From Arthonia radiata (lineage: Eukaryota > Ascomycota > Arthoniomycetes > Arthoniales > Arthoniaceae), in the NCBI GenBank assembly GCA_002989075.1, contig PSQN01000005.1, positions 1,935,241 to 1,999,240 of the forward strand: a DNA stretch of 64,000 nt, read 5' to 3'. Shown piece by piece: positions 1-64,000 of the stretch. The position numbers and the translations under genes are program-made. Position 1 is the stretch's first letter. Each line of letters starts with the position of its first letter. The notes beneath the pieces were generated by a model. That model saw only the letters and a program-made list of their open reading frames with translations. It had not been told where the DNA came from and did not search any database.

Positions 1-2945
1 TAGAATGGCCAGCTGGCACCAAACCAGGGCTTTCCGGTAGGTATGAACACACTAGTGAAAGTCTGAGTGCTCTCTAAGCGCTACTTACTGCGCAATCGGC
101 GTTTCACGCAACAGAGCGACTGCAGTCATTGTTGCTGCTGCTGCTCGTCTTCAGCGAGCTGCTCTGCTGGTAGAGACCCTGCTGCGTCTACACCTGGCAC
201 GAAACGTCAAGTGGGGATGGCGCCCCTCGCGCAGTCCTTCCCGGGCGTGCGCTCGTACCAGTGATACATGGTTGGATGGTACTACTGGATTTATGCTATT
301 GCCTTCGACTTCAAAATGTCACAAGAACGAAACGTGCAGTCCAGGGTAGTTTGGTTAGAATAGTAGCATCCAGATTGCAAAATGCCGCGACTTCTCTCCA
401 AGCTCGCGACAGTATTTTGGTTGTGTGATAACTTGCGGTACAAGTTGGCTGGCGCGGAAAACTCCACGAAGCTGCCTTGAGGGGTCGATGGACGCTAGAG
501 TACTGTTTACGGACATCTAGGGAATTACGCCGTGGACAGAATAGCGAGGTGAACGGAATGTGCGAGGTGTACTAATCGTCGATTCGAAGACGCCGCTCAC
601 CATCAGAACAAGTGGTCGCGTTCAGATACGATGATGCGGCAGTCGATGCCATCTTGAACGGAACCATCTATCAATATGCTTCGCCCCTGTGAGTATCCGT
701 ATCCTCGGCCCATTGGTTTGCTTATGAGATGTTTTCCTACGGCGATGCAACTACGCCAAAGCAAGCCAGTGCGCTCCTTGTTGTTGATGGTTTGCTGCAT
801 CAACAGCGTTGTACTGGAAGCGATGAGTCAATTATAGCAACCCAAAGCAAGAAGTACCACGGTGTGGAGCAGGGGCAAGAAGCCTTAACCAAGTCTTCAA
901 GGACTGTGTGGCTCCCGCGCGGAGCGCGTGCGTGTAGCATAGATACTACAGTTGATGCTCGTCACCAGCACGAGTTGTACATAAACTTGGGTTGGAATGC
1001 GAGACAGAATTTGGACGGGTCATGCGCGCGCATGTGCTTCGTCTTCTTCTGCGCGCAAATATTGCAAGATGAACTGCCCCTTCTGGACGACTTTGAATGC
1101 ACCTTGACCCGTGGAGCAAGTATGACAGATGAGCGACCACGACCCAAGAGAGAATCTGCGGACTTCATAGAAGCGGGGGTCACTGCGCGGCTTCTGACTA
1201 CTGCGATCCTGGCAGCTTGTCATATTCGTCTGCAGGTTCGTACCCTACTTAATTCACCCATACATTGAGGGCAATGAGACTCACCTTTCTATACTGATCG
1301 CGTCCCGGTGCCTCGGATGTGCGGGCAAGATGAGCTCTGGCTCTATGGTGCTCATCACGGCATTCGCCTCGAAGGGAGAACACGGGCCAATGGCCGCCTG
1401 ATGTGATCAATCAAAGTAGAGATACTGACTCGGACCCGTGGCTGGGTATATGAGGCGATGGTAGACAGCCCAAAGCACATCAACGCAGCTCGCCATCATA
1501 TGAATTCACGGTATCCCTATGGCGCAGCGTGAGACAGGCGCTGAAGTTGCAACGCAATGCATGCCTTCATCACCCCTGCGTCCGTCTTCATCTTGAGCAA
1601 AGCCCTGGTTGACGGGCAAGGCAACAGCAGCGGGTCCCCAGAGCAGATAATCGACGATCTTGGTAGTCATGCAAGCCAGCGCGTCGGAGGATCTGATGCT
1701 CTTGATGGGTGCCTTTCATGCCGCCCAGTAGTGACTAGGAAACACGACTGACTGTGAATATCATGTAACGCCGAAGGTGGTCATCTTCGCCCGCTGAGCA
1801 GGACTTTAGCACGGGCTGCTCCGCACGAGGCCAAGAACATCTATGGCCCCTAGGCAATGACGATGGATTCTCAAAGTTTCATGCGCAAAATGCATGGTCA
1901 AAGGGAAGAGACAAGCGCCGACAAAGATGGCAGCATCGGATTAGTGAAGAAGGAGGCTGGCACATGGACGGAATCACGCCAAGCCACTAGCACCGCCTCG
2001 AAGATACGTGGCATGGTTACTCGCGTATATGGCGGGCAAGAAGTGGCATTGAATTCCGCTCGAGCACCTGTGCCGCCTGCAACATCTCGAAAGTCTGTTC
2101 TTCTTTTTCACTTTAGATCGTATTTCTCAAAACAGGTGTCATGCATTTGGTAGATCTCTTAGCGCTCGAATCGCCACTGTCGTGTGGCGCGATGGAGGAT
2201 ACCTGGGCACCCAGCGATAAAAGAGTAGCTCCATCACATCGGTTCCGTGGCAATCCAACAGACAGTTTCGTTCATGTCAATATTTCTCTTCTCAATTTCG
2301 GTAGTGGACATCAGTATGACAACGATCCACAGCAGGTTTTCCAAGCGGTGCATCCTGCACTTCGTAAAAATGCCTTCACGCCTCGGCATGCACCGGCCTT
2401 GACTAGACACGATTCACTGTAGGTGGCGTGAAAAAGCCTGCCATTTCGCCAATTAGATGGCGCAGGTGCACTGTTCCCGGTATACTCCAGTCGCGCATAC
2501 CAACAGTCTAGCAAACCCTCGAGAGCTGACGTGCTTGGCGCGAAGCTTCGAAGAGCGATCTTGCGCACAGCTGTCGTACCCATGGTTCTCGCAAGCGCTG
2601 ACTCCAGTGCCTGCATTTTCTTCACGAGGCGATTATCAGCAGTCATGACCACCATCATCTCATGACACACTTTATGGGCGTTATCTGCAACGAATGCCGT
2701 GGCGTCTGCTACCCTCGGTCGGCTTCTTCTAACCTGTAAGCAATACCATAGGTGGCAGCTGTAACGCTTACCGTTGGTTGAACCAGCGCGGCCCAGAGTA
2801 TGTAACCGCTGCCTGGTATTTCGATACCTTGGCACAGACTATCGCAACTTTCACCATGTTCGTTATGATCAACAATAGGACGGCCTCCACTCGCTAATCG
2901 ACGGTCACCGGCCCAAAATAGACCTTCGAGTTGCCGAACGAAGCC

Positions 2946-2985
2946 AACTTTCAGACCTTCAGCTTCAGACCTTCAGCCTCAGACT
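2946..2985. repeat. Short direct repeat, CTTCAGAC-type
   Basis: The octamer-like unit CTTCAGAC or CTTCAGCT follows itself about four times with small variations. It is a simple local duplication with no evident function. Confidence 0.6.
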
Positions 2986-5900
2986 AATTCGTCCTCTTCC
3001 AGACCTTACGAGTTCCTTTGACATAGCTCATCCCACAAGTACAATCATGTACGACGCCTACCTCGCCAGGGATTTGGAGGCTGTCTACATCATGCTCGTA
3101 TGAGTCACGTGGAAGTCATGAAGTTCGGAGGCAGTCTTTCAAGTCGAGTTCAACCGTGCCACTGGATAAGGACACTATGCCGAGTGCAGGCGACTACCTA
3201 CATTGACGATGCAGACCGAATTCCACGTTCAATAGACCACCCGAGATTACAGCTTTGGTGCCAACTAGCCCGACGAGGGCGCGTTATACAGCTGCATCAG
3301 TGGTCCTCATCAACCCTCCTTACTCGCACAAGCAGCTGGCTTTCTCCTTGCCCGACCGTAGCGTTAACGAGCCCATAAGGCGATAGACTGTTAAGCTATC
3401 GACCTCAACGCCTGCCCTTGTTGAAGGACTGTAGAGTGAGCACTCCAAGGTCCACTCAGGCTCTACTTCTAGACCATGAAGCTGCTGCGCACGCTTCCTC
3501 CAGCTTCAGTCACATTCACCAATTGAGAACTCTGCGCTACCATCATTGAGTCATGCTCTTCTCGAACTGCCGCAGCCCCTTCGCCTGTCTTTTTCCGCCA
3601 TTCTCATTCAAGTATCCACAAGAGCAAACAAACAGCCATTGAGCACACCGCCCGACGAGTTAATTGGCTCAGTAAGAACTTTGCCCCGACTGGGGTCTCA
3701 AGCCGTAACTCCGTCTACATCCACTGTGGCCAGAGTGCCGCTCGCAGTCCTCGTCGCCGCCGACGACCCCAGCAACATCGCAGTCCAGAATCGTTCGTCC
3801 CGCCATCCCCAATCGAGCCCTCCGGCGTCACCAGTTCAATCGCATAGACTAGCTAGATAGTCAGTCCTCAGAATGTGCATCAGCAAGCACTTGGTCGTGC
3901 TACGCCAAGCCAGCTAAAGCTGAATCGCCCCAACCCACTGCACGGGCTAAACAGTTCGCTTACTTCATCGGACCCGGCCGCGAACTGAGGTATTGTGTGC
4001 ATGAACGTGACTCCACTGGGTTTCATCGCTGCGCCCGCTCTCACCGACAGGTCAACTACATTTCTAGCGAGATTCGTTCTCAGTGGACCAACTAACGCCA
4101 AACCCATGATTGGAGATGACGCAAGCATTTGAGTGGACCTATCCGCGGCTGTTGTAGATGCGACAGGCTACGCGCCACGGCTGATCGCGCGGCGGCATGA
4201 CGTACGCTACTCGTGGTAAGCATCCTCGCAACATCTTCTGAACTCGCGTCTACCCTTGCTCCGCCCTTGATACTTGTTGATGGCTCTACTAACGCTGCAG
4301 ACTCTGTGGCTGACGTTGTGATCCTGCTGCTGTCTTGGTGACCACAATGCTGAAGATGTTGATGATGCCGACGACGCCGCCTCATGCGTCTGACAGATTG
4401 ACGTTCGCTGTCCTTGAAAGTAGCGCGCTTGAGATCCGGATAGGTATTGAAGCGAGTGCGGAAGAGGCGTCCACCGCGTCTGCTCCGCTTAGTGTGCCTA
4501 GCGCAGTCGAGACGATGAGGGGAGTAGAGAGATGAGCTGTGTGCCTATACCGCTGAGTATTCCGTGTCGTGCTTGCTCGTCCACGCAAGTCCATCAGCGT
4601 CTCTGTAACGACCGTCTCTGAATGATACCACTCAGCAGCATGAGCACTATTGTGATAAATAAAAGACTGTGACCCACGCGGCAGTTGCACTGACGGATCC
4701 TACGCAATACATCAATACTACTCGACCTCGACATCCCCTGTTTTTGTGATTCATAATAGTCCTTGACAATTTGCCGGTCTCCATCATACCCGGCTAAGTT
4801 TGCACTCGAGTTTCTGCTCCTCAGTATGAAAGCTGGTCAAGCGCCTGATCTCATCTCCAGTTGTGTCGATATATTAGCGCTTGGTGTCACATACCTTTTA
4901 CGACAATATGCAAACGCAGGGAGTGTTTCTACAAGACGTCAAGCACCCAGGGGCAGGCTGTGTCGAGCTAGATGCGACATACAAGACTTCTCGTTGCTAA
5001 GCAGACAGAGCAAAACAAGCGCGCAAATTCGATGTCAAATACAGCAAGATGATGCTGCTTTTCACCACAAGCTTTCCCCACTTCGTCTTGCACACATGAA
5101 ACGATCGGGTTTGAAGCGGCGCAGACCTGCCATTGTGCCCCTCGCGCACAGCCTCCTCATTGCTCCCCATGAGCACTCCATGCATTAGCTGCATCACTTG
5201 ATCGCATTGAAAGTTTATGTCGTGATGGTCTTCGAAGTGGGTACATCCTCTTCAAATCGCCTGGCGCTCTACAAAGATATAAAAACAATGCTTTCGCCTG
5301 TAGACGTGTACGTGCGCGCTTTGAGCAAGATGCAAAAGACGTCTGAAAAACTCGGGCCCTATTGCAGTTCAGGAGAGATCGTAGTCTTCAGAAGCCGACC
5401 TCGGCGCATGCAGTGCGGCTCAAGTCTCTTGTTTGATATGATGCTAATCAGTATCTCCATACACGCTCCATTAAGAGATCATCGATGTCGAGCGGTGAGG
5501 TCGCGGCATCCAATCGTCGCATCCGCCGGTGTTCAACGAATCGTGGACTTCCAAGCCCCTGCAGAGTCAGGTTCGTTTTCAGAATCACCCACGTTGTTTC
5601 ACTGCTGCTGTTCAGATCCTCCCATGGGAGTTCGACACTCTTGTGTTGCTAAAGTCACAAAATACGCATTTTGTATCGCATCTGAGACGTTAATAAGCTC
5701 CGTGTACTTCAGATCAGCGACGACACGGAACATAGATTACCGAGACAAAGGCCAAACGAGACGCCCTTGAAATGATTCTTCTACGTATCGAAACGATACC
5801 AAACCTGAATTTGCGCCTTGCATATCTCGCTGATCTCAAGGGTTGTCTTTGACTCTTAAGGTTCGATACAGTATTAGTGCAAAGCAGTGAAGCTGCTTAT

Positions 5901-7608
5901 TATTGATCTATTGCGGCTCGTTCGATGGACAGAATTCAATTTACAATCCGATATAATGTTGCGATATATAACTTTCCTTAAGATACCGAGAATACGATGC
6001 CCCTCGAAGGTTTTACCCAGCCCCATTCATGGCTATGCCGTCAGATTGAAGAAATCCATCTTCTTCTTGGGCTGAGGACGTTGAATGGTACCAGACTCGC
6101 CGATACAGCGACACGATGCGCTTGAGCTTCTCCTCACGCCTTGGGCATCTCGCACGGCGGATGAGCGCCGGTGCCGCGAATACTTTTGTCAACAAAGCCA
6201 GGCGAGGGGACACAAACACTATTTGGAATAATGACGCCTCTCTACTACACGCCTTTGGCGTGCAGAGCAGACGGTGTCTTTGACAAGACATCGAGCGGGA
6301 GGTGATGCTTGGCATCACTACCATACTTCCGCGCTTGATGCACTGCTGTTTGAGAGCCACGTTCTGCAGAGCAAGTATCCTTCGAGATATGAGGGAAGCG
6401 TGGATTGTGCTATGCCACTGACGTGCGGGCAACGAAGTTGCTGATCTTCGTGTAGCTGTTCACTCGATTCTTCACGACGCAACAGAACGTTCAAGACAGG
6501 ATGTGCCCTGAGCGTGGCAAGCTGTGTCATTCAAGAAAGACTGAAATAGAAACATGCCCAGTTTCAGCGTCCAACGAAAGTCTCAGACTTTGTGAGACTG
6601 CGGACTCTAAGAGACCTAGGGGCTCAAGCTGGTTGGATTTTGCAGGACAATACTACAGCGCTGCTCGTCGAAGCTACGGCTGCCCGAAGCATGACTTGGC
6701 GAGATTGAGGCCGCGCTGATGCCGATCGTCACATGTTGGTCACGAGAGCTATCACAACACGTACGTCCATCTTCTTCTTGCCCACTGCAAAGTCTCAGAT
6801 CCGTTTAAGTCTTGCAAGCGCATTACGAGCAGTACGAGCGACGTTCAAGGCCTGCATTCCCCTGAAGCTGTTTGAGAGTAGTATAAAGAGTTGTTTTGGT
6901 AATGAAGCATGGGTTCACGACCCGATTGCCGTTCGCTAAGGAGTGTGTGGGCGTCTGCTGAAGTCATGCCTTCGTATTTAGTCTAGTACGCGGCCATGTA
7001 ATCGTGCGCGCTAGTCTTGATGCTCTGCAGCCTCGAAATCTTCGAGCTACGCAAGAAACATGTTTGAATAGCGCACAGGGGCTGCATTTACGGTGACATG
7101 GGTAGCAAATCGGTCTTGCAATGGTGGTCGTAATAAGTAATGCTTCTTTGAAAGTATGCAACAGCGATAAAGATCTGTATGAAGGGCAGCATCATCTTGT
7201 GCCAAGTTATCGGGATAAGATATGCAGGGGCGCCCGAAGAGACATTGCGGCCTGTTGTTATTGCCATATTGTAGGGCGCCCAGAATGCTCGAGAGTGCTT
7301 GTCGTAGCTTCCTCGAAACGGTGAGCTTCATTGCTCATTTTCCGAAATATGACTGACCAAGCCAAGCGGTCTTGCGAAAGCGGCAATTGCGATTCACAGA
7401 AGGAGAATGCGTTTTACATTCTTGAGCGACGCCGGAGTCCAACGCAATGAGCGCCGGTGCGACCCCAGCCTGGCGCTGAACGAGAGGGTTTTAGAGGCGC
7501 AGTTCGCAAAGATGTGGTAGTGGTGATCGCAATGCGCAAGTGATGAAGCCGACGGCGATCTGCGAAAGGTCGTGCCGAGGACTGGACGGTTGCCATGACA
7601 ACAGCGTT

Positions 7609-7683
7609 GCTTGCATCTCTGGTTCCCCTAGTGCTCTTGCATCTCTGGGTCCCCTTGTGCTCTTCCATCTTTGCTCCCACTTA
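7609..7683. repeat. Imperfect ~26-bp tandem repeat, about three units
   Basis: Units begin near 7609, 7632 and 7658. Each reads GCTCTTGCATCTCTGG-like followed by a TCCCC stretch, and the third is more diverged. A further weak unit may begin at 7684. It lies outside any gene I can support. Confidence 0.55.
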
Positions 7684-10600
7684 CGCTCTCGAGTCTCTCC
7701 GCGTTATATGTTTGTAATCAACAACGATCATTCAATTATTTCGGTGCTTGGAAAACTTGCGGCGGCACATCACTAATGCGCTTGCATCCGCTCTTTTACC
7801 CCTTGCACCACTTCACAACCCCTCTCTTGGAGCAGTCCATCTACTCAGCTCTCAAATACAATGTGGCAGCCGTGTCGTTTCGAGAACGACATGAGCCGCA
7901 AGTGTCTGGTGCATCGCACCTCCCTCATGCTGCAAGCCGCCGGCATGTTCAACATCAACATCAGATCGCGTTCGTGTGTCGTATTACTGATGCTAAGGGC
8001 GCAGCGCTGATAAAACTCGGTCCCAGATACTTTGCCGCAGCCGCATTCACCGTCTTAGCGACTCACAGCTTCCTACGTCATTTACATACGAAACAGTGTT
8101 TGAAACGTATGCTCCCCTCGGGGCTTTGGAACGCGCTTCTTTGTGGCGACAGCGATAGACATGAAAGCTATGCATGCACAAGACGTGGACCAACAGTTCA
8201 GATGATCTCAACATCCGCTTACTAAAAGTGAGATTCTCTTCTTTATATGCGAATAAAGCTGTTCACATGATTATACACGATCTTGGAAACAGACGCAACC
8301 TCGCTACGATAACAGCTCGTGCTTCCAAGGCTAAGCTGCACGCCTAGGGGACGTCAGCTATTATCTATACTGCCGTGGTGCAAACATATCCTTCAGCGGT
8401 TTTGTAGCCGACGCCGGAGCTACCTCGAACGTCGTGCTTCCGCAACGATGCTCATCCCTACAAAGCGACCGAGTTTTATGTGGACGCCAAACTTATCATT
8501 GCTAGCAGATACAGCCTCCTTGAGAGACAGACTCTTTACAGAGGCGTGAAGCAGTAGACGGCCCCTGGCAAACTTCTCATCACGGCTTTCGCGACCAAGC
8601 CAGTCCTTTGACTTCTACCGCTGTTGAAGCTTAGTGGCGCCTCAGGAGTACTATATGTAAGAGTAGCCGCAACCATATAGACTTGGGATCCTGGATCGAT
8701 ATCATGATTACACCTGCCTTCGGTATCTATAACCCTGTGCATGTTGATGCGCATGAGACCAAAACTGTCCAGGACTCAAGGGGAGATCACAGTGTCGGCC
8801 TGCTTCAAAGCCTCTCAGCAAAAGGCCCTTGTACGAAGGCAAGTGTGCATGGAGGGAAGCAACGAGAAGAATCAAACCAGGAGGATAATGCTGCGCATCA
8901 TACAAGCGCATTGAAAACATTAAACTGTCGCAAATACTCAGCCTTGCTGCATTTACGAGCCTGCAAGACGCAGCGAGTTTGCCGTATATCTAGCCCCCTG
9001 GTCGTTCATCGTGATGACTTGCGCTCGTTGCTCCAGAGTCTGTCTTGAAGCTTTTCTGTTGACACTTTCGGACTCCTAGTCATTTCGAAATTTTACATTC
9101 GCCACATGTTTTGCGTTGCAAATCTTTATTCCGGAATACTTACACTCCCGCCGTCTGCAAACAATGCCAGCGAGCCACTCAGGGTCTGTATTGCGACTTA
9201 GACAGCAACCGACCTAGGGGCGAACGCAAACACATTAAGGTCTCAGTACATGATTTCGAAAGAGCCCACGCGATGTGGCGCAGTCAAGATTCCCGCATAG
9301 TCTGGCGCATATAATTCGTAATCAGCAGCATCAAAACTTCCAATTATCTAGCCACAACTCCAGTCTCCAAACCAGTACTTGAAGGTATTTACATCCACCT
9401 AAACTTCGGCGCCCCTGGTCTGCCGGCCCGCATTTGATCTCCATCTTTCATTGCTCTTGATCGATGAGACAGACCTCGAAACCGCACCAAAAGCTATTGT
9501 TCAGCCACTTATGTCAGATAAGAAAGCGCACCCTGCGTCGCTCAAAAGGGTGCCGCTGCTGCTGCGTCCGCTGGTGTTTGTGCGCATCAACAAGAAGCGG
9601 TCGTGCACAGAACCCGATCATAATCCAGGGGAAAACCCGTCACTTATTTTCAGCGGCCAGTCATATCAGTCAAGCTTGAGACAGCGGTGGTAGTGTACTG
9701 ATGATTACCATCGAAGCAAAGCTCTGCGTTGAAGATTAAACAGCGTCAGTGAGCCTGGACCGTGATCTTCTTAACCACCTAAGCTCAGGTGTTGCCAAAG
9801 CCCCTCGGCAGGTGGTTTCATGACGAACGCTTCAGAGCTTTGCTCTTACCCGGGGGCCTGTTCCAGAAAGTTGACTGAGTAAGTAGTAATTGACATCGCC
9901 TGGATGTCGCCGTCTCTGATCATACCAGTCCCAGCGCTAGTGGAGCAGCGTGTTAAGTGCAGAAGTCGCAATGTATGACTTCAGCGAAACAACGGCACCC
10001 TCAATCGTGGTCAGATAGAGACATGAAGCGCAGGGGATCCTCAAGCCGGTGCAAGTCTCCCGCAACACTCACATTTCAAACAAGGACGACATTACTCACG
10101 TGGCCCAAATGCATTTGATGGTGATCTTCAACAGCTCTCGCTGCTCACAAGCACGTCTTCGAGGCCCAAGCATTTGCAATAGCGCATCGCAGGCAGTACA
10201 TTTGCAGTCATTCTGGCAGCACACGTCGAAGCCCCTGAAGTGGAGCTCGTAAATCTTAATGGCGGAAGCATCGAGAATTGTTTGAGACTTCTTGGGATGC
10301 CACAGATGCCAGGAACTGTTATAGCGGCACGAATGGACGCTGAGTATTGAGCCGAGACTTTACAAGTTCCAACACAAAACGAGGAGAGCATTGCGTCTTC
10401 CATCCATCATAGTACGAAGTTTGTCATAGGTTCTTGGATAGACAGAATCGGCAAAATTAGGGTCGAGCATTATTAGCGGTAGTGGCTTTGGCGCAGGGGC
10501 TCACTGATTTATCGTCATTTCCGGCTGTTCTCTCTGGAAACGGCCTGCTGTCTGTTGGTCATGTGGGTCGGATGAAGTGGCCATGGTCTCAATCACTTAC

Positions 10601-10765
10601 ACTTTCCGAGACCGACGAAGCGAAGCAGAGCACCCACAAACACTTTCCCGCATCTCCCAGCCCGACCGAATTGCAGCGCCCCTTGCCTTTGGGCCTGTTT
10701 TGGTTCCAAGCCCGCGTTTACGTACCATGAGTGCCTCCAGCTTAGTACCAGATGACAGAGGTATA

Positions 10766-11488
10766 TCAAACTTGACGACAGATCATGATTCTGAAAGCGC
10801 AGGCTGAGCGTCTCCAAATCTTGTCTGCTGAGACGATGCCATCACAACAATGCGAAGAATTTACATATCCGCGCAAATCCGCCGATGGACCTAAAGACTG
10901 TGCAGCGAAGTGATAGACGCGCACAAAGCGGGGAGCGTCGCTCAGGGGAGAGGTCGCTACCATATTGTGTCGGTCTCGCAGATACCATGCGATCTGAGTC
11001 GAGCCAAGTATGCGGTAAACATGAGCAGCTATGAGACGCATCAGCGCCGACCTCGGTTGATAATGAACAGCGTCGGCACGTTCTGACTCTCCGAAATGCA
11101 ACAGCATGAGTACAAATTGCAGCATCGCAGGCCCAAAAGTCACGGTGAGGCATAAGGGTGTGATTGTGGCGATGTTGTGGTCCCCTCTCAGTCCAGTCCC
11201 AATCATCAGCTTACCTGTAACAGTATGCTGCTCTTGCCCAACGGTCTCTTGCCTGCAAGTTACTATTATGATGCAAGCGCACCCACATGGCGGACGAACC
11301 ATTCGTACATATGTTTTTGAGAGCACTGAAACGGGTGATCTGTTATATTGTAGATTTGGAGCCAGCCAGGGGACGTCTAGTTGTATAGAGCGAAGGTTGA
11401 CGTCTTGAAGTGCCACTAGCCTTGAGGTGTGAGAGGTGAGCGTAGGATACATTATCTTGAGCAGTATGTGGATGGTAATGAAGGTCAT
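10766..11488 (-). CDS. Uncertain 240-codon open frame, unknown product
   Basis: This is the longest ATG-started open frame in the first 13 kb. I estimate that a frame this long would arise by chance in well under one in ten windows of this size and composition, so it deserves listing. The translation has hydrophobic patches (near residues 1-12, 70-80 and 108-130) but no motif I know, no signal peptide I would trust and no repeats. A second ATG-started frame of 103 codons (10842-11153 -) lies inside it in another register and contains a C-x2-C pair, so the true coding frame, if any, is unclear. A possible donor (CAG/GTAAGC) lies near 11210 on this strand. Confidence 0.2.
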   Translation of the reverse strand: MTFITIHILLKIMYPTLTSHTSRLVALQDVNLRSIQLDVPWLAPNLQYNRSPVSVLSKTYVRMVRPPCGCACIIIVTCRQETVGQEQHTVTGKLMIGTGLRGDHNIATITPLCLTVTFGPAMLQFVLMLLHFGESERADAVHYQPRSALMRLIAAHVYRILGSTQIAWYLRDRHNMVATSPLSDAPRFVRVYHFAAQSLGPSADLRGYVNSSHCCDGIVSADKIWRRSACAFRIMICRQV

Positions 11489-12671
11489 CAGTGATCATTC
11501 GAGCTATGGGACGATTTGCGTAGAAATTGGGTTCGATGGGTGGTCGCACATCTGGAATACCAGTCCCCTGTCTCAGGCTCATGGTCAGGCTCTTTGCAGT
11601 TTCGTTGCGCGGTGGATGAGACTACGTCCACTAAAGTTCGGGCGTATGTGGTCAGCGAAAAGCTAAGACTCTCTCTACGGAGAATGTAGAAAGCAAAGGT
11701 TAGCGTCTTTCGAAGAGCAGTCACAGAACAACGCTTGTATATTCACATCGCAAGAGCTGCAGAGAAGGCGTTATAGACGCGAGGACAGCCGGTGGATATG
11801 TTGTTGCGCTGGAAATCACCGCCGGGGCGTTGCCTGATACAGAGTGTTGTGAGCTATGCCCGCTACCTCTCGTACAATCCACGCCACTAGATTTCCATGC
11901 ACCTGATCTGTAATGTCGATGTTGTGCGTCTCCTCTGTTGTGCAGTCGAGACGGGCGAGGTGGACTCTCATCTTCCTGTTACTAATAGCATGAGGCTCGT
12001 GAATGGAGTTGAAGCCGAGTACCCTGTGCCTGCGATCACTATCCAAGGCGCTAGTAACGCCGACTGTTTTGCGACTTCTTTTCGCGATGGTACCCACGGT
12101 TGAATAATCGGCAGACCTACTGTCGATTAGTCATGTGCGGGTATAGTATCAATGTTGAGACAGACATGCTTGTGTTTGGGATGGTGGTGTTGTTGGGTGT
12201 CTTGACTAAGTTGTGCTGAGCCTGTGAAGGCTTCGAAGTTGATGCGAAAGAGGATGTGAGATGAGCGCACGAGTAGTTGACTTTCTCTGGGACGAGTAGC
12301 CGGCGTGCAACGTGGTTACTTCCAAAGCATGAGTGGTGTGTCGAGACTCACGAACCGATGCGCTTTACGATTCTAAGCTAAGCACTGCGCGGTATGTCCA
12401 CTGGACGTCTTGGGCGGAAGGCGTATGTTCTGACATCCGTCAAAGACTGCCACACTATGTCCTAGGATTGTCTGGCCGCCAGATCGGGATCGAAAGAGAG
12501 ACAGCAACTTGGGGCATCTGCAATCGCTCTCAAGATGACTGAGCGGTTCGTATGTGTTGTTGGTCATGTCTGCTGTTTAGCAAGGGAGTGGCAGAGCAAA
12601 TGCGTGGCTGGGACTACTGGTATAATGATTTCGGATGCGCTGCGTGTCGCAATAATCAGGCTTGCGGCTGA

Positions 12672-12926
12672 TGGCATGTCCACACTAGCAAGTTTCATTT
12701 GGATGTCGTCCGGTCAGCACTCGCAGACCTGCTGCCTGGTGTATCAATGAGTCAGGTAAAGGTACATAGATTGTCGCAAATGGTCAAACTGATGGAATAC
12801 GAGGATGTGGTCACCAGCAAAGACTGTCAGCGGCTCGTATACGCGGCCCGTATTTCCCGCAGTTTCGGAGAGGCAGCCGGTTTCATGAAGAGAATGCAGC
12901 AGGCATTTAGCGTCGGAGTAGATTGA
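12672..12926 (+). other. Isolated open frame without ATG start, possible exon or relic
   Basis: The frame is open for 84 codons. From its only useful ATG region onward it reads like a helical, ordinary protein (serine, valine, methionine and arginine rich, few rare residues). No ATG precedes the best part, so it would have to be an internal exon or a leftover. An ATG-started frame of 128 codons (12744-13130) overlaps it on the - strand and also looks plausible, so strand assignment is open. Confidence 0.15.
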
Positions 12927-13489
12927 CTGATAGCTGATCCACGGCCAGCGTGGGTTAAGGGCAAAAATGGAAGACATGGTGAAAGAAAGATGAGCGGGAG
13001 AAAGATTTTCCTGGACGCCACTCAATAGGGTTACAAAGCCCTTAGTGGTGTCGCTCCATGTCAATGTGACACCGCTGTCATCACCCCGTCGCAAATTCTG
13101 ACCAAGTGGATCTGAAGACCTTTTGAACATGCACGATGGGGTCGGATAAGCACAGCGATTGGATGACGAAAGTCTTTCATGTGTGCAATCTCCTCTAAAC
13201 CGCCAACGTCGGCCAGCTCGCTCTGTCAGCGGCCTCAGAGCAGCGCCGTCCTATGAAAGGATGGCACTCAGGGTCGTAGTTCAGATCTATGTGGCCGAAG
13301 GCTGGTTATCGTCCCGTGCTTCGCTGTGTTCAGATATGCGGCCATTGAGGCAGGTGCGATGATTCCCAATGATCATGTGAACAGCTGTATGTCCTTCTAC
13401 GCGGACACGTAGTCTCACCTACAATGACCCGCCCCATCCTGGATTGGCGTGATGACGCGAGCGTTGACGTGCCCGAAGTAGATCAAACA

Positions 13490-13495
13490 TATAAA
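13490..13495 (+). promoter_or_regulatory. TATA-like box upstream of the first array gene
   Basis: TATAAA stands 251 bases before the ATG at 13741, in a leader that is otherwise rich in A and C. Similar boxes precede several other genes of the array. Confidence 0.35.
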
Positions 13496-13740
13496 GCGAC
13501 ATATCTTCTTGCAGAACAGAGCGCCTTTGGATGCAGCATTCTTTCTTCACGCAATATAGTCAAAAAAGGCGAGCTTAGCTTCTGTTCTTACCCGCCATTT
13601 CCCTGATGTAAGCGCCTGGAGACTTCGTTCATTCGTTCACTGCATTCAGACTTTCACAAAAGCATTTGCAGAAATCGTTAGAGTCAGATCGACCGCAACG
13701 GCTCAAGTCGAGCAATCGCATCCAAGATTACGCCACAACT

Positions 13741-14475
13741 ATGGTGAAGTACAAAGAACACGAACTTCACAAGCATAATATCGTCTTCGAGGTCCCCAAC
13801 GGCCACCGTTACACCAAGCATTGGCTGTACTTTTTCACTCACGTATTCTTGGAGTCCTCTGTGGTTCCGCTGGAGTTCCGAAAGTATGAACATTTGGGCG
13901 AACGCCGCGTCGTGCTCAAAACCGAGACAGCTTTGCCCCATTTTTTGCGCACATCAAGCTCTGAAGAGACGTCTGCAATGTTGGTAGCTGCGAAGAATAA
14001 CGGCATCTTCCACAACGGCTTCCACAACCTTTTCGGCGGAGTCATTCTCTGGCAGGTACAGCATCCTCGGATGATGCCTCCACTCGTCTTTACGGAGGAC
14101 GATTCTTTCTTGGGATTGGTCGCTAAGCGACGGTTCGCTCGTAGGTTTGAGATGCCAAATTTGACGGCGTCCGAGTACGAAGAGATGGTTCAAGTCTGCT
14201 CGAGTGAGAATCACGAAGAGGACAAAGTCAAAAGGAAAACCCTTAAGGACGCCGGGGTGCCGGAACCGTACATCACGCCGCTGAAACTTTCCGAAGAATC
14301 TGCTACGGAGCGCGCGAGGGAACCACCACAGCCTCTCAAGATGCCAAAACTTATTGGAGAAATACTTGCAGATTCGAGGGCCGGGACGGTGAGGGGCAAG
14401 CGGGCGAAGGCAGAGAAACCTGCTCAGAACCCTGCACCCCCTCCCTCATACGTTTCGCTTTATTCTACTAAATGA
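13741..14475 (+). CDS. Array paralogue A: unknown ~190-residue family with a C-terminal extension
   Basis: This is a 244-residue protein of no function known to me. It is the only one of three paralogues with an uninterrupted frame. Features shared with the copies at 18090 and 20723, in order: an I-x-x-E-[IV]-P segment (residues 14-19), a W-x-Y-F-x-x-[KH]-V segment followed by L-x-S-x-x-[VI]-P (28-43), R-[RV]-V-L-K-like (56-60), H-P-x-M-M-P-P-L (108-115), Y-x-x-M-[VI]-x-[VL]-C (146-153) and A-G-[VI]-P-x-x-Y-I-T-P-L (171-181). After residue 184 it carries a 60-residue proline-, lysine- and alanine-rich tail absent from the other copies. No signal peptide or membrane span is visible, so a cytosolic or nuclear site is likely. 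The ATG at 13741 matches the start of the 20723 copy, and no in-frame ATG lies upstream. No intron is needed. A homology search with the three copies together would show whether the family has a name. Confidence 0.75.
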   Translation: MVKYKEHELHKHNIVFEVPNGHRYTKHWLYFFTHVFLESSVVPLEFRKYEHLGERRVVLKTETALPHFLRTSSSEETSAMLVAAKNNGIFHNGFHNLFGGVILWQVQHPRMMPPLVFTEDDSFLGLVAKRRFARRFEMPNLTASEYEEMVQVCSSENHEEDKVKRKTLKDAGVPEPYITPLKLSEESATERAREPPQPLKMPKLIGEILADSRAGTVRGKRAKAEKPAQNPAPPPSYVSLYSTK

Positions 14476-14571
14476 AAATGGCACCGCTGTGTTCCCCACC
14501 CTCCGGCCCTCACGGTCACCTGGGTCCTCCCACAAGGCATCCCCTTCCTTCGATACGCTACGGAGATTTGC

Positions 14572-14604
14572 GGGAGGAGGTGTATAGGGGAGGAGGTGTA
14601 AGGG
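14572..14604. repeat. Two-unit GGGAGGAGGTGTA repeat
   Basis: Two copies of a 14- to 16-base purine-rich unit stand directly side by side about 100 bases after the stop of paralogue A. They could form G-rich secondary structure, but nothing else marks them as functional. Confidence 0.5.
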
Positions 14605-14709
14605 CCCGAGGGGGTATATTTGCCGTCGCCCGGCATCAGCGCATTTTACCGCAGTCAGGCCATGCATATAATCTCTCACCCCCTATATGGTTGAAACGGT
14701 AACACAGTT

Positions 14710-14958
14710 TCATAGTTGTTCAGCAACGCCTGATACACGTGACCGTGGTGGTTCTCGATAACGCAGCACGACGTATGCACGTCTAGTGTACGCACTTATT
14801 ATCGCCCGCTTTTCGACAACAGGCGGGATCACAGCATCCGCGCGAACCTTAAGCTCGACTGTTGGGGCGGTCTTAAAGTCTTTAGGTGCCGCCGCGCCTC
14901 TTGGACGGACTTCTTCTATGTATGAAAGCCGCGAACGTAGCTGCCAGGAACACCACGC
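14710..14958 (-). pseudogene. Minus-strand open frame with a D-F-K-T-A-P-T-V motif, copy 1
   Basis: An 83-codon open frame without ATG start runs on the - strand between paralogue A and the first cysteine-rich gene. Its middle (14845-14900) matches 16205-16260 at about 77% by hand count. In this reading frame most differences are silent third-base changes (Asp-Phe-Lys-Thr-Ala-Pro-Thr-Val is kept in both). That pattern suggests both descend from a real coding exon on this strand. I do not recognise the protein. The lack of a start and of other exons points to a leftover fragment, though an internal exon of a living gene is not excluded. Confidence 0.35.
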
Positions 14959-15362
14959 TTATAGCGTCTACGGCGCCCATGAAAAACTTCTTTTGGTCCC
15001 TGTTTTGTTGGCAATTTGCTTCCTCAAATATAGATTATAGTGCACCTCCAACCGCAGTAAGAAAAGCAAAGCCAGTATTATAGCCTATAGCACGGCCGGT
15101 GAACGGTGTAGAGATACAAGAAAGCAGCACAGAAGGAGTTCAACGAGAAGATGATTTAGCCGCTCAAGGTTCCGAATGGACTCGGTATTGAGCGCCGAAG
15201 GTTGCGTTGGTGCGGAGAAGGTAAGGATAGTCAAGGTTTGCTGCGAGGTAGAGCGTCTGAAGGTGGCGGCTTTAGGCGAGCGTCGTCGTTTGAAGCCGCC
15301 TGGACTATTTATCAAGGGTTGACCTTACCTTCCTCTTCTGCCCCCTTGGCAAATCGAAAACG

Positions 15363-15368
15363 TATAAA
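15363..15368 (+). promoter_or_regulatory. TATA box of the cysteine-rich gene at 15501
   Basis: TATAAA lies 138 bases before the ATG. A second TATA-like stretch (CTATTTATC) is near 15306. The leader between box and ATG is rich in A and C, as is usual for fungal leaders. Confidence 0.45.
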
Positions 15369-15500
15369 ACCTCTGCAGCTCGCACAACCTTATAACCCGA
15401 ACATTCAAAAGCACAACTGGAACACGCTCTACATTCACAATCGTAGCAACCACTCAGCCACTTCACAATCTCGGTCAGATATCGCAAACCCTTCAAAAAC

Positions 15501-15848
15501 ATGTGTCAGAACATCATCCGCAAGTGGCACTCCTTCGATCACAACGACAGCCGCCACAACGAACTCGAAACTAAGCGCGAGGTGGAGTTGTGCGCTATCG
15601 CCAAAGCAAACAACAAAGGCAGTGGACAGGAGATTCCTTGCGACGCGGACCACATGTGCGTGTTTTGTGGGTTTCTCGAAAAGCACAAGTCCGAGTAGAA
15701 CCAGAGCTTTCGCGATCGACATGGTCATGCTGAGAAGAAGTTTCACTACATCTCCGACTCTGAGCGTCTCGTCTACAACAATGGGGACGCGTACTGGGAG
15801 ACCCTTTATTCGTATGGCTGGAATAGGTACCTTTGTCTTTTGGAGTAA
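15501..15848 (+). pseudogene. Small cysteine-rich family member 1 (Met-Cys type), one in-frame TAG
   Basis: The first open part encodes 65 residues with Cys at 2, 31, 47, 53 and 56, the last two forming C-x2-C. This fits the Met-Cys family shared with 16876, 21674, 22996 and 24100, except that the cysteines expected near residues 11 and 16 are missing. The frame stops at TAG (15696-15698), then continues for another 49 codons to TAA at 15846-15848 with balanced, charged, tyrosine-rich protein-like sequence. This includes an F-R-D-R-[HE]-G match to the gene at 19362. I therefore take the family member as about 115 codons with one stop inside. It may be a pseudogene, a shortened but living 65-residue protein, or a readthrough product. 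There is no signal peptide. The cysteine pattern suggests metal binding, which is inference only. Confidence 0.55.
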
Positions 15849-16875
15849 AGGGAGTGAGTCGTGGTCAGTGCGACTTCCAGGAACATTCTCACATAGCCTG
15901 TATATGCTACTGCTATGGAGGGCTGTCCGAAAGATGGTATGAAATAGTCAGTTGCGGGAGCCATTCAGCAACCTGTCGATCGAGCGAACGAGTTACATCA
16001 CAGCTATATTGAGTATCTTTGTACAGCGAATGGAAGATGCATGGTGCTCGAATTGTATTAATATCGCATCCAGACAACCTTGTGGGCCGGTCACCCCTTC
16101 TCCGCCTTGCACCGTCCTGCTGACAACTTGCTCGACCGCATGAGCATACGCTGCGGAGGAATGTAGCTTACGGAGAAAGATTTGAGCAGGACCGCAAGAC
16201 CCTAAACCTCAAGCTAGACCGTAGGGGCTGTCTTGAAGTCTGCGGGGACCGCAACGCCTCATTCAAAGGCTCATTCTGTGCTCTTAAGCTGCAAGCTTAG
16301 TCACCAAAAGAGAACACTGGTAGCTTCGTTTGTTTATGACATTAATGTTGACAGCTTGCTGTTTGAAGTACGTCTCCAAACGCGCCAAGTATGTAAAGGT
16401 AAGACTCACATCGTGACATGTGACCTGGCCGCTGCGGAGCGGTAATGAAGCGCGCACTTTGGACCGGGGATCGGCACATGCAACTGGCAATGACTTCCGG
16501 AAGAATGCGGAAAGAGCAGTCGCCCCCGGCTGTCAGCATTGTATATGGTAAGAGGCGGATGACAGAGGCTGTCCGCCACTGAGCGCACACCGCCGCAAGA
16601 GAGCATGGACGGGTTCCACGAGACGTGCCGCTAAGGGCTTGAGCGCTCAGTGCCGTCAATGATGGGCGACTGTTAACGCTTTCACGCGGCTCGCACGGGT
16701 ACCAGTCGGGGTCTTGCGTTTGCATTTTGTCATAGTAAGCGTTTGCAGAATACTACAAAAACATGCGACACTTCTCGGTCTTTCCTCCTCCTCAAACGAT
16801 CAAACCCCGCTGAGTTTCGAGACTTCACCCTCTCAGACCTGTCCAGCTCATCACCAACCCTATTTGACCGGCAGC
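15849..16875. other. Intergenic stretch between cysteine-rich genes 1 and 2
   Basis: It contains no gene I can support. It holds the second copy of the minus-strand D-F-K-T-A-P-T-V fragment at 16205-16260. The rest shows no recognisable coding signal; the longer - strand frames near 16342-16725 are not convincing. Confidence 0.5.
16199..16268 (-). pseudogene. Minus-strand D-F-K-T-A-P-T-V fragment, copy 2
   Basis: This fragment is the counterpart of 14845-14900, with about 43 of 56 bases alike by hand. In the shared reading frame the peptide Asp-Phe-Lys-Thr-Ala-Pro-Thr-Val is intact, followed by a stop where copy 1 has Glu. Flanking sequence no longer matches, so only a short core is left. 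It is a decayed piece of an unknown minus-strand gene family interleaved with the plus-strand array. Confidence 0.35.
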
Positions 16876-17325
16876 ATGTGCGGTACCAAGCATACTATCT
16901 ACCATTGTTGCAAAGACGAATGCGAAGATGTGACGAGGAAAACCAGGCAGTGAGGTCCGTGTACACTCGCCCAATACGTTGCAGATGTAGGCGTCCCAGT
17001 CGATCCATCGAAATGCCCTGAGAAAGGACCCATGCGCGAGGATGTTGTTGATACCATGCCATGCAAGAGGTGCATGAAAGCCGAAGAGAAGGAGAATCAA
17101 CAACAGGTCGCCCAAGAATCGAAGACCGAGGAAACTGGCCATGGAAAGCGGGTCCTTCAAGGTTTCAAGAAGATGTTCACCCACAGCAATGATTCGCAAG
17201 ACCAGGAATCCAAGAAGCGCCAAGCCAAGCCATCTGTCCTCCCCGTGGATCGCTCAAGGCTGAGGCATGACCTTTACATTCCAGCTCGAGGTGCCGCGAA
17301 AGTGTATCCGTGGAGGCCGAACTGA
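16876..17325 (+). pseudogene. Small cysteine-rich family member 2 (Met-Cys type), one in-frame TGA
   Basis: Reading from the ATG gives Met-Cys, then Cys 11, 12 and 16, then TGA at codon 26 (16951-16953). The same frame then runs open to codon 149 and supplies exactly the missing family cysteines (codons 29, 47, 63 and 66, the last two as C-x2-C). The whole frame, 150 codons with the final stop, matches the length of the intact member at 24100. The part after the core is lysine-, glutamate- and glutamine-rich and probably disordered. The stop therefore interrupts a single gene rather than ending a short one. It could be a recent pseudogene, a sequencing error or a readthrough site. No intron with usual signals removes the TGA. 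No signal peptide is seen. Confidence 0.6.
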
Positions 17326-18089
17326 CGTTCACTGTTCTGTTCCGGACCGAAATGGGCCAAAGGTGACGTGAAACAGTTCAATCTAGGGAGATCAAAAAAG
17401 GCCTTAGATGAGCTTGGTGGAGGGTTGGCATTCCTGGACAAGAACAATGGGTGGAAGATGAGTGATCTTAGATAGCGAAGACGTTCGAACGGACATTTTC
17501 TCTCAATGAAGATGGTGCAGCCTTGAGTGCTCAGGCATCTTCCCCCATCTCGAAAATGCTTGCCAAGTCATGTCCGACATGCTGGCTATCGCTCAGTTGC
17601 AGCAAGATCGCCTTGGTCACAGTCGATGTTTGGCCGTTGCATCAAGAGTGGCATAATCCTGTCTGCCGTCTTGCAAGCTCGCACTGCAATCCATCATCTC
17701 CCAGCGACACCGCTTACGTGGGGCGTGTATTGGCTTGATCTAACAAGGCGAGATGCTTTGCGTTCCCTCGTGTTTGGCGCATTTCCCGTCCTCTTCTCCG
17801 CGACGCGGATGGGTAAGGACGAAATGCCTGGCTATGGGCTGCAACGGCGCTCCAAGCCGAAGAGGACATATGGAAGGCTGTCGCCTGGAGTCGGCTCGCC
17901 CGGATGGTTGCGGATATCTCGTAGCGGTTTGAGACGGTCGCTTCTCCTGGGTCAGCATATAAATGAAACTTCGCCTCCTCGTCCGTTGAAACCTTTCAGT
18001 ATCAACAAACAGGTCTCCATCTACCGGTAACACCTTCCGATCTACCAGCGACTACCACGTGCTACGCAACAACCACCAGCTTCAGCAAC
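17326..18089. other. Upstream region and leader of paralogue B
   Basis: No gene is supported here. The open frame 17527-18030 + has no usable ATG and runs into the promoter, so I treat it as chance. A TATAAA box is at 17958-17963, and the last 130 bases before 18090 are an A/C-rich leader. Confidence 0.5.
17958..17963 (+). promoter_or_regulatory. TATA box of array paralogue B
   Basis: TATAAA stands 132 bases before the ATG at 18090. The spacing is close to that at 15501 (138 bases) and 19362 (118 bases). Confidence 0.45.
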
Positions 18090-18677
18090 ATGAGCTCCTC
18101 TAATACCAAAGAAGAGGTTCCGACCACGAATGACGACACGATCACGTACGATGACTTGACCTTGCAAAAGTACAGCGCTGTCATCGAGATCCCCTTGACG
18201 TTCCCCGGCCCGTACACCGGACACTGGAACTACTTCCTCTCGAAGGTCCTCCTGCCATCCAAATACATACCTAGCGACTTCCAGAACATTCAAGTCATCA
18301 ACAAGAGACGAATCGTGCTAGTGCCGGGAGACATACCGCTTGGCCCCATCACGCCCGAAAGACGGTCTATGGGCGATGACTTCTTCAGGGTCATGGCTAA
18401 ACACGGGGTAGCGAAAGTTCATGCGGCGAGATTCCACGAGAGAATGACCGTCATGAAAGCACAGCACCCTGAGATGATGCCTCCGCTCGCTGTTCTTAAA
18501 CCGCGTGCGGTCGGAAATGACTACGATATTGGGTATAGCAAACCGATCCTTGAAAAGGATGAGTATAAGGAGATGATAGCCTTGTGCAAGGGTTCTTCTC
18601 GCAACGACAAGAGTAAGAGTGAGGTCTTGCGCAACGCTGGTATTCCGAAGACGTAGATCACGGAGCTCGGGCTGTAA
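18090..18677 (+). CDS. Array paralogue B: unknown family, ends seven codons early at a TAG
   Basis: The protein has 188 residues and is a paralogue of A (13741) and C (20723). It shares I-E-I-P (residues 32-35), H-W-x-Y-F-x-[ST]-K-V-L-L followed by S-x-x-[IV]-P (45-61), R-R-I-V-L (73-77), H-P-E-M-M-P-P-L (126-133) and a Y-K-E-M-I-A-L-C stretch near the C-terminus. The frame stops at TAG (18654-18656), at the place where A and C have the Tyr of Y-I-T-P-L. Behind it the expected I-T-x-L codons and a second stop (TAA, 18675-18677) follow. The loss is only a few residues, so this copy may still work. No signal peptide, membrane span or intron is seen. Function is unknown. Confidence 0.75.
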
Positions 18678-19361
18678 AGTGTGTTACGTGGGACAGACTT
18701 GGAAAGAATCGGACTAGTGACAATTTTGGGAGGTGCTGAGTTAGTGATGAGCTGGGCCGTTCAGTCAGCAAGAAGAACGGGCGCTTAGTTGACAAGATAA
18801 TACGAGCGCCATTCAATCCCCGATTCAGAATGCGCTGTCTTGTTGCCAGACTTGCTGTAATGCAAGTGATGCGTGTCCGTCCGTGAATTTGAGTAGAGCA
18901 TGTCGAAGTCCCCTAAGCGGACGGGGCCATGTTTAGTACTTTTGGTCCTTCTATTGTGGGGGTATGTGATCAGATAGTCGAGTTTGCACACAACGCCCCT
19001 TGCAAATGATCTTTCACTACAACGATCGTGACCTCAGCTCGTAACTTCTCGCTCGGCATGATGCGGCTTCAAGGCCAAGCGCATCACGAGCTGCGCCGAC
19101 GGATGAAGGCGGTGATACCTGACCGTGGGTGTAAGCGGTTCAATCCGACCGCGACGAAGGGCACACTGCCGCTTTTACTCGGCTGAGAGGATGCAAGCGG
19201 CTGCGATGCGCCCGTTTGGCCGTTGCTGCCTCCTCAGAGTGGACATAAATACACGGTGTTGCCCTCAGTATTGATTTGAAGCATACACAACACCATACTA
19301 CGACAATAACTTGATCTTAAACACCAGCCGCAGAAGTAAGCAGGCCTGATAGCAGCACATA
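18678..19361. other. Intergenic stretch between paralogue B and the 19362 gene
   Basis: I see no gene here. The last 120 bases form a promoter and leader with CATAAATA at 19244-19251. Confidence 0.5.
19244..19251 (+). promoter_or_regulatory. TATA-like box of the 19362 gene
   Basis: CATAAATA lies 118 bases before the ATG and is followed by an A/C-rich leader of the same style as the other array genes. Confidence 0.4.
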
Positions 19362-19874
19362 ATGTTGTTCGACAAGTTGTCTCGCGAATGTCATGAATCT
19401 GAGGATGACGGCAAGGATCCTCTCCTACCGAAAGACAACGCCAAAAACTCCGACAAAAAGCCGGACCCCAATCAAGTTACACGGCAAGATGTGGAAGAGA
19501 GACTCGATGAGCTCTTAATATTCCATGTATGCCCTAGATTAGGCAAAGGCTACGATGAGTCAGACCTCAGTCGCGAATGTGACTGCTGCAAAGTCTCAAA
19601 AGAGAAAGACGCGCTTCGAAAGAAGGGACTGGGTGATACAATTGAAGCAATGGAGGCGCAGGATATTGAACCCTCGGAAGCCGAGAAGCGACTCCGTGGA
19701 ATCGCACTGCTCTGGGCACAAGAGAAGAAGTTGTTGTATCCCTACGTGGAGTCGCGCTTTCGCGACCGTGAGGGCGACCGTCTTTATAATGCACGCATCA
19801 GAGCGCCCTCCAAGAAGGCCATGCAAACTTACCAGAGACCGGCTTCCCTGGCGGCATGGATGGGACAAATTTGA
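19362..19874 (+). CDS. Cysteine-containing hydrophilic protein, divergent relative of the Met-Cys family
   Basis: The product has 170 residues and is very rich in charged residues. The first 50 residues are acidic and lysine-rich, probably disordered. A C-P-R-L segment at residues 57-60 followed by C73, C75 and C76 resembles C-P-R-L...C-x2-C of the 24100 protein (residues 45-64). Near the end, F-R-D-R-E-G matches the sequence behind the stop of the 15501 gene. These links make it a diverged family member that has lost the Met-Cys start, but the similarity is short. The ATG at 19362 has a good promoter upstream, and no earlier in-frame ATG fits. The frame is uninterrupted. There is no signal peptide or membrane span. 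Function is unknown. Confidence 0.6.
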   Translation: MLFDKLSRECHESEDDGKDPLLPKDNAKNSDKKPDPNQVTRQDVEERLDELLIFHVCPRLGKGYDESDLSRECDCCKVSKEKDALRKKGLGDTIEAMEAQDIEPSEAEKRLRGIALLWAQEKKLLYPYVESRFRDREGDRLYNARIRAPSKKAMQTYQRPASLAAWMGQI

Positions 19875-20722
19875 GCGGAGGATTGGCAGTCGCATTCGCA
19901 AGCCAAGGAAAGCCCCAGTGAATAATCTCCGAAATGGCAGGCATCGAGCCTGTACTTACCCCGGCTGGCTCCTTGCAACGAACGATAGGCGGCGGAGGAT
20001 AGGACCGATTAGAGCTCCGACAATACAAACCCGTACTTTGTTTTCGGGGTTTGGGCGTGTTTTCCGTACACTCGAGAAGCTTCTGTGCAGATGCGGTTCT
20101 TTATGACACAACGTCATTCGTTACGAAGTCAGTGGACCGCTTACCTTTAGAAGCCGCGCTACGCCAGTACATAGAACCGATATCACACCAACTCTGACTT
20201 CAAAGCCGAATAGCTTACTTTCATGCTACCGTCATATGCCGCAGGTGTGTCAGCAGCGCAATGTCCTCTGCCTTGCACGTTGGGCATCTCAATCATCAAC
20301 CACCTGAGGCTGTCGTAAGTGATATCAGCTTACCCGCTCACTGGTCCAAATCTCGCGTTGCGTGCCGCAAGGTGAGACCAGGCCTGTCGCGCGTTGCTCG
20401 CTTAGACGAGGGCGCAAATGCCTCGCCATAGCATGAGCGGAGGAAGCCGACAGTGACGAGGGGGACAGCGTCGCATGAATTCGGCTCGGCTGGGAGCGGC
20501 CGATTGTGTTGCTTCCGTGTGATACCTGCGTCTTTATCTCCAGGTGCACATATATACGTCTTCATACCCACACTTCATTACAGCTCTCAGAGCATATACC
20601 AAACCTCCACGAAAGCCACTGCATCAACATTGAGCCAGCAGTACACAGCAACAGACTTTTTGGTACAGATTCACCGGAAAGCGACCTTATCAGGCATCAC
20701 AACTGATACCGATACAGCGAAC
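19875..20722. other. Upstream region of paralogue C
   Basis: No gene is supported here. TATATA at 20551-20556 lies 172 bases before the ATG at 20723. The open frame that reaches back to 20453 in the coding register has no upstream ATG that matches the family start. Confidence 0.5.
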
Positions 20723-21292
20723 ATGGGCGACGATACCGTCGAATACCGGGGAAAGCCCCTTGACAAGCACAGTATACTGATAGAAGTCCCGCGCGATAAC
20801 CCGGATGACTACCTGAAACTTTGGATGTACTTCATCACCAAGGTACTCCTAACGTCAAAACAAGTTCCGCAGCGGTTCCGTGACTTCGAAAATTGGAACG
20901 ACGGCCGCGTCCTCCTCAAAGCCAAGAGAGCGTCGGACATTCGGAACTGGTCTTTCTTCGAGGACGAAGATACACGCCGTTGGAAGCGAGTGTTGGACCA
21001 AAACAGCATCAAGGAAGCCTCAAAGCAACCAGTTTGGGTCTTTCGAGTGGAGAACGCTCATGTCATGCCTCCACCTTTCGTCGTCTAGACGGAGGGTTTC
21101 TGGGATGTAATCGCCGAAGGCTGGCGGGAGGGAAACCAGAAGTATGGTGTGTCGGAGTCTTCGTACAAAAAAGCAGTCGCAGTGTGCCACGACGATACAC
21201 TGACCAACGAGGTAAAGTGTGAGGTCTTGCGCAAGGAAGGGATACCCATCGGGTACATCACGCCCCTCACTCCTGCACAGCCAAAGCACTAG
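20723..21292 (+). pseudogene. Array paralogue C: unknown family, one in-frame TAG in the middle
   Basis: From the ATG the frame gives 121 residues with the family signatures: S-I-L-I-E-V-P (17-23), Y-L-K-L-W-x-Y-F-x-T-K-V-L-L followed by S-x-x-V-P-x-x-F-R (30-53), R-V-L-L-K (62-66) and H-V-M-P-P (113-117). TAG follows at 21086-21088. The same frame then continues open for 67 codons to TAG at 21290-21292. It contains the rest of the family, including a Y-x-x-A-V-A-V-C equivalent and E-G-I-P-x-x-Y-I-T-P-L at the end. Total length (about 188 residues) equals that of B. This is one gene with a single interruption: a young pseudogene, a sequencing error or readthrough. No intron removes the stop. 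Confidence 0.65.
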
Positions 21293-21673
21293 CGGTACTA
21301 CGCTGATGAGGCCACTCCATCCGGGTTAGCTGGGGATCAGATGGTTCGATAGTGATAACAACGCTTCGAGATTGAACATGCCCACAAACCTGTTTTGTTC
21401 CATATTAGCAAAATTGCAGCAAACGCTTCCGCACCTAGTGCCTTTCACGCAGCTAGGCGGCGGCTTTGTGAAAGCAATCGGCCAGCTTCTCTGCCTTGCG
21501 CCTTGTGCTGCACCTTGTCAACTGCCATCTCATAGTCCACTCAAAGACCCCTTCATTGGGCAAACTCACAGTGCAACAACACTCAGCCCCACAACACAAT
21601 CACCCACAGACTTCCCAAGGCTAGTCAACCATCCGTCTATTCACCCACTTACTCACAACCAAGCCCCTCAACA
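21293..21673. other. Intergenic stretch before the 21674 gene
   Basis: No gene is seen. The last 150 bases are C- and A-rich with many CCCAC and ACAA runs, typical of a fungal leader. No clear TATA box is present. Confidence 0.5.
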
Positions 21674-21934
21674 ATGTGCAAACGCGTCCAAACAATCTTC
21701 CACTGCACCAACTACCCGCTCGGCTGCCCCAACCTCACCCGCCGCACTCAAGTGGACGTCTTTGAGACCTGCTTCGTCGCCTATGTCGGCGGTATCAAGC
21801 CAGGAAAGTGCCCGTACACATTTCAGAAGAAACCGATTCAGCAGCATGTTGCTTCCATGGCCCATTGCGGGAATTGTCTGATCCGGAAGGGTGAGATAGA
21901 ACGCATGAGGAGACTCAGGCGGAGTGGGTGGTAG
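21674..21934 (+). CDS. Small cysteine-rich family member 3 (Met-Cys type), intact
   Basis: The protein has 86 residues and the family cysteine pattern at 2, 11, 18, 33, 46, 65 and 68, the last pair as C-x2-C. The C-terminus is basic (several Arg-Arg pairs). There is no signal peptide, so it is not an obvious secreted effector. The even spacing and terminal C-x2-C suggest a small zinc-binding fold, which is inference. Family length varies here from 83 to 150 residues, and this copy lacks the long tail of 16876 and 24100. The ATG is the first in the frame that yields Met-Cys. It follows the C paralogue by about 380 bases on the same strand. Confidence 0.7.
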   Translation: MCKRVQTIFHCTNYPLGCPNLTRRTQVDVFETCFVAYVGGIKPGKCPYTFQKKPIQQHVASMAHCGNCLIRKGEIERMRRLRRSGW

Positions 21935-22407
21935 GGAGAGCCTTCAGGCGCCGGCGGGGAGTTGGGATGGGATGGATGACGCAGGGCTGAGGTTGCTTGG
22001 GAACAGAGGTGCGGCAGACTGTGGTGTTGGACCGTGAGTGCGTTGAGCTTGTCAGAGCTGGCAGTGCATCCGGGAAGGCGCGATACAGTTCGTGTTCGTG
22101 AACGATTTTGTACGAGATGCTCGTCTGTCAAGGACACAGATGCCCCTTTCGAACAACTAGGGCGCGTTCTATCTGTACATTTCTGTGGCAGTCGCTTCAC
22201 CCGGACGCACGACTTACCTTCCCCGCGCATCAACATTCTATTGCGCCCATACGCGCACGGCAGAGCGCGGGACTCGAGCCGAGCAGGCACGGCAGCAGCA
22301 CCTTCGACTGTGCTGCCCGCCCCTTTCACCACCGCTCCGCAATATCAGCAGTTGTGCGATGCCTACACCGTGAACCCTGGGATGTACTGAAAGCACAACT
22401 ACTGGCA
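21935..22407. other. Intergenic stretch between 21674 and the 22408 fragment
   Basis: The overlapping open frames 22034-22390 and 22108-22554 + have arginine- and serine-rich translations typical of non-coding sequence until about 22400. I see no separate gene. Confidence 0.4.
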
Positions 22408-22554
22408 CGATGGCACCAAGGTGACTGTGCCAAGCACGAGACCATCTCGATGAACGCGACGAACTCGAAAATTGCGGCGAGAGATGGCAGAAATAAGATC
22501 GATGCGGCGTCGAAGCTAAAGGAAAAGGTTGCGAAGATGCGCAGCTCGTCGTAG
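22408..22554 (+). pseudogene. Possible C-terminal remnant of a Met-Cys family gene
   Basis: The last 48 codons of a longer open frame read R-W-H-x-G-D-C-A-K-H-E and then a lysine- and alanine-rich helix. The R/K-W-H start and some of the DNA resemble codons 8-10 onward of the 15501 gene. The upstream part with Met-Cys and the C-x2-C core is absent or unrecognisable. I read this as the tail of a decayed family member inside the array, with low confidence. Confidence 0.3.
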
Positions 22555-22995
22555 TCTGTGGGAAACAGGTGTGGGATAAAAAGTAGTGGGTGCGATGTTG
22601 ATGATCGATTGAGCTTGACGATCTAGAGCGAGGTGAGGAAGACATGCAGTATGGTGAAAGCTGTGTGACAACTGTAGCGTGCCTTGTAGCCTGTACTTGC
22701 TTGTTCAATGAACTGTCGCTTCCCACTTCTCAATCCATCTCCTGTATCACTTCTGTGCCTGCTGTGCGCGTTTGGAGGTGGCGAGCCACTAGGCACTATC
22801 AAACGCCGAATGTCACCTACATGTTTACTGCAGGCTTTTCCGACTCTTAAATTTCTTAAGCGTCAACTCAGCGCCTGCTCTTCTACAACTACTCCGTTTT
22901 GCACAATTGGACAGTACCAACTCGAACCACTCAGCAACACCACGTCACTCCCAGCCCTCTTCTCGCTCAACCCCAACCTATACTCCGTGAGCACG

Positions 22996-23247
22996 ATGTG
23001 CACGATGAAGGTCATACGCATCTACTGCAACGACAAAGACTGCAAGAACCTAGTCGATAACTCGCAGCGCGAGACACAGTATTGCAAGTCCGCGAAATCG
23101 GGAGACATGTGCACTGCGCACGAGCTGCGCCCGGTCACCAAGAAGGACGGCCGTCTATGCGAAGTGTGTGTCATCAATAGCATGAGCTCGAAGGAAGTGA
23201 CGGATATGGTCCTCCATGGGCTCTCACTCTTGGAGGATAAGTCATGA
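22996..23247 (+). CDS. Small cysteine-rich family member 4 (Met-Cys type), intact
   Basis: The protein has 83 residues with cysteines at 2, 11, 16, 30, 39, 55 and 58 (C-x2-C at the end), the clearest short form of the family. The ATG at 22996 is chosen because it gives the Met-Cys start; the frame is open further upstream but without a family match. There is no signal peptide, and the product is small, soluble and slightly basic, probably cytosolic or nuclear. A metal-binding role is inferred from the cysteine spacing only. Neighbours 21674 and 24100 are in the same orientation about 1 kb away on either side. Confidence 0.7.
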   Translation: MCTMKVIRIYCNDKDCKNLVDNSQRETQYCKSAKSGDMCTAHELRPVTKKDGRLCEVCVINSMSSKEVTDMVLHGLSLLEDKS

Positions 23248-24099
23248 AGGGGTTCTCACATTGTTCGAGGAGGAGACTGCGCCAGCGCTCAGCCTATGCT
23301 GCGGATGATTGAAGGGGCAAGCAGGCGCTCGCGTGTTCAGATGGACGACGGCTCTGGTGAGCGGCGCGTGAGATAACAGACTGTTGCAAGATTCGTAAGA
23401 TCATCGCGCTCTGGACCATGAAAAGTATCTCGGGTCTTCTCTTCTTATGTGCGTTTCCTTCATAAGCCGTGCACACGCGCTCGTGGAACCCAGACCGCGC
23501 CCAAGAGGTCAATACTTTCTGACGTGATCAGTGTTGTCCATATGCAAAACCTAAAGTTGGAGGAACCATCACCAGAGCCTAGCGAGCGCTTTCGTATCCC
23601 AACGGACAAATCGAAGGCATCACGCACTCGTCGCGATTGTGGACAAAGGGGGCTTTGGCCTGCGGTCTAGCAACTTTCAAGGAAGATACCATATTGTGAT
23701 ATCAGTGAATGAACATCTGCCCTGTGCACGCTGAGTCAGTCTGTTCATAGGTAAGACATCGCCCCAACGCATGGTGAGCTTGCCCGAACGGGCCTCACAA
23801 ATGTGGCCCTCGTGCCGCATTCGGCACAGACAAGCTGTCCACTAAGATGGGGCCGCCCAATGCGTCGCGCAAGCTGTCCACACATTAGCATATAATCTCT
23901 GACGTAGGGCATCCGTCCTGTGTCTCATTCGCTGGCTGCCACGTCTTCTTCTTGACAATGTCTCCCAGCCCAATAGTCTTCACTGCGTCTTCTCTTATAC
24001 CAATCTCTTACTACTCGACGACGAAATCAGCAACGATATACGCAGCCATCTCGCGCCCGGTCGCGACATCTCGAACATCTTTCTGTAAACCCCTACGAC
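23248..24099. other. Intergenic stretch before the 24100 gene
   Basis: I see no gene. A TATAAT box is at 23891-23896 and an A/C-rich leader follows. Confidence 0.5.
23891..23896 (+). promoter_or_regulatory. TATA-like box of the 24100 gene
   Basis: TATAAT is 209 bases before the ATG, a longer spacing than for 15501, 18090 and 19362. Confidence 0.35.
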
Positions 24100-24552
24100 A
24101 TGTGCAACCTCGACCAGATCCACTTCCAGTGCAGGCGCGCGTATTGCGCCAACGCCATCCGTACGTCGGAGGAGCCGCAAGTGACCGAGCGGTGTCGCAA
24201 AGCCTATCGGAAGCAGCTCGAACCTTGCCAATGCCCGCGACTCACGTATGGTGACAAGATCGCCAAGGACAGCGAGCTGTGCTGGTCATGCGAGCAGGAA
24301 TGGAATAAGCAGGCCGGTATCTATGTCGTCGAGGAGATCCTTGAGGAAAAGCGTTTCCAGGAAGAGATACTGGGGGAGAGGCCTTTCGAGGAGCGGATGG
24401 GTGAGGAGATTCTGGAAGAGGGGCTTGCGGAAGAGAAGACGCTGCTGCAGAAGTCGAGTCGCCTGGAGGAGGAGGACTGGCCCGCGTATGTTGCCATGTG
24501 GGACCGTGTTCTGGGTAAGGTGAACACGAAGATTCTGCGGCGGACATCCTAG
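24100..24552 (+). CDS. Small cysteine-rich family member 5 (Met-Cys type) with a glutamate-rich repeat tail
   Basis: The 150-residue protein has the family core with cysteines at 2, 11, 16, 32, 43, 45, 61 and 64 (C-x2-C). After residue 75 follows a glutamate-rich region of about 40 residues in which E-E-I-L-[EG]-E recurs three times with F-[EQ]-E-x spacers, likely a charged helix or coiled coil. The last 30 residues are tryptophan-containing and more ordinary. The repeat is visible in DNA as GAGGAGAT-type units, so it may change length by slippage. There is no signal peptide. It is the last member of the plus-strand array and is intact. Function is unknown. Confidence 0.7.
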   Translation: MCNLDQIHFQCRRAYCANAIRTSEEPQVTERCRKAYRKQLEPCQCPRLTYGDKIAKDSELCWSCEQEWNKQAGIYVVEEILEEKRFQEEILGERPFEERMGEEILEEGLAEEKTLLQKSSRLEEEDWPAYVAMWDRVLGKVNTKILRRTS

Positions 24553-27500
24553 GCGGTTTTTGTGTTAGTCATATAAGAGTACGTAAGCAAGCATAGCGTT
24601 TGAGCCTTTTTGCTTGAAGTCAGCTGCGATCTGCCACCCCCTTCCACATACATGTAGGACGCAAAGGGCCGCAGATAGTGGCATCATGCTCTTGTTCTCC
24701 TGCATGCTGTCGTGGATCTCTCGATATATCACCATTGGGGGAGATCAAAGGACAATGTCTCCTGAGATCGTAGCCTGCGATATACACACGTGCGTGCGCC
24801 TTTGAATGACGGCTACGCATTCAAGACGATGCAACTCATATTTACGCCCTCTACATCTTGCCCGGTCAAACTTCTTGTGCGCGCAGGACGACGGTTTCAA
24901 TGGTGATGAGATGTGTCCAGATCTCGAATTGGGTCTTACCCTGCACACAGCGGCCAGCCTTGTCTCGCGAATTTCCTAAGTGAGCATATTGCTCAAGGAC
25001 GCCGATTGCCTCGGCTGTTGTTCGAGAGCATTGAGGATCCCACACCTCTAATATCAATGCCATGTTGTTTACAAGGAGCAATCAAGATTTTCGTTATTGT
25101 CGCATACGCTGGCGGTGACGAAGCATTTCGCGGGTACTGCTACGTACTCCGCACACCCGTGAGGTCTTAGGAGCGGGGGTTCTAGACTTCCGTCCTATCT
25201 ACGACCATCACACACAGCAACAATTGACGAAGCCTAGGAAGTTTAGACGCTGCAGCAAGTGGCGCCGAGTGCGCTTGGCCATGGCGGCCACATGGACGCC
25301 TCCCGTGATAGCAAATGGTAGCGCGACGCCTCGAAAAGGTTGGTCGTCGGACGGTCCGTATTCCAAATGCTGCATGGAGTGAACCCTCGCTTGCTCCAAA
25401 GAGATTGCACGTATACGTACCTCGTAGCTCAGGATGCCTTGCGACCTTGGGAGACGATCTTGAGCTTTGCGTTGGTGATTCGCCCATCGGCGCAAAGTGC
25501 AGCATCGGATTATGTTGTGAGCGGGGCCAGATGATGTGTCAATAATACCCAGCGTTACCAGCCGCGGCCACCCGGGATCGTGAATGAAACCTAATCCCAG
25601 TCGCGCTGATGCATGACTCTCGGTGCGATGTTGGCAGCTCTGAGCTGACATGCACTGCGAAACATCATCAAGCCCCCCAGATTTGAGATGCTGGGTAGAC
25701 AACAGAGAGTCGAAGTCTGGCCAGGGCAGCAGTTTAAGCTTGGATTAAGAACTTGACGATCACGGCCTGGACCAAAGACATGGACTGAGATCAGCAGGGG
25801 CGGATCGAACAGTCGGCGCTGTCAGCAGAGTCACAACGAAAGGAGTAAAGATCGTGGCCTGCTTCTCTGGGTCAAGCTGGCTAGCGACGGATGCGTCCGC
25901 TGCAGTAGTAGTTGCTCGCGAAAAGCTGCGCGGTTTGGATGGGGCTCTCAAGCTCCTCCAACTCCCAATGCAGACGTAGTTTGCTGAGTCTGATCTTCCG
26001 GTTCACTATGCACCCGAAGCGCCGACATGTATAGTGTTCGTCAATCCTCAAGCGATGATGGTGTAGCATAAGTGTGTTCTTGTGGCAGAAAGCTCGTCGC
26101 TTGAACGGCACCGGCGTAAACAAAGTTCACTGTCGCTCTCCTCACATGTACGGGAACGTGTTGAGCAGGGATCCAAGTTTGGCCACGGTCGTCTTAGCAA
26201 TCCAGATTTGTACGGGCTGTTATTGGATTAGTCTGCAGAGCCCAAGGACGCCTTGCCATATCATGAATATGCGCCGAAGCTAGGCTCTTTTCCATGGAGA
26301 TGGTATTTCCTAATTGAGGAGTATGGAGCTTCCAAGAGCATCACGCATTGAATCCTGGTTCATGGCGAGCGATTCGAACGCGTATCATGAGATTGCTATG
26401 ATTGTGCGCATGCACGCAACGAGCTTCCGAGTCGCAGAAACGTCAAGAGACTGCGTGAATGTCAAGCAGCGAGAAAGCAAGGCGGACAATGACAGTAATA
26501 GTTACTGCTTCCAGCGGAGCATTTTCTTCCGGCTTTGCAGAACGGATTCGCTTGTTTGCTGCAGACCTCAGAGACCGTCTACTGATGCCTGAGTCTAATT
26601 TATCAGCCTGTAACGGTCGTCCGTCGTAAGCATCGGATGGTCTTGGTGCTTCAACGTGTGAATATCTTCCGAAGTTCACGAGAGGAAGATGATCGGCGCG
26701 CGTCGGTTGCGCCTCGAAGCACGACCGTTGGAGGAGTGCTGTTGTAGTCTTGAAGAGGACGACTGGTATTTTGTGAATCTTGGACGAAAAGAGCCGTTGT
26801 GAGTGTTCGGGTCAAGGCATGCAGACGGAACATGTGCTTGGAAGGTGTTGACGAGGGGTCGCCACAGATGGAGAGCAGACAGCGACCTCGTACAGCGGGC
26901 AGATCGCGGCGAGTACAAAGATAAAGTGTGCAGCATGGCCCTTTCGTGACGCGTCGATGGCGGACGGCGACAGCGTGTGCGATGAAGCAGAGTAAGAGAA
27001 TGGGAGGGACAAGGTTGGCTGAACCAAGCTGTCGGGTCCGACGTTCCAGGCCCTGCTCGGCGGCGCGGCGAATCAGATGATCCGGCCGGCGATTGCGCGC
27101 TAAGAGGGACGCTAGGTGCCCGAGCCAACCAGAGCGTCGGTGCAGCAACTCTATCTTCTCTCGTCCCAATTCTGCCTCCTCTCTTCTCGACTCTCCCCTA
27201 TCATCACCTCCCGTCTCTGGAGGGCAACTCCATCTTGCTCGCTTTGTCTTGCGCATATCATTATGGCCAATGCTCGCTTTTAGGGCTATCCAGATCATTT
27301 CGCTTCCTCCCTTGTCTAGCTTCGGTTCCTGCCTTGCGCTCCCCTCATTGCCCCGACCCACTGTGATTTGGCTACTCAGTGCTCACGTCCGAAGGTACCT
27401 TCTAGCCTCTCTTTATTGAATTGCTGCTTCTTTCACCCCCCATCTCCATCTTCCCTTTTTCTGATGCCGATCATGCGTGACGGCAACTCTTCAAGTATTT

Positions 27501-28462
27501 AGGGCTTCCAAGAACCAATCGAGCCTGACTCCCATCCCCTTTCGGCCTCGTCTCACGCTATACGGATTTGATTTTTACTTCCTTACCTCCCCTGTCTTGT
27601 ACTTCTCTTTCCAGCCTTTCCGCCCGCGTCCAGTGTTCCCGTCCAGCCTTGCGACCATCCTACCTCACCACTATCGTTCTTAACAAAGCATGGCGCCCCT
27701 CAGTCTTTGTTAGAAGTGCATCCTTTGCGCCCCCTCCTCTCCCTTGCTCCATACCCATTGTCCGATCCGACAGCCACACATCATCATTCGTCCCTGGCTT
27801 CAAACCCTTGACGCAACCAGGTCCGATCTCCAATTCGCCGGTTCGCCGATCTCCCACGCGCGCGTAACTCCAGTGTGCAGCGGTGACAGCTGCAGACAGC
27901 CGCGCATCGGCCTACTCGACCATTGGGGCGGGTCCGGCGTGCATCTTCGAAACTCTTGCCCACGAATATCCTTCAGCACTAAAGCTTAAAGACTTTGGCC
28001 GAGGGAGAGCACTTCGCGCTTCTTGTGTCACCACAGACCTCTCCCGTTCTCCAGCGACCAAATTCCCGGGCTCTTTTGGCGTTACTGCAGCGCGGATCTT
28101 AACGGCTGTGGCACGGCCGGGAAATCTAGCATTGCCAATTGATCTTGCAACCCGCGCGAGTTGACATCCGGCTTGTGACAACCACTACTAAGTTCTTTGT
28201 GGCCTTCCTGGACGTTCGAGAAGACCTGCAAGTCGTCGAGCGCGCATTGCCAACCAATCCATACCTATTTGCTCCAGGCGATGCACAAGTCTGCTGCGTA
28301 GCTGGGATCTCCTTCATCTAGCCAACGCCGGGGTTTCAAGAACTGTCAGAACATTCCCTGACGTTACCAACGATCGCGTTCCTGGGACCTGGTTCAAGCC
28401 TCCGATCGTTTTGCTAAGCGTTCTCGAGTGTGTCCACCCCTTCGGATCACTGCAAGATCTGA
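24553..28462. other. 3.9-kb stretch without a clear gene, ending in a pyrimidine-rich leader
   Basis: From 25180 to 26130 the - strand has several adjoining protein-like frames (25208-25702, 25760-25951 and 25881-26123) that could be exons of an unknown or decayed gene; I could not join them with confidence. From about 27140 to 27960 the + strand is strongly pyrimidine-rich (CTCC, TTTC runs), as expected for a long promoter and 5' leader of the C2H2 gene. Confidence 0.45.
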
Positions 28463-28600
28463 CGAACCGCCGTTACGAGAACCGGTACCTCGGGACCCGG
28501 CGGTTTGAGTCAAAGAGCGCGGAGCCTCCACTTGCCTGTCTCCCATCGATCAACCCCAGAAATCGCAAAGCTGGCTGCCGCAGTCATTCCACCCTCCCAG

Positions 28601-30037
28601 ATGCAGTCTGGGACGAACCCCCTAGGAGGAGGAGCTGGGCCGTCAAGCTTCACAGCTAGGAAATCAGCAGCATCAACATTGCCTAGTTTTGAGTTACCAC
28701 CTCCTCAGATTACCAATGTGCACGAGAGCAAGTACCAACCGTTCAGTAGCCCATCTGGCGGACAGACGTTGTCTGGTTCCGGCAGTTTGGCGAGTGTAGG
28801 CAATCTTCTGACTCCTCCCAATACAGTTCCTGGTGATGGCCTGAGTCCAACCACTGCAGCGAACGTGGCTGCATTCGCCCATCAAGCTTCCCAGCAAATG
28901 AACAACCTCGCGTTCGCTCATAACGGATACTGGCCGTCCTCCAATCAGCAAGCTCAGCAGCTAGTGCCATCACCATCACAACAGTTTCCGCAATCGACTC
29001 AAAGACATTGGATACCACCAAGTGGCATGTACGCACTGTCACCAGGGAGCTCCTCAGCTAGAGCCACTGACTATGGGCTCCCGGCAAAGAGCCCGCAACC
29101 AAACACCTCTTCTGCAGATCTCTACCAGCTGCCTCCGTTCAACGCAACTATGTCAATGGCGGGCCCGATGAGTCTCCCGGCCATGTATCCTCCATCACTT
29201 CCTCTGAGCGCTGGCATGATGCAGCAACAGATGAGTAATTCGCAGATGCCTCCTCTCCAGTCTCAAGACCAATTTGGCGGTGTTCGACTTCCACCCACGC
29301 CGACATATTCAAATCAACCCACGTCAACGTCGTCACCTCAGCCGAACCCTTTCTCACCCTCCTCAGCCTCCGCTTCGTCGCTCAACCCGATGAGACCGCC
29401 CACATCCAACAGCCAAAAACAAACACACTCAGCGCCTGGCAGTTTGGACTTTGGCCAGTCGTTACCTTCGCAGCAGTCCCCCTCGCAGTTTCAACGTCCT
29501 TTCGGGCAGTACTCCCTCCCAAACAGCAACGGCAGCGCGCACATGAATGGGTCAGTGATGGCCAGCATGCAGCAACCCAATACGGGTATGCCTTTTGTGG
29601 GCAATCCTATGTCGGCGAGCCTCATGCCACCGTATCCGACCGGGCACGTACAGGCAATTTACGCGGCTCACGGCGGCCACCCTGGACACGGACCAGCCAG
29701 CGACCGTCCGTTCAAATGTGACCAATGCATGCAGTCGTTCAACCGGAACCATGACTTGAAGCGGCACAAACGAATACATCTAGCCGTGAAACCTTACCCG
29801 TGCGAATTCTGTGACAAGAGCTTTTCGCGCAAGGACGCTCTCAAGGTATGTTGTGGTATCCCTGTGGATTCGCATCTAAGCTTCACGCTGACGAATTGGT
29901 AGAGGCACATGTTAGTAAAAGGGTGCGGCAAGGTTCGCATGGACTCGGATCCGAATGATGATGGCGATGGCTCTTCATCTGCAGGATCACCACAAGCAAT
30001 ATCCATACCTGAGCATACGCCGTCTTTCTCTCGATAG
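28601..30037 (+). CDS. C2H2 zinc-finger transcription factor, FlbC-like
   Basis: Exons are 28601-29845 and 29903-30037. The 57-base intron (GTATGT...CTGAC...TAG) splits the second finger. The product has 459 residues from the first in-frame ATG. Residues 1-360 are serine-, proline-, glutamine- and methionine-rich and probably act as a transactivation region. Finger 1 is residues 371-393 (C-x2-C, H-x3-H; N-R-N-H-D-L-K-R-H core). Finger 2 is 399-423 with C401, C404 and H417 and a final Cys423 in place of His. Two C-terminal fingers with this N-R-N-H-D-L-K-R-H...S-R-K-D-A-L-K-R-H arrangement resemble fungal FlbC and, more remotely, Swi5/Ace2 regulators of development and cell separation; the FlbC label is inferred from memory. 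The frame stays open upstream of 28601 to 28463 with protein-like sequence, so a further 5' exon and longer N-terminus are likely. Confidence 0.85.
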
Positions 30038-31711
30038 CCACAACTCCTGGAAATAGATCAGCAGCATCACGCCGTGCCCTGCCGGCCTGGCCTCGATATT
30101 GTTATGACTGACGACGTGAACATTCTTCTCATGCACTGCCACAGGCAGCACGACACTTTCGGACCATGTTTATTCTACCAATCTGTGGCATACAATATCT
30201 GCAAACATACTTACCAACGCAACTAGAGCGTGGCAAGGAAAACGACAGGCAGAAGCGAAGGAGTTGGAGGTGTCAATGGAAAAGACAGGGCGTCTTCTGA
30301 AGCGGCTGTGTACTCAAACGCGCTTCGCCGTGTTCGGGGTGTGGGCCCTTACCAGAGGTTGACCCACGATGGCTCCTCCATTATACTGTCTGCCAGAGGC
30401 TTTCCGAAGGCCCTGTCGAAAGTCAAGTCAATGGACACGGCTTCCACAAAGCATTCTCCACGCAAGCTCAAAGCCCACATGCCTTCTGCAACAATCTGCT
30501 GTATTCTGTGATAGAACACGAGCGGGCACGCCTCAGCCTTGCCGGATCGCCCATTCCCGTGCGGGCTTAGTGGCTTGGCGCAAACCCGTTCTCTTGTTTT
30601 CGGCCTGTTTACCACTTTCCATCAATCCTCCATTAATATTCCATCACTTCGTACTGCTTGTGCCCTTGTCTTTCTGTCCAACATACACAACACACAACAT
30701 ACGGGAAGCCCCTCCGATGTGCGCTCCCTGACCGCTGTTCCTCTTGGCTTTCCTAACTTTTCGCAACCAAGACCTCGTCGTGCTCTCCGCCGCCCCCAAA
30801 CGAAGTCTCGATCCCACCATTTCCCAGGGAGTAAACACTGTTGAGCGATGGTAGGATGAGGGCAGCTTTCCTATGTAGTAATCAGAGTGAAGATGGTCTG
30901 GCAGCTTTTGCACCATATTGGATTGCTCAGGGCTTTGGTGGCCCACTCCGTGAAAACCCACAGGAGCTTAAGAACACTCTCGGGTACAATGGACAAGAAC
31001 TGCGGATACAGATCAGGAATACAGATGGAAAGACCTCAAAAGTGTTCATGTGGTTGCCATGCGAGAGGTGAAGCATTCCGCAGCCAATGCCAAGACATCA
31101 TAAACGCCCCTTCCTCGACGTCGGACTCTCTCCATTCTTCCCTCGCTGACCAATCTCCTTCCTCCTCCCCGACGAGCACTCACACTTGCAGCTGTCATTC
31201 TTTTGCACATAGCTCTAGCTGTCGAGGCGTCGAGCCCAACACTCGTTTGCGTTGCTGTTTGGTTGTTTGGCGTCCCTTGCCCGCCGTGCCTTCCCCAAAG
31301 CTACCAATTGCTCACCCAACTCAAAGCATGCGTCGCACCTCCTTAGAGCCGAAAGCAAAGTAGTTCTCCTACGAAAAGTTTGGACATAGCCTTTTGTTTG
31401 GTGCTCGCAGTCAGCTTGGGCACTTTGGTTACGGCAACTGACCCCACCTTCCGCCTTGTTTACGTCCCTCCCTGCTCAGCAAACCTTTCGTCAGCATAAC
31501 ATCGACTTCCACATCCATTCATTCACTTTCCAACCCCGAGCATCACGACTTTGTCAGCTGCATCGGCTGCCACAATGGTCTGGTGAGAGGGCAGCCTTGA
31601 CTCAGGGATCCACTTCCCCAAGCACGCGTCATCGGCTGCCCGACCCCCTCGACGCGTCTGTCCTCTCGTCCCACCTCCGTTCATTGTCCCACATACAATA
31701 TTAGCGCGTCC
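30038..31711. other. Intergenic region: 3' end of the C2H2 gene and promoter/leader of the kinase
   Basis: I see no gene. Open frames here lack good starts and have low-complexity translations. From about 31090 to 31700 the + strand is pyrimidine-rich (CTCC and TTCC runs), which fits the 5' leader of the kinase. Confidence 0.5.
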
Positions 31712-34700
31712 ATGGATCGATCTGGTGCTCAGTCCAGAACTGGATCACGCAAGCGCGAGCCGCTCGGCGATGGGACGACTCGTGCCAATGTTGGCCTCAC
31801 AACCACCCCTCCCCGCAAGAATGGATCGATACGCTCAGCGCGAAGCCCATCGTCGGCCACGTCGAGTTCTATACCCCACCATGAGTCGATGCTGCCCAAT
31901 GGCAGCCTTCGGGTACGCAACAATCGCTATTCGCACGACACCGTCTCCTCTCGCAACCGCACGTCTGCTGTCTCACAGCTCGAAGAAGACGATGCAGAAG
32001 ACAAACGCGCGTCGCAATTATCAGCTTCATCGCAGGGCTCTAACTGGTCTCGCTTTAAGAAAGACCGAGTTGGACCGTGGATACTTGGCAAAGACATTGG
32101 CCGTGGCATGGTTGGCAAGGTCAGGAAAGTCAAACACTATCAGACTGGGCAATATGCTGCAGCAAAGATCATACCCGCCAAGCAAGCCGAGGCAATGAGG
32201 GCGGAGTCGCTCATGAACCTGGCCGTGAGCACTGCCGGCAAACAACAAGAGGGTAACGTGTTACCTTTGGGTATTGAGCGAGAGGTTGTCATTATGAGAT
32301 TACTTGCACACAAGAACATCATTCAGCTTTATGACATATGGGAGAATCGTGGTGAACTGTGAGCACCCTCTAAGCATTCCAAGCTCTCTCTTGCTGACCG
32401 ATCCTAGCTACCTAATAATGGAGTTGGCACCTGATGGCGAGCTGTTCGATTACGTAGCCGAGCACAAGACTATCGAAGAAGACGAAGCTGTGTGGATCTT
32501 CCGACAGATCGTTGCTGCATTACTTTGCGCTCATCGTCTTGGCATCTATCATCGTGATTTGAAGCCCGAGAACATCCTCATGGCTATCGAAGGCGACGCC
32601 GAGTCTGGCAGATACGACCCGCAGATCAAATTGGCTGATTTCGGCATGGCTGCTTTGCAACCAAAAGGCAGGCTGTTGACAACATCCTGCGGCAGCATCC
32701 ACTATGCAGCTCCCGAAGTCTTCGAGAAGAAGTACGATGGGGGCAAAGCAGACGTATGGAGTCTAGGAGTCATTCTATACGTCATGCTCACTGGTATGCT
32801 CCCTTTCAACGACCTACCTGGTGACGACTTCCAAGCGCTGTGGTATCGACAAATCAAGAGTGGCAACTACATTCCTCCAGAATGGTTATCCGTAGAAGCC
32901 CAGCACCTTATCAGCCGGATGCTTGTTCCCAATCCACGCAACCGAATTAGTCTTCAAAAGGTCTGGAGCCACCCACTTCTAGAGAAGTGGAGAGATGAGT
33001 GGGAAGAGCCGGAGGAGGAGCGCAACCTTCTCCAGTGGATCGGCGATGGGCCACCTTTGGCTGAATGGAATGTCAAGTCAGAACGTGACATTGATCCTGA
33101 GCTCTTTCGCAATCTAAGAGTACTCTGGCATAGTGAGAGCGAACCCATGCTGAAGAAACGCCTTTTGAGCAACGAGTAAGTTAAAGCTATGCCTCTGGTA
33201 TCAATACAATGACTGACGTATCATAGGGACAATCTCGAGAAGGTCTTCTACTCAGCTCTCTTCAAACATCGTGAAGAGACTCTCGAGAACTACAGTGGAG
33301 GCTCAGATATTATGTCAGCTTCTGCAAGCGATCACCATCACAGCAAACCGCATCTCGACCCGGCTTCGCTGCCTCCGTTACCGCCAAATGCCTACAAGCG
33401 GACCAAGTCATCGCTATCTATATTGCACGACGATCCTGCTGAGATCAAACCCGCACCGGCAACACGAAAATCATCTACTAGTCCCTCGGAGCGCAGCTAC
33501 GATCCGTATCGGTCGTCGAAGAATCCCATTGTCAGCGAGAACGAGAACTATATCGTCACGGTCCACCGTGATGGCTTCACCCAGAAACGCCAGCTCAGCG
33601 GCGCCCTCAGCGCGAAGACCAAATCGCTGCGGGTCGATACGTTACGTAAGCAGCAGAACAGGCTTTCGACGGGCTCGAGCAGTGCACTTTCACGGCATAC
33701 CTCACCCTCGCCCAGGCCAGCGGCAGGGAGGTCGATGTCCCGAAGCTCCATTGTCAGCTCAGCATACCCCAGCAGTCCACCTGGCTCCATCATCGTTCGA
33801 CCGAGCAGTGCCCATCGTCGTGGTGTCGACTTCTCACACATCCGGCGTTCTTCTACGGTGAGTGCAATGTCTGCTTCGAGAAGCCCTTCGAAATCAGCAC
33901 TGCCTTCCACTGCCCGGAATAGTGCTGCTTCCCGCACAACAAATTCGCCTGGCAAGTCGCGGGTCGAGCCCCAACAGATTGTAGACACGCTAACAAGCTC
34001 GGCTTCTCCTCCACCGCCAGTTCAAGAGCTTCTTTCGAGCCTCGAGAAAGCTAAGCTGCGCAAATCAAAGACACACAGTCAAGTTATTGACACAGAGGCA
34101 CGCAAAATCAGTGTGGAGCTGGAGAAGTTCTGTGAGCAGGCGTTCAATCGGGAGTCGACGGGATCTTCGTACGTCACCACAACCGCGACGACACGAGCAC
34201 CAAGCGCGTGTGATACTCCACCCTCGTCCGTCTCATATCGCGGATCAGCTGGCTCAACTCAAGGAGCGTCTACGCCCGAACAGACCTCCTGGCAATCATC
34301 CGAATCATCAAGAGACACACCGAATACCTTCTATGTCAACCAGCTTGCAGCGACACGTCGCAACTTTGCAGAGCGCTGTGCTAGAGACAAGCAAGCCAGC
34401 AACAACCCTCATTATCGAGAAGTACTGGCGAGTCTGGATTATCTGCTATCGAAGGAGCCAGAAGCACTGCGCGCCGAATCTCAGAGGGTGGTCTCAGCGC
34501 CTCAGCCGGGCAGTGGCCCATTGCCAATGATCACTGAAGAGAAGGCGCTGACGGATGAGGCTGGGTCTATCCGACACTCAGATAGCCGGTCCGCAAACAG
34601 CGCGTTTGCATCGCGAATGGCGGCGTGTTCGGAGCCTTATCGCAAAGCCGAGCCGTCCAATACCATCCGCATCATCGAGCCATCGTCTCCACCACCTATC

Positions 34701-35875
34701 GTCGCACCGCTGAACATTCGCAAGGTCACCCCGCCCACTGTTCCAAGTGAGACACCATACCAAGTCCCAGCATTTTCCAACTCGGCATCACTCCGCTACT
34801 ATGACAGAGTCGAACCGCAACCTCAGCACTCTTCACGCCGCATGCCACCCATACCGCCGGCTCCAATGCTACACCCGATTTCTGAAGATGCAAGTGCGCA
34901 AGCCGCTGCCAACAAGCAAAGAGCAGGTGCAACAGCACGACGGAATGGCTGGCTTGGCGGGTGGAAGCGAGACCCTTCGGCTGAACGAACGGCGGCGCGT
35001 GAAGTTTCATTGCAGCGGTTCGATGCTTCCAGGCGACCTTCTCGGCAAGCCTCAGCGGACACCGATCTACGCACCCGAGATGCAAGTGGTCCACCTTTGC
35101 CACCGATTCCAAAGGTCAATGTACCTGGCAAGCGACCGGGTTTCCTGTCGATCTTTAGCAGGAAGAAAGCATCGAAAGCTCCTCCACCGCCGCCGAAGAC
35201 TGGATGGGGAGGCCTGCCTTACACGCGTCGCCGGCTCGCCTACGATGCAGAGAATGTTTCGAACGATAGTCAGACCGCACTCTCGACCCACTCTTCCCTG
35301 GATTCGGAAGGCAAGCCTCGCCGTCGTGGCTTCTATCACCATGCCCAAGCTACACGCAGCCGTGTTGCATCTCATGGCAGCAACGAAGATGATCGCAGTC
35401 TCGGCATCCAACGCAACTGGCTTGAGCGCTTCTTCAACATCAAGCCCGCGTCGCAAGCTATGTGCTTCCGCGTCGGTCGGGGCAAGGCTCGTGGTGAACT
35501 CACCCGATGCTTGCAGAGCTGGCACTCGTATGGTATTGTAGATGTGGTGTGCGATAAGGAGAAGAATCTGATCTTCGCTAGGGTGTCGGCGGACAACTGT
35601 GAGTACTCGTTATATAATATGGCCTTCATCAAACCATTTGCTAACAGCCCATAGACCTGCACATCAAGGAAGTCGCCTTCGTCATTCAGCTCTTCGTTGT
35701 ACTTGAGAACGGGCGCCGCAATAACCTTTCTGTCGCCCGCTTCATCCAGCGCAAGGGCGCTGCCAGCTCGTTCAGGGTCGTCGTGTCGAGGATCGAGAAC
35801 GCGATGCGGAAGAAGAGTTTCATCGTTGAGGATGCGGTCAAGAAGCAGGAGATGGAGGAGATGATTGTTGGATAA
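31712..35875 (+). CDS. Gin4/Hsl1/Kcc4-type serine/threonine protein kinase with KA1-like tail
   Basis: Four exons are 31712-32358, 32408-33175, 33227-35598 and 35655-35875. Introns of 49, 51 and 56 bases have GT-AG ends and CTGAC/CTAAC branch sites. The product has 1335 residues. A disordered serine/arginine-rich N-terminus (1-120) is followed by the kinase domain (about 123-406): G-R-G-M-V-G loop (130-135), catalytic Lys152, H-R-D-L-K-P-E-N (264-271), D-F-G (293-295) and A-P-E (317-319). A long basic, serine-rich linker carries many possible CDK sites. The C-terminal 80 residues after the last splice junction look like a KA1-type membrane-binding domain. Related kinases (S. cerevisiae Gin4, Kcc4 and Hsl1; S. 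pombe Cdr2) act at the septin cortex, coupling septum formation and Wee1 control to the cell cycle. All key kinase residues are present, so it should be active. Confidence 0.93.
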
Positions 35876-38800
35876 GCATTCGGTACGAAATTGGAGAACG
35901 CAGTCTGGATGTTTATGTGGACGACAACGGCCATAATGAGGAAGAAGCAAAGTTGCGAGGTCTGTTTGAGTGGCATGAGCGAAGCTGTTGGAGTACTACT
36001 TCTTTGGCTATCGTATTGGTCGCCATTGGTTACGTATGAAACGATACAGCACAGCCGCTGGGCTGAGACTGAGGCGTGGCCGCGGTCTGGAAGGCGTCCT
36101 CGACGATGAGTTGAACAAGATGGGCGGTGGAGGTAATGATTACCGTGTGTCTATGCTATTGCACCTGTCACATAGCCCTTTGCAAGACATTCACGATCGA
36201 AAATCACCTGTAAGCTGCTGCTTCTTGCACGGCTTCAGCATATGTGCTCACACAGCCACTTTAATGCTGTGTCCCTGTGAAATTCCCGTCACCTGCGTCC
36301 CGCGCAGATGTTCCCTCACCTTAACTGAGCACCTATCTAGGCAGGTATCTAAGGTAGGTTTTTGAGGGCAACTTAAGTGGTCAACTCTGTTATTTACGGG
36401 TATAAAATACGTAATCTATTTTTTTCTAGGTGCTGATAGTTCCAATGGATGGAAGCCAACCTCTCGGTCTCATAAGACAGAAAGCTAACGTGGTCTACTC
36501 GAAATCCTCACGCGCTACAGACGGGGGTGTAAACGCTATGATCAAGGAATATGAGGGGCTATCGTGTCCAGAACTAACCTCAGCAATCGCTTCAGCGTAT
36601 AACGTCGTTGCAAGGGTGTGTCTGACCAGTTGGCCGCAATGATGTTGGTGACATGATGATCGTGGCTATCATCGGGACGTGTTCGGCATACAGGTACTGC
36701 GAAGAAAGTGTGCCCAGACGTACGTGTGCGGTAAGCGGAGGTGGTGGATGGTGCGTCATCCACTGCGGTTTTCGTTTCAGGCCGTGCCTGCTTGGAGGCT
36801 GTGGTGTGACGATTTGGGGTTTGACGGAAGTCTTAGTATTTGGGCATTGTGGGGAGTGGAGTGTGGAATGTGGCGCGCATTGGACCGAAAGATACGAGCG
36901 CGGTCGCGATGGACGATGAAGCTACAGTAGAGCGGCGGCTCGCCGAAGGCTTGCAAGAAGCACACGTGTGGGCACGTTCGAGGAGGAACATTCGTGATGC
37001 GATGCTGATGTAGAATACCTTCAGACTTGTTGGATAGTAAGTGCGGGAGACAAAACCCAAGCGGCGGGGGTGGGTGAAGGTTTGATGGTGTGGATCATCA
37101 TTGTATGAGCCTTACGATGCAGAATGTGGGCTTAGAACAGCACCGAAAGATTTTGGCATGTGCTGGGGCGTGTGAGGAGCCCCTGCTAATCGATTGCTTC
37201 GTCATTACGAACGGCGCTACTCCTGCTGCCTGTAGTTTGATCGGTCGGTTGTGGTGTCATTATAGCTGTCGACCATCACGAGCGTTGAGCGGATGGCCAA
37301 GGATTCCGCTGACCGAAGATCTCCGCAGATGATTGCTCCAAGACGCTACTGCGAGCGCCTCGAACGGATTGTGTGACACCGCACACATTCTGCGGCGTCC
37401 GCAGGACGTCGAAAGCTTCTGTCACAGGGGGGAGTCACGCTTGTGTCTTATTGTGTGCTGGACATGTCTGCCAGGAAGAACAAGTAAGTGAGAGCCGGAT
37501 ATGATCATGTTGAAGGCGCGATGATGTCCATCGCCATCATCGCCGAATAGGGACTCCCAACTCTGCTTCCTGCGGCAGTGTAACGTGCGGTCCACGGCTG
37601 TTCTTGTGATATCCCCTCTCACTACCCTGGAGCACTTTGCAAACAACTTATCCTCCGCGCCTCGTGTTCGATATCAAAATGGTGATGATGCATCTCATAT
37701 GAGGGTGATCAAGCACTACAAGATGCTTTTGAGTGACGCAGCGCGCGCGACAGATGGCTACACCCGACAGTAGATCCCCTCGAAGCAAGACGTATTGAGT
37801 TTCTGCCCATTGTTTGATGATGTGTGGATGACAAGACCGAGGGAGGGTGAGTAATATATGCTTGAGAATCAAGAGTTGCGTCACGGGTATAATACGGTAA
37901 TTGATATGGCCAACGAAGAAACCTACATAAGACGGATGTGCGAGCGGAGGGTCTGTTCTGTGTGTAGCAACGAAATGCTGAGCTGCCGCCATTCGACTCA
38001 GGTGTGGAGGGGATCTCTCAGGACAACAGGATATACCGCTGATGTGGTGTAAGCAGGGTTGGCTGCCTTGATGAGGGTCTGCGGCGCTTGTGATGATGCT
38101 TGGCGTCACCATGCGGCTCTGCGTGCTGCTGACACGAACCTAGATGCAAGGGCCATAAGGAGCGCTGATTATATCCTGCACCCCTCGCAATCCTCTATTG
38201 TTGGGTCGCGATCGATCAGCCCGCGAGGTAGCATTCGCTCTTGTTGATCTAGCAATGATGACCACGTGTGCTTTTGTAGCCCCCGTGAGGATAGAAGATG
38301 GACGTATGAGTCGGGGAATACCCAGGGCCCGATCTGAGCGGCTGATGTAATGAGCAATCATACTACAGTACTACTGATCATATCTGAAGGCCATCTTTGG
38401 TCAAGTATAGGAGTATCTGCTATTTCAAACTTCAAAGCCCGGACTGGGGCGAAGGAGGGGGGCAGCGGCCTTGCATTGTCTACGACGCGATTCGCGAATA
38501 CGTTCTGTCAAGACTTCTGTGCCGATCAACTCACAGAAAACGGTCAGGATGCGGGCATCATGATGATCATCGCCACGATCCCTGATGCACGGATATCCAA
38601 TTGAATTTACTGCGGCGTGCGACGACTGATTGATTTCAAAGAGTACGGCATTGCTTGCATATGGGAAGAGATGGAACACCCCCTCTCGTCATACCTGTGG
38701 GTACCGGCAGGCATGGCACTTGCTTTTGTAGAATTGTTTGTTGAGACAAGCTTGTGGTATGCAGGATGCATACTCGTTTCGTGCGGCAGGCAAAAGCTGG

Positions 38801-41169
38801 GCTAACCACGTCGCAAGACGATCTGTCAATACAACGATCGTAACGTTCATACCTCCACATGGATCTGTAGCGCCTGTGAGTTTATAAATGAGCAGACGAG
38901 CAGAAAGAAAGGACTCGCGTGCAATGGAGTGTATGTGAGCCGCAGGGCCGCCTCTTTGTAAGACACCCTCGCAGCGAGGATAACGAGAGTCTATGCTGTG
39001 CACAGGGGCTTTGGTGTGTCTTCTTATCGCCTTCCACCTGTTAAATGTTACGATGAGTCTTGTGCGTGCAGCGGATGGATCGTTGATAATGCCTGAGAGG
39101 AATGAGATGATGCTGCGGCGCAGCCTTGTACTAGCGCTGTTTATTTCCTGCTATGTTCCATGTTTATCAAGAGATAGGCTCATTATGCATGAGGAATTGT
39201 ATGACTCATGAGCCCCCCGGGAGACTTCGACTGGTGAGTCTGCGGTCGTTGGTCTGCACATCTTCTTCAAGTTTGTTGCGGATAGAAGCAGAGTCCTTAC
39301 CTTCTCACCAAATAAGGTGGACGGATGTATCACAGTGAGGGCTACAGACGTTCAGTTTAGTAAAGCCCCGCGCTTATGCGCCGCAATATTGTGCACGTAG
39401 ATGCATCAAGAGGACAACAGTCCGCCGAATTGAAGGCAGGGGCTGAAGATTGGTCACGCACGCTCATTGCCAAAAAGCAAGTGAACCGCTTTTGCCTTGT
39501 TCGATGCATACCTTTCGATCATATACTGCTGATGTCGAGCATCGCCAGAGTGCGAAATGGCCAAGCTGGAGATGCGATCAAGAGAAGCACGAACGCGCGC
39601 TTCTGATAGTTGGCCACATGGTCCCCTGGAAGTCGGACTTGTGCGTGCTTGCTATAAGTCTATAACGCGCCACGCTCCGCTTCGTTTCCAAACGCTGCGT
39701 GTAACCCAATTTGTAGTTATGAAGCTCACAAGTTGTTCAGCTACATATCAATCACGCTCTGGCATCTACGGGCCCGCAACAACGCGATCCCAGCCCAACA
39801 AACATATTAGCACGGCCTGCTTGAGGAAAGCAGGCTTAGAGATTGTTTTGCTTGAGGTCTGCCATTCGGTCACTTATCAGAATAGACAAGATCCAACAAG
39901 GCCAACAAGGGAGGGGTCAATGGTGATGATATAGAACCACAGCTGCACTGACACTGCAAGTATACAACGCACAGCGTATGATTGGAAGAAACTTAGACGA
40001 TCATAAACGAACTACGCTGATGAAGGTCTTCAGCCAATTAGTGCGAAGTCTCGGTTTGTCGCATGATGCCGCAGCCTATATAGAATCTTACTGATAGCAG
40101 ACACGGAGACTGTGCCCCTTGTTGTATCGCTGCTGGCTTTATGAACAAATTGCATATTGTTACAGATGTATCGAGGACTTGCTTCGTACTTCTAAATGGG
40201 ATACAGATGGAGACGAAGGAGCCTGATTATCTGACCCACACATCCAAGCGGAGCGGCATGAATATTCGCGGTCATAAGCTCTGGAGAGTCTATGGATCAG
40301 GCGTATAGGCATGGGCTAAGATATTAATAACAGCACAGGGGCAGTAACCCGCCTCCACGGCAGACCATATCGGTTGCTGATCAAGGAGTCAGGACGGCAT
40401 GTAAAGATCGTTAGCTGAGCAAGAGCTGGTATACATCATCTCTGTAGTTCCGACTTAGTATATGCATCAAGCTGTAATATGTCGCACTGTAGTAAGGCAC
40501 TTTGGGTTTCAGGCTGCACTAGGTTCGCCAGTCCTGACCGATGCGGCGATGCTAATGGCGTGTCAGCTGTAGATCGATTGGCTTCGCGCCAGAGCCTAGA
40601 GTATTTACCTGAGTTAGCTGTGAGCTCAAAATCCGCTCTGGCGACGTCCAAGCGGGTAAGTTTTAGGAGATACTAGAGCATCTTTGCGCTCTTTATAGTA
40701 TATATTTGAAGAGACATGCTGAAGAGGGGAGCGAGTATACTGCAGAGGAGAAGCTTTTATGCAACGGTTGCAGCTCAATTGTTTCGTGCTTGGTAGACGA
40801 AGGATATTCGTGCACGGTGATTCAGCTCAAGGAACTAGCAAAGAAAGTAGTGATGATGTGCTCCTAGCGTCCTATCCAACGTGCGCGAAGGACGCTATCG
40901 CTAATGGCTAACGGCGCTCACTAATACAGAGTAAGTAATTTACTTATGCGGGCTTCTGTGCGAGCTGCTTGGTGCCCTTGCCTTCTTACTTCCTCCTTGA
41001 ATAAAGTTTTGGTCTTGCACATAGCTCCTAGCTTATATTTCAAGCAAAAGATAAGCGTGACGCGAGATTTTCTCAACTCTATTGACTGTGGAAGCTGATA
41101 CCAGCGTTGCTCCACAACAGCTCCTGACAGTTTCTATAGCGGACGTTTGATCGAATCCAAGATTGCATA

Positions 41170-41590
41170 GGGGCAATATTACCTTAGTTCCCTTTATCAG
41201 TGTTAGTAATAGAGCGGTAAGGTATTTAGTAGGTATAGTTACCGTAGTAGACGGTAGGTATGGTAAGCCCTCCTACGGCCCTAGCTACCGCATATTTTAT
41301 CTATATACGCCGTAGTAACTACGCACTAGCCTAAACAGGTAAGGATAGGTTGCGTTCTTCGCGTAGAGTGCGTAAGGCCCGGAGGTAGGGAATATTTACG
41401 GTACTAGAGGGGTGGTGGCCCTAGTAATTAGGGGTAGTAGGCTTATTAACTCCCGTAGAGTGTAGTCGGGTGTATGTCGGGGGGCTAGAGGGAACTACCG
41501 AATACCGGTTTTAGTAATCCTTAGCAGATACCCGATAGTAGGTATATACTACGGTTACCGGTAACCAGGGGCCTAGAAGCGTGGTAGGTA
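41170..41590. repeat. RIP-like TA-rich island, decayed repeat of unknown class
   Basis: By eye TA steps are very frequent and CA/TG steps scarce, and TAG/CTA/GTA/TAC triplets fill both strands. This is the signature of repeat-induced point mutation (CpA to TpA) in ascomycetes. Units such as GTAGGTAT recur, and a 14-base palindrome GGTTACCGGTAACC sits at 41553-41566. No coding frame or terminal repeats survive, so the parent element cannot be classed. It stands out sharply from the roughly balanced composition on both sides. Confidence 0.5.
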
Positions 41591-42921
41591 TAGTAAGAGG
41601 CCAAATGTGGTGGTTACCGCTCCATCACCAACACTGCCCTTTATTGCAATATCTCAAGTCGTTGCGGCTTGCGACGGTGTCTCTGAGTCTCTCTGATAGG
41701 GCGATGAAATATCAAGAGGCGATGATGCCACGCGTCGCCATGCTGACGCTTCCAGCCACAGCTCTGTAATTTTCGAGCACGTGCTTGCGGCGGAAGATAA
41801 ACAAAGTCCGCCAGATGGTTACTTGGGAGCCCCGGATGCATAAGTAAAGATGAAACAAGGCAAGACTTAGCGTCCTCTGCAAGCGCTAGGAAGCGCTCTT
41901 TTAATAGAAGTAAAGTTAGAAGTAGCACGCTAGGTGAGTCTTATAATACGACTCAACATTGATATGAAGTAAGGTAGACGTTGCAGATGCCTATGAGATG
42001 CACTGAGTGCCGATATGTTGGTGATTGAAATACATACTGCGACATATTCGAGGGCCAGGGGGCATGGTTACCCACATGGTCTACCGTAGCTGGAACCGCC
42101 ATGTTTGCGCAGTGTATATTCAGGGGTAAGTAAAATGAAGTGGTGATGATCGTTGGGATGAGAACGCTATATTAGTAACGATAAATTGAACGGTGTTGAG
42201 ATGCCAATCAAGTTTTGTAACGTAGTATTTGCAGCGTGATTGACTACCCCCTTGAGGACAATAGGTGCTGGCATCAGCGCAAGCATTTGCGTGTGTTTAG
42301 CACATAGACTATGCAAGGGGCACTGAGGTCCCCGAGTGATCTTCAGCGACCGCACGGTCGGGTTAATCACATCGCTAGAGAGCGCTTGAAGTTGACGGCG
42401 AATAAGTGGCCGCAGTCGAGATCCCCTTAGCCTATATGTTTCTGTAGTTGCAGGAATGGAACTATTACGGTCGAGGGGGCTCATAGGCACACATAGCCCG
42501 TGCTTGTCCCGAAGTCGAAATAAGATGAGTCTGCTTTTGACGCGTACAGTCCGGCTCACGTCGATGGAGAAGATGCTGAAGATTGGCACTGGGTCTGGCC
42601 GCTGGTATGCATGGTGTCAGTACAGACCTGCGAGCGCAAGTACACCTCAGACTGACCTCAGACTGCTCTGCCCCTTGCCCAGTGGACCGCGTTGTTTTTG
42701 CTTATTGCTTGCGTATGAAATAGACTTCTGGAGTGGCGTTTGAGACGGACTGCGCGTGGAGGAGAGAGTCAGCGCTGGCTGCATCAGTGATTCAGTAGAT
42801 TTCTCCAATGTCTGAAACGAGGGTGAAGATACCACATAACTGCTTCTTTTCTACTCAATCTTCAAAGCATTCGGCACAAGACTGACAATGGTCAGACTTC
42901 AATTTCTAGTAGAGGGACTTT

Positions 42922-42931
42922 GGGGGGGGGG
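42922..42931 (+). repeat. Run of ten G
   Basis: A G10 homopolymer stands alone in otherwise mixed sequence. It is a likely place for length error or slippage, and a frameshift there would affect any reading across it. Confidence 0.8.
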
Positions 42932-42959
42932 CTATCGCATCAGGACCTTACGTGCTGCA

Positions 42960-43269
42960 ATGTTGAAAGGGCTGATTCGGCTCGCAAGCGCGGTGAAAAG
43001 CATCACCAGTGTTGCTTGCAACGAGTGCAGCGCAGATCACACAAGCGTTGCTAAAGTCTTCGCCGACAGTAAAGCGATTGCTGCACCCCTACTTGAATTT
43101 TGCAAGGTCATCCGGACGGCGTCAAAACCTATACTACACCGCCACTGTCTCTCTAGAAGAGGGAGCAGGTGTTGGTGAGAACATCTGGTCCAACATCTTG
43201 GCGCTTCACCGTCTGCCTTTTGTAGGATCAGCTGACAGCAAAAAACCTCCGAGGATTTCAAAGACGTAG
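42960..43269 (+). pseudogene. Possible frameshifted protein-coding relic
   Basis: From ATG 42960 one frame reads 72 ordinary residues including several cysteines up to 43178. The overlapping next frame is open to 43269, and its second half (E-E-G-A-G-V-G-E-N-I-W) is more protein-like than the first frame's end. That is what a coding exon with a single frame change near 43125 would look like. I do not recognise the product, and chance cannot be excluded. Confidence 0.2.
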
Positions 43270-44879
43270 AGTGTTATGGCCCTACAGATGTAGCGGCAAC
43301 CACGGAACTCAGGGGCTGGAGGTCATACTTGACGTTCCAGTCACAAATGCTGTATCCTCCAAACGGCTAAGTATGGAGTTGCACGTTGATGATCAGTATC
43401 ATTGCGAAGGTGTTCACACTAGAATACTCGCTATTCGAACATTGGAAGTGCTGAAAACTCCTGCAGCCTTACTCCCTAGGGATCTTCGCGCCCTCTGCGA
43501 AGCGCAGACGCGGAGATGGGCGTGCCAGGCCGGAAGGTGTCGCTCGCTTTTACGTTGTATGCTCTCGTCGTCAAGCACGCTCAAAATTTTGGGCGTTTGA
43601 AGAGCGTACTTTGACGAAGTTTCCGGCTTCTCGAACGTTGCGCTTCGAATAGCACTGTCGATGCTATTGAGACGAACAGACATCTCCAGGTCATGGGATC
43701 AAGTTTCCGTCTTGCGGTGTTGCGGGGAATGATCAGTCACATGCTGAGACGGTGTTTGATATCCCATCATATTCAATAGCGAGCTCTTGCTATGCGATGG
43801 CGCTCGTCGTCGAAAGAGTGCTTGATTGTGGGTGTGTGCTCTGTCGATCACGTCTGTTATGCATAGAGCTCGTGGACACCAACATGGAGCCCCTATCTGC
43901 TACTCTGTTCTGTCTCCGCGGTGGGTAGTAACCTCCCAAGTTGGTAAGTAGGCGACCATGCCGCGGGAATGTGCACAACGCTCAACCACATCTGAGTTGA
44001 GTGCATTCGCCGGCTTACGACAGAACGTGAAGAGATCCAGCATGGTGGGCTTGTCAATGCACCTTCGACTACATTTGAGGTACTGCATGATTGCAAGTCT
44101 GGCAGATCAAAGGCCAGCCATGGACATATGGTTCTTCGGCGCGCAGAGGTGGTCGCGCTAAGATATACATCAAGGACCCCGAAGAGCTAGCATGAGCTGA
44201 TCAGCCACAACATGATAGTCTTGCTATCAACTTGTTTTTAGCTGCGAAAACAAACGAGCGAGCCTCTCTTTACAGTGCTGGAGTGCCGTGCGTCAAGCTC
44301 GCGACGAGTGAAAAGGGGCCCCTGCCCGGCCCTGCTCGATGCTTGCGTTGCCAGCCACGAGTGCGAGATGAGCCTGATTCCGAGGTCAGAGTTAGTGGCT
44401 GCAAACGAACACTGCAAGCAAGCATGATTGCATTGAATAGATTTGGTCGTCACGCTTGGCTCCTGTTCACGCAGACATTAATAGGGAATCGAGGCAACTT
44501 CTTAATCAAGAGCTCCGGGAGTTTTGTCAAATGACACAAGCATAGACTGAAAGACTATGAACCGTAACGCGCAACTTGTGTGTGTATGACTGTTCGGTAG
44601 TCTCTCGCTGAGTCCACGTGTCATCCGCGGCGGTGTTGTCGGAGGGCACGCTGAGACAGAGGCGTATGACACGGAAGCAGCCCGGCGGACATATCTCGAG
44701 TCTCAGAATCCAGTGGATGCAAGCGTTGGAAAGATTCGAACCGTCAGCGGAGGAGGACGGGTGGAGGAGAAGGAAGAGAAGTGTGGGCGTATTCGCGGCT
44801 GCAGAGTCTCCCCTGAAACACTAGAGGACCCCGCCCCCTGACTAGCTCTACTAGCCCCGCTATCAGCCCTATAATCCGC

Positions 44880-44904
44880 CCCCAGCCGGCCCGCCAGGCC
44901 CCAC
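44880..44904. promoter_or_regulatory. Two CreA-type carbon repressor sites upstream of the GH2 gene
   Basis: CCCCAG (44880-44885) and CCCCAC (44899-44904) are both reverse complements of the fungal CreA/Mig1 consensus SYGGRG. They lie 156-180 bases before the glycosidase ATG. Paired sites are what CreA usually needs. Carbon catabolite repression is a reasonable inference for a glycosidase, but the sequence shows only the sites; C-rich tracts nearby make some matches likely by chance. Confidence 0.4.
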
Positions 44905-45059
44905 TTTCACAAGCTCAACCCTATTGCTGATCAGTCTTTAAATGTTGAGATGTGAACTGCCTTCCTCATCTTGTTTTCCATTCTCCTCTGGGTCCAGACT
45001 CGAGAGCTCGCACACGGACTCATATCATTAGCCACGGTCTTCGTGTATTGAAAGTAATC

Positions 45060-47184
45060 ATGGCAGACGTATATCCCCGCCCAGACTTTGAGCGTACCAA
45101 CCTCCAGTGGAAGTCTCTCAACGGCACCTGGGACTTCATCTTCGACGACGCTGACGTCGGTCTATCACAAAAGTGGCAGCATAAGGGCATCCCTGCTGAA
45201 ATCTCTGTCGATTCTTTGAAGTCTGCTAAAGCCGGCGGCGACGCCGATAGCATTACGAAGAAGATTGCAGCCAACGCGGACAAGCTGCTGAAAAACAACA
45301 TCTTCACAGGCAAGACAGCTACTAAGCACACCAAGCGTGACATCAAAGTGCCGTACGTCTTCCAGTGTCCTGCTTCAGGTATCAACGAGCGAGGCGAGCA
45401 TGAAGTGCTTTGGTATGAGCGCACCATCCAGGATCCACGCAGCCCTCAGACACAGTCCGATAGCGTCCTGCTTCGATTTGGTGCTGTCGACTACGACTGC
45501 ACTATTTGGCTCGATGGCCAGTATGTAGGTGGTCACCGTGGTGGCCACGTGCCATTTGATGTTGATATTACAGATGCTCTGGACAACACCTCTACCCAGA
45601 AGTCATCCGGACCTGATCGTCGCCTGACCATGCGTATCTATGACTCCGCCTATGACCTGACTCAGCCTCGTGGTAAGCAGTACTGGGGCGCGAAGCCTGA
45701 GAGCATCTTTTACACTCCGTCTAGCGGTATCTGGCAGAGCGTCTGGTTGGAGACTGTGCCCAACGCCCGCATTGCTGACAGCAGCCACGGCACGGTCATC
45801 CGGTCCGATGACATCGAGGGTGGCAAGCTCAAAGCGCATGTCGCTTTGTCTGGTCGCAAAGCTGGTCAAGTTGTCAGCGTCGAGGTCGAAGCGAGCCTTG
45901 GTGGCGTCCATGTCAGCAAGTCGGAGAAGAAGAGTATCCCACGCGAAGCCAACTTTGCCGAGATCGAGCTGCCTATGAGCCTGTCTGATGATGCGATCGG
46001 CAAGCTGCCAGAGTCAATCAAGAAGTCAGCACCGACAGACAACAACCGAGCTTGGAAAGGCAAGGTTGCTCTCTGGTCGCCTGATCACCCGACCCTTTAC
46101 GATCTCACCCTCTGCCTCTACGGCGACTCCAACGATGTCCTCGACGAGGTCAAGACCACGACCGGCATGCGCTCCATCTCATGGACACAGAACGACGGCA
46201 CGTTCCGCCTCAACGGCTTTCCGCTCTTCCAAGCCCTCGTCCTCGACCAAGGCTACTGGCCCGAGACCTTCATGACACCACCCGACGCCAATGCCTGCAA
46301 AGCTGACGTCGAGCTTAGCAAATCTCTCGGCTTCAACGGCTGCCGCAAGCACCAGAAAGTCGAAGACCCGCTCTTCCTCTACTGGGCTGACAAGCTCGGC
46401 TATCTCGTCTGGGGCGAGATGGGCAACTGCTTCAGCTACAGCCAAGACTCCGTCGAACGCTTCAACACGGAGTGGATGGAGAGCGTACGACGCGACATCA
46501 ATCACCCCAGTATTGTCACGTGGACCCCTATCAATGAAAGCTGGGGCTACACCGACCTCAAAGGTAGTCCGGAGCAGCGCAACCACATTCGCAGCTTGTA
46601 CTACATGACCAAGACGCTTGACCCGACTCGTCCCATCAACGACAATTGCGGCTGGGAGCATGTGACGAATGATCTCACGACCTTCCATGACTACGCGGAT
46701 GGACCTCAAATGGAGGAGAGTTGCAAGACTATGGGTGGTATCTTGGCGCCGAAGGGCGACCGGCCCGTCTTCTGCGAGGGCATTGACAAAGATGAAGGCG
46801 TCAGGCCTCGTGAAGGTGCACCGGTACTGTGCACGGAGTTTGGCGGTGTCAACATCGCGCCGAAGGCGAACAGCTCGGAGCGCGAGAGAGACTGGGGTTA
46901 CACGACTGCGAGTGATCCGGCTGATCTGCTCAAGCGTGTTGAGAAGCTCATGATGGGGACGCTGAGCGGTGGACACGTGTGCGGCTGGGTGTACACGCAG
47001 CTGTAAGTGCGCGACCATCTTGTTGATCCTAACGCATATGCTGACTAAAGGCCACAGGGCGGACATCGAACAGGAGGCCAATGGCCTTTACTCCTTCGAC
47101 CGCAAGCCCAAGCTTGAAGTTGCCGGTGTGCGTGACATCCAGGAGCGGGCGATGAAGGGCTACTATGAGAAGCATAGCTCTTAG
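45060..47184 (+). CDS. Glycoside hydrolase family 2 protein (beta-galactosidase/glucuronidase-like), intracellular
   Basis: Exons are 45060-47002 and 47058-47184, with a 55-base intron (GTAAGT...CTGACT...CAG). The product has 689 residues. The order is typical of GH2: a jelly-roll sugar-binding domain (about 1-230, with L-N-G-x-W-x-F near the start), an immunoglobulin-like middle (about 230-380) and a TIM barrel (about 390-650). The acid/base is Glu493 in I-N-E-S-W-G and the nucleophile Glu593 in C-T-E-F-G-G, both present. There is no signal peptide, so the enzyme should stay inside the cell and act on imported or internal oligosaccharides. Substrate (beta-galactoside, beta-glucuronide or beta-mannoside) cannot be fixed from sequence alone. 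The start at 45060 gives a normal N-terminus; the open frame reaching back to 44952 has no better ATG. Neighbours are gene-poor on both sides. Confidence 0.93.
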
Positions 47185-50100
47185 GCGACACAGACCTCTG
47201 CGAGGCTGCCAGACGAGCTCGATCGTATAGACGGTAATCGCTGTAGCTTCGTAATCTGTAGCTATCCCGATGCATCCGTACTGCTTTTTTCCAGAGGCGC
47301 AACAGTCGCTCCTGCAGCGCTGAGCTGAGCATAGCACATATACAGCATGCAGGCATCACAGCATTGGGACACATTCCTCTTCCTTGTGTACCTCCTGTGT
47401 CTTCGTCGGTCTTGCCTGTGACGCGCTTGTGGCTACAGCTTCTTCTCTTGCAAGTCTATTGAATATTGAAATTCGTGACCGATACGCCGTAGTATCCGTC
47501 GTGTAATATCGGTGAGGCTCGACCACAGTGGATCCATGAACATGAAGATATTAGGGGCAACATCGATCTGATTGAGAAAGCATCGATGCCTGCTCGCACT
47601 TCTACAGACAGTATCAAAGCGTGCCAGTACGTAGAAACAATGAACCTGATGACGCCAATCGTCACCAGTCAACAGACCACAGAAGTCCACCATGAGCGTC
47701 ATCACACATCTGGCTCCGTGCTCTCGGTCACTTGGTGATGCGATCCCCTGGCGCGATTTCACCTTGTCCAATGAATTTTGTGTGGGCTTTGTGGCGCACA
47801 TAGAAACACCTAATGGTCCCAAGAAACATCTTATACCCACTTTGAGGACTCTGTCTCTGAAAGCAACCCGAAATTCTGCGCAGACCTACATGCTCCTGCC
47901 ATATTTTCGCTACCTGTATTAGTAAAGGCGCAAGTCAGCCTGGCAATGTAGTTCAGTATGCACACCATTGCACTGAACCCAAGTCATATGGAGAGATCAG
48001 GGGCACATAGGTTCTCAAAAGCAGGACCGCTCACGTCGACATAACAACCCTGCAGACCATGATATTGCCGCGTTGCACATTGCACAATAGTGCTAACCGT
48101 CATCACTTGCCCTTCCGTCCTGCAAAGCATTTTCAGGTGATCGCGCCACGGTCTTCAGACCCGTGCCCTGTGGTACGAGCTAGAAGCCCCCTCAGCTCTG
48201 CCACTACCTTGTAAACCGCCACGTCACGAACAGGTGACACCGTCCATGGTATATGTCAGAATATATCAGCGGAATTGAAGAGTCTGCTGCCCCCATAGAA
48301 TGTAAGCACAGTCACAAGCTGCTAGATGCTCTTTGTACATCTGCTGTTCGGGCTGAAAGAACATGTACTTCAAGCATCTCAACTCAGGGGGGCGACTCCA
48401 GTCGTGAATGTAGAGCATTGGTGCCGATACTTGCGTCCGGTGTCTGTAGCTGAGTGAATGACGCCGCCAACGATCATCACCGTCCGCCTCTGCGCCCTCT
48501 ACAGCAACTCTACATATGCTTCCTATTACTCTAACATCGCTTTGCATGCAATGAATCAAGAAGCCTCTCGGAGCGGATTGGAGCATTGTTAGTCTTCACG
48601 CCGTTCATCATAAACAGCTAAACATATTCCGCAAAGATTATAGAACGCATCAGATTTATCACACGAGACGCAAGCTTGAACGAAAGAAGCTCACTCAGTC
48701 TTATCTGTACTTTGATGACCGCGTGGCTTTCATTATGCGGTGGTTTGGTAGGCCTCAGGGGCTTCATCCGTGTTCATGGATCATTGACGCCAACGAGCGT
48801 GATCCAATTATAGGCCGGAATCCGGCGTGAGATGTCTTCAGGCAGTTTTCTTCTACTGCTGGCGTAGGTAAGGCTACGTCGAGTCCCTTCCTCTGGCTGT
48901 TGTTGTTCAATGGTTGGCTTGGTGTACAAGTATCACATAGTATTCGGGGTATGCGGCGCTCACGTATGTCTTCTGAGTGTCTTCAACATTAATGTGAAGC
49001 GTTGCGTTCGAGGGGATATTGCTGTAACAGTTCACAATTTTACCGTCTTCTAGACGACTTTGCGCATTCCATGGATATATACGACAGTGGCAGATCAGTT
49101 TCCTTTCGCACACACTGTCAAAAGAATATCCTGATACTGAAACAGCCGGTAAGCCAGGGGCGTCATCGCTTCCAGGCCTTAAATTTCCAAGACCGCGTTG
49201 TGTGACGCTTTAGATTAAAGTTTCAAAACTTTGTGAAGCATCAATAACGATGCCAACCATTAACACCAAGCTAACAGCACAGAACTATACGAGTCGCGAG
49301 ACGAAGCTGGTTAGTAGACTTCCTGTTGTACGTGTATACTCAGCTGTCATATCCCCTGAAACTCTTGGCGTCGTATGGAAGTTGTGCGCTGATGTCGCAC
49401 GGTGCGCATAGATTGTCACTGATCAAGCACCTAATATAAGCTTGGAGGCATACTTCAAAGGCGTAACCCGGCGTAAGCCGAACTTCAAAGTCCAAGGGTT
49501 TCTTCCTCAAAGAAAGCCTCATCAGTGCGGAGCTGCTGACACCGGACGTTAGTAGTGTTGTATGTCGTCTGAAGAATAGATGTGCCACAGCTTGCCAAAG
49601 CAATCTGTAAGAGCACGTTTATATCAGGAGATCTACGCGGATCACCGAAATGGGGGGCGCACCATGCTTTCCAATGATAGTCGATGTAATACATCCTCCA
49701 CCTCCGATACAAAGCACAGTTGAAGACGATGTGGCAGCATGGATGAGGAATCAATGATGCGCAACGCCGTAATATTTACAGAATGAGAGATAAAAGAATG
49801 CAGACAAGCCACATGTACTTATATACAGATACAACTAAGCCCATGAGCCCCTCATAAAGAACCACTCCCCATATCCTTTGTTGAACGTCGTCCTCGACGT
49901 TTGTATGTCCTCTCTTTCGTCGCGATAGCTCTAATATATGCAGCCTTAAGTGTCGTATTGATGTCTGTAACCAATATTGGCGATCATTCTATATAGTCGT
50001 CTGGCATGAGCTATCTCCTCAGTGTGAGCATGAATGGCTTAGTAAACATCGAAACACACGCGCCGAAAAGGGGAGAAAAAGCACTCAAGTCTCCCATGAG

Positions 50101-52507
50101 CTATCGAAATGAGTGCGATGAGCTTGAAATCAGCTGCCGCAGCTTCAACTCGCTGACGACCCTCATCACCTGCAGTGCTTCGGCAAATGCGTACCTACAA
50201 GTCGTAGCAACGCATATTTTCATTCGTGTCGTCGGACAGCCTTTGATCGATGGTTCCAGGCCCCAGAAGCGGGTCTCTTTCGTCAGATCTGAAGCTTTAG
50301 ATAACTGGTGCGAAGCAAAGGAAAGAATGCGTTTGCAGCAGGCTATCTATCAAATACTGATGTCGAAGTTGGTGCTTGCTCGAGTTTCGCATTGAAGCAA
50401 GTTCCGCTTCTGAAGTAGAATTATGGTGCGTAAGGTATAAAAATTTAGTGCTACGAGCTTCCGCGTTTCTCATTACTGGAAAGTAGACTCAAGTGCCCAT
50501 TAAAAAGTATAGAAAGAACCAGCCGAGGGGCAGCAATTGATCTCTTGATCTTGGTCTTGTAGAAGCCTAGAGTCTAATTTAAACCGTCTGTTGCTCATGG
50601 CTACGTTCGCGGCGGCGATAATATCAATCTTCATTGAAGTGTGGAAGCGCATTCAGTGGCTCGAAAGTCCGACATCCGTGCGTTTTCCAACCGGGATGTA
50701 GACATCAAGCGATACATGGTATCAAATAGGACTCCTCGTTCTTTTCGCCTTCCTTGATCATGCTGCGGCTGGCCGCGTTGATGAAATACTTCCATGATCG
50801 TCCGCGCGCCCATTATATCGAGCTTTCACTATGCACTGGTCGTTGCTTGTTCGATCAGTAGCATTACCAAGCTGCAATAAGTCTTCTACTAAGTTTGACG
50901 TGGCTACTATAGAAAAAATATGCATGCTGACAAAAATGGTCTTGAACGGAACTCTGGAAGACGCAGGGGATGCGTGAGGCTGCTGCACTTCTTGACCGAC
51001 TTTGTCAAGCCAGTGCCTCCAAGAACGCAGCTTACTGGACGTGTCGGAGTGAAGATGATATTTGATCGCGGTGTTTGATCCTCGCTCGACAGATCTTGAA
51101 GCAAATTCGAAGCGCAACCAGGCTGCCGGGCAAGTCTAAGCTTTGCAAGGCGGAACAGACTTCATGGCTCTGGTACCCCCATATTGCTTCGTAACTTCGC
51201 GCTGTCCACGACGCGGACTCGCGCTTTGATCTATTGTTTTGTGCTGCCTGAGGGAACAAGAAGATTCCACGCGCAGAACCAACTAAGTATGTGACCAGTC
51301 AGCCTGTAGTTCGTGCGCATACTCCTGGGTTGTAAGCCTCCGCAGTTTTCTAGCACAACCTTCTCTTCCTCTATGCATATTGATAGCTCAGAGCCAGACG
51401 CTGATAGGGCATCAGTGCGTTGCCCGGTTGTCCTTGGGGCATATCTCCATGCGAAATTGCTTTTATTGTGAACTTCATAGGCCTGGCCTGCGCTGTCTGC
51501 TCAGAAAGCACAAGAGCATCATGGGAGGCTCAGTGGAGACATGATAGATGCCTATCATCATCATCCAAGCGACACACATTTGTCTGCTTCATTCAGTCAC
51601 AACGTCACTGTCTCATCCACTTTCGCGACCAGCACCAGCCCGCTTTCAAGCTATTTGGCAACACACTTGTGCCCCTGTCCAGATTCGCAGTATAGGCTTC
51701 TGCCTCTATGCACAGCCTCTAAAGACCTCAGGCCGGGCCCGCTGGCACGATATACTGACGAAGGTGTTACGTCCAAAATGCCTTGGGCCACCGAGTATAT
51801 ATAACATCGCATGCAGCAGCATATGCATTTCCTCCACAAGATGGGCCATGCCTATGCAGGAAAGCACGGAAACATGTCAGGGGGCCTGCAGCGCCGGCTT
51901 GCATTGCGTAGACACATGATTTTCTCCGTGGCGTACTGAGCTTCAATGCACAGAGCCAACGGTACCGACCGTCTTCATCGCGCCATTATCGTTGCGCTTC
52001 GCGTCCGCCTATCTGGAGTCAACGCTGTGGCATGTCGGTCGCAAAGCACACCAGCAAAGCCTTCCAAGTTGAGACGAGCTTAGTCCAGCCCTTACGCACA
52101 ATCTGTAGTGTGACCCAGCTCCCTTGGAGCATTGTTAGATCCTCGCTGGATCAAGCTTGCGGATATCTATAAACGTCGAGGACGAGAAGGTCGCAGAGTA
52201 GCTCGGGCTTGGCATGAATGCGGAGGACTTACATCTTGCGGATAGCTCGCCTTCTGGTCCAAACAACCACAAGCGGAACACGCGCAGAGCCGTGCGCTAA
52301 AGTCAAGATGGAAAAGGGGCAAGTAGTGAAGTCAGCTTACGGCGCCCAAGATCGAACATCTGCAAGATATGTCGCTCATGACGTAGGCATCCTGCTGTTA
52401 TACAATGCGACGATGATTCTCGCTATCATCATTTCTGCTACACAGAGAAGGCACAGCAAGCAGAAAAGGGAAGAATCAATGAAACATTTGTCGTTCTTGC
52501 TACGAGC
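47185..52507. other. 5.3-kb stretch without a supportable gene
   Basis: No family is recognised. The 135-codon frame 47433-47840 - is the most protein-like, but it has only an alternative start and no known motif. Frames at 49340-49754 - and 50006-50395 + are of chance length. No repeats of note. Confidence 0.5.
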
Positions 52508-52624
52508 AGATCCCCTATATAAAATACCCTCGTACTCCTCCGCCCCTCTCCAACGGCGTGGATGATGTTGCGCGCAGGAAGATTATAGCCTGCAGCGAGC
52601 TTCGCCCGGTCCGTGGGTCAGCGC
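52508..52624 (-). pseudogene. Macro-domain fragment, copy 2
   Basis: On the - strand this segment encodes A-G-Y-N-L-P-A-R-N-I-I-H-A-V-G, the central strand of a macro (ADP-ribose-binding) domain. It continues with T-R-V-F-Y-I-G. It matches 52820-52940 base for base over about 110 positions at roughly three-quarters identity, so it is a tandem partial copy of the fragment next to it. It lacks the ADP-ribose loop and any start. It keeps the Tyr codon where copy 1 has a stop. Confidence 0.6.
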
Positions 52625-52633
52625 GCGGCCGTA

Positions 52634-53197
52634 TTAGCCGACAGGTTCAAATTGACCTGAGGTCGGAAACCAAGCCCCGGCGGAAGTATCTAGATTACCT
52701 GGGGCGCTTGAGGAATTGTAATTGCTCGGCTCGAAGGATGATGAGTGTTGATTAGAATCCGACAACATGTCGTATTGAATGTAGCAAAGCGGATTATAGG
52801 ATGGTTGGGCAGGGGACATGTGGTGCTCCCCTATAGAATGTACCCTAGTAATTCTCCACTCATGTCCAAAGGCGTGGATAATGTTGCGCGCAAGAAGGTT
52901 TTAGCCTGTAGTGAGCTTCTCATGGCCCGTAGGGCAGCCATTGAGGCTCTTGCATTCGCGCAAGAGATCTTAACCAGCGGCCCGATGGATGGCACCGTCA
53001 ACTCCACCGCCACCACGCATGCCCTCGTTGGCAGCGTTGACGATCGCGTCGCAGTTGATGTTGGTAATGTCGTCCTGGTACAGGCAAACGCGGCCATTGG
53101 AATTGGCTTGGTTAGAAGCAACGACGTCGACTTGCAGGGCGCCGGCATTGTAGAGCTCTTCCAGCGTCGCGATGTCGGCGACGAAAATCACCACCAT
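52634..53197 (-). pseudogene. Macro-domain protein relic (ADP-ribose hydrolase type), copy 1
   Basis: From ATG 53197 the frame gives 75 residues ending in D-A-I-V-N-A-A-N-E followed by [14 protein letters not shown]. This is the hallmark ADP-ribose-binding loop of MacroD/Ymdb-type O-acetyl-ADP-ribose deacetylases. The same frame then meets TAA (52970-52972), continues with the expected C-x-S-L-N-G-C-P-T-G, meets a second TAA, and gives A-R-N-I-I-H-A before losing the family. Both stops stand where a C-to-T or nearby change from a sense codon is easy. The frame ends at 52634 in a serine/asparagine-rich tail that is not part of macro domains. The catalytic loop is intact, but the domain's second half is missing, so this is a dead gene. 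The ATG may be internal to a longer lost protein. Confidence 0.75.
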
Positions 53198-55895
53198 CTC
53201 CGGTATTCCATCAGGGACCGATTAATCTCTGTCAAAAGGTGTCGAGCCCGCCTCTTGGCCATTCTCAGCGCAATGGTATGCGCATGTCCCCTATGAAACG
53301 GAGCAATCTGGCACCATACATACTCTGCATCTCTACCAAAAATACTCCGTTTGAGATTACATTCTCCAGGAAGCCGATCAGTTGTGAGATGGTGAAAATG
53401 TTTCTGTACGCGACCTCGCCAGCCGCGAGTCGGAACTCGATCACCACGGGCACCGCCGCCCACCCAGTCAGACAGTGGTTGACTTGGCGAGCGGCGGATA
53501 GGCCCCCTATCTCAATTCACAACATTGTATCAATGGTGCCAGGCGAAGCCTGATGCAAAACGCGAGAATGCAGCGGAGAGCGTCTTAAATAGTTGTGAGA
53601 TCAGAACTGTCGGCGTTCTTGCCACGTAGATGGGGCTGGCCTTGTTGAAGACCTCGATAGAGTATTCAATAAGCCGCCGAGCTGTCACCATTCGAGCAAG
53701 GACTTAACGCACGTCACAATTTGAGGCTGGCATCCTGAGAGTCTGTGGGCTCTGAAAGCGTGCTTGCCTCACGCTCTTATAGAAGCGATGGAAGCCTCAA
53801 CGATTGTGTTTGGCGTGTGTGACAATCGCGCTCGTGGCGGCAGTCATGATCAACCATATGGAGGGTAATGGCAATCATCATTGAAATGCCGGAAGAGCTG
53901 AAGCTGCTGCTGTCGCTGGCGTGCTCCCGGGGGAACATATCTGTCAATATCGGTCGGGGCAGGCAATGAAGTGGTGCCTGGCCCCTAAGTCGCTTCACGT
54001 GCACCATGCTTGAAGTCCCTGCGCAGACTTCTTGCTACAGATGTCGGCCGCGTTGCCACCTAAGGGATCGCCATTGGTAGACTTGCGCACTGCTGGCGAG
54101 ACGTTTTCATTGGCCCTGATCAAGGCTGCCGGGCTGATTTTGAGGTTGATCACCTTCGAAGCGGGCAAACGAGAACTGCCCTGAGCCATTCCAGGGGCTG
54201 TGATGGTAGGCTTGGCCGCTATCCTGTTACATACGCGTCTGTGGGACTGGCCGGGATCGACATCGTGGGCATCTGCCACGCTGGACGTCAGAGTTGGCGA
54301 TGAGTCAAACGGATCAGTTTTCACCCGCGAACTGATCGGACTGGGTCAAAATTTACCCTGGCCTGATCCGCCTGATTTGCCGAATATTTGACGGATCGTC
54401 AATTGTTGTGCTGATATTACCCTGATATTTGACAAAAGTGTGACCTGAACTGGCCCGGATGGCCATCGGAAGCGGACTGATCCGCCTGAGGATTGACCTG
54501 GCTAGGTCATCCGGACTGAATGACCTGACTCATCGCCAACACTGCTGGAAGTTGCCATGGTGGGCGGTGTGTAGACGTGATTTGAGAGAACTTCTAAAGT
54601 ACTTTTGTTGGCGTTTTGCTCCAATGAAGTGGAAAGGTTCTGAATACAGTGGGATGCCGATTGGCTGCGCGACAGATCGAATACTGACTCAATACTGAAA
54701 GGTCTCGCCGGAAGTGAGTCGGTTCTTCATCCACTCCACGCCGATGTCCATCGACGGCACGGATCGACATGCGGAGTCGCTGTTTCGGTGTGTCTTTTGA
54801 ACAATGCGTCAGACTCGTCAGCACGCGTAGTCCATCGTCTCTCGCATGAGGTCGCCGCTTTCATCTCCGATGGCGGTTTTGCACGGCTTGCGCCTCACAG
54901 GATGTAGTCGCGCTCGCTGGCGCGCACCACAGCCGCTTCGTAGCTGGGCTCCCCGAAGAACACCACAAAGTGCATAGGCCTCATCTTGATGACCTCGACG
55001 CTACTGATCATCACCATTGTCGCGGAAGAGCGCTCATAGTCGGGCCGCTGTTGGCACCCCGATACCTGCGCATACGGCGCTTCTGGTTTGAACCCCCTAC
55101 ATTGACACATCTCAATTAAACGCAGATGCGTCCCTTGATTTGCTGAGGTTGTCTCGACAGTTGAGCCGCAATGTCTTGTAACGGAAATGGCCGCGTGCGA
55201 GCAGACGAATCAACTCACTTTACGCAAAGCACGCGTGTTAGCGGTGTCGGAGGCGGTGATACTGTTGAAGCCCGCTTGCGCTGTGAAATGGAGCTAGTGA
55301 CGACAGCCGAAGCATAGCTGCCGTTTGCGGGTCTCAAGGCTGCAGCGAGACCATTCCGTTGCGAGGGTAATGTGACCTCGAAGGACAGCGATCTGATCTA
55401 GCTGAGTGATGTGATGAGAATGGAGCCTTACCTACCGTGTGCGGCCGCAGTACGATCATAGCTGATGGGACGCGCATCGGTGCCACCTCTGCGCGGCCGC
55501 TGCAAGCTGACTCCAATGGAGGTAGAACATATCGGCAGATCGTCCAACACGCTCTCCGCTCCACCCATGACTTCCTTCACGATAGTCATCATTCGCGACG
55601 GCGTCTGGAGAACCTCAATAATATCTTGTGGATGTTGGCGGCAACTGAACGGTTCTGCCTCTTCTCGAGCGGGTTTCGTTGTTGACGCGAGTGGGCACCT
55701 CAAGGCCATCTTTTGCTGGATTGCTCTTGCTAGGTTACAACGCTAGCAACTTCAGAGGAAGCCAAGGGATCTGTAGGACTCGCGTTCTGAGTGCGCTTTG
55801 AAGCTTTTTGGGTGGACCTCCGAAAGCAAACATTCGCCGGTTTGATGATGGCGTTCACCGTTACCAACCACAAAGACGGATATGCTCGCGGGTGT
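53198..55895. other. 2.7-kb stretch without a clear gene
   Basis: Two - strand frames directly upstream of the macro relic (53188-53463 and 53265-53453) are protein-like and may be the remains of its 5' part, but I recognise nothing in them. The segment 54300-54540 has the 13-base string CTGATCCGCCTGA twice (54363 and 54477) amid other CTGAT repeats. The 93-codon - strand frame at 55428-55709 reads well and is followed by a possible donor, but I cannot name it. Confidence 0.4.
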
Positions 55896-56620
55896 CTAGT
55901 CAGGTTGTAATGAGCTTCCGAGGAAGATTGCGCTAAAATCGTGCTCAGCATCGGAACGACTTCGATCAAACTCCCACAACCCATGGTATAGCAGTCTAAA
56001 CCGTCGGAACACGATATTTGCGAGCCTTGCAATACGATCATTTCTCTGACATGCCTGCAGCCCATCAAACAAAGACCTAACAACGTTCCTAATGCGACGC
56101 AAAATCGACTCGTACCAGCGTTGAAGGAGCCCTCGTGACCAAGGAGGACTTCGATGCTTGGATGCGATGTCAGTAATACCAAGCGTATTGGCAGTGTCTG
56201 CTTCCTCGTCCATGACGGCCAAGCGACGACCGGACTTGGCGATGACAATCGGCATCACCCAAAAACCCCCGAGTTTTGCAGTGAAAAGCGTCATTGCCTG
56301 AGTCCAGCTTAAAATTTTTAGCATCAGTTGGTGAGATGCTGATGACGAGCGATTGGGCATGACGCCATCTTCGGAAGCTTCGATTATGGATGTTGTCCCA
56401 TGTGCCTTTACCTCCGGATGAATTGGCTACCGTCACTGCTTCCGGCGACGGCTCGTACTCATCATCGAGCACGACAATCGCCACAGTCATGATGCGAACC
56501 AGCGAGCTACACCATCGGATACACGCCTTCGATGCGGTGTGAAGAATTGATTCTTAGCGCGCGCTCCACATCCTCGGCGCCATTGAGCTCTATCAACGCG
56601 TATAGGTAGGGCGGAGGGCG
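55896..56620 (-). pseudogene. Unknown minus-strand coding relic
   Basis: Three adjoining - strand pieces look coding. One is a short frame ending at 56508 with E-L-N-G-A-E-D-V-E-R-A-L. The second is an ATG frame beginning at 56490 (M-T-V-A-I-V-V-L-D-D-E-Y-E-P). The third is a 154-codon frame (55896-56360) rich in Arg and Leu and apparently helical. They are in different registers with stops between, and no intron with usual signals joins them cleanly. I do not recognise a family. A decayed gene is the simplest reading; an unusual spliced gene is possible. Confidence 0.25.
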
Positions 56621-57736
56621 TGACTAGAAGCGGGTCCCCTTCGTTGGGTCCGAAGCTTTGGACGGTTTATGCAAATGTATCGAAAAAATTCGCAGCGAGG
56701 TATCTGTGAGCATTTGCGTCCAACGCCGTGCTCGCTCTGATTGCGGGAAGTTTACCTTCTTCACCCGCACCCTGTGGTGGTATGGGTCGTTGTGCTCGAG
56801 GGAACCTCGCAGCTGCATCTCCATGGGGTGCGGGGAGTTTCGCCGACCAAGTGGCGGCGTTTCGTGGCGACGAAGATCACCACTGTCTCGCTCAAGCCGT
56901 CGACAGCAAACAACCGCAGGTGGCTGCACTCCAAAGTGCAGGACTTGTGGACCACGAGCCCCTCACTAACACGCTCTGCGACATATCTTCCTGATGAAGC
57001 GAGCCGGTGCTCTCGGTGCAAGCTCGTGAACTTTGTTTTGTGGTCGATGCGCCGCGCTGCGCTAACATCGCCAACGCGAGTGAGCTTGACAAACTTCAAG
57101 GAGCAGAAGCCATGTTGAACGATGCCATGCATAGATGCAGGGACGCTATGCATGTCTTGGGCCGTGTGCCAAGATCACGGGTTCGCCTGCTGGCTTGCGG
57201 TACTGATGGCCGTCATCGGCGTCAGCGGGTTGATGGTGTTGCCTGAGAATATGGATCTTAGCTCTTGCTTCTGACGTTGAGGTATGTTGACGGATGTGGC
57301 CATCCGACTCATTCATGTGTCGAAGAACGTTGACAATAGAAAGTGAAGTGTTATGTCACTATGCGGGCAGAGTTGGTGAGTGTGATTGCTTCAGCAGCTT
57401 CTCGCAGGTAAGGTTGCTGATCGTTGGCCGCGACTCAACTATTCTTCCCTGTTGGCTTTGCGAGCTTCGCTGAGACGATGAACTGTCACTCCTCCCCTCA
57501 TGCTGTCACTTCGAACACACCATTACGATTCCCCAAACACGCTAAAGAATAACTAGAGACACCGTCCTCGACCATTTTGAAGCACCTCCTTAGATCGATG
57601 ACAACGAATAAAGAGATGCTGATCCTTCATACGGAGCTGAAGACTGATTATTCTATGAGTCTCTCTCGGATGGAGTCGAAGGATCCATTGGAGTAGAGGA
57701 GCATCGCCCAGGCCTACAAGAGTTGTTTGACAAGGC

Positions 57737-58122
57737 ACCCGCGTACCGGTACACGCTTGTCTGCCAACAAGAGTCGAAGAAGCCGTAGAAGACGTACAGA
57801 AACATAGGCCCGACGTAGCCGTACGACGTCCAGTCCTGATCGATGTAAGTAAACGGCCAATAGCCTGAGTGTGTAACACATACCTTAGTCTCAAAGCCAT
57901 CAGCCGCAGCCCCCTCGCGAGTAAACTTGCGCTCGAAGGCGTAGCCACCGCCCCAGATAGCAAGGGTCGAATAAGGAGAACGACCCATGCCGCTTTGGCC
58001 TTGGTCGGGCGACGTAAGCGTGGGTAATCCAAGCAATAGCCAAACAGCGAGGCCCCGATCATCTGCGCCAACCAGTAGAGAATGCTATTCAATGCCCGGA
58101 TGCGCACGGCGAGGTAGCCGCT
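57737..58122 (-). pseudogene. UNC93-like membrane protein fragment with a frameshift
   Basis: On the - strand R-A-L-N-S-I-L-Y-W-L followed by G-A-S-L-F-G-Y-x-L-D and A-K-A-A-W-V-V-L-L match the fungal UNC93-like (major-facilitator-related) transporters. At about 57975 the match jumps to another frame and goes on as S-T-L-A-I-W-G-G-G-Y-A-F-E, then D-W-x-S-Y-G-Y-V-G-P-M-F-L-Y-x-F-Y-G-F-F-D-S and A-L-S-N-N. A normal 48-base intron (GTATGT...CAG, 57836-57883) lies inside the second part. Both ends of the family (about ten membrane spans) are missing. This is a truncated, frameshifted host gene. A (GAT)n run lies just upstream at 58125-58140. Confidence 0.65.
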
Positions 58123-58335
58123 GCTGATGATGATGATGATCAGTATACAAAGATGAAGACCAGCAGCGTCAATGTGACTGACCTTCCGAGGAAGCCGAGC
58201 AGGCGCAGCTTCCATCAAGCTGTCGCTTTGACAGCGGGGGAAAAAACCGATCCCCTCACACAACCCACGTATCTAAAGCATTGCAGTCGAAGCCTGTTGT
58301 AGCTTCAGTTTCAGCTTCAGCTCTGGAGGTGTCTA

Positions 58336-59385
58336 TTATAAGTGGTTTTCGAAGCAAGACGTATGGAGAGTGAGCCTGGAGGTGACGGTGGTGATGATGC
58401 TCTCTGGAGCTCTTGGAGTGGTGTTGTGGGCGTCATTGTGAGCGACAGCCGCACCGTAGTGAGGAGCGTAAGAGCTGGACTGGTAGGTGTTCAAATTGTC
58501 AGCGGATGCAGCTTGAGTGCCGGCGTTGCTCAACTCGGCGTAACTATCGAAGGTAGGATATGGGTCATGATAGCTGCTTGTCGCCGGATCCTGATAGCAA
58601 TGCTGGACCGGTGACGCATCTCAATGGCGGAGATTCTGTGGGGGGTTTTAGCGGCAAAGTCAGACATGCTGAGGGCAAATTTGGCTCACCGATTCCTTGT
58701 AGCTGCCAGGAAGTTGAAGGATTCGTCTGAGAGACAGCGTGAGCGAGGATGTTGATTTAGAGTGAGGAAATGCACTCACTGATAGGAGCGGCGTTGACGG
58801 CGTGACGATGGTTAGCGACGTCTACAGCGCGGGCATACTGTCCTGCAGAAAGTAATTTGAGCAGTCGCGACACGTTCTTGACAGGGAGCCGACTTACGAG
58901 AGAGCATTTGAGCTCATCGAAGCAAGACGCATTGGGAGTATCGGGCGACCGGTATGAACACACCGCTGTTGAAAGAGTCAGCGTTGAGATGTCGGAGGTT
59001 GAGATGATGACGATCTTCGTCTCATCATCGAAAGACTAACCTTACGAGCAGCATCTTTCGAACCTGTGGTTCATGCTCCGTCTTGAGCATGTAGTCGTCT
59101 CCGACTACTGGTCATGTTTGAGGTAGGATTGCCCCTGAGTAACAAGATGATGATTCTGCTGGGTGCAGTGAGCGATGAGGAAGGTAAGAAGGCTGGAGGC
59201 GACCATTTTGTATTCGCGGTGTGGGGCACGCGCCACTTAGCCATACCCTTTACTCCCGCTTTTGGCAACTTTTCGTGGCGGTAGGGCTGGCGTTGGGGTT
59301 TCGGGCACGGAGAAGTTTGGCGCCGAGTGTCGCAAGAGATCAAGACTGCTAGGTCGAGAAGGAGACCCGTCTGTGAGCCCAAAGT
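58336..59385 (-). pseudogene. Possible multi-intron gene or relic, unknown product
   Basis: Four good intron candidates follow each other on the - strand: 58966-59045, 58838-58897, 58727-58779 and 58636-58689 (80, 60, 53 and 54 bases, all GT-AG). The short exons between them read like protein, for example N-H-R-H-A-V-N-A-A-P-I then E-S-F-N-F-L-A-A-T-R. The last exon ends in a serine/tyrosine/asparagine-rich tail at 58336. My joins do not give one unbroken frame from an ATG, so either I have misplaced a splice site or the gene has decayed. It resembles small multi-span (MARVEL-like) fungal proteins in layout only; this is weak. It lies beside the UNC93 wreck. Confidence 0.3.
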
Positions 59386-59390
59386 AAAAT

Positions 59391-61605
59391 GAATTGTTTG
59401 TATGAACCTCCCGTGAACGCCATAGTAAATCTAGCCTGTATCAATGGCGTCGTAAGCGTCTTTCAATCCAGATTGAGAATGCGGGAACTCGATACTTGTG
59501 CATTATATTTTGCAACTTTGCAAGTATTTTTCGTGGAAGTAGCTCAGTTGAAGCATCCTGTCCCCTTCCCCAGCCCCGGTTGTCAGTGTTTAATCACCTG
59601 GCAATCCTTCCACTTTTGCTTTTTTAAGGCCACAAGTTCGATTCGCGCTTGTATGGGACTGCTTTCTTTTTTGCCGTTTCACACACGCAGGAGAAAATAG
59701 AAAAGACCTCGCTAATGTTAATAAAAAATCGATGCGAATAATTTAGGTAACTCGCAAAATCTGTATTGTTTTGCTAAGCTTGACAAACACGATGCATGCG
59801 GGTGAACAAGCTGCTTGTTTGCCCGCCTCGCTCGCTACCACGAAATTGATGGCTTGGTCAAAGCAAGATACATCCACGCAAGCTACGTGACGCGACATTC
59901 ACACTTATATCCTTTTGATAGCGCAAAGGAGGGGATTTTCTTGGAGGCGCGCAATGTAGAGTGTACCGCGACAGACCTTGATATCTAGAGAAACAGCCTT
60001 TGGGAATGAAGCCTTGAAGCTGCCTCAACCATGCTGTGAGGTAAATCTCACATTGTCCTTTGCTAATTCTAATGAAAGCTCCCCTTCAGTACCTATAACT
60101 GTTTGGGAGGTCATGCGCTACCTTCTCGCATGTTGTCTTCGCTTCGAACTCCTCCCTCCAATCATATCGAATTTGTCATCATATTTCAGACTCCGGCCAA
60201 GTCAACCTCGTCGCTGCATTAGAGAGCTACCATCGGTGCTGGAACCGAGCCCGCGAGGCACTATGCGCCGGGCCGCTTCTTCGACGTGGCCGGGCCGTAA
60301 GATGATGTGGACCGTGGATTAAATGTCGATGACAGCCTCGGGCTGATTTTGAATTGAGGAACTGACTGCGGGTACCGCAGCTGTTTCGTACACCCTCCGT
60401 CGCATAGCATCGAACTCCTGCGGACAGACTGCAGCGCAGAGAAAGGAGGGATGTGAGTAGTTCGTCGTGGACTTCTGGTTCCCGGTCGATTCGACGCACT
60501 TCGAGGAATCCAGTTATCCGATTAGTATCGTCATACGAGGCACATACGAAGACGCGGTCATCTTGGGCCTCGATAGAGCTACCAGAAACCTTGCAATCTG
60601 CTGCGTGGAATCAGGTCTCCGCCGGTCCGTATCCAGGTTTGCTTGCCAAAGGCACATGGTACATGAATGATTGCGCGCCAGCGACTTCGATTTGGACCTA
60701 TTTGCTGTCGGCCTTTCCTCGTGTCTGGTAGTACGTGCAGCTGCGCAAATCGGGGAACGACGAATCTTTCGCGACTGCGTGGGTTCAATGCCGTGTCTAG
60801 CTTTCTGAGCAATTTCGTGGATTGTGAAGCTGGCGTTGTCGATCAGGTGCTCGAAAGGTGTGCTGATGGCCTCACTCTGAGAGTTTCAGTGCAAGCCTCG
60901 CGGAGGGGCGAGCTGAGTGGGCGCGCTGGACGCTATGGGCAGCGTAATGCGTGTACGCGGGCGTACGTGGCAATTCACTCGACCAGAAAACGCCTCTCAT
61001 CGCGCCGTCCTACAGCGACGTGAGCCAAGTTTGTTAGCATACGAGACGGCGCAAAGCTATTTGAGCAATGCGCAACAGCCAACCGCGACCGGAAGCCATT
61101 GCCGAGAAAAAAAAGAGGAAGCACGACGCTCTGACATTGCAGACCACGCTGACAGTCGGTCAAGGTTGAGGAGTAGACATGTCGAGAAGCCGGGGAGAAG
61201 GCTAGGAACGTAGCTGAGCTGTCGCGGCAGAGCTAGGTCCGTACGCGCGTAGATGCAAGTAAACCTCCGCGAGCTTGATCCTACATGGTGGATGGAGCAG
61301 TCATTATTACAGGCCTCAATGACAGCGAAAAGAATGAATTTGGGGATGAGATCGGATGGCAATTATTGAGCGTGGTGAAAAGGAGAAACTCATTTAGGAC
61401 GCGCCAAGCAACCGATGAATGCCTTCAATATCAGGCAGAAAGTGCCGGACCATCTCCCTGATCTAGCAACATTGGTCGAGCATACACGCAAGACTGTGAA
61501 TGCTTTCTGCAAGTCATTCCGGTAGCCTATGAGCGAGCGCAGACTACGTCCAATGCCACCAGCATGATACCCACTCAAGGCTTTTGCTCGACAATCTGAC
61601 CCTGC
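59391..61605. other. 2.2-kb stretch without a clear gene, upstream of the ALDH
   Basis: The - strand between 60900 and 60200 has protein-like pieces with possible splice signals (for example a CCGCAG/GAGTTC acceptor near 60410) and one TAA, which could be a decayed gene. The + strand frame 60467-60670 also reads well. I cannot assign a family. The final 250 bases are the ALDH promoter. Confidence 0.4.
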
Positions 61606-63660
61606 ATGATGGCGAGTATGGACCTCATCCTCCGCATCATCTCAACTTTGCTTGGCCTTCTAACGCTTAAACTTCTGTTTTCATGGATTTCCTCCAACAC
61701 GGAAGGCCCCGTACAATTCGAGTGGCAGCCGAACGCTCCAAGTCTTCGTTCATTGGGCTTGGCTGACCTCAAACTGTCGGATTACAACGGTATCAAAGCT
61801 CCGGATGACCCAGCCATAGTTTGCTATGCTCCAGCGAATGGCAAGTTTCTTGGTCGTGTCACGACGCTGACACCGCTTGGGATTGATCATGCAATCAAGA
61901 AGGCTCGTCAGGCTCAATCGCGGTTCAAGACCTCGTCGTGGGCGGTACGCCGTAAGATTCTGAGGACAATTTTGAGGTACGTGTTGTGCAGAAAGTCTTA
62001 TGCGCCGGCGCGCTCTCAGAGCAGTCACTGACAGGCTAGACACGTCCTCGACAACGCAGATTCAATTGCACACGCTGCATGTATAGACAGTGGCAAGACG
62101 AGGGTCGATGCTTCGTTCGGCGAGATCCTCGTAACGTGCGAAAAGCTCCAATGGACGATCAAGAATCTCGAGAGGGCGTTGCGAAAGGAGCAGCGCCCCG
62201 CAAACCTCCTCATGATATACAAGTGCAACGAAGTTCGTTACGAGCCTCGCGGATTGTTGGCTGCGCTGGTGTCATGGAAGTAAGCACGTACTCTCTGTAT
62301 GCTCCGAACGCCTGCTAATTGTCCTTTCAGCTACCCGGTAAGGAGATCATGCCCAAAGACTTTGATGAGTTCAACTTATCACTACCCATAGTTCCACAAT
62401 GTGATGCATCCAGTCATCTCCGCAATCGCGACTGGTAACGGTCTTCTGCTCAAGCCCTCGGAGCGTACGAGCATTTCCGCAGAATACTTCGTCAGCATCG
62501 CACAGCAAGCCATCAGGTTATGCACGCCAGATCAGCCCGACTTGTCCGACCTCATACAATGCGTGCCTTGCTGGCCGCCAGAAGCAGAATACCTCGCCTC
62601 ACATCGCAGCATATGTCACGTCACCTTCATTGGATCTCATACAGTCGCCAGAAAAGTCGCACAAGCGTGCGCGACGAATTTAGCACAATTGACCTTGGAG
62701 TGCGGTGGCAAAGATCCAGCGGTGGTCCTCGCCAACACTCCACGCTCCGACCTGGAGCGTATTGCGAGCATTCTCATGCGCGGCGCCTTCCAAGCCGCAG
62801 GTCAAAATTGCATTGGAATCGAGAGAATCTTGATTCAGCCTCCTCATCTCGAGCAGCTAGTCAACGTGCTCCTACCACGGGCTAAAGCACTGAGGGTTGG
62901 CGATCCACTTGATCCAAATACCACGGACGAGGTCGACGTTGGCGCCATGATCTCAGACGAACTATTCGACGAGTTAGAAGATTTGATCCAGGAGGCGGTC
63001 AACGAGGGAGCTGATCTTCTTGTGGGCGGCAGTCGTCGCCGGCATGAGATACACCACAAAGGACACTATTTCCAGCCGACAATGCTCACGAACGTCCGCC
63101 CAAGTATGCGCATCGCCCAGGCAGAGCTGTTCGCCCCTGTCATGCTCATATTCAGTGCGGAATCGACAGCTGAACTATCCGATATCATCAACACTGCAAA
63201 CGGCACACAATACGCGCTGGGTGCGTCCGTCTTCGGCAAGCCAGGGTCCCCAGAGTTGGAAAAAGCGGCTACAGAGATCGCTTGCGGTGCCATGTGCATC
63301 AACGACTTCGCCAGCGGCTACTTATCAAGCCTACCTTTCGGTGGAGCGCCAAACGACAAAAGAAGGGGCGGCGGCAGCGGCTATGGCCGGTTTGGCGGTG
63401 TTGAAGGACTTCGTTCTCTGTGCAACTTGAAGTCCATCAGCGAAGATCGCTTCCCGTCCTTGGGCCTCAAGACCTACATCCCGCGTCGTCTGGATTACCG
63501 CCGCGCTGTGGAGGAAAGTAATGGCGGCGGCGGAACCTTTACACATCGTGGTACGGAGGCAAAGAGGTGGCTTTTCGCCCACGGCCTGGTCCGTTTTGGC
63601 TTCGGGATGAATGTCAAGGAGAAATCGTCCGGGCTGTGGGATGTGATCATGAACTCATAG
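61606..63660 (+). CDS. Aldehyde dehydrogenase, MSC7-like, membrane-anchored
   Basis: Four exons are 61606-61976, 62040-62279, 62331-62337 and 62392-63660. Introns are 63, 51 and 54 bases. The third exon is only 7 bases; it and the two junctions restore the conserved W-N-Y-P-F-H-N motif. The product has 628 residues. A hydrophobic N-terminal helix (about 7-25) should anchor it in a membrane, as expected for Msc7-type enzymes. The catalytic residues are Glu309 in L-E-C-G-G-K-D and Cys346 in G-Q-N-C-I-G, both intact. The NAD-binding and oligomer regions follow at full length. It should oxidise aldehydes with NAD(P); the yeast relative Msc7 has no firm physiological substrate. The start is the first of two adjacent ATG codons; the second would give nearly the same protein. 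Confidence 0.93.
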
Positions 63661-64000
63661 GGCGACGTAACTCCGGGCGACGAGCAGTAAAGCGGGGCCG
63701 GATCAAAGTGTCAAACATTGACACATTTGATCCCCAAGTCTGACTTGAAATTTAGTAGGTGAGATACCGATTCTCCAAAAGCTCTGCTCCTGCTCTTCAC
63801 ATTGGAATTGTGAAGTGTTCCATTCGTCGGCAGGCACTTAGCACCTTGCATTTTGTTGTGTGCAGGATCGCCCAGTCCAGATGGCCATGCCAAGACACGG
63901 GATGCCTGGTAGAGAATTGCCTGAATAGGCATATATTGGGATCACGTGATGGACGCACTTATATTTTCCGTCTCATCCTCATGTACCTACCTTCCTACCA
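63661..64000. other. Downstream of the ALDH, nothing recognised
   Basis: This is 3' flanking sequence with no supportable gene. The string TTGACACATTTGATCCCCAAG lies near its near-reverse complement at 63700-63740, giving a possible hairpin that could aid transcript 3' end formation. Confidence 0.4.

What the first reader, a model, noticed from the sequence alone, without database searches (positions are those of the whole stretch)
13741..24552. Co-oriented array of ten small genes from two unrelated families
In 11 kb three paralogues of one unknown family (13741, 18090, 20723) alternate with seven members or fragments of a small cysteine-rich family (15501, 16876, 19362, 21674, 22408, 22996, 24100), all on the + strand. 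The order suggests a two-gene module (unknown protein plus one or more cysteine-rich proteins) duplicated about three times. This kind of mixed tandem array of lineage-specific genes is the most novel structure in the window and hints at a shared function or at a duplication-prone locus. Membership is seen in the sequence; module duplication is inference.
Basis: partly seen in the sequence, partly recalled or inferred. Interest (0 to 1): 0.85.

Follow-up and report, generated by a model that had tools for sequence, protein, structure and literature searches.

The report
Decaying fungal tandem array, two families
About nine small neighbouring fungal genes from two apparently unnamed protein families, all facing the same way, look like an old set of gene duplicates in which several copies are now broken; it is a fairly ordinary kind of array, although the two families themselves could not be identified.

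Summary
The array is real but smaller and more damaged than described. Family A (13741, 18090, 20723) is a secure paralogue trio. In family B, four members are supported (16876, 21674, 22996, 24100): they share a full cysteine pattern found only in the array and in 0 of 100 random sequences (pattern written after the fact). 15501 is probable and 19362 only possible; 22408 is not supported. That leaves about nine genes, all on +, spaced about 1.3 kb apart. Three carry internal in-frame stops (15501, 16876, 20723) and 18090 has one near its end; coding signal or homology continues past them. No module-sized DNA repeat was found and the A/B order is what chance gives (0.42), so a two-gene module duplicated three times is not supported. 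No match reached Pfam cut-offs; NCBIfam, PDB, viral and prokaryote searches gave nothing credible. No fungal genome collection was available, so distribution and synteny in fungi are untested. Best reading: an old birth-and-death array of two possibly lineage-restricted, probably non-secreted families, B perhaps zinc-binding.

The parts
13741..14475 (+). Family A copy 1, open frame, 244 aa, no intron needed
   Evidence: coding segment 40.4
15501..15698 (+). Probable divergent family B member, 65 aa to an in-frame TAG; coding-like frame continues to about 15818
   Evidence: cysteine spacing only; not significant by profile; coding segment 15447-15818, score 23.5
16876..17325 (+). Family B copy interrupted by an in-frame TGA at 16951-16953; both flanking pieces match 21674
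   Evidence: (p 3.5e-4 and 3.7e-5); the first piece has a negative coding score (-0.19)
18090..18656 (+). Family A copy 2, 188 aa; TAG at 18654-18656 falls inside the conserved end, six more codons follow in frame
   Evidence: tblastn with 13741 aligns through to 18674
19362..19874 (+). Possible family B relative, 170 aa, keeps only a CP-x-CxxC end; lacks the MC start
   Evidence: coding segment 28.5
20723..21292 (+). Family A copy 3 interrupted by TAG at 21086-21088; piece 21089-21289 is still homologous to the A family
   Evidence: (p 7.4e-6 and 1.2e-6 for the second piece)
21674..21934 (+). Family B, open frame, 86 aa, 7 Cys
   Evidence: slightly negative per-codon coding score (-0.041), segment 18.1
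22996..23247 (+). Family B, open frame, 83 aa, 7 Cys
   Evidence: weakest of the core in leave-one-out (E 0.68, eighth row, fifth outside the training set)
24100..24552 (+). Family B, open frame, 150 aa, 8 Cys, long charged tail

Best explanation
An old birth-and-death tandem array in a fungus. Single genes with their own upstream DNA, roughly 1.3 kb per unit, of two probably lineage-restricted and non-secreted families were duplicated locally in the same orientation, more likely one gene at a time than as A+B pairs. The A copies have diverged to about 30-48% amino-acid identity, and some copies of both families are now being lost to nonsense changes. Family B most likely binds zinc through conserved cysteines that include a CxxC pair and acts as a small intracellular binding or adaptor protein; family A is a small soluble protein of unknown fold. 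Shown: paralogy, orientation, spacing, constraint in A, stops with coding or homology continuing past them. Inferred: the mode of duplication, zinc binding, intracellular location, lineage restriction and any function.
For: A paralogy. B cysteine pattern 3-4 in the window versus 0 in 100. The nine gene segments (18.1-40.4) are the nine best coding-like segments between 1 and 28400; the best other there is 16.6. A-copy pN is 0.42-0.50 against pS 0.56-0.76 in 5 pairs, and the piece after the 20723 stop is alike (pN 0.42-0.45, pS 0.64-0.76), which suggests that the stop is younger than the duplications. Start-to-start spacing CV 0.18, P 0.00045, 0.0049 and 0.026 under three nulls. No shared intergenic DNA found. 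Dinucleotide indices in the array 0.71 and 1.18, not RIP-like by thresholds I recall. No secretion-like N-terminus by a crude hydropathy scan of 8 pieces (16876 not included).
Against: One-gene-at-a-time duplication is not shown directly; the copies are too diverged to see breakpoints. By identity and p the closest A and B pairs lie in matching places, though not by raw score. Zinc binding rests on cysteine spacing alone; both structure models were too poor to use (mean pLDDT 44.4 and 52.8). Family B is weak at sequence level. The spacing test counts 15501 and 19362 as members and leaves 22408 out. Unassigned coding-like segments elsewhere in the window reach 23.2, so the 18.1 of 21674 alone would not prove a gene. 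Lineage restriction was not tested in any fungal genome.
Confidence: 0.62

Rival explanations
1. A functional A+B module, two proteins that work together, was duplicated as a unit about three times, with extra B copies added later.
For: A and B are interleaved and co-oriented; the A pair closest by identity (13741, 20723) lies upstream of the B pair with the lowest p (16876, 21674).
Against: No module-sized DNA repeat; an order without adjacent A genes is expected in 35 of 84 arrangements; by raw score the top pairs are others (13741-18090 and 22996-24100).
Confidence: 0.15
2. The region merely tolerates duplicates: copies pile up in a gene-poor stretch and decay, with no role for the locus as such.
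For: Three of nine genes carry internal in-frame stops and a fourth one near its end; in 1-13.5 kb no coding-like segment scores above 15.2, and 8 of 8 ORFs tested from there had no Pfam match at E up to 0.01.
Against: pN is below pS in 8 of 8 A comparisons, and five genes (13741, 19362, 21674, 22996, 24100) show no internal stop.
Confidence: 0.15
3. The stops are sequencing or assembly errors and the copies are intact.
For: Coding signal or homology continues past the stops.
Against: No in-frame stop occurs in the roughly 2500 codons of flanking conserved genes used for training, although those stretches were chosen as open frames, so this is weak.
Confidence: 0.06

Closest known systems
Tandem arrays of lineage-specific paralogues under birth-and-death evolution (general kind; recalled)
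   Same: Adjacent, co-oriented, diverged paralogues with some broken copies
   Different: Two unrelated families are interleaved, and neither has a credible match in the Pfam, NCBIfam and PDB searches made here
Clusters of small secreted cysteine-rich effector genes of plant-associated fungi (recalled)
   Same: Small, cysteine-rich, clustered, no known domain
   Different: No secretion-signal-like N-terminus in 8 translated pieces by a crude hydropathy scan; the MC start and CxxC end suggest metal binding inside the cell (inference)
Small intracellular CxxC proteins of ascomycetes (recalled lead, not tested)
   Same: MC at the start, several cysteines, CxxC near the end
   Different: No profile match found; zinc and fold not shown

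Membership tests
Birth-and-death tandem array | Adjacent paralogues significantly similar | tested here: met
   A. B core of four:
Birth-and-death tandem array | Broken copies among intact ones | tested here: met
   In-frame stops in 15501, 16876, 20723 and near the end of 18090; sequencing error not excluded
Birth-and-death tandem array | Copy number differs between related species | not testable with these tools
   No fungal genome collection; own genome not held
Small secreted cysteine-rich effectors | N-terminal secretion signal | tested here: not met
   Crude hydropathy scan of 8 pieces, highest 12-residue mean in the first 40 residues 1.47; no dedicated predictor was available and 16876 was not included
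Small secreted cysteine-rich effectors | Expression during host contact | not testable with these tools
   No RNA data
Zinc-binding CxxC proteins | Conserved paired cysteines | tested here: met
   The CxxC pair is invariant in the six aligned sequences, 15501 and 19362 included
Zinc-binding CxxC proteins | Known zinc-binding fold or bound metal | tested here: inconclusive
   Only sub-cut-off Pfam matches, among them zf-TRAF_2 at E 0.055 and zf_Rg at E 0.086; no PDB match; model mean pLDDT 52.8
Co-duplicated two-gene module | Repeat unit spanning A and B | tested here: not met
   units may have diverged beyond recognition
Co-duplicated two-gene module | Conserved A-B adjacency in other species | not testable with these tools
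   No relatives in the two collections searched, neither of which is meant to hold fungi

The most novel reading that the evidence does not exclude
A and B encode partner proteins of a rapidly diversifying two-component system (for example self-recognition, or a driver-and-antidote pair), so that new partner sets keep arising and old ones are broken at this locus.
Probability: 0.05. Interest if true: 0.75.

Novelty: new member of a known kind. Interest (0 to 1): 0.33.

Why it matters
If the two families prove to stay linked in other fungi, the array would point to a partner system missed by domain databases. As it stands it adds two protein families without a credible match in the libraries searched here, and an example of gene birth and loss in a gene-poor fungal region.

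Tried and rejected
Considered and dropped. 22408 as a family B fragment: no pair with p<0.05, segment 12.4 within noise, no Pfam match; its per-codon score is positive (0.161), so it may be a piece of something else. 9063-9311 as an extra B member outside the array: profile E 0.032, but coding score -0.17 and no matching cysteine layout. Introns removing the stops: judged by eye for 20723 and 16876 only; the residues that would be lost are among the conserved ones. RIP as cause of decay: indices not RIP-like by recalled thresholds. A shared TATA-like promoter: 3 of 9 genes against 1.06 expected at random places, frequency 0.08. A CPRL pattern was written with the wrong spacing and matched nothing; it is not used. 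Structural library search: not run, because both models were too poor.

Led nowhere. Relatives of A in viral contigs and prokaryote genomes, and of B in viral contigs and prokaryote genomes: some stretches matched the peptide patterns, none was confirmed by tblastn. These collections are not meant to hold fungi, so this says nothing about fungal distribution. Pfam scans of 9 and then 4 pieces gave only sub-cut-off matches, the best RA_2 at E 0.0094 for 22996; NCBIfam one sub-cut-off match at E 0.066; PDB one match at E 1.6 for A and none for B. Six paper searches, seen as search listings with abstract openings, showed no description of such an array; no paper was opened.

Changes after checking the draft: the module rival went from 0.18 to 0.15, because the matching pairs hold by identity and p but not by raw score; sequencing error went from 0.05 to 0.06; 19362 went from probable to possible, because 5 of 9 matches to its pattern lie outside the array.

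Full report
Setting. No whole genome is held for this window. It is fungal: the kinase gene at about 31.6-35.6 kb has a fungal kinase-associated-1 domain (PF16797, E 4.7e-17) downstream of protein kinase domain pieces (E 1.7e-8 and 2.3e-45). The species is unknown. ARAGORN found no tRNA and Rfam gave no match at gathering score.

Family A. The three larger genes are paralogues beyond reasonable doubt. Smith-Waterman scores against 300 shuffles give p 1e-15, 3e-14 and 6.7e-15, extrapolated from a Gumbel fit. tblastn within the window at E up to 1 finds only these three places, at E 3e-12 to 1e-17. Leave-one-out profiles find each missing copy first among sequences outside the training set, at E 2.5e-25, 1.6e-22 and 1.8e-19. 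Identity is 30-37% over the aligned copies (31-40% for the second piece of 20723) and 34-48% over the first 60-62 codons. pN is below pS in 8 of 8 comparisons, so the copies were probably kept as proteins after they split; pS is near saturation and the ratio is only a rough guide.

Family B. Four genes share MC-x8-C-x4-6-C and later C, C and CxxC (16876, 21674, 22996, 24100). With the stop in 16876 tolerated there are 4 matches to the full pattern, all in the array and on +, against 0 in 100 Markov sequences. The pattern was written after looking at the sequences, so this is not a blind test; MC-x8-C alone also occurs at 47374 and 1965 on the minus strand. Of 78 pairs of pieces tested across both families, 12 had p<0.05, where about 4 are expected by chance; the nine below the Bonferroni level are 5 A-A and 4 B-B piece pairs, the latter from three gene pairs (16876-21674 twice, 21674-24100, 22996-24100). 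Leave-one-out profiles rank the missing B member first outside the training set in 3 of 4 cases (E 0.0015, 0.019, 0.19), but 22996 only fifth, at E 0.68. So B is a real but very diverged family. 15501 keeps the MC start and later cysteines but lacks those at positions 11 and 16; the profile does not recognise it. 19362 keeps only a CP-x-CxxC end, a pattern of which 5 of 9 occurrences in the window lie outside the array; hhalign gives E 0.031 at probability 1.6%. I count 15501 as probable, 19362 as possible, and 22408 as unsupported.

Coding signal. With codon usage from 2519 codons of flanking genes, 11 of 13 array pieces score positive in their frame, 22408 included; the exceptions are the short first piece of 16876 and 21674. 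In a six-frame scan the nine genes give the nine best coding-like segments between 1 and 28.4 kb (18.1-40.4; best other 16.6). No null was run for that scan, and unassigned segments further along the window reach 23.2, some of which may be genes.

Broken copies. The frame of 20723 meets TAG at 21086-21088, yet the next 67 codons are still A-like (p 7.4e-6 and 1.2e-6) with pN and pS like those before the stop. 16876 meets TGA at 16951-16953 with B homology on both sides. 15501 meets TAG at 15696-15698 with coding signal beyond, though its second piece has no significant match. 18090 meets TAG at 18654-18656 within the conserved end; six codons follow before the next stop, and a tblastn alignment with 13741 runs through them. 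I read these as fairly recent nonsense changes; sequencing error is possible but less likely.

Arrangement. The order is A B B A B A B B B. Chance gives no adjacent A genes in 35 of 84 orders. Spacing between starts is even (951-1760 bases, CV 0.18; P 0.00045, 0.0049 and 0.026 under three nulls), which fits duplication of gene-plus-promoter units of similar size; the result depends on counting 15501 and 19362 in and 22408 out. No shared intergenic DNA was found: direct matches of 68, 29 and 48 nt lie between A genes. By identity and p the closest A and B pairs lie in matching places, but by raw score they do not, so module duplication stays open at low probability.

What it is. No piece has a Pfam match at its cut-off or a credible NCBIfam match (22408, the tails of 15501 and 20723, and the first piece of 16876 were not given to NCBIfam). 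PDB profile searches gave one A match at E 1.6 and no B match. N-termini show no secretion-like hydrophobic stretch by a simple measure in 8 pieces. Structure models are not usable. The best-supported account is an old array of two interleaved, possibly lineage-restricted families undergoing birth and death. Zinc binding by B is inferred from its cysteines alone. Whether A and B act together is unknown, and is the question that would raise the interest of this locus.

Noticed in passing
   Followed up: yes
1-13500: Gene-poor stretch: no coding-like segment above 15.2 in a six-frame scan; 8 of 8 ORFs tested from it and 10769-11494 had no Pfam match at E up to 0.01; 9063-9311 had one sub-cut-off match.
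   Followed up: partly
31601-35651: Kinase gene with protein kinase and fungal KA1 domains over three open frames, probably split by introns.
   Followed up: no
44949-47003: Glycoside hydrolase family 2 gene in one long open frame.
   Followed up: no
61600-63657: Aldehyde dehydrogenase family gene in two open frames, probably joined across an intron.
   Followed up: no
28463-29899: C2H2 zinc-finger protein with a long low-complexity N-terminal part.
   Followed up: no
7610-7689: Short tandem repeat, 26-base unit, about 3 copies.
   Followed up: no
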